Part shown: positions 1-61,690 of the stretch, in pieces
Layout of the letters: each line of letters starts with the position of its first letter
Numbering within the stretch: the stretch's first letter is position 1
Assembly: GCA_003225055.1 (NCBI GenBank)
Contig: QIAU01000140.1
Coordinates: forward strand, 1-61,690
Reading direction: 5' to 3'
DNA length: 61,690 bases
From: Acidobacteriota bacterium
Lineage (GTDB): Bacteria > Acidobacteriota > Terriglobia > Terriglobales > Acidobacteriaceae
The notes under the pieces: model-generated
The model's database searches: none
Told to the model about the DNA's origin: nothing
What the model saw: the letters and a program-made list of their open reading frames with translations, nothing else
Translations under genes and position numbers: made by a program

Positions 1-144
1 GTTTGCCACTTGTCTAAGCACCTGTTCGCATCGTTTAGCGATTAGTCCGACCCGCACAGCTCGCCGATACTTAGGCGTCCACACGCAATGGTACTTGCTT
101 GAATAGACCACGTTGTGGTTTGATTTGTACCCTTCCAGGGCCAT
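1..144 (-). CDS. tnpA: IS200/IS605-family transposase TnpA, N-terminal part (cut by window edge)
   Basis: The minus strand from an ATG at 144 encodes 48 residues that run off the window. The motif NVVYSSKYHCVWTPKYRR is the typical start of the small Y1 (HUH) single-strand transposases of the IS200/IS605 family. The HUH metal-binding pair and the catalytic Tyr would lie further downstream and cannot be seen, so intactness is unknown, as is whether a tnpB follows. The subterminal hairpin at 201-221 sits upstream, as expected for the left end. Confidence 0.85.
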   Translation of the reverse strand, partial: MALEGYKSNHNVVYSSKYHCVWTPKYRRAVRVGLIAKRCEQVLRQVAN

Positions 145-200
145 ACTGATGTTTATACCTAATGAAGCAATCTAAGACAAGGCAAAATCACGCCTTATAT

Positions 201-221
201 CCCCAGCCCTAAAGGGCGGGG
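201..221 (-). mobile_element. Left-end subterminal hairpin of the IS200/IS605 element
   Basis: Imperfect palindrome: CCCC at 201-204 pairs with GGGG at 218-221 and GCCCT at 206-210 pairs with AGGGC at 213-217, with A205 bulged. IS605-type ends carry such hairpins as single-strand TnpA recognition sites. A TTTAC follows at 223-227 on the plus strand. The position just upstream of tnpA supports a left end; the exact cleavage point is not certain. Confidence 0.65.
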
Positions 222-335
222 CTTTACGGCGCTTCTCGGTAACGGAGGCCTACTGAGGAGGAAAGACCGCAGAAACAGCGGGCAAGATGAATATCTATCT
301 TGGGGAAAAAACCCTGGCCGCAGCTGGCACGGATC

Positions 336-1223
336 TTAGCGCTTTTCCTCGAGAACTCTGTCCTGCACTACCACGGAACTGGCGCCGTGGAGCGGGTGGG
401 CTTTGCTGCCATGAAGGAACACGAGGTGGATGAAGAACATCACGATCAGCACTGCGCCGAAGGTGCACACGATCGTCGCTCCCGTCGGCATATCAAACAA
501 CACGGAGAAGTACACGCCCAAGGCGGACACTAGAGTGCCCATGGTCCAGCCAATGGCCAGGCGCCGGCCAATCCGGTCAGCAAACAGCATGGCGCCTACC
601 GATGGAACGACCAGGTAACAGAACACCAACAGCACTCCGGCGATGGCCACCGATGAAGTCACGACAAAGCCGAAGGATGCGTAAAAGAGGAAGTCCCAGG
701 AACGAATGCTGAGGCCGCGGGCTTCAGCTTCCGAGGGGTTGGTGGAGATCAGCAGGAACTGCTTGCGGAAGATGTAATGGAAGACACCGATCGCGCCGTA
801 AAGAATGGCCGTCTTAGCAACATCGTGCATGGAAACAGCAAGGATGTTTCCCACCAGCATGTCTTTCAGGTGCTCGGTTTCACCGGTTGCCTTGCTCATG
901 GCCAGGATTGCGGTCGCGGAGGCAACGGCGTAAGTAATACCGATAAACGCCTCTTGCGGGATGTGTCCGCGGCGGGTGCGGGCAAAGGCAAAAATTGCCG
1001 CGCCCACGAAGGTAAACGCCAGGCTTAGCCAATAAGCACCCCCGGCGTGGGGATCCATGCCAATGAGAATGGCAATCGTGGCGCCCAGAGCGGCAATCTG
1101 CGCCAGGGCCAGGTCCACAAAGATGACGCCACGTTCTACTACGTGCACCCCCAGGTAGGCGTGGATGCCGGTCAAAATCAGGCTGGCGAGAAAAGGCGCC
1201 AGCAGAAATGGAAGGATCTCCAT
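336..1223 (-). CDS. Metal ABC transporter permease (ZnuB/MntB-like)
   Basis: This 295-residue protein is hydrophobic throughout, with about eight predicted membrane helices, and matches the ABC-3 permease family of Zn/Mn importers. Typical features are the N-terminal GVHVVERGVIFVDLALAQIA region and FIGITYAVASA in the middle. It would form the inner-membrane channel for metal delivered by the binding protein encoded 18 bp upstream. No ATPase gene (znuC type) is present in the visible operon: the next thing downstream is an IS200/IS605 end. The ATPase may be encoded elsewhere or lie beyond the element. Zinc versus manganese cannot be decided from sequence alone. Confidence 0.88.
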   Translation of the reverse strand: MEILPFLLAPFLASLILTGIHAYLGVHVVERGVIFVDLALAQIAALGATIAILIGMDPHAGGAYWLSLAFTFVGAAIFAFARTRRGHIPQEAFIGITYAVASATAILAMSKATGETEHLKDMLVGNILAVSMHDVAKTAILYGAIGVFHYIFRKQFLLISTNPSEAEARGLSIRSWDFLFYASFGFVVTSSVAIAGVLLVFCYLVVPSVGAMLFADRIGRRLAIGWTMGTLVSALGVYFSVLFDMPTGATIVCTFGAVLIVMFFIHLVFLHGSKAHPLHGASSVVVQDRVLEEKR

Positions 1224-1241
1224 GGGCCTCCTTTATTTCCT

Positions 1242-2183
1242 CTATTTCGTCGCGTTGAATGCCTTGATCAGCAAACCAATATCGTAATCGAAGAGCTGAA
1301 AATAATTATCCACTCCCTTTTCACCGCCTACCGAAGGCAGATAGACGACCACTTGGGAGCCGGTTTCCCGCCCGATCGATTGCGGGGTCTTGAGATCAAA
1401 ATAAGGCTCAACCAGCACGACTCTGCAGTTCTCGCGCTTCATCAACTGGATAAGTTCCAAAGTATGCGTGGGGGTGGGGGGAATGCCCGGCCGGGGTTCC
1501 ACATATCCAATTACGTCCAGTCCAAAATGCTTGGCAAAATTCGGGAAGGAACGATGATAAGTAACCAGTTTACGCCCGCGGTAGGGCTTCATTTCCTCAT
1601 CCCACTTCTGCTCGGCTGCGGTCAGACGCTTGTCGAAATCCTCGAACCGCTGCTGGAAATATGCGCCGTCGGAAGGATCCATCTCCGCCAGGTTGTTGGC
1701 AATGCCGCGCGCAATGCGGCGCCCGTTGTCGGGATCGAGCCAGTAGTGCGGATTGCCTAGGGGGTGAACATCTCCCATAGCCCGCGTGACCTGCCCCTGG
1801 GGGATTTCCAGAATTTCGGCAAATTGCGATGCATCGAGGTATCCCGGCGCCCCAACTTGAATTTTTGGATTGCCGCTTTGTGTGATAAGCGGCGGCAGCC
1901 ATCCGATCTCCAGTTGCAGTCCAACGCTGATCAGCAAATCCGCCTGGCGCAGCTTCAGCAGAAAGCTCGGCTTGGCTTCGACAAAATGCGGGTCTTGATA
2001 TCCCCTGGCGAGGGCTTCGACATTGACCTTGTCGCCACCGACTTCCCGGGTCAGCGCGGCCATGTCGGTCGTGGAAGTCACGACATTTAGCTTCTTGGCC
2101 TCCGCCCGGGAAGGCAAGAACCCAGCCATCAGCAGTCCGAGGGTCACAATGACTCGATAACGAACGAAGGTATGGTTTTTCAT
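1242..2183 (-). CDS. Metal ABC transporter substrate-binding protein (ZnuA/TroA family)
   Basis: 313 residues with a signal peptide ending near residue 28 (SRAEA). It belongs to the cluster A-I metal-binding lipoprotein/periplasmic family. Likely metal ligands are His66 (DPHFVEAKPS), His146 (GNPHYWLDP), His210 (VTYHRSFPNFAKHFGL) and the acidic residue in VEPYFD (259-263). The long His-rich loop of classical zinc-specific ZnuA is absent, so Mn or Fe are also possible. It lies 7 bp after the porin-like gene and 18 bp before the permease, so the three are probably one transcript that carries metal across both membranes. Confidence 0.88.
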   Translation of the reverse strand: MKNHTFVRYRVIVTLGLLMAGFLPSRAEAKKLNVVTSTTDMAALTREVGGDKVNVEALARGYQDPHFVEAKPSFLLKLRQADLLISVGLQLEIGWLPPLITQSGNPKIQVGAPGYLDASQFAEILEIPQGQVTRAMGDVHPLGNPHYWLDPDNGRRIARGIANNLAEMDPSDGAYFQQRFEDFDKRLTAAEQKWDEEMKPYRGRKLVTYHRSFPNFAKHFGLDVIGYVEPRPGIPPTPTHTLELIQLMKRENCRVVLVEPYFDLKTPQSIGRETGSQVVVYLPSVGGEKGVDNYFQLFDYDIGLLIKAFNATK

Positions 2184-2190
2184 GCTTCTC

Positions 2191-3501
2191 CTAGAATGGA
2201 TGCGCGCCGTGGGCTCCGAGCGAAAACATTACTTGCATTAACAATTCATGGGCGTCGAGATTGCCGGCGTAGCGGGTAAAGCGATATTGCCCGCGCACCT
2301 GGCTGAACTCGCTCGGCCAGTAAGTCAGCACTGCTGAGGCACCGTTGTCGGTCAGGCTGGCGGTTTCAGGACGGTCAGAATGATCATAGCGTCCGCCAAC
2401 GAACCAACGCCGCCCGAGTTGGTAATCGCCCGAGGTGTAAAAGCCGAAGGCGCGTTGTTCAAACGGGAACTGCCGGCGTTGGCTCCAGATGAATTCGCTT
2501 CGGCCAATAAAGGAATGGTAGATGGAACGGCGCAGCGGCTTCCAGCGCAAGGTGGCATCCATGCCATAAAGCTGGGTCAGGAAGTTAGTCCCCAGGTCAT
2601 TGTGCCCGCGCGCGTAGGACAGACCAATGTCGAGATTGGTTGATTCTGTGATGTCCTTGTAGGAGCGCAGGTGTGCCACGGCGCTCAGGTCGCTCTGGGC
2701 GGACGCCTTGAACAGCGGCGACTGTGCGCTCCCCGAATCGCCGCGAAACAATTGCCCGGTCGCTTCCAGGAAAAGCCACTTGGGGGCGGGGAGAATGCGC
2801 TGAATCGAAACCCCGGCGTCATCAATGCCGTCTTCGCCGCCTACCAAGCTATTCGTCACCAGCGGCCGATCGACCCATGGCAACACGTGATTATGCAGTG
2901 TGTTTACCTTGCCAAAGGCAGAACGCATCTTCCCTACCCTGGCCACAAATCCCGCGGGAAGCGCGGTGAAGGTAATGTATCCCTCCTCCAGGTTGACGCC
3001 CTCTTCGCCGAAGGAAAGGAAGAAATCGCCGCGCGCATAAGGGTCAATGATCGCCTGGAATCCCAGCTCCGATTCGTGCATCTCCAGCGACGGCGACGGC
3101 TGTACTGAATTGTGCCCGGCGACACTGATGAAGTCGCCGATGGCGCTGATGTCGGGATTCAGTGCCTTGGCCGCGCTGCCACCGGCTCCTCCCAAAGCAA
3201 TTGCCTGCTGTTGGGTTACCGCAGTAGCCGCTGCCGAGGTTGGCGACGTCGTCGGCGCCACTGGCGGCTGGCCTTGCGGCGCGGCAGTTGCTTCCTGGGC
3301 GCCCGCTTCTGGCGGCGCCTGCTGGCTCTTCAATATGCGGACCTGCCCTTCCAGCGAGATAAGGCGATCTTCAAGCTCGCGAATCTTCTCGAGCAAGGCT
3401 GCGTTATCGGTCTGCCCCGGCCTGGATGGCGCACTCTGCTGCGCAAAAAGTGGGGAAGCGAGCAGCACGGTCAAGACTGCGAACAAGCTTGTATGTCTCA
3501 T
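2191..3501 (-). CDS. Outer-membrane porin-like beta-barrel protein with N-terminal coiled coil
   Basis: I start this at ATG 3501, which has a GAGGG ribosome site and opens a clean signal peptide (MRHTSLFAVLTVLLASPLFAQ); a longer upstream frame lacks both. The mature 436-codon product has a heptad-like coiled coil at about residues 34-61 (LLEKIRELEDRLISLEGQV), an Ala/Pro/Thr linker, then a barrel-like region of alternating aromatic and polar residues ending in Phe, as outer-membrane proteins do. This resembles trimeric phosphate/metal porins. Its place as first gene of a metal-uptake operon suggests that it admits metal or metal complexes through the outer membrane. That substrate is inferred, not seen. 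Confidence 0.7.
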   Translation of the reverse strand: MRHTSLFAVLTVLLASPLFAQQSAPSRPGQTDNAALLEKIRELEDRLISLEGQVRILKSQQAPPEAGAQEATAAPQGQPPVAPTTSPTSAAATAVTQQQAIALGGAGGSAAKALNPDISAIGDFISVAGHNSVQPSPSLEMHESELGFQAIIDPYARGDFFLSFGEEGVNLEEGYITFTALPAGFVARVGKMRSAFGKVNTLHNHVLPWVDRPLVTNSLVGGEDGIDDAGVSIQRILPAPKWLFLEATGQLFRGDSGSAQSPLFKASAQSDLSAVAHLRSYKDITESTNLDIGLSYARGHNDLGTNFLTQLYGMDATLRWKPLRRSIYHSFIGRSEFIWSQRRQFPFEQRAFGFYTSGDYQLGRRWFVGGRYDHSDRPETASLTDNGASAVLTYWPSEFSQVRGQYRFTRYAGNLDAHELLMQVMFSLGAHGAHPF

Positions 3502-4107
3502 GCGAAAAACCCTCGATAAGGAAAACGGATTTGGGGCGCGGAACGCCGGATCGCGCCTCGCTGTCGATGAACGCGCCGGCAACAAAATCGCGGAAACATT
3601 AGGCCGGAGGAGGTCGGACGCAGAGGCAAAAAATCTCCAGCAAAGCGGGTGGAGGTTGCTCAAGAAGAGCCGCTGGTCTGCTGTTGAGGATGGGAAGAAA
3701 GATCACCAGCAGAAGCAATACGGCCCTGGCTGGCTGAGCCATCAGGCAGATGCGGCAAGGACCGCCGCCCGCTGCAGGCCAATTGCCTTGGGCGAGACTG
3801 CTGGAATGGTTTGTGCGCAGACCTGCGCCCCCTGGGTCATTGCCGCCAACCGAACAGCAATGCTAAGCAGCCGCGTTGCCGGGCCGCTTGCTTCAGCTGT
3901 CGCTGGCAGATATGTTCCATCTCGGCTGTTAGATGCAGAAAAAACGTCTGGAATTGTCTGGAATCAATCTTTCTCGGAACCGGCCCGGCCTGATTCTAAC
4001 ATCGTAGGCGCCTCAGGTTTTTTATCAAGCAAGAATTGACCAGGCAATCTCGTTAACAGAGTCGGAGGGGAACAGCAGCGCTCTCGCCCATCGTCCAATC
4101 AATCTTC
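3502..4107. other. Intergenic region between the metal operon and a secreted protein gene
   Basis: No convincing gene. The operon promoter must lie here, reading on the minus strand; I could not find a clear Zur, Fur or MntR palindrome by eye. Frames in both directions lack ribosome sites and family resemblance. Confidence 0.5.
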
Positions 4108-4671
4108 TCAGGGATGCTTCCTGATGAATTTCAAGGCATCTTCCATGGCTTTCCTGGTGGGAGCACCGGAGATGACGGTATCGCTTGCAAACCACCCAGT
4201 TGCATCGCGAACGGAATCTTTATTGCCGATGGACTTCCAGTTTTTCTTGCCGTCCTCCCCGACGGCCCGTTTGTAGATCTCGACCGAACCGACTTCCTGC
4301 ACCACCGAATCGTGCTGCGGGTCCTCCCGGCTCATACCTGCCCCATTATCCTTTCTATCCTTGAGCGCATCTCGATCCTGCAGCGGATCAGGGTGAGTCT
4401 CCGGGTCTTTGCGCGTGACCCGATCCTCCCACACCAGCAAATAATCAGCCTCGTCTTCGAAGACCAGGCAGAGATCGGGATACTTCTTGACGCCCTTCTG
4501 CTCCCACCAGTCATTTTGCTGCTTGCTCAAGGCAGCAACCCGGTCTGAGCGATCGGCGGTTCGGTGGGCGACGGCGAAAGGTGTCTTACATGCGGCCTTG
4601 GACTTGGGCGGTTCCGCGGGTTGCGCCAAGCAGGATGCGCCGATGAACAGAAGCAGTGTGAAACCTTTCAT
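4108..4671 (-). CDS. Secreted protein of unknown function
   Basis: The start at ATG 4671 follows a GAGG ribosome site and yields a signal peptide (MKGFTLLLFIGASCLAQ), giving 187 residues. The mature part is hydrophilic, rich in Asp, Lys and Glu, with FEDEADYLLVWEDR and a Ser-Gly-Ala-Pro segment near the C-terminus; there is no recognised domain. A Cys at residue 14 could suggest a lipoprotein, but the residues before it do not fit a good lipobox. The gene stands alone, with more than 380 bp on either side free of supported genes except the nearby tRNA. Function unknown. Confidence 0.6.
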   Translation of the reverse strand: MKGFTLLLFIGASCLAQPAEPPKSKAACKTPFAVAHRTADRSDRVAALSKQQNDWWEQKGVKKYPDLCLVFEDEADYLLVWEDRVTRKDPETHPDPLQDRDALKDRKDNGAGMSREDPQHDSVVQEVGSVEIYKRAVGEDGKKNWKSIGNKDSVRDATGWFASDTVISGAPTRKAMEDALKFIRKHP

Positions 4672-5057
4672 TTCTGCCTCGAGCGGGCCTTCCGACCAGA
4701 TAAATGTAAAGCACCAAGCAAGGCTGGTGATGAGCACCTTGCGCGAGATAATTTAACGCTGTGAAGCAGCACTTGCAGCCTCTGCAGGCCCTAACGGGCA
4801 AACGGCTCTTTGCCTGGGAACAACGTTTGGACCAATAGACTGGATTTTAGCGCTACGTTGTGGCGGTAGTGCGAGGCTAATTAGGGGTAACCAAACTCAT
4901 CAAGGTTACCGAGGTGCAATGTCTTAGGTTAGGCCATTGCGTTTGTGGCCACGGGTCTCGGACTCAAGCAGGCGGAGACCCGCCTACACACGATTCTTGG
5001 GCTAAATTGCCGGGTAGCAATGCTGAACGATAAACTGTCGTAGCCTTAGCGTCCTTT
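4672..5057. other. Intergenic region upstream of tRNA-Leu
   Basis: No supportable protein gene. It contains a 7-bp inverted repeat (GGGTCTC...GAGACCC) in the 4950-4985 region and must hold the tRNA promoter. Confidence 0.5.
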
Positions 5058-5146
5058 GCCCGGGTGGCGAAACTGGCAGACGCACGGGACTTAAAATCCC
5101 GGGTCCCGAAAGGGACGTATCGGTTCGATTCCGATCCCGGGCACCA
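5058..5146 (+). tRNA. tRNA-Leu (anticodon TAA), CCA encoded
   Basis: Acceptor arms GCCCGGG (5058-5064) and CCCGGGC (5136-5142) pair perfectly, followed by discriminator A and an encoded CCA. The anticodon loop is CTTAAAA (anticodon TAA, Leu), there is a long class II variable arm (GGTCCCGAAAGGGAC), and the T loop is GGTTCGATTCC. All parts expected of a functional leucine tRNA are present. Confidence 0.96.
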
Positions 5147-5252
5147 CCAGATCCCTCGCCGAGCTCGGGATTTCGGCTGCGGCCGTTCCCCCCTGCGCTC
5201 AGGGCTTCAGCCTCGCGCGGCTCGGCCTTCGGCTGAGTACAGCTTCGCTCAC

Positions 5253-5299
5253 GTCGGCAAGATACGCTTGTCCTCAAAATTCCGGGTCCCAAACGGAAC
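5253..5299 (+). pseudogene. tRNA-Leu-like remnant (CAA-type anticodon arm)
   Basis: About 110 bp after the intact tRNA-Leu, a stretch reading GGCAAGATACGC, then CCTCAAAATTCCGGGTCCC, closely resembles its D arm, anticodon arm and start of the variable arm. The anticodon loop would be CTCAAAA (anticodon CAA, also Leu). The acceptor stem and a normal T arm are not recognisable. It is best read as a decayed second leucine tRNA or a partial duplication. Confidence 0.4.
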
Positions 5300-6161
5300 T
5301 ACTCACCTAGACCGGTGATACAAGTCACGAGTATCGACCATCAATGCGAGTTAGCGTGTTGAAGATGGGCATCCCCCCAGGTGCCGAAGGCATGAGCAAA
5401 GGGCTGCCTTCAAGCGTATCTTAGCGTGCCTTTCCGAAACCGGACGGTTCCCACAAATGGGCCTCCCCCGATTACCAAAGTAACCGCTTTTTCGACCAGC
5501 TTCCGGCTGGAATGCTGAACCCGAAATTATGTGCCTGATTTTTTTCTCCCTGCGCACTGAATTGCACACCTGCCGTGAGGCGCTGTCCGCCAATCCGTTG
5601 GATTATCGACCTGCTCAAAAGCCTTGACTGGCAAAGGACGTGCTCAGTACCCTCTCGCAGAATTATCCAGCCCTGGCTGAGATAGTCCCCCAAAAAGCGT
5701 GCAAAACGAGGCCCAGAAATGTATCTGGTAATGCTGTTGATGCTCATGCAACGGCCGGTGACCCGATCGGAGCATCCCATCAAATCCGCGGCGGTGATCG
5801 AGGTTCCGAACTTAACGGTCTGGCGGCAAGACAGGTTTGGCCGCTGTTTCGAGGTCGGCCTCGACAACCAGAAAACTCTTGGCCAGACGATTCCCTGTGA
5901 ACCACGCGGAAAGAAAGAAATAAATTGATTACTATGCTCCACCCGGGTACACTAGCAGCAGAGAAGTGGACGTTATCTGGTCTCCCTCCTAGTTCTACCT
6001 CCTCGGTTTTGACTCTCCCAAGTTTTGCCTCTCCCAGTCGAATCTGCGGCGCGCAACTAACGACGCGGATTGAGCTGTCTTTGCCCTAAGACCTGGCCCA
6101 ACACTTGCGGTGGGCTGGCGAATTTTTGTGCAGCTATGGAGCTGCATTTACAGGAGGAACA
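5300..6161. other. Long intergenic stretch without a supportable gene
   Basis: About 860 bp between the tRNA region and the secreted protein at 6162. Open frames exist on both strands (for example 5472-5942 minus, 5719-5928 plus) but none has a good ribosome site, family motif or convincing composition. It may be the remains of decayed genes. Confidence 0.4.
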
Positions 6162-6677
6162 ATGAAGTTTTCGTTTGAGAGAGGACTTGCTTCGTCTTTT
6201 GTGCTCGCAGTGCTATTCGCGGGATTCGTGTCAGTCGGGGAAACAGCTCAGGGCCAAACCTTGTTTTTAAAGGAAGGCGGCTCGATCACCGCAATCAAAA
6301 CTTCCAATGGAGATATCACGACGCGGGCAGACTCTTACTTCAATACTGTGTCGCAGGCGTTTTCCCGGCAGAAAGAGTGTTCGACGGTAAAGCTGCAACA
6401 GAATAACGCCAACTTCACAGTCCAATTCTACGTCGCCCACCTGCTCGAGCAGTACACGGTTAGCTATGTGGTGGTCAACAAGTCAGGGGCGGTCATCACT
6501 ACGGCCAGCACGAATTCGATTCCGGACGCGGCAGAGAAAATTTGTGAGTTGATTAGACCCCCCAAAGTGTCCCGTCTTCCCAAATGTCCGCCTAGTGTCA
6601 AGGGCGCAAAGAGCAGAGCCTGTGATCCGGACGACGCGGATGTCAGAAGAGGTCGGAGAGGGATGTCGTACTACTGA
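6162..6677 (+). CDS. Secreted protein of unknown function
   Basis: ATG 6162 is preceded by AGGAGG at the right distance, and the product opens with a signal peptide (about 30 residues, ending near GETAQGQ). The 171-residue protein then has one compact region with two Cys (SRQKECSTVKL and AEKICELI) that could form a disulfide, and a basic, Pro/Cys-containing tail. Residues about 40-130 look like one small alpha/beta domain (YTVSYVVVNKSGAVITTAST). No family recognised. The isolated position gives no clue to its job. Confidence 0.7.
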   Translation: MKFSFERGLASSFVLAVLFAGFVSVGETAQGQTLFLKEGGSITAIKTSNGDITTRADSYFNTVSQAFSRQKECSTVKLQQNNANFTVQFYVAHLLEQYTVSYVVVNKSGAVITTASTNSIPDAAEKICELIRPPKVSRLPKCPPSVKGAKSRACDPDDADVRRGRRGMSYY

Positions 6678-6825
6678 TCGTTTGCAAATCTGCAGACGAT
6701 TGGATCAGATGGACGAAGTCCATCTCTGATGGCGCGTCGATTTCACCCGCGCCGCGCCGCAGCCCGGGAGGGATAGCGTCACAAGATGCATATCCCTCCT
6801 TCCCCGCCGGCAGGATCGGCTTCAT

Positions 6826-7008
6826 CTACTTGTTGTGGCGAGCCTCATCGAGATCTGGCGAGAGCGATAGGTTGCGCGATACCTTCTGCCGGTCCCCGGC
6901 AGAGCAATTTGCGCTTCTTCAGGTAAGCACACCCAGCTTGGGTAGAAGCCATTGGGTCAAGAATAGGTAGGCGGCGAAAATGCCGAGAAACCAGAAGAGA
7001 TCGGTCAC
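6826..7008 (-). CDS. Candidate small membrane selenoprotein (in-frame TGA), otherwise a 29-residue peptide
   Basis: GTG 7006-7008 follows AGGAAAAG at 8-9 nt. Codons 2-29 encode one hydrophobic membrane segment (LFWFLGIFAAYLFLTQWLL) ending PKLGVLT, then TGA at 6919-6921. The same frame continues for 30 codons (RSANCSAGDRQK onwards) to a TAG at 6826. On the mRNA, 23 nt after the UGA, is the GGA loop of a perfect 8-bp hairpin, UCUGCCGG/CCGGCAGA (6903-6896 with 6892-6885). Position, small loop and leading GG fit the published outline of bacterial SECIS elements. The hairpin lacks a U-run, so it is not a Rho-independent terminator. If TGA is a normal stop, this is simply a 29-residue membrane peptide. 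Selenocysteine use is my inference. Confidence 0.45.
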
Positions 7009-7341
7009 GCTTCTTTTCCTGTAATCGGTATTCGGGTTCGAAAGTATGCGGCTCAGAACTGCTATCGTCCCTATCAAGTCGGTGTCGTAGCTATTGGTTC
7101 GCCGGGCTATTCCATTCCCAACCCTACCCACGACTTACGTCGCGGGCTTTGTTTTGCGCCGTTTCGCGGCTCGGGACATTCGCTCTGGCTCTATCCAACG
7201 CGGACGAGCTATGGCACCGACGCCAACTGCACTGATTCCCATGCTATTAATAAGATCCGGTTCAGCTGAAATTATACATACTGCTTAGGTCAAAACGTAT
7301 TGCTGATGAGGTATTCGAGGTATTCAATCAGCCGGACTGGT
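7009..7341. other. Intergenic region
   Basis: No supportable gene. It lies between the start of the small minus-strand membrane ORF and the end of the PilZ regulator gene. I saw no clear promoter pair or terminator. Confidence 0.4.
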
Positions 7342-8508
7342 TCAAACCGGGAGGATCGTTTCTGGCTCGTCGACGGATTCTGAGCGGCGTTGCTTGCGGA
7401 GTTCATCCAGAAATTCGGCGGTGGGCAGGTTCGCCTTGTGCTCAAAGAGTTCCAGCAACGGGTCTTCGGCACTCTCGGCATTCAAGCCTTCTGCCATTTC
7501 CTCCAGTGCATCGGGGCTGACCAACTCCAGCCCTTCCGGTTCGACGAACAATTCCGGGATCACGCCCTTGCTCTCCATCAAGGTATGTATGAACTTTTCT
7601 ACTTCCTGGCGTTGCTCGGGAGTCCTCTGAATGAAAGCTACTCCCATGCCCACGTCTGGGTGCATCACACGCACCAGGCCTGTGGCATGCACTTCGAGTT
7701 CACCCACGCGCATGGATAATTCGACACGGGCCCGCACGGGAAAAGGTGAGGGGGTTTCGAGGTAGCATCCACCCAGGCTGAGGTCGGTCAGTTTGCAGCG
7801 TGACGGTGGGTCATCTTCGTCGCCTTCCGGTGAGTTCGCTTTCAGCCAGCTCTTCAATTGCTGGCGCGTGCCCGCCGGCAAATCGAGAAAACGGATTCCC
7901 GCCTGACCATTGGGATTTTCCCAAGCCAGTTCGGCTTCGGCTTCGATCAGCTGCTTCGAACCGGGAAGCTTAAATTGCAGGCGCATGGGTCCGCGATCGC
8001 GATGGCGCCGGGCCAAGCGGACTCCGATTCCGTCCTCGCTCAAATCAGAGCTGACCGTGCGTTCCAGTTCGATCGAATCGTTGGTCTTGAACTGATACAT
8101 GACTGGCATCTCGACCGGAATGCGCCCGGCTCGGCGGCGCTCGCACTTCATCAACGCCCGGGCCGCGCGGAAACTGGACTTGGCCCGCTCCGCAGATATC
8201 GGCTTGTAGAGGACAAAATGCGCGCCCAGCTCAAAAGCGCTACGGACATCGCTCTGGCAGTCAATAAGCGCTACTGCCACGGCATTCTTGTTGGAGGGTG
8301 CGGTGCGCGCAGCTTTAAGAATCTGTCCGGCAATTGCCGGGTTCTGACAATCGACAATAACGGCTTCGAATCTCCGCCGGCTCAGCTTCAGGCCGGCCAC
8401 TTCCGGATCGGAGCAATGCTCCATCGTGATTTCCAGGTCGTTGAGCACACGACGCAACACGCGCACGATCTTCTCGTCGGAGCACAACACCAGCGCTTGC
8501 AGATTCAT
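7342..8508 (-). CDS. Receiver-like protein with two PilZ domains
   Basis: ATG 8508 opens directly into a receiver-like fold (NLQALVLCSDEKIVRVLRR), so I prefer it to a longer frame; the product is 388 residues. Residues about 3-120 resemble a response-regulator receiver, with Asp in VIVDCQN and the conserved Lys in VLYKP. Two PilZ-like segments follow: RRRAGRIPVEMPV with SSDLSEDGIGV, then SRCKLTDLSLGGCYLE. PilZ domains bind cyclic di-GMP through RxxxR and DxSxxG motifs. The first segment has both; the second has DLSLGG with a weaker Arg motif. An acidic tail ends the protein. It probably couples a second-messenger signal to another protein, as no DNA-binding domain is visible. Confidence 0.8.
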   Translation of the reverse strand: MNLQALVLCSDEKIVRVLRRVLNDLEITMEHCSDPEVAGLKLSRRRFEAVIVDCQNPAIAGQILKAARTAPSNKNAVAVALIDCQSDVRSAFELGAHFVLYKPISAERAKSSFRAARALMKCERRRAGRIPVEMPVMYQFKTNDSIELERTVSSDLSEDGIGVRLARRHRDRGPMRLQFKLPGSKQLIEAEAELAWENPNGQAGIRFLDLPAGTRQQLKSWLKANSPEGDEDDPPSRCKLTDLSLGGCYLETPSPFPVRARVELSMRVGELEVHATGLVRVMHPDVGMGVAFIQRTPEQRQEVEKFIHTLMESKGVIPELFVEPEGLELVSPDALEEMAEGLNAESAEDPLLELFEHKANLPTAEFLDELRKQRRSESVDEPETILPV

Positions 8509-8622
8509 AGCCGATTCACATCGTAGGACGGCAACAGTTACCGGCCAAGTTACTGCAGTAATCACATACCGGCGGTACAAAGGGGGAGAAAGCCGCTACA
8601 GCGACCGCCGGATAGATTCGGA

Positions 8623-8781
8623 CTAGCGTCCGGCCGGGTGACCCTGCTCGTTGTCGTCGTCCTGCAGGAGGTGGGCGATGGAGCGTAGTTCCTCAGCCGC
8701 TTCTTGCAACTGAGTGATCTGCTTGCCCAGAACTTCCAATTGGGTCTTCTTGCGTCGCAACACTTCGTTAATATCTTTCAC
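8623..8781 (-). CDS. Small coiled-coil protein of unknown function
   Basis: A GTG at 8781 sits behind a strong GGAGGAACC ribosome site and begins VKDINEVLRRKKTQLEVL, giving 52 residues. Nearly the whole protein is a charged heptad-like helix (LEVLGKQITQLQEAAEELRS) with an acidic C-terminus. A longer upstream frame adds a low-complexity stretch without a ribosome site. Short proteins of the type KDI-x-EVLR-KK-x-LE are, as far as I recall, common in Acidobacteriota. No function known. Confidence 0.6.
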   Translation of the reverse strand: MKDINEVLRRKKTQLEVLGKQITQLQEAAEELRSIAHLLQDDDNEQGHPAGR

Positions 8782-8923
8782 GGTTCCTCCTGCGGAGGCA
8801 CTGTACGGCGTGCCCGCCACCTGCGTCAACGACCCAAAGTACCCTCTCATTACGGCAGTAACTTGCTCCTGCCAAGAGCTGGATTACTATCGATTTTTGG
8901 GGACAAGCAGGTCGGAGTAAAGT

Positions 8924-9669
8924 ATGGAGTCGATGGAAGTTGGTACCGTGGAGCAAGGTGAGGCAACGGCTAAACTGCCCTCTCCCGTTTCCGTTTCACC
9001 GCTAAAACGCCTCACCGCCGCCGACGTGCAGAATATCGCAGATGTAAACCGCGAGCTTTGGCTCCTGCTTTCGCTCTACCTGCTGGCTGCCCTCCTGAAT
9101 TCGATGCTCGACTCACGCCGCATGCTGCTGGGCCTGTATACCCTACCCACATTGTTTTCGGCCTATGTGTCCGGCCGCAGCCATGCCAGGTTAACCGCTT
9201 TGGGCAGCGTTCTGGTGGTGCTGATCACGTACTTCATTCCAGTGCTCTTCGCCCGGCGTGGAGGCGATCTAGGCAAGCTCGACATCAGCCGCGAAATTCT
9301 TTATAAGGCTGCGCGCTTGACTTCCGATGAATATCAAGACCTCCAGAAACACGTTGGTGTCCAGATGCTGCGCCCTGTGGGCGGGCCGCTCGGGCGAATC
9401 CTCCTATCATCATCTCATCCTGGCTCACCAGGACAAGTTCGATGGCACCGGCTACCACCCCAGGCAGGGGAGGAAGCCGGAATCCTTACCGTGGCCGATG
9501 TTTACGCCCCCTGACCAGCGACCGTCCTTACCGAAAGGCCATGTCGCCGTTTGAGGCTAAGGAAGCTATCGTGAAGAGTGCCGGGTCAGACTTCGATCCG
9601 AAGGTCGTGGAGGCGTTCGCGGTGTGCTTCCGCCAGGGCTACGTGGATGTTCCCGAAGTGCTGGGGTAG
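8924..9669 (+). pseudogene. HD-GYP phosphodiesterase, degraded by frameshifts and deletion
   Basis: The 5' part encodes a membrane sensor-like region (residues about 45-110, several hydrophobic helices), then jumps to DLGKLDISREILYKAARLT, a remnant of the HD-GYP core with the HD-box His missing. Downstream the homology moves between frames: HQDKFDGTGYHP (HD-GYP box, second frame), ILTVADVY (first frame), then TSDRPYRKAMSPFEAKEAIV (third frame) to the stop at 9669. At least three frameshifts plus an internal deletion mean no working cyclic di-GMP phosphodiesterase. A start near 8924 has GGAGT upstream. This is the first of three consecutive broken genes. Confidence 0.85.
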
Positions 9670-10062
9670 TAGGGGCAGTCGAGCGTTGTCCTGACTTGTG
9701 TAGGACCTTGCCGGGCTGACTCGCGCCGCTGAGCCGCTTTCGGCCAGAAGCGGGCTCCTGGCCTGGAATTTGTCCTACAATGGGAACATTAATTCTTTTG
9801 GTACCTTAGAGTTAGAAATGATCAAATTTCCTGAGTTTGTGCTTGATTCCGTTTGACTTAGGAGGAAAGTTGCCCTAAAATTTTACGTTTCCATTTCCAC
9901 CAAGGTTGCAAGTGGTAGGGCCTCCGGTTTAGTTCTGGAAGCGCAAGCAGTTGCGTGAATCCCGGGTGTGGTCAGGCGAATCTAACCTTTGAGAACTAGC
10001 GGGGGAAACTTAGGGAAGAAGAAGAAGTCAAATTCATTCGAAGCAAGAGGGACATAATCTTC
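9670..10062. other. Intergenic region with a promoter and long 5' leader
   Basis: No gene seen. The right half would be the untranslated leader of the 75-residue protein if the promoter at 9853-9881 is used. Confidence 0.5.
9853..9881 (+). promoter_or_regulatory. Sigma70-type promoter for the 75-residue protein gene
   Basis: TTGACT at 9853-9858 and TAAAAT at 9876-9881 with a 17-nt spacer; each box matches consensus at five of six positions. Transcription would start near 9888 and leave roughly 175 nt of leader before ATG 10063. Confidence 0.6.
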
Positions 10063-10290
10063 ATGGCAAAGCGACGCGGAAATCCGAACTGGGGGAAGCC
10101 TGAGCCGATCGGGCCCATCACCCCCACCATCACTGAATTCGAGCAGGTGGTACGCGAGTATAAGCTGGCCCCCGATCAGTACTTGCGGTCTACCCGCCTG
10201 CGCGAGTGGGCCCGCCGCAACAAGAACTCCAAGTACATTCCGGAGCCGCTGCTGGAAGCTTGGGGATTTGAGATCGAATCTACGCTCTAA
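10063..10290 (+). CDS. Small conserved-looking protein of unknown function
   Basis: 75 residues starting MAKRRGNPNWGKPEPIGP, then a helical, charged segment (FEQVVREYKLAPDQYLRS, LREWARRNKNSKYIPE) ending GFEIESTL. The Asn-Pro-Asn-Trp-Gly-Lys N-terminus and the compact size recall a short protein type I associate with Acidobacteriota; I know no function for it. It has its own near-consensus promoter and an intrinsic terminator 24 bp after the stop, so it is a monocistronic, probably well-expressed gene amid decayed neighbours. Confidence 0.75.
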   Translation: MAKRRGNPNWGKPEPIGPITPTITEFEQVVREYKLAPDQYLRSTRLREWARRNKNSKYIPEPLLEAWGFEIESTL

Positions 10291-10313
10291 CTGAGGGCGT
10301 CGTCGAGCATTGA

Positions 10314-10339
10314 GGGTCGCCGATGAGGCGGCCCTTTTT
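10314..10339 (+). terminator. Rho-independent terminator
   Basis: GGGTCGCC (10314-10321) pairs with GGCGGCCC (10327-10334), 8 bp with one T-G wobble, around a GATGA loop and followed by TTTTT. It ends the 75-residue protein transcript. Confidence 0.85.
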
Positions 10340-10368
10340 GCTGGATTCTTCTCTGGGCCGGGACTCGG

Positions 10369-10979
10369 ATGTTTAGCGCCGTAAAATTGCCGCCAGAGGA
10401 ACTAGCTGGGGTGCTGGCCGCTACCAGCTTCGCCGCCGGGCTGAACCTTTACGCGACGGTGGCAACCGTGGGACTGGTATCGCGCACCGGGCTGGTAGAG
10501 CTTCCCCCCCACTCCACCTTCTTACCAGTTGGTACATGATTGGGGCCTCCGCTCTGTTGTTCGGGGTCGAGTTCTTCGCCGACAAGATACCTGCCTTCGA
10601 TCTGGTCTGGAATGCCCTGCACACGTTTGTGCGAGCGCCGGCGGCCGCGCTGTTGGCTTACCGGGCAACGGCACAGCTTTCTCCTGGAAAACAGTTGCTG
10701 GCCGCTCTGGCCGGCGGCCTGATCGCGTTTGCCGCGCATGGCGGAAAGACCGCAGTTCGTGCCGCCGTCACTCCATCTCCCGAGCCCCTGTCCAATATCT
10801 CTCTTAGCTTGGGCGAAGACGTTTTCGCGATTTTTCTAACCTGGTTTGCGACAAAGCATCCCTACCTGGCGGGCGGCATCGTGCTTTGGCTGCTGGTCGT
10901 CATCGTGGTGGTGATCCGCTGGGTTTTGCGCGCATTGAGCGCCTTGCTCGGCGAGGCTCGAAGGCGAATCGCTTCGTGA
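10369..10979 (+). pseudogene. DUF4126 membrane protein gene with a frameshift in a C7 tract
   Basis: From ATG 10369 the frame reads MFSAVKLPPEELAGVLAA, then AGLNLYATVATVGLVSRTGL up to ...VELPP at the run of seven C (10504-10510). There the DUF4126 homology moves to another frame and continues LHLLTSWYMIGASALLFGVE to the stop at 10979. Eight C would restore one continuous product of about 203 residues with several membrane helices. The cause could be a true frameshift, a sequencing error in the homopolymer, or slippage. An internal ATG at 10536 could yield only the C-terminal 147 residues. The following BrkB gene begins 3 bp downstream and is also broken. Confidence 0.8.
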
Positions 10980-10982
10980 ATT

Positions 10983-12063
10983 ATGAGGAACGGTGCCCCA
11001 AGGCTTGACACCATGGGCTTTACTCTTGCGCCGACGGCACCGCTGAGCGGTGCTCCGAGAAACCATTATTCTTCTGGGATTTCGGCGCTCCAACGCACTC
11101 GGCTCAGCCGCTCCGGAGTTAGAGTTGCCCGCAAACGGCTCCGGAGCGTGCCCGCATCTAAGGGTTTGGTGCGGATAGCCGACTTAAGACGTGCGCTGGT
11201 TCGGACCTACACGGATGTCATGCGGAACCATACTCTGCAAATGGCGGCCGCCCTGTCCTACTACTTTGTGTTGTCGCTGTTCCCGGCCTTGATCTTCCTG
11301 TCTGCCTGTCTGCGGTTGTAGCGTATCTACCGGTGCCGGACCTCTTCAACCAATCGCTGGGCTGATGTCGCATTTTTTGCCAGGCGATAGCATGGGCCTG
11401 GTTCGGAGAGTCCTATCCGACGTGATCACACCCAATCGGGGAACCTTCCTCTCGTTCGGAATCCTGGGTACGATATGGGCGGCTTCGGGTGGTTTTGCTG
11501 CAGCTATCGAAGCTTTGGATCTGGCTTATGAAGTCCAGGATGACCGTCCGTTCTGGAAAACGCGACCGCTGGCGATTGGGTTGGCGTTTCTCACCGGAGT
11601 TCTGCTGCTGATTGCGCTCTCGGTGATGGTAGTGGGTCCACGTTTTGGGGAATGGCTTGCGGCTCGAGTTCACCTTTCCGGCTTGTTCGTTTTTCTGTGG
11701 CCCTACATTCACTGGACCGTCGCCGTAGGATTCACGATTCTTGCCGTTGAGGCTCTCTATTTTCTCGCTCCCAATGTGAAACAGCGCTTTCTGGCAACAC
11801 TACCAGGTGCAGCGCTGGCGGTTGGCTCCTGGATCGGCTTGTCTTACCTGTTGGGGGTCTACTTTCGTCAGTTCGCGAACTTCAATAAGACTTATGGCAC
11901 GCTGGGTGCCGCCATGGCGCTGGTGACGTGGCTCTATTGGACAGGTTTTGCCATGCTGGTGGGCGCCGAGTTGAATGCGGAACTGGCCAAAAAAAGCAAA
12001 GAGGGCAACCCGGAAGAGAAACGCGAACCAGAGGACATCACCAAAATTGACTTGGCCGCATAA
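10983..12063 (+). pseudogene. YihY/BrkB-family membrane protein, broken by two frameshifts
   Basis: The N-terminal piece (from ATG 10983, or a downstream GTG beginning VRIADLRR) contains TLQMAAALSYYFVLSLFPAL, the hallmark of the YihY/UPF0761 (formerly RNase BN) family. An 8-bp tandem duplication at 11297-11312 then shifts the frame. VVAYLPVPDLFNQSLG continues in a second frame, and a one-base loss just before 11365 shifts it again into LMSHFLPGD and an otherwise intact C-terminal part (six-helix core, NFNKTYGTLGAAMALVTWLY) to 12063. The reading frame is otherwise well kept, so inactivation looks recent. Confidence 0.85.
11297..11312 (+). repeat. 8-bp tandem duplication inside the BrkB-like gene
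   Basis: CCTGTCTG occurs twice in direct succession (11297-11304 and 11305-11312). Removing one copy joins ...IFLSA to VVAYLPVP in one frame, so the duplication is the visible cause of the first frameshift. Confidence 0.9.
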
Positions 12064-12065
12064 TT

Positions 12066-12485
12066 CTACGCGATGCGTTTGGTTTGCTCTCCAGGTTCTG
12101 AATCATCGAGCGGAGCAAACAGGGTTCGCAGGTTCAGCAGCTGCTCAATTACCTTTAATAGATGACGAGGAGGCTCACTCTTGGAGATAAAAGCGTCTAC
12201 CGCCTGCAACAACGTTTCCGAAAGTTCTTCGTCGGCCGACAGCATCGCGATCGGAACGTCACCTTTGCTTGCCTTCATTCGTCGCGCTACGACATCTCCG
12301 TTCATTTCCGGCATGTGAAAATCCAAAAGGACCAGGTCCACCGGATTTGTGACAAATAGCCGCAAAGCTTCTTGTGGGCTGGTCGTGACCAACACTTCGC
12401 ATCCGTGTCCCTCCAAAAGTTGCTTGCGGCCTTCGAGTGCATTCCGTTCATCGTCAAGGCAGAGGATTAAAGATCTTCGGGCCAT
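12066..12485 (-). CDS. Single-domain response regulator (receiver only)
   Basis: ATG 12485 follows AAGGAG and gives 139 residues comprising one receiver domain: acidic pair in LILCLDDE, phospho-acceptor Asp in DLVLLDFHMPEMNG, conserved Ser/Thr region AMLSAD, and Lys in FISKSEPP. A short Asp/Glu-rich tail has no output domain. Such proteins pass phosphate to, or allosterically control, another protein. It ends 2 bp from the convergent BrkB-like gene and lies downstream of the pseudokinase gene on the same strand, but a 240-bp gap suggests its own promoter. Its partner kinase cannot be named. Confidence 0.88.
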   Translation of the reverse strand: MARRSLILCLDDERNALEGRKQLLEGHGCEVLVTTSPQEALRLFVTNPVDLVLLDFHMPEMNGDVVARRMKASKGDVPIAMLSADEELSETLLQAVDAFISKSEPPRHLLKVIEQLLNLRTLFAPLDDSEPGEQTKRIA

Positions 12486-12724
12486 GGCTTGCTCCTTTTG
12501 CTCAGAGGTGGGCAAGATCAATGTATTACGGCTGCGCCATGCTGAGGGAATGTCTTTTCGAGACCTATTAGCCGCAGGCACGATGCGTGCCAAACGCAAG
12601 ATGCGGCAGACTAAGCTCTTTAGGCGAAAAAGTGCTGGGGGAAGCAATCCTTACACAGCTAGGACGGACACACTAGGGTGTAAAAGGTACAGAGTCCGAG
12701 GCATAACTCTTCTCGAGACAGCGG

Positions 12725-14098
12725 CTAGCGCGTCGCCTGAACCGGAGTGACGTCGGCCCCGGTTCTCCGAAAACCGAAGCGCAAAACCCAGTCTCGCGGC
12801 TCCGGCGCCGGTCGGAATTTCCACTTTTTTGCAGCCTGCATGGCAAGGCGAGCGAAGTAACTGCTCGGACCGACAGAATCGAACTCCGCGCTCGCCACGT
12901 TGCCAGACAGATCTACGTGAACTCTAATTGTGACTCGTAGGGTTCCTTCAATCGTCTTTCTCGCACTCTCGGGAATCGTAGGCAAGACCCGTGCAACGAT
13001 GCCGGACCGCGGCGGGATATTGCCGGTTTCCGCAATTCTCGCGTCCCCAGACTGTGGTCGAGCAGGGGTAGGCTTGGCGGGCACTCTTGACGGCTCGGGT
13101 GCGTTCAGGGTTAAACTCTGTTCCGCTTTCGGCCGAGCTTTCCGCTGCTCAGGCCTGGCCGGAGCAGGTGGCACCAGCTTCTGAGTTCGATGCAAGAATC
13201 GCGGATCTGCCACTAGCACGGCGATGATCACGAAAGCGGCAACGATTGGGAGAATGAGACGACGCCTTAGCGCGGCATCGTGGGATTCGGGAGCGCCCTG
13301 GTCTGGCGCTGGCAATGCCCGCTTGAGCTTTGCCGTGATTGCCGTAAGGGTCGCCCGCTGCCGAGGATCGCGGTGCAGACATGCACTCGCAATTTCACGA
13401 AAGGGTTCTGGCAATTTCTGCGGCACAACCGGCTCGGCGCTGGCGTTAGAAGGCGGTAGATGTTGCGTCAACGCTTCGACCAGCGTGACACCGAGCGACC
13501 AAACGTCCGCGGCCGGCGAAATTTGTCCCCTTGCCCGCTCCGGCGCATCGCAGGCACTGTTCTTCCCTGCTCCCTGATAGGGTTCGCCCGGGCGCGACAA
13601 CCCATCGCTGGAGAGTTTGAGCTGCTCTTTGACGGCCAGGATGTTGCTTGGCTTTAAGCGACCATGCACAAAACCCTGCTGGTGAAGGTAGGCAAGTGCC
13701 TCAAGCGTTGGCTCGAGCAGATCGCGCGCCTCGACCTCAGTCAGTGCGCGAAGGGGAAGAACCTGCGCCAAGTTCTCTTCCGCGTACTCCATGACCACGA
13801 AAATGAACTCGCTGTTGCCGAGCCGGCAGCGTCCCACGTCGAAGAGCCGAATTAGATGGGGGTGCGACAGCAGTGCGGCCGAACTCCAGAGAGCGAGCTG
13901 GCGATCTGCGTTCGCCGAGCCTGCCGGAATCAGCTTTATGGTAGCTTTCTGGCTCTCGCGTTCGGTTAGGAACGTAGCGCTCTGGTCTGAGCCACCCAAG
14001 CACTGGCGCAGGGGGAATTTGCCGGTGACCGACTGACCTAACCATCGGTCCCACACTTTGGCCCGCCCCGTTTCTCCCGACATAAGGACAGAGATCAT
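12725..14098 (-). CDS. Pseudokinase - membrane helix - TonB C-terminal domain fusion
   Basis: The start at 14098 overlaps the stop of the upstream gene as ATGA, suggesting translational coupling; ATG 14083 is an alternative. The 457-residue product has a Ser/Thr-kinase fold (about 15-265) with the ATP Lys near 55 (KATIKLIP). The catalytic HRD is HGR (HGRLKPSN, about 145) and DFG is replaced by SSDG (about 163), so both catalytic Asp are missing. A single membrane helix (about 280-297) and a long Pro/Ala/Lys linker follow. The C-terminus (about 370-445, GTLRVTIRVHVDLSGNVASA, then AAKKWKFRPAP) is a TonB/TolA-type domain. This arrangement would place the kinase-like part in the cytoplasm and the TonB-like part in the periplasm. 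It is likely a signalling or scaffold protein rather than an active kinase. Confidence 0.8.
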   Translation of the reverse strand: MISVLMSGETGRAKVWDRWLGQSVTGKFPLRQCLGGSDQSATFLTERESQKATIKLIPAGSANADRQLALWSSAALLSHPHLIRLFDVGRCRLGNSEFIFVVMEYAEENLAQVLPLRALTEVEARDLLEPTLEALAYLHQQGFVHGRLKPSNILAVKEQLKLSSDGLSRPGEPYQGAGKNSACDAPERARGQISPAADVWSLGVTLVEALTQHLPPSNASAEPVVPQKLPEPFREIASACLHRDPRQRATLTAITAKLKRALPAPDQGAPESHDAALRRRLILPIVAAFVIIAVLVADPRFLHRTQKLVPPAPARPEQRKARPKAEQSLTLNAPEPSRVPAKPTPARPQSGDARIAETGNIPPRSGIVARVLPTIPESARKTIEGTLRVTIRVHVDLSGNVASAEFDSVGPSSYFARLAMQAAKKWKFRPAPEPRDWVLRFGFRRTGADVTPVQATR

Positions 14099-15123
14099 TT
14101 TATCTTGCTGGTTTCTGGGTGCTCTCTGATGGCTGTCCGCGGGGTTGCGACCGCCACCTTGTTCACGCCGCTGCACGCCAGATAGACTCGCCCGTCCCAG
14201 CTCGCCGCCATATTGCGGACCACCCCACCGCCGGAAGGAATCTCTCGCTCGGCGAATGTCTTCGTCTTGGGGTCGAAGCGCACCAAGGTGTTGGGCTGCA
14301 CGCCCGACTCGCTATACCAGATCATACCGTCCGGTGTGGTGGTGATACCGTATGGCCGCGAGCTGGAGCCGCCAGGAGAAGCCCATTCTCGAACCTTTCC
14401 GGTTCGGGGATCAAAGTGCCCCAAGTATCCTCGGGCGTAATCGGAGTAGTAAATGGTGTTGTCGGTAGCCAGCGTCAAACGGCGAGGCCGGGCGCCCTCG
14501 GGCAGCGGATATTCACGGATGGCCATCGATTTAGGATCAATGCTGGCCAGTTTATTGGTGCCGAATTCGCAGAAAAAGGGGGTGTCGTCGGAGGTGACCA
14601 CAATGCCGTAGGGCACGGCGTGGGCAGTCGGGACTTCTTTGACCTTAATCTCGCCCGATTTCGGATCCAGTCGCCCGATGAAGTTCGATTCCTCCAGGGT
14701 GAACCATAAAATTCCCGACTGATCGAACACCGGGGTGTGAGGATCTTTGGCGCGCGGATCAGGGATGCGATACTCGGTGACCGCGCCGGTATGTGGATCG
14801 AGCTTGCCGATATAGCCCTTAAAAATCGCCGCAAACCAGATGCCGCCATCCTTATCGGCGACCAGCCCGTGTGGCCCGGAATCCGGCGTTTTCAGCGGGA
14901 ACTCCTTAAACTGCCCTGTCTTCAGGTCCAGGCGTCCAAGCTTGTTGGCCATCTGTTCGGTCACCCAAAGGGAATCGTCGGCGCCCACGGCAGGATCATG
15001 GGGGCGCGCATGTGGGGTAGGAATGTCGTACTCTTTGATTTCAATCTGCAAGGAGCTGGTGGCAGCCGGTAGTGCCATCGTGAACAGTAGGGCGGCAAGA
15101 GCATAGCGATTTTGCATAACCAC
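14095..15123 (-). CDS. Secreted Vgb-like (virginiamycin B lyase family) beta-propeller
   Basis: 342 residues with a signal peptide (ALAALLFTMALPAATSS) and repeated blades of the form GRLDPKSGEIK, GKLDPHTGAVTEYRIPDP, GHFDPRTGKVREW, each with an I/L-W-F/Y-T/S strand (GILWFTLEE, GMIWYSESG). This is the streptogramin-lyase-like/NHL propeller fold. In bacteria outside antibiotic resistance such propellers are mostly of unknown substrate, so lyase activity should not be assumed. The gene overlaps the pseudokinase gene by four bases, so the two are probably co-expressed, perhaps as a periplasmic sensor and its membrane partner (inference). Confidence 0.8.
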   Translation of the reverse strand: MVMQNRYALAALLFTMALPAATSSLQIEIKEYDIPTPHARPHDPAVGADDSLWVTEQMANKLGRLDLKTGQFKEFPLKTPDSGPHGLVADKDGGIWFAAIFKGYIGKLDPHTGAVTEYRIPDPRAKDPHTPVFDQSGILWFTLEESNFIGRLDPKSGEIKVKEVPTAHAVPYGIVVTSDDTPFFCEFGTNKLASIDPKSMAIREYPLPEGARPRRLTLATDNTIYYSDYARGYLGHFDPRTGKVREWASPGGSSSRPYGITTTPDGMIWYSESGVQPNTLVRFDPKTKTFAEREIPSGGGVVRNMAASWDGRVYLACSGVNKVAVATPRTAIREHPETSKIK

Positions 15124-15294
15124 CCCTCTAGCGCATGGGATTGACGCTGGAAGCGTATAAATTAAATTATACGGCTATAGCGAGTGTCGAATGCCATCCC
15201 CATCGCCTACAGCATTGTCTGTATTTACCCTGTGTTTGTCTGCGGACAACAATTGCCAAGTTGTCTCTCGTCTTGCTCGCATCGGAGTCGCGCT

Positions 15295-15978
15295 ATGAAG
15301 GAATGGTCACCTCCTACGTCGATAGCGGAAGGCAAGAGCCTGATGCCGGTGCGAATTCTGCTGGCCGACGATCACGAAGTAGTTCGCGAAGGGTTTCGGG
15401 CGCTGTTGGAAGACCACGGGTTCCAGGTTGTGGGTGAAGCCTCCGACGGCTTCGAAGCAGTCCGGTTAGCCAAGGAATTTAAGCCGGCGATTGGAGTACT
15501 TGATCTCTCCATGCCGTTGCTCGGCGGCATCCAGGCTTGCCGGGAGATCGCGAAGGTCTCTCCGTTTACCCGCACCATCATTCTTACGATGTATCGTGAC
15601 GACCAGTATGTGCTGGACGCGCTGCGGGCAGGGGTCTCCGGCTACATACTGAAATCGCGCGCGGGAAAAGACCTAATTGAGGCGATTCGGGCGGTCTCTG
15701 CCGGCTCTACTTATCTCGGCCCCGAAGTCTCTCAGGCGGTGGTGAAAGCTTATCAAGCCAGTGGCCAGGAGCCTGCCCATTCCAACCTCAGTTCGCGTGA
15801 AACTCAAGTGCTCCAGCTGGTGGCGCAGGGCAAGAGCACCAAGGAAGTGGCGTCTACGCTGGGAATCAGCGTTAAGACCGCCTCCGCGCACCGCGCCAGC
15901 CTGATGAGAAAACTGGATATTCATGAAACTGCGGGACTTGTCCGCTATGCGATCCGAGTCGGGTTGATCGCTGCGTAG
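15295..15978 (+). CDS. NarL/FixJ-type response regulator
   Basis: From ATG 15295 (GGAG seven nt upstream) the product is 227 residues; ATG 15343, giving MPVRILLADDHEVVREGF, is an equally good domain start. The receiver has the DD acidic pair, phospho-acceptor Asp in VLDLSMP and Lys in YILKSRAG. A LuxR-type HTH closes the protein (LSSRETQVLQLVAQGKSTKE, VKTASAHRASLMRKLDI). It probably activates or represses transcription after phosphorylation by an unidentified kinase. A close paralogue lies 270 bp downstream, but the gap and a separate ribosome site suggest independent units. Confidence 0.9.
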   Translation: MKEWSPPTSIAEGKSLMPVRILLADDHEVVREGFRALLEDHGFQVVGEASDGFEAVRLAKEFKPAIGVLDLSMPLLGGIQACREIAKVSPFTRTIILTMYRDDQYVLDALRAGVSGYILKSRAGKDLIEAIRAVSAGSTYLGPEVSQAVVKAYQASGQEPAHSNLSSRETQVLQLVAQGKSTKEVASTLGISVKTASAHRASLMRKLDIHETAGLVRYAIRVGLIAA

Positions 15979-16245
15979 CTGTTCCTCGGCCCGAGCTTTT
16001 CCACAGATCAATAGGGCACTTTACCTACTCCGACTTGGGTATCTTTTCCCTGTAAAAACCAGCACATCGCTAATTGCCGTCTCCTCCTCTCATACCTATA
16101 CTGCATATATGCCGAAGAGGCCGCCACGCCCCGGTGTTCCGGGAAAAATGGCAGCCCCCGGCACATTTACAGAATTCCAGGGGGCTCGGCCGTGCCGATT
16201 GTCACCTCTGGCTTCGAGTTGGCCTCGATTCGCAGGAGGAAGTTA

Positions 16246-16992
16246 ATGCCTAAGCTCCGAATTTTGATTGCTGATGACCACGAAGTTGTCCGGCATGGCT
16301 TACGTGTGCTGCTGGAATCGCGACCCGGATGGGAAGTCTGCGGAGAAGCCGCGGATGGATGGGAAGCGGTGAGCAAGGTTTCCGACCTGAAGCCGGATAT
16401 CGTCGCGCTCGATATTGGAATGCCGAACCTGAACGGTCTCGACGCTGCGCGTCAGATTCTGCGCCGCGCGCCTCACCAGAAAATCCTTTTCATGACCATC
16501 TATGAATCCGAGCAGGTGATACGCGCAGTGCGGGAAACAGGCGCCCGTGGGCTGATCCTGAAGTCTGATGCGGCACGGGAGCTGATGAACGCTGTCGAAG
16601 CCTTGCAGCACAACTCCACGTTCTTTTCCACCCGAGTTGCGCAGACATGTTTCAGTACCAGCCTGCGAGGCCGGCATCGCTCGAACGGTAAGGACGTCCT
16701 GACTCGACGCGAGCGCCAGGTTGTGCAGTTACTGGCGGAGGGAAAGAGTACCAAAGAGGTGGCGCTGATTCTTCAGCTAAGTGTGAAGACGGCGGAGACT
16801 CACCGCAGCAATATCATGGGCAAACTAGGGCTGCACTCGATTAGCGAGGTAGTTCTGTATGCAGTGCGGAACAATATTGTGCAGGCTCTTAGCCCTTCCG
16901 CGCCGGCCCTGAACCTTGAGGATCAGCCCTCGGATGACGATGAGATCCCCACGTCGACGGCAGCGGCTTCGGGAGGTTCACTCGCCGAATAG
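16246..16992 (+). CDS. NarL/FixJ-type response regulator
   Basis: ATG 16246 follows AGGAGG and begins MPKLRILIADDHEVVRHGL; 248 residues. The receiver has DD, phospho-acceptor Asp in IVALDIGMPNLNG and Lys in LILKSDAA. The LuxR-type HTH reads LTRRERQVVQLLAEGKSTKE and VKTAETHRSNIMGKLGL. The C-terminal 30 residues are a disordered acidic/Ser-Ala tail (DQPSDDDEIPTSTAAASGG) that its upstream paralogue lacks. Same family and orientation as the gene at 15295, probably an old duplication. Target genes unknown. Confidence 0.92.
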   Translation: MPKLRILIADDHEVVRHGLRVLLESRPGWEVCGEAADGWEAVSKVSDLKPDIVALDIGMPNLNGLDAARQILRRAPHQKILFMTIYESEQVIRAVRETGARGLILKSDAARELMNAVEALQHNSTFFSTRVAQTCFSTSLRGRHRSNGKDVLTRRERQVVQLLAEGKSTKEVALILQLSVKTAETHRSNIMGKLGLHSISEVVLYAVRNNIVQALSPSAPALNLEDQPSDDDEIPTSTAAASGGSLAE

Positions 16993-17062
16993 TACGCAGG
17001 AGGTGGATTCATGGAACTCGAGGAACGCGTCGGAAAGTGTAACAGAGAGGAATAAATTGATT

Positions 17063-17251
17063 ATGGTCATGAACGAACAGGATTGGAACGAACTGCGGCC
17101 CGGGCCGGTCGACAAGCGAGATCCGGGAGAGCTGGCCAGGCTCATCAATAAGCTGGAACTAGCGGCGCGCCGAGAGCAGGAGCAGGTGAAACGAAAACTG
17201 AGTCGCCGCATCGAGACTTATCGCCGGCTGCGAGAACGTAAGGGCCGGTAA
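17063..17251 (+). CDS. Small basic coiled-coil protein of unknown function
   Basis: 62 residues from ATG 17063 (AGAGG about 12 nt upstream; TTG 17057 and ATG 17069 are alternatives). An acidic start (NEQDWNELRPGP) leads into a long charged helix, LARLINKLELAARREQEQ, then KRKLSRRIETYRRLRERK. The helical, Arg/Lys-rich composition suggests a coiled coil or nucleic-acid binding; no family recognised. It lies 70 bp after the NarL-type regulator and may be read from the same transcript. Confidence 0.5.
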   Translation: MVMNEQDWNELRPGPVDKRDPGELARLINKLELAARREQEQVKRKLSRRIETYRRLRERKGR

Positions 17252-17449
17252 GGGCCAGGTGGCGTAGCTCAGGCGCAGTGTTACAGTTATCGATGCAGGC
17301 GGCACAGTTCCGCTACGTCGCGCATTTTCTCGCCATCAGCAAAATACCTACCAATTGCAGGGCGGGCAAGACCGAGTCCCGTCGCCAGCCTACCTATCGC
17401 TGGGGCACCGGCATCTAAAAATCATTCGCGCTTAACGTGGGTTCAGGTT

Positions 17450-17899
17450 GTGGGCTGGATAGAAGAACAATTCGAACGTCGAGTCGAGTCTCACCATCGC
17501 GAGCAGAATGATGAGGGCGCTGACGAGGGACGCTTGGAGTTGCTCGTTGATCGTAAGTGGGCCGAGTTCCTCAATGGACTACTGCGAGACGTAGAGGAGT
17601 ACCGCGAGCTAGGCGGCGAAGCAGCCGTGCGTAAGAGAAAGAACCAGTGCCGGATTTCCAATCCTTCTGCGGGAATCGCTGCCATGATCGCAGTTGATCC
17701 CGAGGCCCATACCATTCAGTACACCTATGAAGCCGAACAGGAGAACACAGCCGTGCCCGAAGGAGGCTTCTTCTCCATGCGGAGATCGCGACTGGCAGGC
17801 GTCGACTTGTATTCCGCCGATCAGCGGATCACGCTCGACGAGGCCCGCCGCATGGTGCTGGAGCCTTTGCTGTTCCCTAATCCGCCGCACGTGATGTAG
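17450..17899 (+). CDS. Hypothetical cytosolic protein
   Basis: 149 residues from GTG 17450, without a clear ribosome site. The N-terminal half is charged and helical (QFERRVESHHREQNDEG), the C-terminal half mixed alpha/beta (AAMIAVDPEAHTIQYTYEAE, LDEARRMVLEPLLFP). No signal peptide or membrane segment. Frame composition and the clean length make it a likely gene; family and function are unknown. It is convergent with the minus-strand gene ending at 17940. Confidence 0.55.
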   Translation: MGWIEEQFERRVESHHREQNDEGADEGRLELLVDRKWAEFLNGLLRDVEEYRELGGEAAVRKRKNQCRISNPSAGIAAMIAVDPEAHTIQYTYEAEQENTAVPEGGFFSMRRSRLAGVDLYSADQRITLDEARRMVLEPLLFPNPPHVM

Positions 17900-17939
17900 A
17901 GTGCACTTGCTGAAAAGGCATTTGGGATCCTTGAAAGGA

Positions 17940-18989
17940 TCACTTCGGACAAGCCAGAACAATCGGGTTTCGCCTTAGAACGCTGATTCTGCCTTGCCGG
18001 TCAACTAGGCCGTGAACCCTATCCCCACTCTTGCCAAAGCTGGTTCCGCTACGCTCGGGCATCAGGACATTCATGCTGAATGCATACTTGCTTGCCAAAA
18101 GTTCCAGATCGATGGCGCGCAGGGTTTCGTATTCCTGGAAAACCGCAAGTTTTTGCTCATCGGATAGTTCTTGGCGGCCTTCCAAGCCCAGGTGGCTTAG
18201 GACCGCGTTCAGGGTCGCGGAATCCTGTTCGATCTCCGCAAACGCCCGAATCTGCCGCAGTTTCTCATCGGCACCAATCACAGGAGGGCCGCAGACCCCT
18301 GCTTGCCCGAAATGACTCAGAAGGCGGTATCGCAAATACGGCAAGCTGACCTTTGCAATAGGGGTTGGCGCAGATTGCGGCTGTTCCCGGTCCCCTAACT
18401 CTCTGAGCGGCGGCGAGACATCATGATGTACTGACTCGGTACCTCCGCCAACCCTCCCTTGTCGATCGATGAAGACCTCTCGTGGAGATGCGTACTGCCG
18501 ACATTCAAGTGGCGGCCCGAAGGTGACTCTGTACTTGTCTCCTGAAGGCGCAAAATGTATTGCGTTCAATTCCCGATAGTCGCGGTACACCAGAAGTTTC
18601 TCATCATCCGAAAATTTGACTGCCTTCTTGAGACCGAGATGCTCCAAAATGACGTGAAAAGCCACACGGTCTTTCTTGATTTCTGGAAATTCCTTGCGCG
18701 CGCGCTCGACCAGGGTGGACAATTGAGGTTCGCACGGAAGTCTGTCGCCAAGGGCCGCAATAACGCGATACTTCAAGCCGAGCTCAGTTACTTTGTCGAG
18801 GGGCGGCGCGAAACTCGGCTGTGCGAAGCTTTCAGAAGAGCACTGCCCTGGGCCAAAACAAAGCACCAGGAGCACGCCCGCGATGGATGCGTGGGTCCGC
18901 GTCTTGCTGAACCAGGCACCAGCGTCCTGGCATTTTGCCCAAAACAGCAACATCCGAGCTCCAAGGTTTGACGCTCTCCGAAACCGCAT
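17940..18989 (-). CDS. Secreted protein with a duplicated domain of unknown function
   Basis: 349 residues. The first 55 include a hydrophobic stretch (ASIAGVLLVLCFGPGQC) that is a late signal peptide or membrane anchor; the true start may be at ATG 18953. The rest is two copies of one domain, about 72-180 and 219-338. They share LKYRV/LRYRL, HLGL, SDDEKLLVY/SDEQKLAVF, and a C-terminal FIDRQGRV/LVDRQGRI. The copies are clearly diverged, so the duplication is old. No family recognised. It is divergently transcribed from the DUF47-PiT phosphate genes. Confidence 0.7.
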   Translation of the reverse strand: MRFRRASNLGARMLLFWAKCQDAGAWFSKTRTHASIAGVLLVLCFGPGQCSSESFAQPSFAPPLDKVTELGLKYRVIAALGDRLPCEPQLSTLVERARKEFPEIKKDRVAFHVILEHLGLKKAVKFSDDEKLLVYRDYRELNAIHFAPSGDKYRVTFGPPLECRQYASPREVFIDRQGRVGGGTESVHHDVSPPLRELGDREQPQSAPTPIAKVSLPYLRYRLLSHFGQAGVCGPPVIGADEKLRQIRAFAEIEQDSATLNAVLSHLGLEGRQELSDEQKLAVFQEYETLRAIDLELLASKYAFSMNVLMPERSGTSFGKSGDRVHGLVDRQGRISVLRRNPIVLACPK

Positions 18990-19065
18990 GAGATATTAAG
19001 TGGTTTTGATGCGGCTCGTCACCTCCGCATCCAATCTGCGCTTACGACCAAGGAGCCCCAAACCA

Positions 19066-19680
19066 ATGCTCCGCCTGATCCCCCGGGAGACCAAGTTCTT
19101 CGACCTGTTCAACCAGGTCTCCAGCAACCTGACCGAAGGTGCACGGCTGCTGAAGAATATTCTGGAAGATCCGCGTGAGAATGCGGCGCGCGTCCAGCAA
19201 CTGCAAGAAATCGAGCATCGGGGCGATGACATGACTCACGCCATCATCACAAAGCTGAACCAGACTTTCATTACTCCCTTTGATCGGGAAGACATTCATC
19301 GCCTGGCTTCTTCCCTGGATGACGTGCTCGATTTTGTCAACGCTGCCGCCGTGCGCCTCATTCTTTACAAGATCGCCGACCCTCCGCCGGCTGCCGCCGA
19401 ACTTGCTGGATTGATCATCCAGCAGAGTGAGGAACTGGCAGTGGGTGTTTCCCTGCTGGAAAAAAATCAGATGGTGCTGGAACACTGCGTTGAGGTCAAC
19501 CGGCTGGAAAATGAAGCGGACCGCGTCAGCCGCAAAGCCATCGCATTGCTGTTCGATCAGGAGAGAGATCCGATCCGCTTGATCAAGATCAAGGAGTTGT
19601 ACGAGGTGCTGGAAAACGCCACCGACAAGGCGGAAGACGCAGCCAACGTGCTGGAAGCCGTGACTCTGAAGAGTGCCTGA
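19066..19680 (+). CDS. DUF47/PhoU-like phosphate transport regulator
   Basis: The start at ATG 19066 follows AAGGAG and gives 204 residues, the usual size of DUF47 proteins (TIGR00153 type). Features are the N-terminal FFDLF motif, the helical EIEHRGDDMTH segment and a second ENEADRVSRKAI, both of which supply PhoU-like metal-cluster residues, and a C-terminal YEVLENATDKAEDAANVLE. Such proteins accompany PiT transporters and are thought to regulate phosphate uptake. It is followed 47 bp later by the PiT gene, matching that context. Confidence 0.92.
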   Translation: MLRLIPRETKFFDLFNQVSSNLTEGARLLKNILEDPRENAARVQQLQEIEHRGDDMTHAIITKLNQTFITPFDREDIHRLASSLDDVLDFVNAAAVRLILYKIADPPPAAAELAGLIIQQSEELAVGVSLLEKNQMVLEHCVEVNRLENEADRVSRKAIALLFDQERDPIRLIKIKELYEVLENATDKAEDAANVLEAVTLKSA

Positions 19681-19727
19681 ATGTTTCCAGGTCTCAAAAC
19701 AGCAAACCACAAGAGGTACCGCTGCCG

Positions 19728-20777
19728 GTGAACACGGGACTCGTGGTTCTCCTCATCACGGTCATCACAGCTCTCCTTTTTGATTTTCTCAATGGGTTTC
19801 ACGATGCAGCCAACAGCATCGCGACGGTGGTTTCGACGCGGGTGCTGTCCCCAAGACTCGCCGTGCTCTGGGCAGCGTTTTTTAACTTTGTGGCCGCCTT
19901 CTTTCTCGGAACCGCCGTCGCCCACACCATCGGCAAGGGCATGATCCGGCTGGATGACGTCACGCAATACGTGGTGATTGCGGGTCTGCTGGGCGCCATC
20001 GTGTGGGACGTGCTGACCTGGTGGTGGGGTCTGCCTACTTCTTCTTCCCACGCCCTGATCGGCGGATACGCGGGTGCGGCGATGGCGCGCGCCGCGCTCA
20101 ATCGCGGCTTCTCCCAGGCCTTTGACGTCATCCTGCCAGAAGGTTGGACCAAGACGCTCGTGTTCATAGTTGTGGCACCGATTCTTGGCCTAGTGCTCGC
20201 TTTGATTTTCACGATTCTCACCTATTGGGTCATGCGTGGCGCATCGCCGCGCCAGGTCGACACCTGGTTTCGCAAACTGCAACTCCTGTCGGCTGCGGCC
20301 TACAGCCTCGGCCATGGAGGCAATGATGCTCAAAAGACGATGGGCATCGTGGCCGGCGCCCTCTACACCGCCGGTTACATAAGCAAGGTTGACATGTCGT
20401 TGAATTGGGGACGGTATCACTGGCCCATTATTCTAGGCGCGCACACCGCTATCGCCTTGGGAACCTATTTTGGGGGCTGGCGGATCGTGCACACCATGGG
20501 GTCGAAAATCACCAAACTCAAACCATTTGGCGGTTTCTGCGCGGAGAGTGCCGGCGCACTGACTCTGTTCGGCACGGCTTTGGCCGGGATTCCGGTGAGC
20601 ACCACGCACACCATCACAGGCGCGATCGTCGGGGTGGGCGCCGTGCACCGGCTTTCCGCAGTTCGCTGGGGGGTGGCCCGCCGCATAGTCTGGGCATGGA
20701 TTCTTACCATTCCTGCCTCTGCGATGGTCGCCGCCATCGTCTTCTGGATCATCCGGCTCGTCTACACGGCAGCTTAG
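19728..20777 (+). CDS. pit: PiT-family inorganic phosphate transporter
   Basis: 349 residues from GTG 19728. About ten membrane helices with the two PHO4 family signatures: FLNGFHDAANSIATVV near the N-terminus and SLGHGGNDAQKTMGIV in the middle. GLPTSSSHALIGG and GIPVSTTHTITGA are the paired re-entrant motifs. It is a cation- or proton-coupled low-affinity phosphate (metal-phosphate) symporter of the inner membrane. It pairs with the DUF47 gene just upstream. No Pho box is obvious in the short intergenic gap. Confidence 0.95.
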   Translation: MNTGLVVLLITVITALLFDFLNGFHDAANSIATVVSTRVLSPRLAVLWAAFFNFVAAFFLGTAVAHTIGKGMIRLDDVTQYVVIAGLLGAIVWDVLTWWWGLPTSSSHALIGGYAGAAMARAALNRGFSQAFDVILPEGWTKTLVFIVVAPILGLVLALIFTILTYWVMRGASPRQVDTWFRKLQLLSAAAYSLGHGGNDAQKTMGIVAGALYTAGYISKVDMSLNWGRYHWPIILGAHTAIALGTYFGGWRIVHTMGSKITKLKPFGGFCAESAGALTLFGTALAGIPVSTTHTITGAIVGVGAVHRLSAVRWGVARRIVWAWILTIPASAMVAAIVFWIIRLVYTAA

Positions 20778-20810
20778 GTCTCGGCGGTTTTTGCTACAAT
20801 CGCCTCTAGA

Positions 20811-21980
20811 ATGAGTTCGCCGTCACCCTTCACGGATGTTCCCACGGCGATCGAAGAAATTCACGCCGGCCGCATGATCGTGGTCGTCGATGACGAGGAC
20901 CGCGAGAATGAAGGCGACCTTACTCTCGCCGCCGAGAGGGTGACTCCCGACGGGATCAACTTCATGGCCAAACACGGGCGGGGCTTGATCTGTCTGGCCA
21001 TGACGGAAGAGCGGCTGGAGCACCTGCGCATCGGTCCCATGACAGCCGAGAACACGTCCCAGTACGGCACAGCCTTTTGCGAGGCGATTGACGCCCGCGC
21101 AGGTATTACGACCGGTATCTCGGCCTATGATCGCGCACGCACGATCAAAGTAGCCATTGATCCAGCGACGCGCCCGGCCGATCTGGCGCGGCCGGGACAC
21201 GTTTTCCCGCTGCGCGCCCGCAAGGGCGGTGTTTTGGTACGCGCCGGGCAAACGGAAGCTTCCGTTGACCTCGCCCGCCTTGCCGGCCTCGTCCCGGCAG
21301 GAATCATCTGCGAAATCATGAAGGACGATGGCTCGATGGCGCGCATTCCCGACCTCATCGAGTTCTGCCGCATGCACGAGATGAAAATGCTCACCGTGGC
21401 CGAGCTGATTCGCTACCGAATGGCCCACGAGCGCTACGTTCACCGGGTCGGCGAGGCGCTGGTAGAAACCCTGTATGGTGAGTTTCGCTTGGTTGCGTAT
21501 GAGAGCGAGGTGGATGGCAGCGAGTCCCAAGTGGCGCTGGTCCGAGGCCAGATCGAAGACAGTCCAACGCCGGTCCTGGTGCGCATGCACGCTCACTGCC
21601 TGATGGGCGACGTGTTCGGCGCTACCAGTTGCGATTGCCACCCCACCATCGAAGGTTCGATGCGTGCCATCGCGCAGGAGGGGCGGGGAGCGCTTATCTA
21701 CTTGCATCAGACCTCAAAGGGATTCTCAGTCGAGCGGATCGGCGAGAAGACGCTGCTTGCTTTTCATCGCGACCAACGACTGCCATCTTTGCCCGAAAGC
21801 GAGCGCAAGACGCAACGTGAAATCGGTATTGGGGCGCAGATTCTCTCCGACCTAAACCTGCGGCGAATCCGGCTGCTGACCAATCACCCTCGAAGAGTGG
21901 CCGCGTTGGAAGGCTTCGGAATAGAAATTGTCGAACAAGTGCCGATTCCGCTGGACAGGGTCAAAGCGGGAAGAGGCTAG
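20811..21980 (+). CDS. ribBA: RibBA: DHBP synthase fused to a degenerate GTP cyclohydrolase II domain
   Basis: 389 residues. The N-terminal half (to about 205) is a normal 3,4-dihydroxy-2-butanone-4-phosphate synthase: [11 protein letters not shown] (27-37), the basic [12 protein letters not shown] and TEASVDL. The C-terminal half has the GTP cyclohydrolase II fold with its three zinc Cys (263, 274, 276; HCLMGD, SCDC) and a [11 protein letters not shown] segment that keeps the Arg (336). The GTP-binding RQEGRG is HQTSKG (299-304), and the D and Y of the usual D-x-R-D-Y are T and I. The second domain may therefore be inactive or altered, with another RibA elsewhere. This makes the four-carbon unit of riboflavin. 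Confidence 0.92.
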
Positions 21981-22055
21981 AACCGTACCTTGTCCCGGGA
22001 GCGAAGCGCAGGCTTCCTCGATTTCTCTCGGCTTCTTCTCTGATCTGAAAAGACG

Positions 22056-22319
22056 TTAGAACGGCTTTCTTGGCACGACATCGCTGTCGTTGATAAAGAA
22101 CTGGGCTGAGCATTGATCCGAGCCGCAGATCACCGGCAACAAGCCTGCGATCTGCTTGCGGGTAACCAGACCCAATGTGCCGCAGGCGGGACAGGATAAG
22201 ACGGCCCAGTAAGGATCTTCCTTTTCACCCACCTCACCGGCGTTCTCCAGCACGAAGATCGTGCCCGGCTCCATATATTCCGGGATCCATTCACTCAGGA
22301 TATTCAGTTCTCCCACCAT
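22056..22319 (-). CDS. Small zinc-ribbon-like protein of unknown function
   Basis: 87 residues with an excellent GGAGGGCAC ribosome site before ATG 22319. A CPAC pair (44-47 region) and a CGSDQC pair about 20 residues later suggest one zinc ribbon. The N-terminus is acidic and hydrophobic (ILSEWIPEYMEPGTIFVLE). No signal peptide. Family not recognised; a nucleic-acid or protein-binding role is possible. It sits 28 bp downstream of the MerR-type gene on the same strand and is probably co-transcribed from the promoter at 22863-22890. Confidence 0.75.
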   Translation of the reverse strand: MVGELNILSEWIPEYMEPGTIFVLENAGEVGEKEDPYWAVLSCPACGTLGLVTRKQIAGLLPVICGSDQCSAQFFINDSDVVPRKPF

Positions 22320-22347
22320 GTGCCCTCCAGTGGATCCAAATCTCCTG

Positions 22348-22815
22348 CTATGAAGCCGTTTTTCTTGCGCCTCCCGGCAAAACCGAACCGCTCCGTTTCT
22401 TGGCGCCGCGGACCTCTGCCTGTATCTGGCGAACTGCGTCGCTCAGGCAGACGGACAGCATGGGCTGCCGGGCATTTTTCAGAATGTCGACAATCTGACG
22501 CGCCGACGTTTCCAGATAAATGGTTCTCCCGTCCGTGAGCAGGTGATACTCGGAGGCGCCGCTCACCGTTTCGGCCAGTCTTTTCCCGAACTCCCGCTGC
22601 ACCAAATGCATCACCTTGCGCACCCGTTGCAGAGGGAAGCCCCGACGTCGTAATTCGCAAATGACCGCCACTTCCGCCAGGTCACCCATCGAATACAGGC
22701 GCCGGTGCCCTTCCCGAGCCGGGACCACGATCCCGCGTTCGTCCCACCACTGCAGCTGGCGGGGAGTGATACCGGTAAGGGCTACCACCTCATTGGATGT
22801 GAACCGTCTGTCCAT
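22348..22815 (-). CDS. MerR-family transcriptional regulator
   Basis: 155 residues from ATG 22815; an in-frame GTG at 22839 would add eight. The N-terminal winged HTH is typical: FTSNEVVALTGITPRQLQWW, DERGIVVPAREGHRRLYSM, LAEVAVICELRRRGFPLQRV. The middle (HLLTDGRTIYLET) may be a small ligand or dimer domain; no Cys set for metal sensing is present. A near-consensus promoter with an inverted repeat at the expected start site lies just upstream, suggesting autoregulation. The zinc-ribbon gene follows directly. Effector unknown. Confidence 0.85.
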   Translation of the reverse strand: MDRRFTSNEVVALTGITPRQLQWWDERGIVVPAREGHRRLYSMGDLAEVAVICELRRRGFPLQRVRKVMHLVQREFGKRLAETVSGASEYHLLTDGRTIYLETSARQIVDILKNARQPMLSVCLSDAVRQIQAEVRGAKKRSGSVLPGGARKTAS

Positions 22816-22830
22816 TTCGCTCGCAAATGT

Positions 22831-22860
22831 TTTAAACACAAGCTATAAATAATGTTTAAA
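22831..22860. promoter_or_regulatory. Inverted repeat, candidate operator of the MerR-type gene
   Basis: TTTAAACA (22831-22838) and TGTTTAAA (22853-22860) form a perfect 8-bp inverted repeat with a 14-bp spacer. It overlaps the expected transcription start and leader of the MerR-type gene. Binding is inferred. Confidence 0.45.
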
Positions 22861-22862
22861 GC

Positions 22863-22890
22863 ATTCTAGGGCCAGAATGTGTCCTGTCAA
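22863..22890 (-). promoter_or_regulatory. Sigma70-type promoter of the MerR-type gene
   Basis: On the minus strand, TTGACA (22885-22890) and TAGAAT (22863-22868) with a 16-nt spacer: perfect -35 and five-of-six -10. Expected start near 22856. Confidence 0.65.
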
Positions 22891-22897
22891 GAACAGA

Positions 22898-23176
22898 TTA
22901 GTGGATTTCGGAGGTGACTAGGGGAGTTCCTGGGGGGAAATCCAGATTTGCCGCCGAGGACGCCGAGCAAGAATTGCGGCCGCCACCTACGAAATGCACG
23001 ATCTCGAGCCGGTCACCGTCGGCAAGGTTGGTTTGCGCCCACCGGTCACGAGACACGATCTCGCGGTTCAGCTCTACGGCAACACGATCAGGCTTCAGGC
23101 CCATTTGTTCGATCAGCGACAAGAGCGTAAGTGGCCACTCGAAGCTCTTCTCTTCCCCGTTGATCTCCAGTTTCAT
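22898..23176 (-). CDS. thiS: ThiS-like sulfur carrier with a 26-residue extension after GGG
   Basis: ATG 23176 begins [20 protein letters not shown]. Residues 1-66 are a ubiquitin-like ThiS ([31 protein letters not shown]). Normal ThiS ends with this diglycine, which is adenylated and thiolated for thiazole synthesis. Here the frame continues for 26 residues ([17 protein letters not shown] onward), so the tail must be cut off before use, or the stop codon has been lost. The extension lies in DNA (GCCGCCGAGGACGCCGAG) resembling the intergenic sequence near 47750. No thiG, thiF or protease gene is adjacent. Confidence 0.75.
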
Positions 23177-23252
23177 CTGGTGTTGATTTTCGCAAGGCAA
23201 GGCTAAATTCGAGCAAGCAAGACCAAACCGGCGTACGGGCAGCACACCGGTG

Positions 23253-23837
23253 TTACACCCTCTTTAGCCGGAACTTGCGGGTTGCGGTGCGGCCTCTGTA
23301 ATCGGCCTGCACCAGGACAGAAGAGTCTCGGAGCGCGGATTCTTCGAGCTCCAGCTTGATCTCGGCAGTACCGCTCGCATCGCTAATCGCCTGGAAATAT
23401 AAGGGTTCGCGTTCTGGCCGGCCGAAGCGCGAAACCAGCCTGGCGCCTTCGACCGCTGCTCCGCCTTCCGTTACGCGCAGTTTTATGAGCAGGCCTCGGT
23501 TCGAGTGAACCGACTCAGCATTAATCCATTCCAGGTCCAGTTCCTTGATGGCGGCCAGTACCTCGGGACTCTCGCGCTTGTCGAGAACGCTCTCCAGCTT
23601 CCCTTCCCGGATGGAATCGAGCACGTAGCGGTGCTGGTCGCGGAGCAGGGCTTCCTTCTGCTTGTCCGTAAACAACGGATCAGTGGCGCGGTCGGCGTAA
23701 GAAGTCGCCCGTTTTCCGATGCAACGGCCCCGCACAAACACCTGGGTCTGGAACAGAAACTCCGCCTGGCGGGCTTCGCTTTGCACGTGGTACACAGTAT
23801 CGCCGTGCTTCACGTCGGTGTTGAACCCGAAAATCAT
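23253..23837 (-). CDS. Hypothetical protein with C-terminal beta domain
   Basis: ATG 23837 ([20 protein letters not shown]) gives 194 residues; upstream extension has no better start. The N-terminal part includes [20 protein letters not shown], the middle is charged and helical, and the C-terminal 75 residues look like one immunoglobulin-like beta domain ([31 protein letters not shown]). The FGFNTDVK...YHVQSE start recalls a conserved hypothetical family of Acidobacteriota; I know no function. It is divergent from nuoA, whose promoter lies between the two. Confidence 0.65.
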
Positions 23838-23920
23838 GGGATCTTTTTTTGCTGATCGCGCCAATAATACGGCGGAAACTCTCCATAGTGGCCTGATGCC
23901 CAGCGACTCCGCCCGCTCGC

Positions 23921-23948
23921 TTGACACTGAACGGATGCGAATTCTAAT
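23921..23948 (+). promoter_or_regulatory. Sigma70-type promoter of the nuo operon
   Basis: TTGACA (23921-23926) and TCTAAT (23943-23948), spacer 16 nt; perfect -35, five-of-six -10. Start expected near 23955, about 45 nt before nuoA. Confidence 0.65.
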
Positions 23949-23997
23949 CTAGACGGTTTAGCGTCGTGTCTGTGCCGGAATTATATATAGCTCCTTT

Positions 23998-24390
23998 ATG
24001 CCGGACAATTACTTCGCCCCCTATTTGCCGTTACTGATGCATTTCCTCGCGGCATGTTTGCTGGCGGCGGCGATCGTGGCTCTGTCGGCAATTCTCGGCT
24101 ATCGCAAACCTACTCGCGCCAAGCTCTCTCCTTATGAGTGCGGCATGACCCCACTGGGCGACGCCCGGGAACGTTTCTCGGTCAAATTCTATCTAGTGGC
24201 TATGATGTTCATTCTGTTCGATGTGGAGGCGGTGTTCCTCTACCCGTGGGCGGTCATCTTGCGGGATCTGAAGATGTTCGGGTTCTGGGAGATGCTGGTC
24301 TACATCGGCATCGTGCTGGTCGGCTTCGTCTACATCTGGAAAAAAGGAGTTTTGGACTGGGGTCCGTCTCGGGCGCGAGGGAGAGGTTAG
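23998..24390 (+). CDS. nuoA: NADH-quinone oxidoreductase subunit A
   Basis: 130 residues, three membrane helices, with the diagnostic loop KLSPYECGMTPLGDARERFS and VKFYLVAMMFILFDVEAVFLYPWA. NuoA is a membrane-arm subunit next to the quinone site; its Cys loop moves during turnover. First gene of the operon, 4-5 dozen bases after a strong promoter. nuoC starts at the very next base after its stop, so no room exists for nuoB, which normally comes second. Confidence 0.96.
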   Translation: MPDNYFAPYLPLLMHFLAACLLAAAIVALSAILGYRKPTRAKLSPYECGMTPLGDARERFSVKFYLVAMMFILFDVEAVFLYPWAVILRDLKMFGFWEMLVYIGIVLVGFVYIWKKGVLDWGPSRARGRG

Positions 24391-24888
24391 ATGCCTCTCG
24401 GGCCCGCTATCACTGATGTCGCACAACTTAAGAGCCATCCGGCGCTGGCCCGCATCTTGGCCTGGAAACCTGCTGCCGTCGAAGCCGCCAGATACGATCG
24501 CGACGAACTCACACTCTCGATCGAACGCTCCTTCATTCGCGACGTCTGCGCCCTGCTGCGCGATCAGGCGAAATGCCCGTTTAACTTCCTTTCTGACCTG
24601 ACTTGCGTGGACTGGTATCCCTCGGAACCTCGGTTTGAGGTTATCTACCAGCTACTCTCGATCCCGAACCGAGAGCGAGTACGGTTGAAAGTCCGCTTGA
24701 ACGGCAGTAGCCCGGTTGTGGAATCTGTCACTTCCGTGTGGCCCGCCGCTAATTTCTTTGAGCGGGAGGTTTTTGACCTCTTCGGGATCCGTTTCTCCGG
24801 ACATCCCTACCTGCGCCGCATCCAAATGCCAGAGGACTGGGAAGGCCATCCTTTGCGCAAGGACTACCCAGTGGAGGGCTACCGCTAG
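24391..24888 (+). CDS. nuoC: NADH-quinone oxidoreductase subunit C
   Basis: 165 residues of the 30-kDa subunit family, with CVDWYPSEPRFEVIYQLLSI, RLKVRLNGSSPVVESVTSVW and the signature FEREVFDLFGIRFSGHPYLRR near the C-terminus. It belongs to the peripheral Q module and contacts NuoB and NuoD. It abuts nuoA without a gap and lies 2 bp before nuoD, so translation is probably coupled. Not fused to nuoD as in enterobacteria. Confidence 0.95.
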   Translation: MPLGPAITDVAQLKSHPALARILAWKPAAVEAARYDRDELTLSIERSFIRDVCALLRDQAKCPFNFLSDLTCVDWYPSEPRFEVIYQLLSIPNRERVRLKVRLNGSSPVVESVTSVWPAANFFEREVFDLFGIRFSGHPYLRRIQMPEDWEGHPLRKDYPVEGYR

Positions 24889-24890
24889 CC

Positions 24891-26096
24891 ATGGCTCACC
24901 TGGCTCCAACCCCGAGGATTGAACCCGGTCAGGATCGCACCATGATCCTGAATATGGGCCCGCAGCACCCCTCGACTCACGGCGTGCTGAGATTGCTGCT
25001 GGAGATCGAGGGCGAGAACGTAGTCCGGATCATGCCGGACCTCGGATTTCTGCACACGGGAATCGAGAAAACCTGCGAAGCCAAGTTCTATCAACAGGTA
25101 GTGCCGCTCACCGACCGCATCGACTACCTCTGCCCCATGACCAACAATCTCTGCTATGTGCTGGCAGTAGAGAAGTTGCTGGGATTGGAGATCCCGCCGC
25201 GGGCGCAGTGGCTGCGCGTGATGCTGAATGAACTGACCCGGATCAACTCGCATCTGGTCTGGCTGGGCACGCACGCCATGGATATCGGCGCGCTGACCGT
25301 GTTCCTATACTGTTTCCGAGAACGCGAAGACGTGTTGCGGCTATTCGAAATGGTAAGCGGCCAACGGATGATGACCTCCTACTTCCGCATCGGGGGGGTG
25401 GCCCTGGAACCCCCGCTGGGATTCTTCGAGAAGGTGAAGGAATTCGCGGGCCGCTTCCCTGCCCGGGTGGACGAGTACGAAGATCTGCTCACCCATAATC
25501 CGATCTGGACGATGCGCACCAAGGGCGTGGCACGAATTACTGCCGAGGATGCCGTGGCTTTAGGCGCTTCTGGCCCAACGTTGCGCGGAAGCGGTGTGGA
25601 TTTTGATTTGCGGCGTGATATGCCCTACTCGAGCTACGAGAAATTCCAATTCAAAGTGCCGGTCGCAACCGAAGGCGACGTTTTTGCCCGGTACATAATT
25701 CGCGTGCAGGAGTTGCGAGAGTCGATTGCCCTCGTGAGGCAAGCGCTGGACGGCATGCCGGAAGGCCCGACCAAGGCAGACGCGCCCAAAGTTGTGCTGC
25801 CCGACCGCGAAAAGATGAAGACGCAAATGGAGGCGATGATCTATCACTTCAAGATCATCACCGAGGGCTTCACGGTGCCGGCGGGCGAGGTTTATCAGGC
25901 CGTGGAATCGCCGCGCGGTGAAATGGGTTACTACGTGGTGAGCGATGGTACCGCCAAGCCATATCGAGTGCACATGCGCTCCGCCTGCCTCGCGAATCTT
26001 CAGACCTTGCCGAAGATGTGCGAAGGGCGTTTGATTGCCGACGTGGTCGCCGCGATTGGCAGCATCGATATTGTGCTGGGTGAGATCGATCGGTAG
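24891..26096 (+). CDS. nuoD: NADH-quinone oxidoreductase subunit D
   Basis: 401 residues of the 49-kDa subunit family. MILNMGPQHPSTHGVLRLLL supplies the His and loop that bind the quinone headgroup; PDLGFLHTGIEKTCEAK, FREREDVLRLFEMVSGQRMM and the C-terminal IGSIDIVLGEIDR are standard. It forms the quinone chamber together with NuoB, which is not encoded here. A dispersed repeat follows before nuoE. Confidence 0.97.
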   Translation: MAHLAPTPRIEPGQDRTMILNMGPQHPSTHGVLRLLLEIEGENVVRIMPDLGFLHTGIEKTCEAKFYQQVVPLTDRIDYLCPMTNNLCYVLAVEKLLGLEIPPRAQWLRVMLNELTRINSHLVWLGTHAMDIGALTVFLYCFREREDVLRLFEMVSGQRMMTSYFRIGGVALEPPLGFFEKVKEFAGRFPARVDEYEDLLTHNPIWTMRTKGVARITAEDAVALGASGPTLRGSGVDFDLRRDMPYSSYEKFQFKVPVATEGDVFARYIIRVQELRESIALVRQALDGMPEGPTKADAPKVVLPDREKMKTQMEAMIYHFKIITEGFTVPAGEVYQAVESPRGEMGYYVVSDGTAKPYRVHMRSACLANLQTLPKMCEGRLIADVVAAIGSIDIVLGEIDR

Positions 26097-26153
26097 AAAT
26101 GGGAGTGCCTTTTTTGCTTGCTTGGGCGCGATCGATCAAAGTCGTTCGTAGAC

Positions 26154-26243
26154 CACAGCCCCGGAGGGTGAAATAGGTTACCCCGGGGCATAAGCCCTGG
26201 GTAAGTTCAAAAAGATGGAACAAGCCCGGTAGGGGTGGCCCTA
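26154..26243 (+). repeat. Dispersed palindromic repeat between nuoD and nuoE
   Basis: The segment reads CAGCCCCGGAGGGTGAAATA, then a hairpin of TTACCC...GGGC-ATAA-GCCC...GGGTAA (about 26178-26204), and ends AAGCCCGGTAGGGGTGGCCC next to the nuoE ATG. This pattern (GCCCCGGAGGGG...CATAAGCCC...) matches, to my knowledge, families of dispersed intergenic repeats in Acidobacteriota. Its AGGGG supplies the only visible ribosome site for nuoE. Confidence 0.6.
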
Positions 26244-26244
26244 A

Positions 26245-26739
26245 ATGAAATTATCGGATCAATTCGAACAACGCTTCCATGCGATGATCAACCATTATCC
26301 GACCAAGCGTTCGGTGCTCGTTCCCAGCCTGCTTTATGCGCAAGACGAGCTGGGCTACCTGACCGACGAACTCATCGCGGAAATGGCCCAGCGGCTCGAT
26401 CTTACTGATCTGGAAATCCGCAACGTGATCAGCTACTACTCGATGCTCACCACCCAGCCGCGTGGAAAATTCAACGTGCAGGTCTGCACCAATATTGCCT
26501 GCATGCTGCGCGGCGGCGAGGAGATTCTCGATCACTGCAAGAGGAAACTGGGAATCGGTCATAAAGGCACAACGCGCGACGGGTTGTTCTCTTTGGAGGA
26601 AGTCGAATGCATTGGCGCTTGCAGTTGGGCGCCCGCGGCACAGGTCAACTACGACTTCCACGAAAATCTGACGCCGGAGAGGATGAACGAAGTTTTACAG
26701 GACTACAGGAGAAAAGTGCACCAGCAGGAAAATTGCTGA
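26245..26739 (+). CDS. nuoE: NADH-quinone oxidoreductase subunit E
   Basis: 164 residues of the 24-kDa family, a thioredoxin-like domain binding the N1a [2Fe-2S] cluster. The four Cys lie in VQVCTNIACMLRGG and VECIGACSWAPAAQVN (C-x4-C and C-x3-C). It forms the NADH-oxidising module with NuoF. The AGGGG upstream of the start lies in the dispersed repeat. nuoF begins 49 bp downstream after a simple spacer. Confidence 0.96.
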   Translation: MKLSDQFEQRFHAMINHYPTKRSVLVPSLLYAQDELGYLTDELIAEMAQRLDLTDLEIRNVISYYSMLTTQPRGKFNVQVCTNIACMLRGGEEILDHCKRKLGIGHKGTTRDGLFSLEEVECIGACSWAPAAQVNYDFHENLTPERMNEVLQDYRRKVHQQENC

Positions 26740-26788
26740 TTCCTGAACCGAAAACGGGTAATCAGCAATCAGAAATCAGAAATGAACC

Positions 26789-28108
26789 ATGGCTGATCTG
26801 GTTTCCCATCCCGACGAGGTAAAGATCGTCTCCAAGCGCTTCGGCCAGGGGGCGACCGATATCGATCGCTACCTCGAGCTCGACGGCTACAAGGCCGTGC
26901 AAAAAGCGCTTGGCATTGGGCCTGACGCGCTCATCAACGAGGTGAAGAACTCGGGTCTGCGGGGACGGGGCGGCGCCGGATTTAACACCGGCATGAAATG
27001 GTCGTTCGTTCCCAAGCAATCACCCAGGCCGAAATACGTGCTCTGCAACGGCGACGAGAGCGAACCCGGCACCTGCAAGGACCGCCTGATTTTCGAGCAC
27101 GACCCGCATTCGGTCATCGAGGGGGTGGTGATTGCCGGTCTGTCGGTCGAATCCCACGTCGGCTACATCTACATCCGCGGCGAGTACCGATATTTGTCGA
27201 ACATCATGCAGAAGGCAATCAAGGATGCCTATGCACGCGGGTTTCTGGGCAAGAACATTTTCGGCAGCGGCTATGATTTCGATGTGTACTGGCACGGAGG
27301 CGCAGGCGCTTACGAAGTGGGCGAAGAGTCAGCCCTGATGGAGTCGTTGGAAGGTAAGCGAGGCATTCCTCGGATCCGTCCTCCCTTCCCCGCCGTCGTG
27401 GGCCTCTGGGGCGGCCCTACCATCATTAATAATGCTGAGACTTTGGCCAGCGTCCCGCACATCATTCTGGGCGGCGCCGAGTGGTATGCCAGTCTGGGAC
27501 CGCCGAGAAACGGTGGCACGCGCCTGTTTTGCCTGAGCGGCCATGTGGCGCGTCCGGGCGTTTACGAACTGCCTATGGGCTACAACTTGAAAAAGATGAT
27601 TTATGAAGTGGCGGGCGGCATCGCTGATGGCCGGCGACTCAAGGCAGTCGTACCGGGCGGTGCCTCGACTCCCTGTCTTACCGCCGAGGAAGTTGATGTA
27701 CCTATGGATTTCGACTCGTTGATGAAAGCGGGCTCGATGCTGGGTTCCGGTGGGGTGGTCGTGCTCGATGACAGCACGTGCATGGTGAAATTTGCCCTGC
27801 GTACCATGCAGTTCTACCAACACGAGAGCTGTGGGTGGTGCATTCCCTGCCGCGAGGGCACGGATTGGCTGAAGAAGACGCTTGCCCGATTCCATGCCGG
27901 GGAGGGAGTTAAGAAGGACATCGACAACATCCAGTACCTGGCGGAAAACATGCTGGGCCGGACGTTCTGCCCGCTAGGAGACGCGGCCGCGATGCCGACG
28001 ATCGCCTTCATTAAGAAGTTCCGGAAGGAGTTCGAAGATCATCTCGAAGGCAGGCCATGCCCTTTTGAGAAGGAAGGCGTGGTGAAACAGCTGCCGGTAT
28101 TTGCCTAG
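26789..28108 (+). CDS. nuoF: NADH-quinone oxidoreductase subunit F
   Basis: 439 residues of the 51-kDa family, which binds NADH, FMN and the N3 [4Fe-4S] cluster. Seen are the Gly-rich RGRGGAGFNTGMKW, GDESEPGTCKDR, GEESALMESLEGKRG with PPFPA, and the cluster Cys in SCGWCIPCREGTDW and FCPLGDAA. One note: the usual Cys before GEE (YxCGEE) is Val here (YEVGEE). Entry point for electrons from NADH. A second repeat-like spacer separates it from nuoG. Confidence 0.97.
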   Translation: MADLVSHPDEVKIVSKRFGQGATDIDRYLELDGYKAVQKALGIGPDALINEVKNSGLRGRGGAGFNTGMKWSFVPKQSPRPKYVLCNGDESEPGTCKDRLIFEHDPHSVIEGVVIAGLSVESHVGYIYIRGEYRYLSNIMQKAIKDAYARGFLGKNIFGSGYDFDVYWHGGAGAYEVGEESALMESLEGKRGIPRIRPPFPAVVGLWGGPTIINNAETLASVPHIILGGAEWYASLGPPRNGGTRLFCLSGHVARPGVYELPMGYNLKKMIYEVAGGIADGRRLKAVVPGGASTPCLTAEEVDVPMDFDSLMKAGSMLGSGGVVVLDDSTCMVKFALRTMQFYQHESCGWCIPCREGTDWLKKTLARFHAGEGVKKDIDNIQYLAENMLGRTFCPLGDAAAMPTIAFIKKFRKEFEDHLEGRPCPFEKEGVVKQLPVFA

Positions 28109-28185
28109 TGCCGGCGTCTTGCCGGACCGATATCGAGGTGGAACGACAGCCTCACCGCCGCCGCAACGGCGGCGCCACGCAAGGG
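28109..28185 (+). repeat. Repeat-like palindromic spacer between nuoF and nuoG
   Basis: Contains the inverted pair GCCGGCGTC-TTGCCGGAC (about 28110-28127) and the hairpin CCGCCGCCGCAACGGCGGCG (about 28157-28176) around GAGGTGGAACGACAGCC. The arrangement resembles dispersed intergenic repeats of related genomes, different from the one at 26154. Family assignment is from memory. Confidence 0.5.
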
Positions 28186-28189
28186 ACTT

Positions 28190-30547
28190 ATGGCAGATGT
28201 AAACATTACGCTTGACGGCAAGAAGCTCACGGCGCCGGCCGGTACGCTGCTCATTGAGGCGTGCAAGAACGCGGGCATCGAGGTGCCGTCGTTCTGCTAT
28301 TACCCGGGCTTCTCGTTGCAGGGCGCCTGCCGCATGTGCCTGGTCAAAATCGAAAAAGTGCCCAAGCTGCAGACTGCCTGCACCACCGTGATCGGCGAGG
28401 GCATGATCGTCACCACCGATTCGCCCGAGATCCATCAAGCGCGCAAGTCTATGGTTGAACTTCTACTCGGCAACCATCCGCTCGACTGTCCGGTTTGCGA
28501 TGCCGGCGGCGAGTGCGAATTGCAGGACATGACTTTTGCGTATGGCGCGGCCGAGTCCAAGTACATCGATATCAAGAATCATCGCGAAGAGCAGCAGTGG
28601 TCTCCGGTCGTTTACTTCGATCGGCCACGCTGCATCCTGTGCTACCGCTGCGTGCGCGTTTGTGGCGAAGGTATGGACGTATGGGCGCTGGGCATACAGA
28701 ACCGCGGCGTGGCTTCGGTGATTGCGCCCAATAAAGAAGACCATCTCGAATGCGAAGAGTGTGGAATGTGCATCGACATCTGCCCGGTCGGGGCTCTTAC
28801 CTCGGGTGCGTATCGCTACAAGACTCGTCCCTGGGAGATGAAGCACATTGATACGACTTGCACTCACTGTGGCGACGGATGTAGGACGACCCTGGGCGTG
28901 CGCCGCGCCGACACCGGGATCGAGATTGTTCGCGGGGACAATCGTGACAAGAGCGGCATCAATGGAGATTTCCTCTGCATTAAAGGCCGCTACGCGTTCG
29001 ACTTTGTCGACAATGAACAACGCATTAAGCAGCCTCTGATCCGCAAAGACGGGCGGCTGACGCCCTCCTCGTGGGAAGAAGCGTTTGAACTGATCGGAAG
29101 ACGATTCGCGGAGATTTGTGGTCGAGAGGGCGGCCGAGCGATCGGGGTCATCGGTTCCAGCAAAACCAGCAACGAAGAGAACTACCTGCTGCAGAAGTTT
29201 GCCCGGGTGGTGCTCGGTACCAACAACATCGATCACCACCGCACCGGGGACTTCCCTGCTTTCGCTCGGGCTCTGGCCGGCAAGCTGGACGCCACGGCTA
29301 GCATGCGCGATGTCTTCAAGGCGCCAGCCATGCTAGTAATCGGTAATGATCCCACCAACCAGCATCCGCTGCTTGCGTGGCAGATTCGCAATAACGTGCG
29401 CTTGCATCGTTCGCGGCTGTATGTCATCAACTCGCAGCCCATTAAGTTGCGGCGGCAGGCAACGGCCTTCGCGCACATTCCCGCCGGTTCAGAAGCCAAG
29501 CTAGTCGCATTGCTTGCGGGAGACGACTCCGTGCTCGATGTGCTTGTGAGCGAGAACACCCCGCGCGAGGCGTTGCTTTCTCTGCGCGATAGGCTTCGCG
29601 GCGAGCAGAACCTGGTCATCATCTTTGGGGCGGAACTGCGCGGTGAGGAGATGGCTCGGTTGGTGAAGGTCGGCTCCGCTGTTTCCGGAGCAAAGTTCGT
29701 CTGCCTCGGCGACTACGCTAACTCGCGGGGAGCGGCTGACATGGGCCTCTATCCCGACCTGCTGCCCGGGTACTTGCCGGTAACTCAGGGGAAGACATTC
29801 CGGGAGGAGTGGGGCGGGCTACCGGATGCACCCGGCCTCACCATTCCGCAGATGGTCGACGCGGCCAAAGCCGGCCAACTCAAGGCGCTTTATGTAGTCG
29901 GCGCCAATCCGGTCGCGCGCTTCAACATCGACCCGTTCGCATTCGCAAAAAGTTTTGTCGTGATGCAGGACATGTTCCTGACCGAAACCGCTTTGATCGC
30001 CGACGTCGTTTTGCCGGGCGCCAATGCCTATGAGAAGTCCGGCACCTTTACGAACACCTGCGGTGATCTCCAGCTTTTGCGGAAAGCGGGCGAAGTAACC
30101 GGCACCAAACCCGACTTCGAAATCATAGTTCGCATCGCGGAGCGAATGGGGTTCGATGTCCGCAAGCTTGTCCCTTTCGGCGGCGGGATGTGGGCGGATA
30201 TGGGGCAGTCGCGGGGCGCGCAGTCGGGAGAAGCCGACCGCCACAGCGTGTGGCTGGAAGCTCACGGGCTGGAAACCAAGCTGAGTCCCTTTGATCCCAT
30301 GGCCATCCTCGATGAAATTCAGCGGCTGGTGCCGGGATACCATGTCTCACGCAGGACCTTGCTGTCGGGCACCGACCAGCACACCAGGATCGGTGGGCCT
30401 GGCATTCTGCACAATCCCGAACTGATTGTGCCCGCGAACGACGATTTATTCACTTCGGGCACGCTGGGACGCTATTCGCGCGCCTTGAACTCGGTACTCG
30501 AAAACCAGAGGCGCAAGCCGGTGGAGACGGAAGTTGCCGCCGACTAA
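28190..30547 (+). CDS. nuoG: NADH-quinone oxidoreductase subunit G
   Basis: 785 residues. The N-terminal ferredoxin domain (SFCYYPGFSLQGACRMCLVK) holds N1b; HPLDCPVCDAGGECELQDM carries the His/Cys ligands of N5; CILCYRCVRVC and CEECGMCIDICPVGAL hold N4-type Cys. A further C-x2-C-x3-C (CTHCGDGC) with a later FLCIKGRY forms the N7-type site of the molybdopterin-oxidoreductase-like domain that fills the rest. It is the large peripheral-arm subunit that relays electrons from NuoE/F toward NuoI/NuoB, neither of which is encoded here. Confidence 0.97.
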   Translation: MADVNITLDGKKLTAPAGTLLIEACKNAGIEVPSFCYYPGFSLQGACRMCLVKIEKVPKLQTACTTVIGEGMIVTTDSPEIHQARKSMVELLLGNHPLDCPVCDAGGECELQDMTFAYGAAESKYIDIKNHREEQQWSPVVYFDRPRCILCYRCVRVCGEGMDVWALGIQNRGVASVIAPNKEDHLECEECGMCIDICPVGALTSGAYRYKTRPWEMKHIDTTCTHCGDGCRTTLGVRRADTGIEIVRGDNRDKSGINGDFLCIKGRYAFDFVDNEQRIKQPLIRKDGRLTPSSWEEAFELIGRRFAEICGREGGRAIGVIGSSKTSNEENYLLQKFARVVLGTNNIDHHRTGDFPAFARALAGKLDATASMRDVFKAPAMLVIGNDPTNQHPLLAWQIRNNVRLHRSRLYVINSQPIKLRRQATAFAHIPAGSEAKLVALLAGDDSVLDVLVSENTPREALLSLRDRLRGEQNLVIIFGAELRGEEMARLVKVGSAVSGAKFVCLGDYANSRGAADMGLYPDLLPGYLPVTQGKTFREEWGGLPDAPGLTIPQMVDAAKAGQLKALYVVGANPVARFNIDPFAFAKSFVVMQDMFLTETALIADVVLPGANAYEKSGTFTNTCGDLQLLRKAGEVTGTKPDFEIIVRIAERMGFDVRKLVPFGGGMWADMGQSRGAQSGEADRHSVWLEAHGLETKLSPFDPMAILDEIQRLVPGYHVSRRTLLSGTDQHTRIGGPGILHNPELIVPANDDLFTSGTLGRYSRALNSVLENQRRKPVETEVAAD

Positions 30548-30586
30548 ACAACGCTGTCTCAACCCAGGTCAACCTAGGAACGCACT

Positions 30587-31624
30587 TTGAGCATTAGCAC
30601 TTTCGTGATCGTGTCCGTGATCAAGATTGTGATCGCGCTCGCCGTGTTGCTCACCTCTGTAGCCTACAGCGTCTGGCTGGAGCGCAAGGTCCTCGGACAC
30701 ATTCAGAACCGTTGGGGACCTTCCTATGTCGGTCCCTTTGGGCTGCTGCAGCCGCTTGCGGATGGGCTCAAATTCATTTTCAAGGAAGACCTGACGCCGC
30801 CGCACGTGCACAAGGCACTCTACATCGCGGCGCCTATGCTGTCGGTGATTTGCGCGGTAAGCTCCATTGCCGTGATCCCGATCGGCAATTGGGTGGATGT
30901 GGCGGGACTACACATTCCCTTGGAGATCACCGACGTCAACATCGGCCTGCTCGTCATATTGGGTATCACTTCGATGGGTGTGTATGGAGTCGCTCTGGCC
31001 GGGTGGTCCTCGAATAACAAATATTCGCTATTAGGTGGGCTGCGCGCCAGCGCGCAGATGGTGAGCTACGAAATATCACTCGGCTTGTCCCTGATTGGAG
31101 TACTGATCGTCTCGGGCAGCTTCAGCCTGCGCCAGATCGTGGACGCGCAGGGCGGGCGTTTTTGGGGATTCGTTCCGCGCTGGAACGTATTTCACGGCCA
31201 GGAAGTTGCCTTCTTTATCTATCTGATGTCGGCCTATGCCGAAACCAACCGCGTGCCCTTCGATTTGCCCGAGGCAGAAACGGAACTGGTCGCCGGCTAC
31301 CATACCGAATACAGCGCGATGAAGTTCGCCATGTTCTTCATGGCGGAGTACGCCAACATGATTACCGTGGGATGCCTGGCCACGCTGCTCTTCCTGGGCG
31401 GCTGGCACGGCCCGATTGTTGGTCCGCCCTTGGCGCGGGTGATCCTCCCGGTTTTCTGGTTTGGGTTGAAGGTTTTCGGTTTCATGATTCTGTACATCTG
31501 GGTGCGCGGCACGTTGCCGCGGTTCCGCTACGACCAGTTGATGGCCTTCGGTTGGAAGTTTCTGTTCCCGCTGGCGGTGGCGAACCTGGTGGTTACCGCG
31601 CTCGTGGTGGCAGTGAGAGCGTAG
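30587..31624 (+). CDS. nuoH: NADH-quinone oxidoreductase subunit H
   Basis: 345 residues from TTG 30587, with AGGAACGCAC just upstream; no ATG fits better. About eight membrane helices. WLERKVLGHIQNRWGPSYVG and PFGLLQPLADGLKFIFKED form the mouth of the quinone tunnel; YAETNRVPFDLPEAETELVA is the acidic loop. It links the peripheral and membrane arms. nuoI would normally follow but does not: the 75-bp gap to nuoJ holds no gene. Confidence 0.96.
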   Translation: MSISTFVIVSVIKIVIALAVLLTSVAYSVWLERKVLGHIQNRWGPSYVGPFGLLQPLADGLKFIFKEDLTPPHVHKALYIAAPMLSVICAVSSIAVIPIGNWVDVAGLHIPLEITDVNIGLLVILGITSMGVYGVALAGWSSNNKYSLLGGLRASAQMVSYEISLGLSLIGVLIVSGSFSLRQIVDAQGGRFWGFVPRWNVFHGQEVAFFIYLMSAYAETNRVPFDLPEAETELVAGYHTEYSAMKFAMFFMAEYANMITVGCLATLLFLGGWHGPIVGPPLARVILPVFWFGLKVFGFMILYIWVRGTLPRFRYDQLMAFGWKFLFPLAVANLVVTALVVAVRA

Positions 31625-31699
31625 GAAAGGTCTCAGGCGTCGGCTATCAGGGTTCAGGGTTTTTAGCCTGCGACTTGAAGACCGTCGACCGGAAAACTC

Positions 31700-32224
31700 A
31701 TGCTTCATCTTGCACTATTCTCGATCTTTGGCGCGATCTGTGTGGCGGGAGCGGTGAATGTGCTCATTCAGCGCCACCCCATCAATAGCGCGCTCTCGCT
31801 GATCGCGGTTCTCGCATCACTGGCGGTCGAGTACCTGCTGCTGGGCGCCGAGTTCCTGGCTGCGGTGCAGGTTATTGTCTATGCGGGCGCCATCATGGTG
31901 CTCTTCGTCTTCACCATCATGCTTCTCAACGCCGGAGAAGAAGAGCGCACGCGCGGCAGCCGGGTGGCAATTGTCTTTGGGATCCCCGGCATGTTGGTGG
32001 GCGGCATTCTTGTAGCTTGGGCGCTGTTGCGTTATTCGGGAACGGGTCCGGTCTCGGTGGGTGTGCTACCCGGCCCCCCCAACACGATCGCACAACTCCT
32101 GTTCCACGATTTCCTACTCCCCTTCGAAGTCACCTCATTGCTCATCCTGATTGCGATCATGGGCGCGGTTGTCCTGGCCAGAGGTGAGGAGACACCCCGC
32201 CCTGCTACCAAGGAGCAAGGCTGA
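31700..32224 (+). CDS. nuoJ: NADH-quinone oxidoreductase subunit J
   Basis: 174 residues, five membrane helices. [20 protein letters not shown] and [20 protein letters not shown] contain the conserved helix-3 pi-bulge region that helps couple quinone chemistry to proton pumping. Ends in a short polar tail. Its TGA overlaps the nuoK ATG (TGATG), so the two are translationally coupled. Confidence 0.95.
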
Positions 32225-32526
32225 TGGTTCCACTTTCTTACTACCTGGTGCTGAGCGGCATCCTGTTTGCCTGCGGTGTTACCGGATTTCTGATCAAGCG
32301 CAACATTATTACGATCTTCATGTCGATTGAGTTGATGCTCAATGGCGTGAATCTGTCGTTCGTTGCCTTCGCTGCCCGCTGGCACGCGTTAAGGGGACAA
32401 GTGTTTGTCTTTTTTGTCATGGTCGTTGCGGCTGCCGAGGCGGCGGTTGGACTAGCCATCATCATTGCCGTCTATCGCACCCGCGAGACTTTGAACGTGG
32501 ATCAAATGAATCTACTCAAACTATGA
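32224..32526 (+). CDS. nuoK: NADH-quinone oxidoreductase subunit K
   Basis: 100 residues, three membrane helices, the usual size. The conserved membrane Glu residues lie in [19 protein letters not shown] and [19 protein letters not shown], and form part of the proton path between NuoH and NuoN. Overlaps nuoJ (TGATG) and nuoL (ATGA). Confidence 0.96.
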
Positions 32527-34556
32527 CGGCCAACCTGCACCTTTGGCTCATTCCGGCATTGCCGTTAATCGGCGCCGCCAGCAACGGCTTGATGGGGCGA
32601 CGCTCGTCTCGGCGGGCAGTCTCGTTCATTGCGCTAGTGTTTTGCGGCGGAGCCTTCGCCTGGGCGCTTTACGTCGCCTCCCGCTTCTCTTCCTTAACCC
32701 TTCCACACGCGGAGACTTTGGGTCCTTGGATCCGCGTGGGCGGTTTCAGCGCCGACTTCGCCTTCTATCTTGACCCGCTCTCGTTGATAATGCTGCTGGT
32801 TGTCACCGGCGTTGGCTTTCTCATTCATATCTATTCGATCGGCTACATGTGGGAAGAGGGCGGGTATTACCGGTTTTTCTCCTACCTGAATCTGTTCATG
32901 TTCTTCATGCTGACGCTGGTATTGGCGGACAACTATCTGCTGCTGTTCATTGGCTGGGAGGGGGTCGGCTTGGCGTCGTACCTGCTGATCGGATTCTGGT
33001 TTACGAAGGACTCGGCAGCGTCGGCGGGCAAGAAAGCATTCATCGTTAACCGTATCGGAGACTTCGGCTTCCTGATCGGTCTCTTCCTTTTGATCAAGCA
33101 TTTCGGTTCGCTGAACTTTGATCGCGTGTTTCCTCCAGTTGCGCAGATGAAGGCGGAAACGGCGGGAGCCGGATGGGTAACGGCGATCGGCCTGCTGCTC
33201 ATGGTAGGGGCGGCGGGAAAATCAGCGCAGCTGCCCCTCTATGTCTGGCTGCCCGACGCCATGGAGGGACCGACTCCTGTCTCAGCCCTGATCCACGCGG
33301 CCACCATGGTGACCGCCGGCGTTTACATGGTGGCGCGCTCTCACGTGATCTACGAGCGCGCTCCGGAGGCCCTGACCCTGGTGGCGATTGTAGGCGTGCT
33401 CACCGCCTTGTTCGCGGCCACAATCGGCGTTGCGCAAACCGATATCAAGAAAGTTCTCGCTTATTCCACCATTTCGCAGCTCGGCTACATGTTCCTGGGT
33501 TGCGGCGTGGCTGCCTTCTCGGCCGGCATCTTTCACCTGATGACGCACGCCTTCTTTAAGGGCCTGCTGTTCCTCGCAGCAGGATCGGTAATCCATGCTT
33601 TAGGCGGCGAACAGGACATGCGGCGAATGGGAGGTTTGCGGCACCACATCCCCTGGACCTTTTGGACCATGACGGTGGCTACTCTCGCGATTGCGGGCAT
33701 ACCGCCGCTGGCGGGCTTCTTCAGCAAGGACGAAATCCTGTGGCGCGCCTACCAGGCGAGTTGGATCTATTGGCTGATCGGGGTCTCTACCGCTTTTCTG
33801 ACATCATTTTACATGTTCCGCCTGCTGTTCCTGACCTTCTTCGGTGAATATCGCGGTGCGGTCGCGGCGGGCCCGGAACACGGTCGAGGTCACGGGCTCC
33901 ACGATGCTCCCGGCCATGGCGGACACGGCCACATTCATGAGAGTCCCACGGTGATGCTCTTGCCTCTGGTGATTCTGGCAATACTTTCCCTAGCCGGCGG
34001 ATGGGTTGGAATCCCAGGGTCGCTGGGGGGGGGAAATCGTTTCGACAAATTCCTTGCGCCCGTGTTCGACACGACGGCGATTGCTCAGAATCGGGAACAT
34101 GCGGTTCCGGGAGAGCAGGTCCCGCCTGAAAGCGAAGGACCCGCGACAGAGACCGGACGGGGCACGGAGTTGATGTTCACCGGCGTTTCGGTGGCGGCAG
34201 CCGCGCTGGGGCTTCTCCTCGCCTGGCTGCTGTATCTGCGCAATCCGGAGCTACCCCAAAAGATTGCCGACGCCCTGGGCGGATTCTACGGGGCCGTTCT
34301 CAACAAGTACTACGTGGATGAGCTCTATGCCGTTCTCTTCGTCAAGCCACTCGTCGACGGCTCGGCAAGAATTCTGTGGCAAGCAATGGACCAGGGAGTG
34401 ATCGATCGCACCATTAACGACGGCGCCGACGGCGCCCGCCATCTCTCCGACAATGTCCGGCACATGCAGTCCGGAAACCTGCGCTCCTATGCGGGGTGGG
34501 TGGCGGCAGGAGCCGCGGTGGTCATCGCCTACATGGTGTGGACGGGGCTGCGATGA
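32523..34556 (+). CDS. nuoL: NADH-quinone oxidoreductase subunit L
   Basis: 677 residues, an antiporter-like subunit with some 14-16 membrane helices and a long C-terminal part that forms the lateral helix. Key segments: [20 protein letters not shown] with the pumping Glu, and [20 protein letters not shown] with the conserved His. One loop is strikingly His-rich ([20 protein letters not shown], around residue 460), which is unusual in length but common as a lineage feature. Starts in ATGA with nuoK, ends in ATGA with nuoM. Confidence 0.96.
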
Positions 34557-36067
34557 ATATCGAAACCCTCAGCCCGTTCGTATTGAGTCTGATCACGTTC
34601 GTTCCCGCGGGAGGCGCACTGTTGCTGGTTTTATTTCCGCGGCGTGACCGGGATATTCGCCTGTTCGCGCTCGTCGTCTCGCTACTCGCCTTCATTCTCT
34701 CGCTGCATCTTCCGGCGCATCTGGTTCGCAGCCAGCCTGGCTTCCAATTCGAAGTCAACAGCCAATGGATCACGAGCCCCAATATTCACTACCACATGGG
34801 CGTCGACGGCTTCTCCCTGTGGCTGGTGCTGCTGACGACGTTTCTGACGCCGCTGTGCGTCCTGATCTCATGGCGTATTCACGATCGGGTGAAGGAGTTC
34901 TTTGTCCTGCTGCTGGTGCTGGAGACGGCACTGATCGGCGTGTTCACTGCGCTTGATCTGTTCCTCTTCTATTTCTTCTGGGAAGCCACGCTGATCCCCA
35001 TGGCCCTGCTCATCGGCATCTTCGGGCACGAACGGCGGGTCTACGCTGCCGTCAAATTCTTCCTGTTTACGATGATTGCGTCTGTATTTATGCTGGCAGC
35101 AATTTTGTGGCTCTACGCCAAAGTCGGCAGCTTCGATTTTGTTACGATCCAGAACGCGATCCGCACTGGCCAGGTTTCGAACTTCGCTGCCGCTTCTCTC
35201 TGGCTTTTCCTCGGATTTTTCGCTGCCTTCGCTGTGAAAGTGCCGCTGTTCCCGCTCCACACCTGGTTACCCGATGCGCACGTGGAAGCGCCCACCGCCG
35301 GTTCGGTGCTGCTGGCCGGTGTTCTGCTGAAGATGGGCACCTACGGCATGTTGCGCTTTAACTTGGGCCTATTCCCCGAGCAATCTCGGCGCAATGCCCC
35401 GTGGATTATGGCGTTGGCTCTGATGGGCATCATTTATGGCGCGCTGGTTGCCATGGTGCAGCCCAACCTGAAGAAGCTGATCGCCTACTCCTCGATCAGC
35501 CATCTCGGCTTCGTGGTGCTCGGCATATTCAGCTTCACGGGTGCGGGGTGGGACGGCGCCATGTTCGTTATGCTGGCTCACGGCATCTCGACGGGCGCTC
35601 TGTTTATGCTGGCGGGTATTCTTCACGAGCGCCGCCATACCTACGCGATTCGCGAGTTCGGCGGCCTGGCCACGCCCATGCCGATTTACGCTGCGCTCTT
35701 CTTATTTATGGTTCTGTCCTCGGTTGGACTGCCACTGCTCAATGGCTTTGTCGGCGAGTTTCTGGTGCTTAGCGGAACGTTTCGCGCCCATCCGGTCTAT
35801 GGGATTTTGGGCGCCACTGGCGTTATCTGGAGCGCCTGTTACCTGCTGTGGATGTACCAGCGTGTCTTCTTCGGCAAAGTCACCCAGGAAGCAAATAGCA
35901 CACTCGAGGACCTCAACCTATTCGAGCGCGCTGCTCTGTGGCCAACCATCGTGATGGCATTGCTGATGGGAGTTGCGCCCTTGCTCTGGCTGGGTGTTAT
36001 CGATCCCGCCGTCCGGAACGCGCTGGAGCCGTTGGCGCGAGTTGCCAGCAAAATGGTGGGGCAATGA
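34553..36067 (+). CDS. nuoM: NADH-quinone oxidoreductase subunit M
   Basis: 504 residues from ATG 34553, in the ATGA overlap with nuoL. Antiporter-like subunit with about 14 helices. The hallmark FWEATLIPMALLIGIFGHER carries the pumping Glu; VPLFPLHTWLPDAHVEAPTA and LIAYSSISHLGFVVLGIFSF hold the Lys/His channel residues. Each antiporter-like subunit is thought to move one proton per NADH. Overlaps nuoN by ATGA. Confidence 0.96.
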   Translation: MNIETLSPFVLSLITFVPAGGALLLVLFPRRDRDIRLFALVVSLLAFILSLHLPAHLVRSQPGFQFEVNSQWITSPNIHYHMGVDGFSLWLVLLTTFLTPLCVLISWRIHDRVKEFFVLLLVLETALIGVFTALDLFLFYFFWEATLIPMALLIGIFGHERRVYAAVKFFLFTMIASVFMLAAILWLYAKVGSFDFVTIQNAIRTGQVSNFAAASLWLFLGFFAAFAVKVPLFPLHTWLPDAHVEAPTAGSVLLAGVLLKMGTYGMLRFNLGLFPEQSRRNAPWIMALALMGIIYGALVAMVQPNLKKLIAYSSISHLGFVVLGIFSFTGAGWDGAMFVMLAHGISTGALFMLAGILHERRHTYAIREFGGLATPMPIYAALFLFMVLSSVGLPLLNGFVGEFLVLSGTFRAHPVYGILGATGVIWSACYLLWMYQRVFFGKVTQEANSTLEDLNLFERAALWPTIVMALLMGVAPLLWLGVIDPAVRNALEPLARVASKMVGQ

Positions 36068-37551
36068 GCGGCTTGCCGCAGACTGCTGACTACGTTCGCA
36101 TCTTGCCGGAACTGGTGTTGTCCATCTTCGGTATCGTCGTCATGTTGCTGGAGCCGCTCTTCGATGAGCGCCGTAGTCAGAGAACGCTGGGCAGCATTGC
36201 ACTGATTGGCTCTCTGGTGGCTATCATGGCGTCCGTGTTTCAGGCACAGAATCCCGGGTTCGCCTTCTGGAACATGGTGCGCGTGGACGGGTTCAGCGTG
36301 TTTTTCCACGTGCTGGTCACGACCATTGCCGCCGTTGTGATTCTCACCTCCTACGAGTACATGTCGGTGCAGCGCATTCGTGCGGGGGAATACTACGGGT
36401 TGATTCTGTTTGGCACCGTTGGCATGTGCCTGATGTCGTCAGCCGTTGAACTGGTGCTGATCTTCATCGCGCTCGAAATCTCCTCGATCTCGACCTACAT
36501 TCTGGCCGGATTTCGGCGCCGCGAGGCCGCCAGCAGTGAAGCGTCCCTCAAATATTTCCTGCTCGGGTCTTTTGCCACCGCCTTCTTCTTGTACGGGGTA
36601 GCACTGATGTTCGGTGCCACCGGGTCGACCAATATCGACAAGATCAGCCCGGCACTCGAGCAAAGTACGGTGCCCCCGCTGGCCTACCTGGCCGTGGCGC
36701 TGATGTTTGTTGGCCTAGGATTCAAAGTGGCGTCCGCGCCCTTCCACATCTGGACCCCTGATGTCTACGAAGGGGCCCCGGCTCCCATCGTCGGCTTCAT
36801 GTCCACAGCACCCAAAGCAGCCGCCTTCGCCGTTCTGCTGCGCATCTTGTTTGAGGCCAATGCTCCCGGACGCTTCTGGCTGATCTGGTTTTCTGCGGTG
36901 CTCTCGATGTGTTTGGGCAATCTTGGAGCTCTGGTGCAGACCAACGTCAAGCGGCTTCTGGCTTACTCATCGATTGCCCACGCCGGTTACCTGCTGGTGG
37001 CCTTTGCCGCCGCGCCCGAGGTCGGCGTGTCCGCCGCAATGTTCTATACGGCTGCGTATGCTGCTATGAACGTAGGCGCGTTTGCCGTCATCAGCCACTT
37101 TGCCAACGCAGGAGAGAAGTACGTCACGCTCGATGATTATGCGGGGCTGGGGCGGCGCTCTCCCGTGCTTGCGGCCACTCTGACCATCTTCTTGTTGTCG
37201 TTGATCGGAATTCCGGCGACCGGCGGATTCTTCGCCAAATTCTATGTCTTCAGTGCAGCCTTGAAGGCGGATCTGGTCGGATTAACAATAATCGGCGTGA
37301 TCAACAGCGCGGTGGCCGCATACTACTACTTGCGCATCATCGTGGTCATGTACATGCGCGAAAGCCGTGAAGAGATCCCCGTGAGGGGAATCCCGCTAGG
37401 GCTCGGAACCGCTTTGGTCGTGAGCCTCGCCGCAACCATCTATTTGGGAGTGCTTCCTGGCCGTGTGCTCGACTATGCTCTCGCGTCCGCGAATCAGCTG
37501 ATGCAGACGCCGGCTTCCGCCGCTGCCGCCACCGTGAATCCAGGACGTTAG
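36064..37551 (+). CDS. nuoN: NADH-quinone oxidoreductase subunit N
   Basis: 495 residues from ATG 36064 (ATGA overlap with nuoM). Third antiporter-like subunit, with LVLIFIALEISSISTYILAG (pumping Glu), KVASAPFHIWTPDVYEGAPA and LLAYSSIAHAGYLLVAFAAA. Last gene of the operon. No Rho-independent terminator is evident in the 16 bp before the convergent ABC permease gene. Confidence 0.96.
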   Translation: MSGLPQTADYVRILPELVLSIFGIVVMLLEPLFDERRSQRTLGSIALIGSLVAIMASVFQAQNPGFAFWNMVRVDGFSVFFHVLVTTIAAVVILTSYEYMSVQRIRAGEYYGLILFGTVGMCLMSSAVELVLIFIALEISSISTYILAGFRRREAASSEASLKYFLLGSFATAFFLYGVALMFGATGSTNIDKISPALEQSTVPPLAYLAVALMFVGLGFKVASAPFHIWTPDVYEGAPAPIVGFMSTAPKAAAFAVLLRILFEANAPGRFWLIWFSAVLSMCLGNLGALVQTNVKRLLAYSSIAHAGYLLVAFAAAPEVGVSAAMFYTAAYAAMNVGAFAVISHFANAGEKYVTLDDYAGLGRRSPVLAATLTIFLLSLIGIPATGGFFAKFYVFSAALKADLVGLTIIGVINSAVAAYYYLRIIVVMYMRESREEIPVRGIPLGLGTALVVSLAATIYLGVLPGRVLDYALASANQLMQTPASAAAATVNPGR

Positions 37552-37567
37552 GGCGGTCAGAGACAAC

Positions 37568-38278
37568 TCAATCGACGGCCACCGCGATATCCCGTCGCTC
37601 AAAAATCCACGCGGCGAACAGCCAAAACAGAATTGTTTCGCCTGCTGCCAATGCAGCCAGACCCCAGGGAAATCTCAGGGTTTCGCCGACAGCGGTTTCG
37701 AGCAGCAACTCTAGCAAAGAATACGCGGGGATCGCGTGCGCCCACCAGGAACCGAGCTGCCGACCCGCAAGGGCGGGCACTCCCAGCAACACCGCTGTTC
37801 CCAAGGTCGCAAACAGTGGGTTCATGAAAGTCGAGAACAGAACCGAAACCGTAGCCGCCAACAGACAGGCGAGCACCAGGCACGCCATCAAAAGCCATAT
37901 GTGGCTGGCAGAAAAGTGCGAGCCGCGTAAAACCCAGGTTCCGGTCACCCCCATAGCAAAACTGTACATTCCGGTTGCTATCAAAATTCCGGCCAGCAGG
38001 CCGGAAATGTACTGCCTTCGTCCCACGCTCTTGGAGAGCACAGCCAGAATGCGTCGTGTCTTGCGATCATTGTGAATAGCCGATGCCCCGAAAAAAACCG
38101 CAAAGGCAATCCCGTACACTCCAAGTTGCTTGAAGATAAAAAGAACGTCGTCGCGTGCAGTGCGCAAATTGATAAACAATCCCATGATTGCCAGTAGCCC
38201 GACCCAGGACATCAATACCAGAATCGGCCAGCGCTGTTCCCGGACAAAATTGATGGCAATCAATGCTATGTGCCTCAT
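37568..38278 (-). CDS. ABC-2-type membrane protein (exporter permease)
   Basis: 236 residues with six predicted membrane helices (WPILVLMSWVGLLAIMGLFI, LLMACLVLACLLAATVSVLF and others). FFGASAIHNDRKTRRILAVLSK matches the cytosolic segment after helix 2 in ABC-2 permeases. It overlaps the ATPase gene by four bases (ATGA) and forms an exporter with it. Substrate unknown. Confidence 0.82.
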   Translation of the reverse strand: MRHIALIAINFVREQRWPILVLMSWVGLLAIMGLFINLRTARDDVLFIFKQLGVYGIAFAVFFGASAIHNDRKTRRILAVLSKSVGRRQYISGLLAGILIATGMYSFAMGVTGTWVLRGSHFSASHIWLLMACLVLACLLAATVSVLFSTFMNPLFATLGTAVLLGVPALAGRQLGSWWAHAIPAYSLLELLLETAVGETLRFPWGLAALAAGETILFWLFAAWIFERRDIAVAVD

Positions 38279-39201
38279 CCGCCGTCTCCGAGTGCTGATT
38301 GCTCGGGCTGTTGCCCGGTCACCTGGAGAAAGATCTGCTCCAGTGAATGACGTACGGGGTTAACGCTGACCACTTCTCCGCCCAAGTCCCAGACCCGCTC
38401 CAGGGCAGACTTCTGCTGCGACACAGGTACAGCGAATCGCACCGCGCCATCGGCCGCCGACGCTCCCGGAAAGCTAGCCGCTCGAATGCCACGAGCCACA
38501 ATCTCCATCTCCTGACCGGACTGCAGCAACTCCGAAGTCTTTCCCAATTTGACTAACCTGCCTTTGTTGAGCATGGCTACCCGGTCGCAAACCAACTCGA
38601 CCTCCGACAGCAGGTGTGAGCTGAGAAACACAGTCTTGCCGGCATCGCGTACGCTCAGCAGCAGACTGCGAATCTTGACGCGGGCGACCGGATCCAGCGC
38701 CGAGGTGGGTTCATCCAGAATCAACAACTCAGGATCGTTTACCAATGCCTGCGCCAATCCCACCCGCTGCTGCATACCGCGTGAAAACTTGGCTACGTTG
38801 CGACGCGCCTCCTGGTCAAGGCCAACCGCCTCAAGAACTTCACGAGCCCGACTCTTCAGCAGTTTCCCTTTCAGGTTGTTCAGCGCGCCATAGAAGCGCA
38901 CCAGCTGTTCGGCGGGACGATGGTACAGCGCAACGTTTTCCGCGAGAAATCCTACACGACTGCGAGCCCGGGCATCTCCGAAGGTCTTCCCCAACATTCG
39001 GCCGCGGCCGCGGGTAGATCGCATGAAGCCCATAGCGAGATGAATCGCAGTGGTTTTGCCGGCCCCATTCGGCCCGAGGAACCCGAAAATCTCTCCCGCC
39101 TGTACTTCGAGAGAAAAGTGCTCCAGGGCGACGACCCGCCGACTTCCCATGAAGCGGTTGTACTCCTTGCTGATGTCTTCGAATTCCAATACCGGCGGCA
39201 T
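38275..39201 (-). CDS. ABC transporter ATP-binding protein
   Basis: 308 residues of the CcmA/drug-exporter type. Walker A is GPNGAGKTT, signature FSRGMQQRVGLAQALV, Walker B LLILDEPTSALDP, and the switch His lies in VFLSSHLLSEVE. The C-terminal 80 residues (MEIVARGIRAAS onward) are the small regulatory domain typical of ABC-2 ATPases. It powers the permease encoded immediately downstream. A 360-bp gap with no clear promoter pair lies upstream. Confidence 0.93.
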   Translation of the reverse strand: MPPVLEFEDISKEYNRFMGSRRVVALEHFSLEVQAGEIFGFLGPNGAGKTTAIHLAMGFMRSTRGRGRMLGKTFGDARARSRVGFLAENVALYHRPAEQLVRFYGALNNLKGKLLKSRAREVLEAVGLDQEARRNVAKFSRGMQQRVGLAQALVNDPELLILDEPTSALDPVARVKIRSLLLSVRDAGKTVFLSSHLLSEVELVCDRVAMLNKGRLVKLGKTSELLQSGQEMEIVARGIRAASFPGASAADGAVRFAVPVSQQKSALERVWDLGGEVVSVNPVRHSLEQIFLQVTGQQPEQSALGDGG

Positions 39202-39561
39202 TTTGTAGTTATTCTAGCCTCGCACCGTTCTGGGATGGGTTGGCGAGCGAACAAATTATTCGAAGTCAGAAGTGCAATGATTGATTGACAATGAGGACGC
39301 GTCCTTATCATACGGCGCCTGTAGCTAAGTGTCCCATGATCCTGCCGGCTCACAACGGATCATGAAAATGCGCTGACCTGCAATCAGTCACTTACGGCTA
39401 TTTTCGAGGGAGCTAGCCAAAAGGGCGTCTAAGCCCCGGAGGAAAATGGGGTCGGAGTTTTTGGGCAGAGCCTGGTCTGAAGAGGAAGGTCAAGATATCG
39501 CAGAGTACGCGCTACAAGTCAGCTATAGCCGAGGCATCTGGGTGTAGGGTGGCGCCTGAGA
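39202..39561. other. Intergenic region with a pilin gene remnant
   Basis: It lies between the ABC ATPase start and the end of hisA (both minus). Apart from the Flp pilin remnant at 39446-39547 on the plus strand I saw no gene, terminator or clear promoter. Confidence 0.5.
39446..39547 (+). pseudogene. Truncated Flp/Fap-type pilin
   Basis: ATG 39446 follows GGAGG at the right distance. The 33-residue product reads MGSEFLGRAWSEEEGQD, then IAEYAL, and stops soon after. EEEGQDxAEYAL is the start of mature Flp (type IVb) pilins, where the processing site precedes the hydrophobic helix. Here the membrane helix that should follow is replaced by QVSYSRGIWV and a stop. It is a remnant; no tad genes are in the window. 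Confidence 0.65.
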
Positions 39562-40236
39562 TCACACCTGCATTCGATTGGCATAGATCGCCATTCCCAC
39601 CACGGCGTCAACGCTCATAGCGCTCAATTGGTCGACCTCGTCGGAGCTGGTAATGCCGCCGGCAACGATCAATTGCCTGCTTGTTGCCGCGCGTAACTCG
39701 CGCACCACCTCCATGGAGATTCCCTGCATCAGGCCCTCGCCGTCAATGTGCGTGTAGAGGAAAGCGCCGCACCACGGTTCTAGGGCGGTAATCATGGCGC
39801 GTGGGGTCAACTCTGTGAGTTGCTGCCAACCACGGATGGCGACTCTCCCTTGCCGAGAATCCACGGCAAAGACCAGCTTCTCCCGGCCTAGAGCGGACGC
39901 GCCTGCTTCGGCAAACGGGCAATTGATTTTCCCTTCCCGTACCAGGGTTGAGCCAAAAATTACCCGCCGCGCGCCTGACGCCAGCATTGCTTTCGCCGTT
40001 TCGAGCGAGCGAATTCCGCCACCCACCTGGCAGGGCAGGCGATGGGTCAGCTGTTTCACGAGCACGCGGTTGTCTCCCGTGCCCATCGCGGCATCCAGAT
40101 CGATTAGTTGCACCAGGGGGTATGAAGAAAAGCGAGCAATCCATTCTTCAAAGTTATCAAACTCGAGAGCTTTCCTTTCTCCCTGGACGAGCTGAACAAT
40201 CTTGCCGCCCATGAGGTCAATGGAAGGGATCAGCAC
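39562..40236 (-). CDS. hisA: Phosphoribosylformimino-5-aminoimidazole carboxamide ribotide isomerase
   Basis: 224 residues, a (beta-alpha)8 barrel of the HisA/HisF family. It begins [20 protein letters not shown] with the first catalytic Asp and has the phosphate-binding [16 protein letters not shown] and [31 protein letters not shown] holds the second acidic residue. HisA converts ProFAR to PRFAR by an Amadori rearrangement. Last gene of the operon, overlapping hisF by seven bases. Slightly short for HisA (usually about 240). Confidence 0.92.
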
Positions 40237-41000
40237 GGTAACCTCACCGGGATGCCCGCCACCTGTAATTCTTGTTTGAGGTCAGTGAAGCGCTGCCAGC
40301 CGAAATGAAAGATGGACGCGGCCAGTGCGGCATCCGCCTGACCCTGAAGAAAAACCTCGACAAAAGTCTGCGTGCTGCCACCACCTCCGGAGGCAATCAC
40401 CGGAATGCGGACAGCCTGGGCCACGGCTCGCGTCAGTTCGCAATCGAACCCGGCGCCGGTTCCATCCCGGTCCATGGACGTCAGCAGGATTTCTCCCGCG
40501 CCACGTTTTTCCGCTTCCTGCGCCCATTCTGTGGCGTCTTGGCCCGTCGGTCTTCGGCCTCCGCTTACCCAGGCTTGGAATCCATAGCCGTTAGTTCTGC
40601 GCTTCGCGTCGATGGCGACCACGACCGCCTGCGAACCGTAGCGCTGGGCGATCCGCGTAATCAGCGTAGGATCGGCGAGAGCAGCGGAGTTGATGCTGAT
40701 CTTGTCGGCACCGGCGTCGAATACGTCCGCAGCCTCGTCCAGAGAACGGATACCGCCCCCTACAGTGAACGGAATAAAGATGCGACCGGCAGTCTTGCGG
40801 ACTGTTTCCAGCAGCGTTGACCGGTTCTCATGAGTCGCCGAAATGTCGAGCAGAACGATCTCGTCGGCACCGGCTTGGCTGTGCGCCGCGGCCAGCTCAG
40901 CCGGATCGCCGGCGTCCTTCAAATGGAGGAACTGCACACCTTTGACTACGCGTCCACCATGAACGTCGAGGCAAGCGATCATGCGTTTGGTCAGCGTCAT
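40230..41000 (-). CDS. hisF: Imidazole glycerol phosphate synthase, cyclase subunit
   Basis: The start at 41000 ([20 protein letters not shown]) is in an ATGA overlap with hisH and gives the standard 256 residues. Catalytic Asp lie in ACLDVHGG and [10 protein letters not shown]; phosphate loops are [19 protein letters not shown] and [11 protein letters not shown]. HisF uses ammonia delivered by HisH to make imidazole glycerol phosphate and AICAR. Longer upstream frames overlap hisH and lack a start signal. Confidence 0.96.
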
Positions 41001-41587
41001 AGACGGCGGAAATTCTCCAGAATTCGTAGACCGACTGGTCCGGATTTTTCGGGGTGGAATTGGACACCGAATAACTGATCGCGCTCCACCACGGCGGAAA
41101 AGGCACCTCCGTACTCGCATTCCGCAACCGTCCCCTCCACGATGGGAGCCCGGTACGAGTGGGTAAAATACACGCACGAGTCGGGATCAATACCCTGCAG
41201 AAGGCGCGACGAACTCCGCAAGCGCAGCGTGTTCCACCCCACATGCGGTGACTTGACCTCGGTTGGAAAGCGCTCGCATTGACCGGTGAACAGGCCCAAG
41301 CCGTGCGTCTCAGGTGCTTCCGCACTGGACTCGAACATCCATTGCATGCCTACACAAATTCCGAGAAAAGGCTTGCCGCGCTGAATGGCGGCTTCCACTG
41401 CACCTTGCAACCCCAATTGGCCAAGTATTCTGGTGGCGGAGAAGTGACCCACTCCTGGCAATACGACCTTCTCTGCGCGCGCAACCTGGTTCGGATCTGA
41501 GGTCACCACCGAGTCCGCCCCGACGAAATCCAGAGCCTTCTTGACCGAAGTCAGATTTCCAGCCCGGTAATCGACAATTGCGATCAT
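40997..41587 (-). CDS. hisH: Imidazole glycerol phosphate synthase, glutamine amidotransferase subunit
   Basis: 196 residues from ATG 41587 ([19 protein letters not shown]). A class I glutamine amidotransferase with nucleophile Cys in [15 protein letters not shown] and the His-x-Glu pair in [24 protein letters not shown] forms the oxyanion-side loop. It makes ammonia for HisF. The start overlaps the hisB stop (TAATG) and its end overlaps hisF (ATGA). Confidence 0.95.
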
Positions 41588-42174
41588 TAGAGCAGCCCCT
41601 TTGTGCTGGGCAGAAGGCGTCTCATCCGCTGGTCGCGCCAGCACGCGGCACGCACAGCCCGAGCAAACGCTTTGAACAATGACTCGATCTTGTGGTGGCT
41701 GGAGCGTCCATAAAGCACGCGAGCGTGCACGCTGGAGTGGCTTCCCCGGGCAAAAGCTTCAAAGAAGTCTGTCACCAGCTCAGCCTGCAAGTCGCCGACC
41801 AGGCGCGTGCGCACTTTTGTGTCAACCGCGGCCGCAGTACGCCCGCAAAAGTCTACGGCGGCCAAGCCCAGAGTCTCATCCATCGGCATCAAGAAATACC
41901 CCGCCCGTAAAATGCCGCGCTTGCTGCCCAAGGCTTTTTCGAACGCTTGACCCAGCACAATGCCTACGTCCTCGACCGTGTGGTGCTGGTCTACGTCCAG
42001 ATCGCCGCGGGCTTGAAGCTCGAGGTCAAAACCACCGTGATGAGCGAACAACTCCAGCATGTGGTCGAAGAAGCGAATGCCGGTCGAGACCTGATACCGT
42101 CCTCGTCCATCAATGGCTAATGTTAGGCGAATCTCTGTTTCTTTGGTGGTGCGTTGAATGCGAGCCGCTCTCAT
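41587..42174 (-). CDS. hisB: Imidazoleglycerol-phosphate dehydratase
   Basis: 195 residues from ATG 42174 ([20 protein letters not shown]), in ATGA overlap with hisC. Manganese-binding repeats are present: [32 protein letters not shown] and [16 protein letters not shown]. The protein is the single-function dehydratase; the histidinol-phosphatase half found in enterobacterial HisB is absent, so HisN must be elsewhere. Confidence 0.95.
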
Positions 42175-43247
42175 ACCGCCCTCGCCTGCTTGACGCCAAT
42201 CTCCTCCAGAACCTGCCTGAGATCGACTAGCAATCTCTCGGTCTGTTCTCGAGTTCCGAGAGTGATTCGCACGCAACCCTCGCAACCGTAGTCACGGGAG
42301 CGGTCGCGCACCAGTATGCCGCGTTGACGCATACGCACGATAAATTCGGAATTCAACCAACCCAAGCGCGCCAGCAGGAAATTGGCGTGACTGGGGCAGT
42401 AAGGAATATCCCAATGGCGGAGTTCCTGCTCCAGCAATTCGCGTCCCTGGCAGACCTCTTCGACGTAGTGGCGAACGTAAGCCTCATCGGCCAAGGCTTC
42501 GGGCAGGCATGCTAGGGCAACACTATTGACGTTGTAAGGTGAGCTGACCCGACGGACCATCTTCATCTGCACGGAGTCGCCTGCAAGTACGCCGATGCGC
42601 AGGCCTGCCAGACCGTACGCCTTGGAAAAGGTACGGGCGACGAAAAGATTCGGTAACGCCCGCCATTGTCCCAGCAAGGTTTCGCCGTAAAACTCAAAGT
42701 AGGCTTCATCAACCAGCAGGGCGGCATCCGGAGCAGAACGCGCAAGTGCAAGCAAGTCGTTCTGAGGCGCGACCGCGCCGGTTGGATTATTGGGATTGGC
42801 AACGGCAATCAGGCGAGTCTGGGGAGTGATACGCCCCAGCACCTCGCGAGTGGGAAAGCGGAAGCCTTCACCCGATGGAATCGAGATGACCTTCGCTCCC
42901 GTTGCCGCCGCGTAGATTTCGTACAAAGAGAACGTGGGGACAACAATCAGCACCTCATCCCCGGGCTCAAGGTAGGTTTCGGAAAGCAGGTGGATGGCTT
43001 CATCGACGCCATTGGTCAGCAGCGTCTCCGGCGGAGTCAGTGAGAGGTGAGTGGCGACAAGACGCTCCGAAGGTTCGCGCTCCGGGTAACAAGCCACCTG
43101 CGCCGCATTCAGCTGGCGCAGGCGTTCGAGAACACGAGGCGAACACCCAACCGTGTTCTCATTGAAATCCAGTCGCAAACCTTCACGGGCCCCCAACGGC
43201 GGATGGTAGGTGGGCAGATCACGCACCGCTTGACGAGGTTTAAGCAT
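42171..43247 (-). CDS. hisC: Histidinol-phosphate aminotransferase
   Basis: 358 residues, class I/II PLP aminotransferase. [14 protein letters not shown] near the start, [20 protein letters not shown] and the PLP Lys in [19 protein letters not shown], with the substrate Arg in [12 protein letters not shown]. It transfers an amino group from glutamate to imidazole acetol phosphate. Overlaps hisD by eight bases and hisB by four. Confidence 0.95.
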
Positions 43248-44481
43248 GGCTGCACCTCACGCGCACCGACTCCGCGTGGGCCTCCAGGCCTTCGGTCATG
43301 GCGAGAGAATCGATCAGGGGCGCAATCCGGCGCAAGCCTGACCGTGAAATCTTCTGCACGCTGATGAGCTTCACAAAATCGAGCACGCTTAATCCGCCAC
43401 GAAAACGCGCGGCTCCGCCCGTAGGTAAGACATGGTTGGGACCGGAAGCGTAATCGCCAGCCGCCTGCGGCGAGTACTCGCCTACAAAAACCGACCCGGC
43501 ATTTCGCACGAACGGAAGGTTCTCAGGTTCAACGCTGATATGCTCCGGCGCAATCTGGTTGGCCCATTCCAGCGCCTGCTCGCGTGATGACGCCAGCAAA
43601 ACGAGGCCCTTGGCGCGTAACGAGCGACGGGCAGTCTGATTCTGGCGGGCAAGACGTTCGACGTGCCGGGAAACCTGCTTCGCCAACTCGCTCCGGGTTG
43701 TGATAAATATCGCCAGCGCTTCTCTATCGTGCTCAGCCTGAGCAACAAGGTCAGCAGCAATAAACTCAGGTGATCCACTATCGGTGAGAACTACGACCTC
43801 GCTGGGACCTGCCAAGAAATCGATCGCGCAGTCGAAAGAAACCAACTTCTTTGCAGCCGTCACGTAGAGATTGCCAGGGCCGACAATCTTATCTACAGCG
43901 GCAATCGTCTCCGTTCCATAGGCAAGCGCGGCAGTAGACTGTGCACCCCCAACGCGATAAACTTCGCGGACGCCGAGCATGGCGGCAGCGGCGAGAACTT
44001 CTCTTTTAGGTCGAGGAGAGACGACGCGGATGTTCTTCACTCCTGCAACCTGCGCAGGGATGACGGTCATCAGCAGGGTAGAAACCAGCGGATAACGGCC
44101 ACCGGGAACGTAACAGCCAACTGAATCCAGCGGACGTACGAGCTGGCCGACGGATAGTCCCTGCCGGGTGCGCATCCATTCGACTGGTTTCTGCCATTCA
44201 CAGAAGCGGCGGATGTTGGCCGCCGCGCGGCGCAGAGACGAGCGGAACCGGGGATCACTCGATTCCCACGCTGCCTGCATCTGGTCGCCGGTTACCCGCA
44301 GCTTTGCTCCCTTTTCGAGACCGTCCCAGCTCTCCGCGTATCGTCTTAAGGCCCGGTCACCCTGGCGGCGAACGTCGAGAATGATCCGCTGCACGCTCTG
44401 CTCGACCGCGGCCAGCTCAGAATTGCGGCCTGCGAGTTTTCGAACTCGCGCCATCGCCGATCTCCCGGACAGGGTGCGCAT
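43240..44481 (-). CDS. hisD: Histidinol dehydrogenase
   Basis: 413 residues from ATG 44481, which overlaps the hisG stop; GTG 44484 is an alternative one codon earlier. Family markers: VGCYVPGGRYPLVSTLLMT, AGVKNIRVVSPRPKREVL, VDKIVGPGNLYVTAAKKLV, the zinc/catalytic DLVAQAEHDREALAIFI, and HVLPTGGAARFRGGLS. It oxidises histidinol to histidine in two NAD-dependent steps. Confidence 0.95.
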   Translation of the reverse strand: MRTLSGRSAMARVRKLAGRNSELAAVEQSVQRIILDVRRQGDRALRRYAESWDGLEKGAKLRVTGDQMQAAWESSDPRFRSSLRRAAANIRRFCEWQKPVEWMRTRQGLSVGQLVRPLDSVGCYVPGGRYPLVSTLLMTVIPAQVAGVKNIRVVSPRPKREVLAAAAMLGVREVYRVGGAQSTAALAYGTETIAAVDKIVGPGNLYVTAAKKLVSFDCAIDFLAGPSEVVVLTDSGSPEFIAADLVAQAEHDREALAIFITTRSELAKQVSRHVERLARQNQTARRSLRAKGLVLLASSREQALEWANQIAPEHISVEPENLPFVRNAGSVFVGEYSPQAAGDYASGPNHVLPTGGAARFRGGLSVLDFVKLISVQKISRSGLRRIAPLIDSLAMTEGLEAHAESVRVRCSHA

Positions 44482-45350
44482 CACATCACCACCTTATTCA
44501 AGGGATATTCAACGATGCCTTGCGCCTTGGCCTCTTTGAGACGAGGGATGAGGTGCCACGCGGTGGATTCCTCGATCACGGTGTTCACCGCGACCCATTC
44601 ATCGTCGCTCAGCGTGGCGATCGTTGGCTTCCTGAGTGCAGGCAGGACGGAAAGCACCCGGTCCAGGTCTTCTTTGCGGACGTTCAGCATCAAGCCCACG
44701 CGATCTCTGGCCTCCATGGCCCCGCGCAGCATGAGGGCAAGATTTTCAATCTTGCGCCGCTTGCAACCGTCGGCCCACGAGGATTTGTTGGCGATGATCC
44801 GCGTGTTGGATTCAAGGACCGTATCGATGATGCGCAGCCGGTTGGCCTTGAGCGAACTACCGGTTTCGCTGACTTCGACAATGGCGTCCGCCAGCATGGG
44901 TGGTTTCACTTCGGTAGCGCCCCAGGAAAATTCCACCTGCACGGGCACATTTTTCTTCTGGAAGTAATTTCGCGTCACGTTGACCAGTTCGGTGGCGATG
45001 ATGCAGTCTCGAAGATCTTCAGCGCGCTGGTACTCCGAACTTTCGGGAACAGCCAGTACCCAGCGCACCTTCCCGCGACTTTGCTTGGCGTAGATGAGGT
45101 CGGAAACTGGAATCACTTCCAATCCGCTTTCGATTACCCAGTCAAGCCCCGTAAGACCGGCGTCCAAAACACCATGCTCGACATAGCGAGCCATCTCCTG
45201 GGCACGGATCAGCATGCAATCGATCTCCGGATCTGCGGTTCCTGCAAAGTAAGAGCGGCCGTTGGTGTACACCTGGAGGCCCGCGCGGGCGAACAGTTGC
45301 AGGGTCGCTTCCTGTAAACTGCCTTTGGGAATGCCGATGCGCACGTTCAT
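44481..45350 (-). CDS. hisG: ATP phosphoribosyltransferase, long form
   Basis: 289 residues. [20 protein letters not shown] starts the catalytic domain; [14 protein letters not shown] and [15 protein letters not shown] (PRPP-binding) follow. The length and the C-terminal ACT-like part (about 215-289, [20 protein letters not shown]) mark the long form, which is self-contained and inhibited by histidine. First committed step of the pathway. Overlaps hisI by ATGA. Confidence 0.95.
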
Positions 45351-45718
45351 GGCCGCACCACCTGGAACTCGGCGTCGCCCTGCTCGCGCTTTGCGAAGTC
45401 AAACGCCTCGGTGAAGCATGACCGCGTGCCCCGATGGCAGACCAGACCTTGGCCTTCGACCACGACCTGAAAGAGGAGAGCGTCGCGATCGCAGTCCGTG
45501 CTGGCCGACAGAAGCTTCAGCCGGTTGCCTGAAGTTTCACCCTTGGTCCAGAGCTGGTTGCGAGTACGGCTGAAGAAGGTTACATAGCCGCTGCTGAGGG
45601 TTCGCCGCAAGGCTTCACGATTCACGAAGCCCAGCATCAGGACCTCTCCGCTCACCGCGTCCTGGGCGATGGCCGGGGCCAGGCCCTGCATTTTTTCGAA
45701 ATCAATTTCGCTTTCCAT
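45347..45718 (-). CDS. hisI: Phosphoribosyl-AMP cyclohydrolase
   Basis: 123 residues. [51 protein letters not shown] and CHRGTRSCF are the metal-binding and catalytic motifs. It opens the purine ring of PR-AMP. No HisE domain is fused, and no hisE gene is present in the operon. First structural gene, just after the attenuator. Confidence 0.94.
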
Positions 45719-45733
45719 CGGTTGTCCTCATTT

Positions 45734-45780
45734 TGAGCAAAAACAAAAAGCCCGCTGAGCTGGAATCGCATCAGCGGGCT
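45734..45780 (-). terminator. Attenuator (terminator) of the his operon
   Basis: On the minus strand AGCCCGCTGA (45780-45771 complement arm) pairs perfectly with TCAGCGGGCT (45758-45749) over 10 bp with a 12-nt loop, followed by TTTTTGTTTTT. It lies between the His-rich leader peptide and hisI. GCTGAGCT at the leader stop (45810-45803) can pair 8 bp with AGCTCAGC in the 3' arm (45761-45754), an obvious antiterminator. Confidence 0.85.
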
Positions 45781-45805
45781 TAAATCTCTCAGGTGCTACG
45801 CTAGC

Positions 45806-45874
45806 TCAGCCAGACACCCCCGCCGACGCACTGTGCGCGTGCCGGTGGTGGTGGCGGTGAACCAGGCTGACCAT
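45806..45874 (-). CDS. hisL: His operon leader peptide
   Basis: A 22-codon frame from ATG 45874 to TGA 45806 includes VHRHHHRHAH, six His in nine residues, followed by a small-residue tail. It ends 25 nt before the attenuator hairpin. This is the classical arrangement for ribosome-mediated attenuation: stalling at His codons when charged tRNA-His is scarce frees the antiterminator. An in-frame ATG at 45886 is an alternative start, but it falls inside the candidate -10 box. Confidence 0.85.
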   Translation of the reverse strand: MVSLVHRHHHRHAHSASAGVSG

Positions 45875-45881
45875 GGCCTTT

Positions 45882-45911
45882 ACCATAGCGGATGTTCCAA
45901 GCTTTTGTCAA
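45882..45911 (-). promoter_or_regulatory. Candidate his operon promoter
   Basis: On the minus strand, TTGACA (45911-45906) and TATGGT (45887-45882), spacer 18 nt. Start would be near 45875, almost at the leader ATG, implying a leaderless or nearly leaderless leader peptide. An alternative promoter further upstream cannot be excluded. Confidence 0.45.
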
Positions 45912-45930
45912 AGAATTTCCGCCGGCCCGC

Positions 45931-47556
45931 CTATTCCTCCTGTTTCTTTTCCGGCTCCTTGGGCAAGGCTTTTTCAATCGGTTTCCGGGGCAACATCTGG
46001 TCCCGCATGGCCGTGTTGTAAACGAAAGTGGCCACGATCACGGCTGCTTGTTTCAAATCATCGGGCTGCAGGCGGTCGTAAACGTCCATATTGGAGTGAT
46101 GGGTGCGGGTCTCGTACTCAATCGGATCCTGAATGAACTGGAAGCCGGGAATACCGACGGCATCGAAGGAGAGGTGGTCGGTGCCGCCCGTGCTGCGCAT
46201 CGTGATCGTGTTCATGCCCAGGTCGCGGAAAGGCTGCATCCATGCCTCAAACAGGGGCTCGACTGCCGCATTCTCCTGCAGGTAGATGCCACGGATTTTC
46301 CCGGTGCCGTTATCAACATTGAAGTAAGCCGAGACCTTGGCCTGTGCCGGCTTCACTGTGACCGGACCGGCTTCTCGCCGCAGCAAAGTTGGCATACCTT
46401 TCATATCCGGCTCGTCCATGGGCGGACGCGAACCGAAGTGCTGTTGCACGTAGTTTTGCGATCCGAGCAGGCCTTGCTCCTCGCCGCTCCAGAGCCCGAT
46501 GCGGATGGTGCGCCGGGGCTTGATCTCCAGCGCCTTAAGAATGCGCATGGCTTCCATCATGACCACCGACCCAGCACCGTTGTCGGTAGCACCGGTTCCT
46601 GCATGCCAGGAATCCAGGTGGGCCCCGACCATAACGATTTCCTCCTTCTTGTCCGTGCCGGGAATTTCGGCAATGGTGTTGTACTGCTTATTGTCGTCGT
46701 CGTAGAACTTGTTCACGACATTCAGCTCCAGTTCGACGTCCTTCTTTTGCGCCAGAAGGCGCGCGATTCGATCCCATTGTTCGACCGCAATAGTCAGCGA
46801 AGGCACAGTCGTGGTCTCGCCGGTCTTAAACGATCCGCCGGACTGTACGAAGACGGTTCCGCCCCCGGCCGACCCGCGGCCGTGATCAATTACTGCCAAC
46901 ACTTTTTCTTCGGCCAAGAACTTGTTGAGTTCGTTCTGGAACTGGGCGCGCTTTCTATACTCCAGGTAGCGGAGCGCGTCCTTCTCGCTGGGGATTTTGT
47001 ACTGTCCGACATCGCTCAGGTCCTTCTCGCTCAATCGCTCGTAAGGCGCCTCGACGATCGGCTTTACTTCCGGATCCGGACCGAAAATCGCAATTAGTCC
47101 CGCGAGCTTGCCTCGGTATTTCTCAAAATCTTTTTTGTCCTCGATCTTGACCCGCGTGCATTTGCCCTTGATTGCACCGTCGGTGCCGGGAGTCCAAGCC
47201 TTGGCATAGGCAATGATGGGCGCCACGTCGGGCGACAGCATGCGCACATTGACATATTCATTCTCCCAGCCGCGGCCGAAGGGTCCCCAGGGTTCCAGGT
47301 GAGCGTTGGACAAGCCCAGGGCTGCCAACTGTTCGCGCGTCCACTCATTAGCCTTTTTCATGTTCGGCGAGCCAGTCAGGCGAGGCCCGATGGCGTCCAT
47401 CAAACCGCCGGCCAAGTCCATGATCTTGGAATTGCGGAAACCTTCATAGCGGATGCGCGTGACCATCTCGAGGTCAACCTTTTCCTGTGGCCAGGCGTTG
47501 GTGGCAGTGAGTGCAACTACTAGGCAGACGACAGCAACGCGAGGAGATTTTGTCAT
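45931..47556 (-). CDS. Secreted M28-family zinc peptidase
   Basis: 541 residues with a signal peptide (VAVVCLVVALTATNAWPQ). The M28 metal ligands are His313 (VGAHLDSWHAG), bridging Asp325 (GATDNGAG), Glu359/360 (WSGEEQGLLGS), Asp in YFNVDNGTG and a C-terminal His (THHSNMDVYDR). Between 130 and 250 lies a PA-like inserted domain. It is probably an aminopeptidase or carboxypeptidase acting outside the cytoplasm. The C-terminus is Lys/Glu-rich. It is upstream of the his operon on the same strand but separated by the his promoter and leader. Confidence 0.92.
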   Translation of the reverse strand: MTKSPRVAVVCLVVALTATNAWPQEKVDLEMVTRIRYEGFRNSKIMDLAGGLMDAIGPRLTGSPNMKKANEWTREQLAALGLSNAHLEPWGPFGRGWENEYVNVRMLSPDVAPIIAYAKAWTPGTDGAIKGKCTRVKIEDKKDFEKYRGKLAGLIAIFGPDPEVKPIVEAPYERLSEKDLSDVGQYKIPSEKDALRYLEYRKRAQFQNELNKFLAEEKVLAVIDHGRGSAGGGTVFVQSGGSFKTGETTTVPSLTIAVEQWDRIARLLAQKKDVELELNVVNKFYDDDNKQYNTIAEIPGTDKKEEIVMVGAHLDSWHAGTGATDNGAGSVVMMEAMRILKALEIKPRRTIRIGLWSGEEQGLLGSQNYVQQHFGSRPPMDEPDMKGMPTLLRREAGPVTVKPAQAKVSAYFNVDNGTGKIRGIYLQENAAVEPLFEAWMQPFRDLGMNTITMRSTGGTDHLSFDAVGIPGFQFIQDPIEYETRTHHSNMDVYDRLQPDDLKQAAVIVATFVYNTAMRDQMLPRKPIEKALPKEPEKKQEE

Positions 47557-47569
47557 TTACAACACACTC

Positions 47570-47705
47570 CGTCTAACGGCTCGAAGACTTCAACCGCGTG
47601 CGCGCATGCAGCGGCTGAAGCCGCACCGGTTGGGGAACGGCTTACGGCACGTCTGAAGACGTGCCCTGATACGAATCCGACGTCTTTCAGCAGACCATGG
47701 GGTAT
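47570..47705. repeat. Dispersed palindromic repeat upstream of the M28 peptidase gene
   Basis: It contains GCGGCTGAAGCCGC (hairpin, about 47610-47623) and GGCACGTCTGAAGACGTGCC (perfect palindromic arms, about 47646-47665), then GACGTCTTTCAGCAGACC. This motif style (xGGCTGAAGCCx, ACGTGCCCT, TTTCAGCA) matches dispersed repeats I associate with Acidobacteriota intergenic DNA. Different from the two repeats in the nuo operon. Confidence 0.6.
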
Positions 47706-47815
47706 TGAAAACCAAGCATCATAGCATGCGGGGAAAAGAAGACTACGCGCCGAGGACGCGGGGGACGCGGGGATCGCCGAGAAGTTCGGCGCGCGCGACG
47801 CGGGTGAGATAATTC

Positions 47816-49150
47816 TCAACCATTCAGAATTTCGGCAGCGGCTCGATGTCCGCTGGCGATCGCACCGTGCACGGTCCCGTGGTGGCCTGAAAAATCAGTT
47901 GCTTCGCCGGCGAAGAACAGGCTGTTCTCGACCGGGGCAGCGAGTTGCTGTTGGGCCGCGTTGCCACCTACTTTGACGTAGCTGTAAGCTCCGCGGGACA
48001 GCGGATCGCTTTGCCAATCGTGGCAGTAGACCGACTCCAGCAAGCCCTCAATCTCACTTTTGCGGACATTCAGAAGACGGGAGAGGGACTGCACGGCTTG
48101 TTCGGCAACGAAATCTTCGGCCCGCCCCGAGAGTTTCTGCGCACGATTGGATGGCGCCCAACCCGTGATGATAGGAAGTTTCTCGGGCAGGGTTGTCCAC
48201 CAGGTGGGAAACCACTCGTCCTGAGAAAACAGAAAACGCATGTCCGCGAGCGTCTTGGATTCCGAGCCACCGCGGGCCCGCAAATCGTCCCAGAAGCGCT
48301 CGCGAAAACACAGCGTGGCTCGAATCACTTTGCCCATGGCGAGTTTTTCGAGCGCGCCCAGTTTTTCTGCCGGCAACTCCGGGGAGAAGCGTACCGCGCC
48401 TGCCAGGTCGAGAGGAGCTTGCAAGACCGCCAGCGGCAGAGTGACTATCAGGCGTGCCGCCGTATACGAAAATCGGTCTGTCCCACACTGCCCGTTCACC
48501 TCGACACTTCCTCGCTTCCACGTGACGCTCTCGATGGTTGCGCCGAGTTGAATGGCGACTCCGGCATCCAATAACTCTTTTCGAAGCCACTCCACCAACA
48601 ACTCATATCCGCCGGGAATTCGAAACGCCCGCTCGGCGTCAATTTCCTCATCAGCTCGCATTCCCTTCACCAGCGAGTGAATACTGATGAGTCCGGGATC
48701 GGCAGCATGAAAGCCAGTTATGTAACCCAGTGCCCATTTCTTACTTTCCTGCTGCCTGGGATTGGGGCAGCAGCTCGCGAGGAAATCGAGAAAGGACTGG
48801 TCCGGGGCGCGGTCATCCAATTTGTCCAGAATTTCGTCTACTTCCGGGAAGAAGTCGCACTTACATAATTCGCCATCGCCAGCGCACCAGTCTTCGCCCA
48901 CCATTTCCCTTGCCTCCAGCTTGTGTTGGCGGAGCAAGCCCCAGATTTCAGGGGGCCGGCCATGGATGAATTCGGCGCCCAGTTCGACGGCAGCTTTCGT
49001 CGCCGGATCGTGCCTGGTGAGGATTCGTCCTCCTAGTCGCTCTCTTGCTTCCAAGATCAGGACTTGCACGCCCGCGTGCGCCAGCTGCACCGCAGCCGAG
49101 AGTCCGGCCACCCCTGCTCCGGTAACGATTACCTTGGGATCAGAAGGCAT
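47816..49150 (-). CDS. FAD-dependent amine oxidase (flavin monoamine oxidase family)
   Basis: 444 residues from ATG 49150 (MPSDPKVIVTGAGVAGLSAA), where the dinucleotide-binding GxGxxG is immediate; an upstream extension adds low-quality sequence. VLILEARERLGGRI is the second FAD motif. Other matches are LGAEFIHGRP, LPLAVLQAPLD and the C-terminal SLFFAGEATDFSGHHGTVHG that covers the flavin. No signal peptide. It oxidises an amine of unknown identity. Confidence 0.9.
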   Translation of the reverse strand: MPSDPKVIVTGAGVAGLSAAVQLAHAGVQVLILEARERLGGRILTRHDPATKAAVELGAEFIHGRPPEIWGLLRQHKLEAREMVGEDWCAGDGELCKCDFFPEVDEILDKLDDRAPDQSFLDFLASCCPNPRQQESKKWALGYITGFHAADPGLISIHSLVKGMRADEEIDAERAFRIPGGYELLVEWLRKELLDAGVAIQLGATIESVTWKRGSVEVNGQCGTDRFSYTAARLIVTLPLAVLQAPLDLAGAVRFSPELPAEKLGALEKLAMGKVIRATLCFRERFWDDLRARGGSESKTLADMRFLFSQDEWFPTWWTTLPEKLPIITGWAPSNRAQKLSGRAEDFVAEQAVQSLSRLLNVRKSEIEGLLESVYCHDWQSDPLSRGAYSYVKVGGNAAQQQLAAPVENSLFFAGEATDFSGHHGTVHGAIASGHRAAAEILNG

Positions 49151-49289
49151 GCTTAAGGCGTAGATGCGATTGCGAGGAGAGAAGCTGCGGAAAACCCCTT
49201 CCCTAAGCCGTAAGATTCGCAGCTTGCAACCGGCAGCTAGAGCCACCTGCCCGGCATCCGAAGCGGCCATGAGGGAGCAATATGGCCGG

Positions 49290-50005
49290 CGCGACATCCG
49301 GCCGACGGGGATCCGTGGAAATCGGGGTTATTTGCCTGGCAACTCCCGACCAGCATTTGCTGCTCGAGACAGGGCGCGTAGGTGTAACCCGTGGCCGAGT
49401 GAAAATCATCGCCGGCCAGCCAGCGATCCTCTGTTTCGCTCAGCCGCTCGCGCTTATGGTCCGCGAGTGGCTGGCGTAATCCTCTCGGGCCAACTGGGTG
49501 CCGGTTTCCGCGGGACTGATTGCAATCAAGATGCGCCGAGACATGAGTGTCGTCGAAGAAGCCAGGGGATGCGTTTGCCCCCGAGATGCCGAGCCGCGCC
49601 ATCCAGTACGCGGGTGCTGACTTCATTGTTCCGGTGACAAAGGTCCCGAGCTTGCTGGCTAAGCTTGACAAGGGGAGCCGCTGCCGGCCGGAATCTCTGG
49701 GTAACGAGTTCCCGTCCGACAAACCCGAAAGTGCAACCAGGGAATCCGATTTGGCGGATGCTTTCCCCCAAGGAAAACCTCGGCAAACCATCCAGCTTTG
49801 CCTGCTCTCTATGTCCGAGTCCACCGAAGACGCGCTCTGGGCGGCCATGCGGGCCCTGGAAGAGAAGTCGGCTTTGCTGCGCCGCATGGTTCCGCGCTCT
49901 GCCGCGCTTACGCGAACAGGATCAGGAGGAAGCCCGCGGCTACGATCAGCATGCCACGCCATTCGCGAGATTCTGTTCAGAATCAAGGAATGGAAGGCAA
50001 GGTAG
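49290..50005 (+). pseudogene. CheB-type methylesterase, degraded
   Basis: Homology to the CheB catalytic domain runs along the plus strand but changes frame several times: [20 protein letters not shown] near 49325-49385, [20 protein letters not shown] and [10 protein letters not shown] around 49400-49500, [14 protein letters not shown] near 49530, then [20 protein letters not shown] to LLAKL and STEDALWAAMRALEEKSALL up to 50005. The N-terminal catalytic Ser/His part is missing. It cannot make active enzyme. It faces a gene encoding an intact CheB domain (50215-54255). Confidence 0.85.
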
Positions 50006-50171
50006 AGGCAACGGAAAGCAGGATGTGCCAGCCCAGAAGGGGGAACCTTCTAAAGATCTAAGGCGTAGGATTTCGTCCAACACTCTGGGTTACGTACCGT
50101 GTCAGAGGAAATTGATAGATCCTTTAGCTTCGCTCGGGATGAAACCGGGTCAGCGGGAAGCGGCCAACGGT

Positions 50172-50200
50172 CAGTGGTTAGGAACTGACACTAACCACTG
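50172..50200. repeat. 10-bp perfect inverted repeat
   Basis: CAGTGGTTAG (50172-50181) and CTAACCACTG (50191-50200) around a 9-nt loop, 14 bp past the stop of the kinase gene. Neither strand shows a T run, so it is not a standard Rho-independent terminator; it may protect mRNA 3' ends or bind a protein. Confidence 0.55.
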
Positions 50201-50214
50201 GCTCACCGACGAGG

Positions 50215-53200
50215 TCAGTTCGAGGTTACCCTTTTGGCGCTCTCCTGATGGTTTGGCACCTCCACCTTGATCGTCGTCCCCTTCTTGCCGGAGGAAATTT
50301 GGAGGGTTCCCCCCAACTGGGACAAGCGCTCTTTCATGCCCAGGATGCCCACCCCGAACGGTGCCTTTTCCTCACTCGCACTGGCCAGAACCTCTTCTGG
50401 CATTCCCTTGCCATCGTCACTGATCTGCAACGACACTTTATCGGTATCGTCCTTCAGCTCGATTCTGGCATTCTTAGCGTCTGCATGCTTGCGAATATTA
50501 TTTAAGGACTCCTGGATAATTCGGAACAAGGCCATTTCTACATTTTGGGGCAAACGCGACCACTGGGGAGAGATCTCCAAATCCACCTTGATCCCGGAAC
50601 GAGTGGAAAAACCCTCGACTATCCATTGCGCGGCAGACACCAGGCCGGCCTCGTCAAGCAAAGGCGGATGCAAGAGCTGGGCCAGGGTGCGAAGCTCGCT
50701 AGAGGCTTCGTCGGCTAACTTCACTGCTTCCGAGAGCGGCTTCTGGATGTCGGCTTTGGACTGCTTGGCGAGCTCTTCCAGGTCCATCTTCAGGGCTACC
50801 AGCTTCTGTCCCGTGGAATCGTGCAACTCGCGGGCAATGCGGCGGCGCTCTTCATCCTGCACACGCATCAGATAGCCGGAGAGGTGGCGAAGACTTTCCT
50901 CGGAGCGTTTCTTGTCGGTGATGTCGGTATTGATTTCGATGATCACTGGGGCGCTTTGCTCCTCTTTCAGCAGCGCCCACCGGCTGCTCACCAGGCGGCG
51001 CTCGCCGTCCCGGCGAGTTTGCGCCAGTTCGCCTTCCCAGTATCCGGTCTGCACCAGCTCCGCTTGGATTTCTTTGAATGGATTGGGAAACTCCGTACGC
51101 AGCAGTTCATGGGTAATCCTGCCGATGGCCTCGTCTCGCTTCCAACCGTAGGTTTCTTCCGCCCCGCGATTCCAGAATTGTATGTAGCCCTCCAGATCAC
51201 GCACGATAACCGTATCGCGAGCCAAGTCCAGAAGGGCCGCCTGCCGCTTCAGCTTCTCGAGTTGCGCCCTCTGTTCGGTGACATCATCGATCGATAGATA
51301 GATGAGCTGCTGTCCCGGTTGCGGCTCGATGCGGCGGGCATTGAGCACCATGGTTCTGGCGCCAAGATGCGGAAAGTTGTGCCGTACCTCGAAATCATCG
51401 ATGCGGGTAATACCTTTCTGGATCTGGTGCAGCAAGTCGCGGAGTTCAGGAATATCCCATTGCCGGCTACCTAATTCGTAGATCAGCCGTCCCTCGGTCT
51501 CCTCTGGAGCAACGTGGAAAGTGCGGTAAAACGCACGGTTCGCTGCCGAGACGCGCAGGCCGGCCTCCAGAATTAAGATAGATTCCCGGGCATTCTCGGA
51601 GAGCAAGTCCACGTAGACTCGCACCCGTTCCAAGGTACGTTTGAGAACATCGATGTCCTGCAAGGTGATGACTGCGCCGTCGAGCCTGTCGTCCACCGTC
51701 TTATAGGGACGCACCCGCATCACGTGCCACCGGCCATCGTTCTTCTCCTGTACCTCTTGTTCGTGAAGGACGGTGCTCTCGATCGTTGTCCTGACGATTT
51801 GCTCCAGGTCGTCCACATTGAAGTTGGAGCGGATCTCGCCCAGGCGACGGCCGATGTCCCCCTGGATCAAATTCATCAGCTTCTCTGCCGGGGGGGTGAA
51901 TCGGCGAATACGCAAGTCGCTACCCACCATCACGACCGGAAGATTGGTATTGGCCAGCAGGTTGAGCAGGTCATTATTGGCGACACTCAATTCGGTATTA
52001 CGATTGTGCAGTTCTTCGTTGAGCGTGGTGAGTTCTTCGTTGCTGGACTGCAACTCCTCCTTGGCGGTTTCCAGTTCTTCGTTGGTACTCTGCAACTCTT
52101 CATTGGCGGAGAGCACCTCTTCGTTGGCCGATTTGTACTCCTCCGATGTAGTCTCATGATCTTCAATCAGGGTCTGTAGTTGTTCGCGCATTTGCTGCAA
52201 TTCCGCGGCCAACCTCTCATTCTCGCGCCCGGCAGGAGCCTGTTTCGGGAGTGCTTTTTCGCGCTTGTCCTTGGCTTCGCGAGCAACTCGCGAACCAGAC
52301 TCGTCAAAGACGACCACAAAGTAACGCTCCGCCGACCCTTGGGCACGAACCGGCATCACTTCCAAGGCAACTTCCCGGGTGCCTCCGTTGGATTTGACCC
52401 GAACTCCTTCGGCGCGAACCGGTTGGTTGTCCTTTTTGGCCGTGCTCAAAGCCGCACGCAAGTCGACCAAGAGGCCCTCGCGCGCCATCTTGGAAAGGCT
52501 GAAAGTGGGATGCCCGGCTGCCGGCTCCAGGTAAGCCCCGGTACGCCCTCGGAACTGGACGATTTCCATCGCATCATTCAGCACAATGCTGGCCGGAACG
52601 TAGCGGTTCACCAACAGCCGCTCCACTTCTTTCTCGACCGTCAACTCAGGGGACACAGCCTTGTCCGGCTTGGCGTTTTTCAGTTGGTGGGATGAGAAAT
52701 CCACGCCCGTGAAATACGTAATCAGGCGGGTGGTGGTCTTCTTGCGATAGATCTTGTTCTTCTTATCGACGAGCATGAAGTGATCCGAAAAGGTACCCAG
52801 GCTTTCTGAGCTGCCCAGCATCAGGTAGCCATTGGGTTTCAGGGCATAGTGCAGCGCCGGAATGACACGTTTTTGCAGCGCCGGACCCAGATAGATGAGC
52901 AGATTGCGGCAACTGATCAGGTCGAGATTGGAAAATGGCGGGTCCTTGACGAGATTCTGACGGGCGAAGATGCACATGTCGCGGACCGACTTGTTAACGC
53001 GGTAGCCGCCATCGAGGCGCAGGAAAAAGCGCGACAGGCGCTCGGGGCTGACAGCCGCTACCGCCGCTTCCGTGTACAACCCAGTCCGGGCGCGGTCCAA
53101 AGCAGTGTCGCTGACATCGGTGGCAAAGATCTGCGCTCCCTTGCTGAGGGACGAGGGGGTGGTGCGTGCCTTCTCCCACATGTATTCCAACAGCACGATA

Positions 53201-54255
53201 GCAATGGAATAGACTTCCTCGCCGCTCGAGCAACCCGGGACCCAGATGCGGATGGGAGCATCGTCCAGCTTGCGGTTCTCAAAGAGAGTGGGAAAGACGT
53301 TGTTGCCTAAGGCGTCGAAGGCATCTTTGTCGCGAAAAAAACCGGTGACGTGAATCAGGATGTCGCGGTAAAGCTCATTCAGTTCGCCTGGGTTCTCCTT
53401 GATATACTGCAGGTAGTCTTTCACGCTTTCTAGCCGTTGCAGTACCATGCGGCGCTTGACGCGTCGCTGCAGAGTGGTGGCTTTATAGAGATTGAAGTCC
53501 ACCCCTGTCGCGTCGCAAACCAGGGACAACAGCCGCTCCATGTCGGTGCCTTTGCCGATGGCCTCGGATTCTTCTTTCTGGGCGGGAATGTAGGCGACGT
53601 AGGGATGCTGGCCAATACGGGCAAGTTCCCTGGCGATATTCTTGGGGTCGAGCACCAAGTCAATGCACCCAGCCGCGATCGCGCTGTGGGGCATGCTGGA
53701 GTATTTGGCAGACGCTTCACTCTGGGCAAACGTGATTCCTCCCGCTGCCTTGATGGCATTGCATCCTTCTGTGCCATCCGAGGCGGTGCCCGAGAGGATT
53801 ACACCGATGGCCTGGCTGTCGCGATCCTCGGCCAGGGATTGAAAAAACTGGTCGATCGGCATGTGTATCCCGCGGGTGAGGGTCCGGGCCCCTAATCGCA
53901 AGACCCCGCCTTCGATCACCATACTAGTATTGGCGGGAATGACATAGACGTGATCGGGCTCCACCTTGGTCCCGTCCTTCACTTCGGTGACCGGGATTTT
54001 GGTAGCCCGGGAGAGGATTTCCGGCAGCACGCTGCCATGGGTGGGATCCAAATGCTGCACCAGCACGAATGCCATCCCGGTCTTCTCCGGCAGATGGCGG
54101 AGCAGGTCGGTAAAGGCCTCCAGGCCGCCGGCCGAGGCTCCGATGCCAACTACCGGAAAAGCTGCGCCCTGCTCGGGTACGTTTGCAGCGGACGCTTCCC
54201 GCTTTCCGCGCGCTTTCTTGGCAGATTTGGTCTTGCTGGAAAGCTTCGTTTTCAT
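50215..54255 (-). CDS. CheB-CheR-PAS-histidine kinase hybrid
   Basis: 1346 residues from ATG 54255 (AGGAACACCCCC upstream). Order: Lys-rich N-terminus; CheB methylesterase with Ser41 (GIGASAGG), His68 (LVQHLDPTHGS) and Asp160 (SGTASDGTEG); CheR methyltransferase with VTGFFRD (303-309) and the SAM loop WVPGCSSGEE (338-347); a coiled coil (about 675-765, repeated EELQSTNEELETAKEE); three PAS-like segments; HisKA_3 with phospho-His near 1145 (RIARELHDSTGQ); HATPase (ISDDGKGMPEE, GVGILGMKERL). Both CheB and CheR motifs are complete. It likely senses a signal and phosphorylates a NarL-type regulator; such regulators lie at 15295 and 16246, though no link is shown. Confidence 0.93.
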   Translation of the reverse strand: MKTKLSSKTKSAKKARGKREASAANVPEQGAAFPVVGIGASAGGLEAFTDLLRHLPEKTGMAFVLVQHLDPTHGSVLPEILSRATKIPVTEVKDGTKVEPDHVYVIPANTSMVIEGGVLRLGARTLTRGIHMPIDQFFQSLAEDRDSQAIGVILSGTASDGTEGCNAIKAAGGITFAQSEASAKYSSMPHSAIAAGCIDLVLDPKNIARELARIGQHPYVAYIPAQKEESEAIGKGTDMERLLSLVCDATGVDFNLYKATTLQRRVKRRMVLQRLESVKDYLQYIKENPGELNELYRDILIHVTGFFRDKDAFDALGNNVFPTLFENRKLDDAPIRIWVPGCSSGEEVYSIAIVLLEYMWEKARTTPSSLSKGAQIFATDVSDTALDRARTGLYTEAAVAAVSPERLSRFFLRLDGGYRVNKSVRDMCIFARQNLVKDPPFSNLDLISCRNLLIYLGPALQKRVIPALHYALKPNGYLMLGSSESLGTFSDHFMLVDKKNKIYRKKTTTRLITYFTGVDFSSHQLKNAKPDKAVSPELTVEKEVERLLVNRYVPASIVLNDAMEIVQFRGRTGAYLEPAAGHPTFSLSKMAREGLLVDLRAALSTAKKDNQPVRAEGVRVKSNGGTREVALEVMPVRAQGSAERYFVVVFDESGSRVAREAKDKREKALPKQAPAGRENERLAAELQQMREQLQTLIEDHETTSEEYKSANEEVLSANEELQSTNEELETAKEELQSSNEELTTLNEELHNRNTELSVANNDLLNLLANTNLPVVMVGSDLRIRRFTPPAEKLMNLIQGDIGRRLGEIRSNFNVDDLEQIVRTTIESTVLHEQEVQEKNDGRWHVMRVRPYKTVDDRLDGAVITLQDIDVLKRTLERVRVYVDLLSENARESILILEAGLRVSAANRAFYRTFHVAPEETEGRLIYELGSRQWDIPELRDLLHQIQKGITRIDDFEVRHNFPHLGARTMVLNARRIEPQPGQQLIYLSIDDVTEQRAQLEKLKRQAALLDLARDTVIVRDLEGYIQFWNRGAEETYGWKRDEAIGRITHELLRTEFPNPFKEIQAELVQTGYWEGELAQTRRDGERRLVSSRWALLKEEQSAPVIIEINTDITDKKRSEESLRHLSGYLMRVQDEERRRIARELHDSTGQKLVALKMDLEELAKQSKADIQKPLSEAVKLADEASSELRTLAQLLHPPLLDEAGLVSAAQWIVEGFSTRSGIKVDLEISPQWSRLPQNVEMALFRIIQESLNNIRKHADAKNARIELKDDTDKVSLQISDDGKGMPEEVLASASEEKAPFGVGILGMKERLSQLGGTLQISSGKKGTTIKVEVPNHQESAKRVTSN

Positions 54256-54420
54256 GGGGGTGTTCCTGTATGCGCGTATCAAGGCCGGTCTCCTGGGTTG
54301 GGACGGCCGACACCAACCACTCGGCTCTTGCATGTGCGTGCGAAGCCTGGGTTTTTGCTTGCGCTTCCCGCGCTGTCGGGCTTCGATCGTATCCAGATCA
54401 GGTCGTAGGAGGAACCACCA

Positions 54421-55191
54421 CTACGGCGCGGCCGAAATCCACCACAACACCTGGCCTACAACCCGCCAGCCACTGTTCTTGCCGAGTACAACGCTGTCAT
54501 ACTCGTGGTTTTCCGACTCGAGCAGTTCGATGCCGTTGTACCTGCGAAGACGGGATACGCACAAGCCTTCCTCTTCATGCGTGACAACCACAACCCTGCC
54601 GTCTAGTTCGGCCTTGTCGGTCCGGAAAGAATCGACTGCCAGGATGTCGCCATTGTGAATCAGTGGTTCCATCGACTGGCCCCTAACGCGCAACAGGCTG
54701 GTGTACCTGGGGTTAGGGCACCAATCGCTGGGTGCTCCCATCAGCTTGGATGAGGCGATCATGTCCAGGCTCAGCTTCCTGTCGCCGCGATTGCCATGTG
54801 TACCGGCAACCGCTCGTAAGAGGGGAACGGCTACCATCCTTTGAGCTGGAATGGGCGAAACCTTGGCACCTGCCCTTGCATGCTCCAGGGGAGGAACGGC
54901 CGTCAGAGGGCCACCGGCCCTGGTGACAGGCAAGGTGCGTGCCACATCTGTAATCTGCAGGCCGGCATGCTCCCAGAAAAACCAGCAGTGCTCCTTGCCC
55001 GCCAGCTTGCCCAGTTGGATGTAGTAATCCGCGGTCGGCGCCTGCATTCCTCGCTCCCAGCGGGAAACCGTCATGGCCGAACATTCCATACGCCTCGCCA
55101 ATTCCCCTTGGCTCATTTTCAGTTGGCGACGGAGGGCGATGACCCGCGAGGCCCATTCTGGCAATTTGGCTTGTTTCTTTAATTTTGCCAT
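54421..55191 (-). CDS. XRE-HTH repressor with S24/LexA-like C-terminal domain lacking the catalytic Lys
   Basis: 256 residues from ATG 55191. N-terminal HTH: RVIALRRQLKMSQGELARRM, CSAMTVSRWERGMQAPT. The C-terminal domain has the S24 nucleophile region VRGQSMEPLIHNGDILAVDS and VVVVTHEEEG. The position of the Lys in LexA/CI (VKRL) reads VSRL (GLCVSRLRRY), so self-cleavage is unlikely. A hydrophobic linker lies between. It is divergent from the small HTH gene at 55278, 86 bp away; mutual regulation is plausible. It resembles repressors of mobile elements, but no phage genes are nearby. Confidence 0.85.
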   Translation of the reverse strand: MAKLKKQAKLPEWASRVIALRRQLKMSQGELARRMECSAMTVSRWERGMQAPTADYYIQLGKLAGKEHCWFFWEHAGLQITDVARTLPVTRAGGPLTAVPPLEHARAGAKVSPIPAQRMVAVPLLRAVAGTHGNRGDRKLSLDMIASSKLMGAPSDWCPNPRYTSLLRVRGQSMEPLIHNGDILAVDSFRTDKAELDGRVVVVTHEEEGLCVSRLRRYNGIELLESENHEYDSVVLGKNSGWRVVGQVLWWISAAP

Positions 55192-55277
55192 TGCAGCACC
55201 TAACAGCCTCGATGTAACATTGGCGTTATGGAACACGCTCCCTGCGCCGATCGCGGGGGGGCATGTCGAGGTAACCT

Positions 55278-55538
55278 ATGCCCGGCGTCCATAACAGAAA
55301 CGGCGCTCACAACAAAAATGGTAACACCAAGTTGTGGAGCCTGCCTTCACTTTCTCGCGGTATGTACAAGAGAGTAGCGGAAAAGGTCGGTTGCGACCCC
55401 TCCTATGTCAGCCGCGTGGCCCGCGGCGAACGGGAATCCAAGCTCGTCGCGGACGCCCTCATGGCGGAGATTCAGCGCACTTGGGCGGTGGTTAACAACG
55501 GCGCTTCGCGAGCGAAAGCCGCAGCAAGGCGCAAGTAG
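55278..55538 (+). CDS. Small HTH protein
   Basis: 86 residues from ATG 55278, with GAGG six bases upstream. The core YKRVAEKVGCDPSYVSRVAR, then GERESKLVADALMAEIQRTW, is XRE-like HTH; the C-terminus is basic (GASRAKAAARRK) and could help DNA binding. The N-terminus is Asn/His/Gly-rich. Divergent from the S24-like repressor gene. Similar short proteins occur, to my recollection, in other Acidobacteriota. Targets unknown. Confidence 0.7.
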   Translation: MPGVHNRNGAHNKNGNTKLWSLPSLSRGMYKRVAEKVGCDPSYVSRVARGERESKLVADALMAEIQRTWAVVNNGASRAKAAARRK

Positions 55539-55644
55539 GGCTGGAGAAATTGGTGGGTTCAGTAACCGTGTGGGAGAAAGACTTTTCTCTGCGCGGACCG
55601 GGGCCCTGAGGATTGGCCCCACGTGATGCAGGTTCATACCAACC

Positions 55645-55878
55645 CTAACGGCTGACCACCGATTCTCGCCAGGGAGCCTCGTAAATGGACTTTTCTCCCT
55701 TCAACTTTGCCAGCTCAGCTAAAATCTCGGACCGCCGTTTCTGGCGGGCGGCGTGAACACCATTGTCGTCGCGATTGAACTCGCGATCGAACTCGTTGTT
55801 ATAGTCCTGGAGCCTGTCAAGTAATCTGATCGTCGCCAGCTCTTCCTGCAGGTGAATCAGTTTCCTTCGCCACCACAT
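55645..55878 (-). CDS. Small charged helical protein, hypothetical
   Basis: 77 residues from ATG 55878 (GGGAG about 12 nt upstream). MWWRRKLIHLQEELATIRLL leads to a long charged helix with RRSEILAELAKLKGEKSIYE. It may be a coiled coil. No family recognised; the regular composition makes it more likely real than the overlapping frames on either strand. It is convergent with the small HTH gene. Confidence 0.45.
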   Translation of the reverse strand: MWWRRKLIHLQEELATIRLLDRLQDYNNEFDREFNRDDNGVHAARQKRRSEILAELAKLKGEKSIYEAPWRESVVSR

Positions 55879-56481
55879 AACTTTCGTCTTCTCCCTCAGT
55901 CAAGCGCCTCAGTGTACGTAAGCGGGCAAAGAGACGCATACGGTGAATTCTGTAGAGAGCCGCCGGACGAATCCTGAGTTCCTGGCTTGGCGCGTCGAGT
56001 GCGGGAGTTGGCACAAAATTAAGTCGCACCCGGGGGACGGTTCGCAACGCATGCGCCTGAAGTTCAAACAAGGTTTTTTGTGAAGGTAGTACAGCTTTTC
56101 TTGAAAAAACTTCGAAAGCCAGCGGAGGGCTTGTAGTGCGCGTAAATTTTTGGGTTACGCTGGCTCAATTCTGGGGAGCTTCAAACCGTGGTGGCCGGCT
56201 CATTGACAGCACCCGGGGGGGCCGCCGCCCGCGCTCACGATACATAGCAATTTCCACCTCGCTACATGAATCACTGTATGTACCGGAGTAGCTGGTTGAA
56301 GTAGGTTCCCGCGCGCTGAGGTTCCCAAGATTTTGGCCCGATTCATAGAAATTCAACAGAGGATCAATCCCCTTAACGCCGCGGGATTTTCCTGTCGCCG
56401 TCCGAACGCAAGATGCCGCGACGACAACCAAAGACCAACTAACAAAGTGGAAGCTGCGCTTTTGCCAAAGAGGAGCAAACC
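55879..56481. other. Intergenic region upstream of the TonB-dependent receptor
   Basis: About 600 bp. No supportable gene; minus-strand frames at 55817-56071 and 56165-56431 lack ribosome sites and family motifs. It must contain the receptor promoter. Only AGGAGCAAACC, the receptor ribosome site at the right edge, is clear. Confidence 0.5.
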
Positions 56482-59400
56482 GTGAAACGGGTGATCGTAT
56501 TGCTGTCGCTGTGTTTGCTGATTGCAGTCGTTGTCTGTGCGCAGTCGGACCTGGGCCGGGTTTCCGGGTTCATTAAGGACCCGACGGGCGCAATCATTCC
56601 GAACGCCAAGATTAAGATTGAAAACAAGAGCGGCATCCAGCGCCAGACCACGACCAACGAATCCGGCTATTACATCATCACGAACGTCCCACCCGGCTTC
56701 TACACGATGAGCGTCGAAGCTCCTGGCTTCCGAACATATCAGACGACAAACAACAAGCTCGATCCCAGCGCAAACCTCGTCATCGACGCAACCCTGGTGG
56801 TAGGTGCCGTGACCGAAACGGTTGAGGTACCGGCGACTGCAACTCCCCTGCAAACCGAATCGGCATCGGTGCAAAAACTGGTCACGCGAGAGCAGATCGA
56901 CGCTCTGGAACTGAACGGGCGCAATCCTGTTGGCCTGGCCTCGCTGGTACCGGGGGCGCGGGCCAGCACTCTAGCCAATGCTTCTCCTTTTCTCACCCAG
57001 GGACCGGCCAACTTCAACGGCTCGCGCAACCCGGAAAACCTGATCACCTTCGATGGCGCTCCTGCCACCCGCACCCGGTCCAATGGCACCAGCATTGGGG
57101 CTGCCGACGTGGACTCTACGCAAGAAGTCCAGATCCTCACGGCGGATTACGCTCCAGAATACGGCCGCAGCTCCGGCGCCCAGATCCGAATTGTCACCAA
57201 GACCGGGACCCAGACGTTTCACGGCGCTGCCTACGAATATCTCCGCAATAACCACTTGAACGCGAATACCTGGGCGCGGAACTCGAACCCGTTGACCGAG
57301 TTTGCCGCGCCCCTTCACTACAACCAGTTTGGGTACAACTTCGGCGGCCCGTTTTATATTCCCGGCAAATTCAATACGGATAAAAGCAAGGTGTTCTTTT
57401 ACTGGGGCGAGGAGTGGATTCGATATCACTGGACCGAATCAGGCTCGACAGTTCCAAGCGCCGGTCTGCTCACGGTCCCAACGCTCAAGATGCGGCAGGG
57501 AGACTTCAGCGAACTGCTGGACCCCAATAATCCCTTTGTCAAGACCCCAGTACACATCAAGGATCCGCAATCAAGCCTGCCCTGCACGACAGCCGATCAA
57601 AGCGGCTGCTTCCCCGGCAACATTATTCCGGCGAACCGTTTGAGTCCGACCGGCATCGGGATCTTGAACGCGTGGCCGATCCCCAACCTCGCCAACTACA
57701 TCGGCGGCAACGGCAACTGGTTTGGGGCGGCGCTGCATACGCAGCATCAGCGCAAGGACACCCTCGCGGTGGATATCAATGTAACGACCAAGCAGCGGCT
57801 CGCGCTTCGCCGGCAGCAGTACGCGTATCTTGAATACCAACCGCTCGACGGAAACACCGATCGAACTCCAAAATTTTTTAATCGACCGAACCAAACCAAC
57901 TCTCTGAATCACGTGTGGACCATCAGCCCGACTGCAGTTAACGAGTTCCTGGTCACGGCTAGCCAGGATGTGGTGCGCATCCCAATCGATACGGCTCATT
58001 TTTTCGATCGAACAAGGGCATGCGCGCAGTCGACTGTACCGTGCAGCCTCAACTATCCCTATATCTTTAGCGACGGAAAGCTCGTTCCCAACCGCATTCC
58101 CACCGTAAATATGACCAACTTCTCGCAACTGAGCGGGGGGCCGTATCCGTCGCATTCGGCGGGCCCCATCTACGATGTTTCGGATAGCTTCACATGGGTG
58201 AAAGGCAGCCACACCTGGAAGTTTGGTGCTCTATTCGAGCGAGCCGGTGAGAACGACAATGACGAGATCAACGTGCAAGCCTGCCCAACTTGTACCGCCA
58301 ACCAAAATGGACAATTCCTTTTTAGTGATACGCGAAGCGGCGGGACCGGAGTGGCGGTGGCGAATGCCGCTCTAGGATTGTTTGATACCTACTCGGAAAT
58401 CGGCCACCGCGCCTACACCATTTTTCGCGCCAATATGTGGGACGGCTTCGGGCAGGATTCCTGGAAGGTCCGTCAGAATCTCACAGTTAACTATGGTTTT
58501 AGATACACCGTCATCGTGCCCTATCATGCTGAGTGGAGAAACATGGCCGTCTTTGATTCCCGTTTCTACGATCGGGGCAAAGCGGTAACCATCGATCCCA
58601 CCACCGGCCTCATCGTCGGGTCGCCGACCATCGAGCAGCGCTACAACGGCATGGTGATTCCGGGAAACGGATTTCCATCATCCGCGATCGGACGCGTGCC
58701 AGAAGCCAGTTCTGGCTTATACAACGGTCTGTTCCGCGGGGTTCCCGATCATTATTCCGATATCCAATGGAACGACATCCAACCGCGCTTAGGCTTGGCC
58801 TACCAACTGAACGACAAGACGGTGCTGCGCGCCGGTGCGGGACGATTCTTTACTCGTCTGGGTGTGAGCGACTCGATTTTCCTGGGCGGCAATCCCCCGT
58901 TCCAACCGAATGCTAGCGTGTCAAACGGCATCGCCGATAATCCTGGAGGAAGCGGAACGGCCACGGTGCCGCTGGTGGTAACCACGCAGAGCAAAAACTT
59001 TCGAAATCCGGAAGCCTGGAATTGGAACTTCACGGTTGAGCGGGAACTGCCCTGGAAGTCCACCCTCTCGGTCGGATATGTGGGCCGTCGTGGCTTGCAC
59101 CTGCAGAGAGAGGCAGACATCAACCAGCCGACCACGGCGGCAAGAGCGGCGAACCCCGGCGTGAACATTAATGCCATACGACCGTATGTGGGGTACGGTT
59201 CTATCCGGCAAACCGACAACGTAGCGAGTTCGCGATACAACTCGCTGCAGGCGACCTGGAACCGGCGCTTTTCTGCCTCGCTCCAGTTCGGGGTGTCCTA
59301 TACGCTGTCGAAAAGTCTTGACGACGGCTCCAACCAGCGCGACGTCGTCCCGGATACTTACGACACCAGCATGCTGTGGGGCCCTTCTGAATTCGACGCG

Positions 59401-60000
59401 CGCCACGTGCTGATCGCCAACTATCGTTATGAACTCCCGTTCTTTCACAGGCGGCCGGGGTTTCTGGGCAAAGCGTTGGGCGGCTGGCAAATCAGCGGCA
59501 TTGCACAATTCCAGACTGGCCTGCCCTGTAGCGTTTCGGGAGCCAGCGATTACGCCGGCGTGGGATTGGACGCGAATTTCGGGTGCGGCGTGAACGGTCA
59601 ATACTGGGTGGTTAATGGAAAGCCCAAGATCATCGGCACGTTTGGTAAAAAGGGCCAGTGGTTCTCTACCACCAACCCGGATGGTTCGCCGATCTTTACC
59701 AAACCGCCGGCCGGCACCTTCAACACGCAGCGCGTTCGTAACCTCATCCATCAACCTGGATTCCAGAACTGGAATCTGGGCTTGTTCAAGGCTATTCCCA
59801 TCAACGAACGTTTGCGTTTCCAGTTCCGTGCCGAAGCGTTCAATGTGTTTAACCACCCCAACTGGGACGGCCCGGTAGGGGGCCGCGGTAGCGTGACTTT
59901 CGACCCGACCAGTTCGAATTTCGGAAAAGTAACCACAAAAGGCGGCGGGGTCGGGGGAGGCGAACGCAACTTACAGCTCTCGTTGCGCCTGGAGTTCTGA
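56482..60000 (+). CDS. TonB-dependent receptor, Oar-like, with N-terminal carboxypeptidase-regulatory-like domain
   Basis: 1172 residues from GTG 56482, preceded by AGGAGCAAACC. Signal peptide (VIVLLSLCLLIAVVVCAQ), then a carboxypeptidase-regulatory-like/CNA-B domain (about 22-110; GRVSGFIKDPTGAIIPNAKI, ESGYYIITNVPPGFYTMSVE), plug (about 120-235; ITFDGAPATRTRSNGTSIG), and a long beta barrel ending LQLSLRLEF with terminal Phe. Such Oar-like receptors are abundant in Acidobacteriota; substrates are usually unknown (carbohydrates and peptides are suspected). No TonB box could be assigned. No neighbouring enzyme suggests a substrate. Confidence 0.92.
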   Translation: MKRVIVLLSLCLLIAVVVCAQSDLGRVSGFIKDPTGAIIPNAKIKIENKSGIQRQTTTNESGYYIITNVPPGFYTMSVEAPGFRTYQTTNNKLDPSANLVIDATLVVGAVTETVEVPATATPLQTESASVQKLVTREQIDALELNGRNPVGLASLVPGARASTLANASPFLTQGPANFNGSRNPENLITFDGAPATRTRSNGTSIGAADVDSTQEVQILTADYAPEYGRSSGAQIRIVTKTGTQTFHGAAYEYLRNNHLNANTWARNSNPLTEFAAPLHYNQFGYNFGGPFYIPGKFNTDKSKVFFYWGEEWIRYHWTESGSTVPSAGLLTVPTLKMRQGDFSELLDPNNPFVKTPVHIKDPQSSLPCTTADQSGCFPGNIIPANRLSPTGIGILNAWPIPNLANYIGGNGNWFGAALHTQHQRKDTLAVDINVTTKQRLALRRQQYAYLEYQPLDGNTDRTPKFFNRPNQTNSLNHVWTISPTAVNEFLVTASQDVVRIPIDTAHFFDRTRACAQSTVPCSLNYPYIFSDGKLVPNRIPTVNMTNFSQLSGGPYPSHSAGPIYDVSDSFTWVKGSHTWKFGALFERAGENDNDEINVQACPTCTANQNGQFLFSDTRSGGTGVAVANAALGLFDTYSEIGHRAYTIFRANMWDGFGQDSWKVRQNLTVNYGFRYTVIVPYHAEWRNMAVFDSRFYDRGKAVTIDPTTGLIVGSPTIEQRYNGMVIPGNGFPSSAIGRVPEASSGLYNGLFRGVPDHYSDIQWNDIQPRLGLAYQLNDKTVLRAGAGRFFTRLGVSDSIFLGGNPPFQPNASVSNGIADNPGGSGTATVPLVVTTQSKNFRNPEAWNWNFTVERELPWKSTLSVGYVGRRGLHLQREADINQPTTAARAANPGVNINAIRPYVGYGSIRQTDNVASSRYNSLQATWNRRFSASLQFGVSYTLSKSLDDGSNQRDVVPDTYDTSMLWGPSEFDARHVLIANYRYELPFFHRRPGFLGKALGGWQISGIAQFQTGLPCSVSGASDYAGVGLDANFGCGVNGQYWVVNGKPKIIGTFGKKGQWFSTTNPDGSPIFTKPPAGTFNTQRVRNLIHQPGFQNWNLGLFKAIPINERLRFQFRAEAFNVFNHPNWDGPVGGRGSVTFDPTSSNFGKVTTKGGGVGGGERNLQLSLRLEF

Positions 60001-60198
60001 GAGCAGTATTCGGTTATTGAGCCCAACTCAAGCGATTACACGACAGGACACGGCCATCAGAGCGACCTTCCGAGTCAACCGGTTGATCCATCCCGGCAGT
60101 ACAATATAACTACGCGAGCAAATCGCAGGCGTTGCCCCCGCGAGGAGGCCAAGCCGGCCGCGACTGTTTTCAAATTTGTTACCTTGGAGTATCCCCCC

Positions 60199-60279
60199 AT
60201 GATTTCAATAGGCGTTGTTGTTCTTGTGATTGCAACCATTTGGGTCAGCAGTGCCGCACTTCGTCGAATTTATAAGTAA
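60199..60279 (+). CDS. Very small single-helix membrane protein
   Basis: 26 residues, MISIGVVVLVIATIWVSS then AALRRIYK, with GGAG upstream of ATG 60199. One membrane helix and a basic C-terminal end (positive-inside). No family recognised. Plausible but weakly supported because of size. Confidence 0.35.
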   Translation: MISIGVVVLVIATIWVSSAALRRIYK

Positions 60280-60356
60280 AAGGGCCCAGACAACTGCTAG
60301 CGGCTCGCGCTTAAAAATGGGTTAGAATAATACCCGTTTAGGAGCCGGGCCGGCCT

Positions 60357-60590
60357 GTGCGCACATTATTTTTCTTCATCGCCACAACCACGGTGATTTT
60401 TGTGTTCCATCTAACGATTGTGGCCGGCGGGTTCGCGTCCCACGCGTGGGCGGTTCCCTGGTTATGGGCGTTCTGGGCGCTAGCCTGGATTGCATGGAGC
60501 GCAAATTTTCAAGTTCCGCGTTTGTTGCGCAGGTACCGGCGCCAGAGACGCTGGCAGCGTCAGATCTCGGATTTAGATCATCGCCTCTAA
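60357..60590 (+). CDS. Small membrane protein of unknown function
   Basis: 77 residues from GTG 60357 (GGAG upstream). Two hydrophobic segments (LFFFIATTTVIFVFHLTIVA, WLWAFWALAWIAWS) and a strongly basic tail (RLLRRYRRQRRWQRQ). Trp-rich. It lies about 80 bp after the 26-residue membrane peptide, and the two may be one unit. Confidence 0.45.
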   Translation: MRTLFFFIATTTVIFVFHLTIVAGGFASHAWAVPWLWAFWALAWIAWSANFQVPRLLRRYRRQRRWQRQISDLDHRL

Positions 60591-60633
60591 CGGAATTTCC
60601 ATCCGGCGGTACGATCTTGGCGGAGCCAGGGCT

Positions 60634-61038
60634 GTGGAAGACGCCGCGGAGTTCAAGCTCTTGGCGGTTCAGAGCACGCCGCTTACTTCAGTAACTTGTG
60701 ACCGAAACTTGATGTCGTCAAACTACGTTCATTGCACTATTCAAGGTTTGGAGTCTTTTGTGTCGCAGCGGGATAGCTATTCTCCTAACACCTATGTGCC
60801 GAAGCGGACCTCGTCGCAGCTCTCGACGGGTGGCTCTTGGCTTGGCATCCGCACAGAGGAACGCCTGGGCAGTCTGACTGCCGCCGCGGGAATCATATGG
60901 GCCGTGTACGAAGCGACGAAGGGGCTGGCCGACCTATTACACTTAAGAGTCCTTCCTCCGGGACCACTGGAGGTCTGCGCTATTGGCATCCTGATCTGGC
61001 TCCATGCCAAGTGGCGGCGGGCTACCAAGGTGAGATGA
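60634..61038 (+). CDS. Hypothetical membrane protein
   Basis: 134 residues from GTG 60634 (GGAG upstream), or shorter from ATG 60712. The C-terminal half carries two hydrophobic segments (TAAAGIIWAVYEATKGLADL, VCAIGILIWLHAKW). The N-terminal part is Ser/Thr-rich with no motif. Coding status is uncertain; no family recognised. Confidence 0.35.
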   Translation: MEDAAEFKLLAVQSTPLTSVTCDRNLMSSNYVHCTIQGLESFVSQRDSYSPNTYVPKRTSSQLSTGGSWLGIRTEERLGSLTAAAGIIWAVYEATKGLADLLHLRVLPPGPLEVCAIGILIWLHAKWRRATKVR

Positions 61039-61087
61039 AGAACGACGGTCTCCCCGGGAAATCTCTGCATCTTCTCCACTAAGTACT

Positions 61088-61690
61088 TCAAACCATCGGA
61101 AATAGCGGGGACGTTGCACGCGAAGCCCGCGGCGTCGCTGTGAGATCCGCTGGTCTCTTTCCGGGCGGCACTGTCCGATCGAATAACTGCGGGGCCGGAT
61201 TGCGCAACACGCTGGTTTTGCTTAGCTCTGAGACCTGGTCAAAATCGGGCTTGGTGATGGGTGAATACTGTGGTGGGGCCGATTCATGCATGAACCCTTC
61301 CCAAGCCGCGAGACAGGGCTCGATTTCTCCCGGCGGAGGCGGCATGTATGATGCTGTTGCGATCGTACTGCCGGGCTTCCCGATCCAATTTTGGATCTTT
61401 CGGAACTGTCCGGGAGCGGCTCGATGTCCCCTGACGCCCGTCATGAGTTTTTCATGCAACTCGCGAGCGAGCCTTACGCAGAGCGGCAGTTTCTTCAGCC
61501 GGGAAATTCCGTGCTCAAGAGCAACCACATAGTTGCCGACCTCCCGAAGATCGTCGGGACTTCGGTCAACGGTCGCCCCCGCCTCGGCGGCCAGCAGCTC
61601 CCCCAACGTAGCCTGCGTCCCTTCAATCTTGCTCGATAGAACAGCTTCACGCCGCACAAACGGACGGATCAAAATATGGGGATTGGGAAG
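61088..61690 (-). pseudogene. Fic-family protein, truncated (5' end outside the window, Fic core missing)
   Basis: The minus frame is open to the window edge. It reads LIRPFVRREAVLSSKIEGTQ, typical of the N-terminal domain of Fic proteins, with the inhibitory-type SKIEGTQ motif, and continues through GQFRKIQNWIG and ASYMPPPPGEI to about residue 135. At the point where the catalytic HPFxDGNGR core should follow, the sequence becomes unrelated (ITKPDFDQVSELSKTSVLRN) and stops at 61088. No AMP-transferase activity is possible from this product. Confidence 0.75.

Follow-up and report, generated by a model that had tools for sequence, protein, structure and literature searches.

The window is the whole stretch of DNA analysed here, 61,690 nucleotides long, and it forms contig C7 of a 7.4-Mb genome that is 98.7% complete. 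On its minus strand lies a short gene that the first-pass annotation had proposed as a candidate small membrane selenoprotein, a one-helix open reading frame that continues for 30 codons past a TGA and carries a U-x4-C arrangement. Retranslation of 7008..6826 (minus), with TGA read as U, gives exactly U-R-S-A-N-C and a product of 60 residues. The product reads VTDLFWFLGIFAAYLFLTQWLLPKLGVLT-U-RSANC… across the TGA; in full it is VTDLFWFLGIFAAYLFLTQWLLPKLGVLTURSANCSAGDRQKVSRNLSLSPDLDEARHNK, with 30 residues after U, followed by a stop. The features of the locus are as follows.

6826..7008, minus strand: the very probable selenoprotein gene, 60 residues with U at position 30, GTG start at 7008 and stop at 6826-6828.
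7017..7020, minus strand: AGGA, a candidate ribosome-binding site proposed from the sequence, 8 nt 5′ of the GTG.
6937..7005, minus strand: a predicted single membrane helix, residues 2-24; in the AlphaFold2 prediction the helix blocks have a pLDDT of about 91-92 and the tail is low.
6919..6921, minus strand: the in-frame TGA, the proposed selenocysteine codon; relatives cross a TGA in the same frame, and a Cys codon takes this place in L024/G077, L198 and L203.
6904..6906, minus strand: the Cys codon at U+5 (U-x4-C), a position held by Cys in most family sequences.
6885..6903, minus strand: a SECIS-like hairpin with an exact Watson-Crick stem of 8 bp (5′ arm 6903-6896, 3′ arm 6892-6885) and a GGA loop at 6893-6895.

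A mechanical list of open reading frames starts the gene further up, at 7131. The GTG at 7008 is favored because 140 of 203 family sequences have a start codon at the equivalent place, codon -29 relative to U. In the AlphaFold2 model, a single helix over residues 2-24 is followed by a tail of low confidence, and the mean pLDDT is 73. In 178 of the 192 family members with a recognized start, the C-side flank of the helix carries more positive charge than the N-side flank; the tail is therefore predicted to be cytosolic, with the Sec near the membrane surface. The product is thus predicted to have one membrane helix with the N terminus out and the tail in the cytosol, a topology derived from charge. 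Animal selenoproteins K and S are small, span the membrane once and carry Sec in a cytosolic tail. The product described here resembles them in its size, its one predicted helix and the predicted cytosolic position of its Sec; in selenoproteins K and S the Sec is near the C terminus, whereas in this family it is predicted to be close to the membrane.

The hairpin, TCTGCCGG-GGA-CCGGCAGA, starts with its stem at the 16th nucleotide after the UGA and with its loop at the 24th, leaving 23 nt in between; the perfect 8-bp hairpin with a GGA loop described earlier was reproduced exactly upon recomputation. The 54-nt stretch has a folding energy of -21.2 kcal/mol, compared with -14.2 (SD 2.4) for shuffled sequences (z -2.9; 2 of 200 shuffles as stable). 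The hairpin had been described as having no U-run, and a terminator search of 6500-7400 found no terminator-like site; the terminator reading was rejected. Elsewhere in the window, a tRNA-Leu (TAA anticodon) at 5058-5146 on the plus strand obtains a weak score, under the cut-off, with the tRNA-Sec model. By eye from the list of open reading frames, a respiratory complex I operon spans 24391-37551 and a histidine biosynthesis operon 39562-45350.

Absence of selC or selB from the genome had been named beforehand as a refuting result, and it was not what was found: the genome encodes SelA, tRNA-Sec (69.4 bits), SelB (79.1 bits) and SelD (347.8 bits). The SelD gene, which lies outside the window (G000:C256:82082-83050, L272), matches its family over positions 1-309 of 311 across one in-frame TGA, and SelD of this genome is itself probably a selenoprotein.

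When 100 relatives were searched with the protein, 17 matches, among them that of the window, had E values no higher than 0.0107, and 17/17 cross exactly one TGA. The relatives that cross this TGA have in common the motif LP[KR]xGVPT-U-x-S-x-x-C. The next candidate (G050, E 0.0118) proved on inspection not to be a relative, and neither L023 nor the weak first-search matches (E 0.035 or worse) were counted in the family. The sole genome of the same genus that was searched (G001) gave no convincing match (E 1.04). A 16-row profile was then compared with 396 genomes of the window's phylum; 99 match at E 0.01 and 92 of them cross a TGA, in a type of search that favors sequences resembling the starting ones. 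The remaining seven comprise a Cys form (G077), a match that ends before reaching the TGA (G383) and five others that are weak (E 7.2e-4 or more), one of which (G257) crosses two TGA codons. In the phylum of the Desulfobacteraceae MAG G486, 297 genomes were compared and 124 have a match at E 0.001; in 121 it crosses a TGA, and three have only matches that end before its position.

Other phyla were covered with a pattern, W-x-[LF]-P-[K/R and others]-x-G-x-P-T followed by TGA, TGC or TGT, applied to a collection of species genomes. At least 116 stretches with at least 117 matches were found; among the matches listed, 115 have TGA and two have Cys (L198 and L203). A match in Aliidiomarina (L228) fits the pattern, looks like chance and was left out. 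Family members with TGA thus number 114 of the 117 matches listed, or 114/116 without L228. The matches listed come from Acidobacteria, Deltaproteobacteria, Syntrophobacteraceae, Planctomycetota, Myxococcota, Spirochaetes, Armatimonadetes, Rokubacteria, Calditrichaeota, KSB1, Zixibacteria, Cyanobacteria (Obscuribacterales), SAR324, Riflebacteria, Verrucomicrobiales, Krumholzibacteriota, Kuenenia and others. Judged by its sequences, a family of tiny, predicted membrane selenoproteins is present in many bacterial phyla. A contig from Myxococcales (L261) has two copies of the gene, at 1972-2124 and 4827-4979, about 2.9 kb apart. A tblastn search of plasmids with a made-up family consensus gave no match.

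One objection is that the UGA is an ordinary stop, so that the locus encodes a 29-residue one-helix microprotein and both the hairpin and the downstream similarity are incidental. The standard code does end the frame at the UGA, and one-helix microproteins are a known kind of protein. The family sequences argue otherwise. The pattern allowed three codons at the position, and TGA occupies it in all but two of the 116 family matches listed. The prospect of homologues that end at the TGA, raised in the first-pass annotation, was not borne out: in 203 of 203 distinct members with TGA, the frame after U is open for at least 10 codons (median 26; three end-cut stretches), while the 10th percentiles of the other two frames are 0 and 4 open codons. 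Cys is conserved at U+5 (144/203; absent in 59/203) and Arg at U+10 (123/203), and Trp or Tyr is found at U-16 in 200/203, all positions that lie outside the collecting pattern; P-7, G-4, T-1 and U were fixed by the pattern that collected the 203, and W-10 and P-2 partly so. In 30 close pairs, which are not independent of one another, 71 of the single-base codon differences after U are synonymous and 88 are not, with 81/159 in the third position. These differences point to a synonymous excess downstream of U.

Replacement of U by Cys bears on the same question. Such homologues had been suggested as a check; they are rare, and three were found: G077 (L024; E 0.017), which reads GTCMSGAC, L198 and L203. 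The Cys form of L198 comes from Planctomycetaceae, and its genome does have a SelB match. The Cys form L093 (G077:C1) lies between genes that, named by eye, resemble those for a CoA-disulfide reductase and a PIG-L/BshB-like deacetylase.

The hairpin is also a property of the family. In 199 family sequences, the mean score of the best hairpin is 17.9, compared with 9.8 (SD 3.3) after codon shuffling and with 10.6 and 9.9 in control regions of the same sequences, just upstream and further downstream, respectively; 75% of the sequences score at least as high as the shuffles do at their 95th percentile. The family hairpin is more than chance. The commonest loops among the 199 are GTC (63), GGTC (24) and GGA (21), and 72/199 start at nucleotide 24. 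For covariation, 67 sequences were chosen from the 199 by a 3-nt loop at nucleotide 24 and at least five pairs. In these 67, a choice that inflates pairing, 90.7% of the positions in the 8-bp stem form standard pairs, compared with 69.1% after shuffling and 24%–43% when the stem is slid by one to three columns. Compensatory double changes occur at 8/8 stem pairs. The G at the first loop position, which the choice did not select, is invariant (67/67). One of the five covariation measures is unremarkable, the number of further pair types being 20 compared with 18.3, with 78 of 500 shuffles as high. RNAalifold, unprompted, recovers the inner seven pairs of the stem.

SelB is commoner in genomes with the TGA form. 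The C-terminal wing of SelB was detected in 286 of the 396 genomes of the window's phylum, in 87/92 TGA carriers compared with 199/304 other genomes (Fisher p 2e-9, kinship ignored). In the desulfobacterial phylum the counts are 114/121 and 144/176 (Fisher p 0.0016, kinship ignored). In a separate check of 21 genomes, SelB was found in 17 of 18 TGA carriers but in only one of the three Cys carriers, with no match in G077 or in the genome of L203. Some TGA carriers have no SelB match (5/92 and 7/121), including G461 and G151, listed as 97% and 99% complete, as might be expected if the UGA were an ordinary stop. Nevertheless, with the frame open in every TGA member, the conserved Cys, the synonymous excess, the covarying hairpin and Cys in place of U in three relatives, termination at this UGA is very improbable. 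The UGA at 6919-6921 is almost certainly read as selenocysteine. The original proposal of a small membrane selenoprotein is supported by the Sec machinery, the open and conserved frame, the Cys forms and the covarying SECIS stem.

The family is absent from the searchable selenoprotein catalogues and models. None of 60 members matches NCBIfam release 20 (June 2026) up to E 0.1. Searches of Pfam with 16 and with 60 members gave no significant match, only stray ones (best E 0.015), and neither PF11127 (YgaP-like TM) nor PF00581 (rhodanese) is among them. One of 60 members has a single match in PHROGs (E 2.9e-4). Table 1 of a 2026 review has 119 bacterial selenoprotein families or subfamilies (PMC13188914), and the window family, with U-x4-C after LP[KR]xGVPT, corresponds to none of them in name and Sec motif. 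Nor does it correspond to any of the families of Haft and Tolstoy (2025), as represented in that table and in NCBIfam; a mention in the 2025 work itself is possible. For one acidobacterium, the deep-Sep report gives three known and no new selenoproteins (PMC12013277). A literature search for the string LGVPTU found no paper. The window family shares with the bacterial selenoproteins of that table an in-frame UGA, a SECIS element just downstream, Cys homologues and an expected dependence on SelA/B/C/D; it differs from them in having no fitting name or motif listed there, no NCBIfam match and no significant Pfam match (PMC13188914). It would thus be a new family of a known kind, in which a single-helix microprotein is unusual among catalogued bacterial selenoproteins. 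We consider it very likely that the locus encodes a genuine selenoprotein and that its family is uncatalogued, a confidence that concerns identity and anatomy and does not extend to the substrate.

Clues to function come from the neighboring genes, which were picked by a home-made open reading frame rule and counted by Pfam. In the window's phylum the scan took in genes on the same strand, 81 of 85 lying upstream and 52 of 60 downstream; in other phyla, 41 of 42 and 36 of 38; and in the desulfobacterial set, 80 of 80 on both strands. By eye, the unscanned neighbors looked spurious, in the wrong frame or very long, and the window's own downstream open reading frame is one of them. In the set from the window's phylum and relatives, a same-strand open reading frame ends no more than 313 nt before codon -29 in 82/101 loci, and within 10 nt in 38/101. 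The 81 upstream genes include YgaP-like TM (12), rhodanese (9), ArsR (8), DUF302 (7), TauE (4), RND (3) and OsmC (2), and the 52 downstream genes DUF302 (12), FmdB-type zinc ribbons (Zn_ribbon_8; 7) and thioredoxin-like or redoxin families (up to 3 each). In records from outside the Acidobacteria, the 41 upstream genes include ABC transporter (4), thioredoxin (3), DUF302 (2), zinc ribbon (2), YgaP TM (2) and MerR (2), and the 36 downstream genes DUF302 (3), thioredoxin (2-3), zinc ribbon (2) and ArsR (2). The 80 desulfobacterial neighbors include zinc ribbon (9), peptidase S11 (5), glyoxalase (4), thioredoxin (3) and MerR (3); neither DUF302 nor rhodanese figures in their best 25 families. The FmdB-type zinc ribbon is the most frequent direct neighbor in this set (L285-L324), at 9/80.

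DUF302, at 19 of 133 scanned neighbors, is by our estimate far above chance, because there is about one copy per genome (21 copies in 23 carriers, some of these genomes having been picked since DUF302 had already been seen there). The window's genome has no copy of DUF302. The window gene itself has no neighbors of these recurrent kinds; it adjoins, by eye, a PilZ/response-regulator-like gene and a convergent gene of unknown function, and this copy seems to stand alone.

One functional reading of these neighborhoods is that the selenoprotein is a small accessory subunit of an RND or other efflux system, with the selenol as a ligand for a soft metal or metalloid. In 27/101 loci there is an RND permease at a distance of 4 kb or less, and the ArsR-type regulators upstream and the MerR-type neighbors in the other sets would fit. 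However, the other 74 loci showed none over that distance, although for many loci the sequence covered was shorter than 4 kb, and ArsR regulators can sense sulfur species too; we regard this role as distinctly unlikely. A selenoprotein acting in the membrane as a general reductase of thiols, disulfides or peroxides, as opposed to a sulfane-sulfur protein, is a stronger candidate, if still a doubtful one. Thioredoxin-type genes and FmdB-type zinc ribbons are found in all three neighbor sets, and OsmC is found upstream in 2/81. On the other hand, the genes that recur upstream in the window's phylum are YgaP-like TM, rhodanese, DUF302 and TauE. Moreover, a thioredoxin fold was not found in the one-helix AlphaFold2 model, Pfam gave no thioredoxin match, and a search of PDB sequences gave nothing up to E 1.

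Taken together, the DUF302, YgaP-like TM, rhodanese, ArsR, TauE, thioredoxin and FmdB-type zinc ribbon neighbors lead us to propose, tentatively, that the protein takes part in redox reactions of sulfane sulfur or thiols at the membrane. In E. coli, YgaV is a sulfide-responsive ArsR-type regulator and YgaP an integral membrane sulfurtransferase (PMC9774250; PMC4730233). Genes for YgaP-like TM, rhodanese and ArsR proteins, analogous to that pair as described in these sources, recur beside the selenoprotein gene, although the family members themselves match the models of neither YgaP-like TM nor rhodanese. In the preferred account, the UGA is very probably decoded as selenocysteine by SelA, SelB and tRNA-Sec, directed by the hairpin. 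The product of ∼60 residues has one predicted membrane helix, with, judging from charge, its N terminus out and a cytosolic tail, and places the selenol ∼6 residues beyond the predicted end of the helix, with a Cys usually five residues further. Much more tentatively, at the inner membrane surface the selenol could react with sulfane sulfur (persulfide or polysulfide) or with disulfides. A selenenylsulfide might then form with the U+5 Cys or with the thiol of a partner, such as a DUF302, YgaP-type or thioredoxin-like protein, and thioredoxin-like proteins may reset the selenol.

The family occurs in 92/396 and 121/297 genomes of two phyla and in more than ten other groups, yet it is uncatalogued. 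It is possible, and we suggest it with reserve, that this is among the more widespread bacterial selenoproteins, overlooked because the gene resembles a 29-codon open reading frame. It would carry a single-helix selenol devoted to persulfide or polysulfide chemistry at the inner membrane in about 23% of the genomes sampled from the window's phylum and 41% of the desulfobacterial ones, and would perhaps be one reason why such lineages keep the Sec trait. If so, selenoproteome counts would need revision, and small Sec genes whose frames the standard code cuts short would be a blind spot. Selenium would also be linked, in a testable way, to the sulfane-sulfur metabolism of bacteria in soil and in the sulfur cycle.
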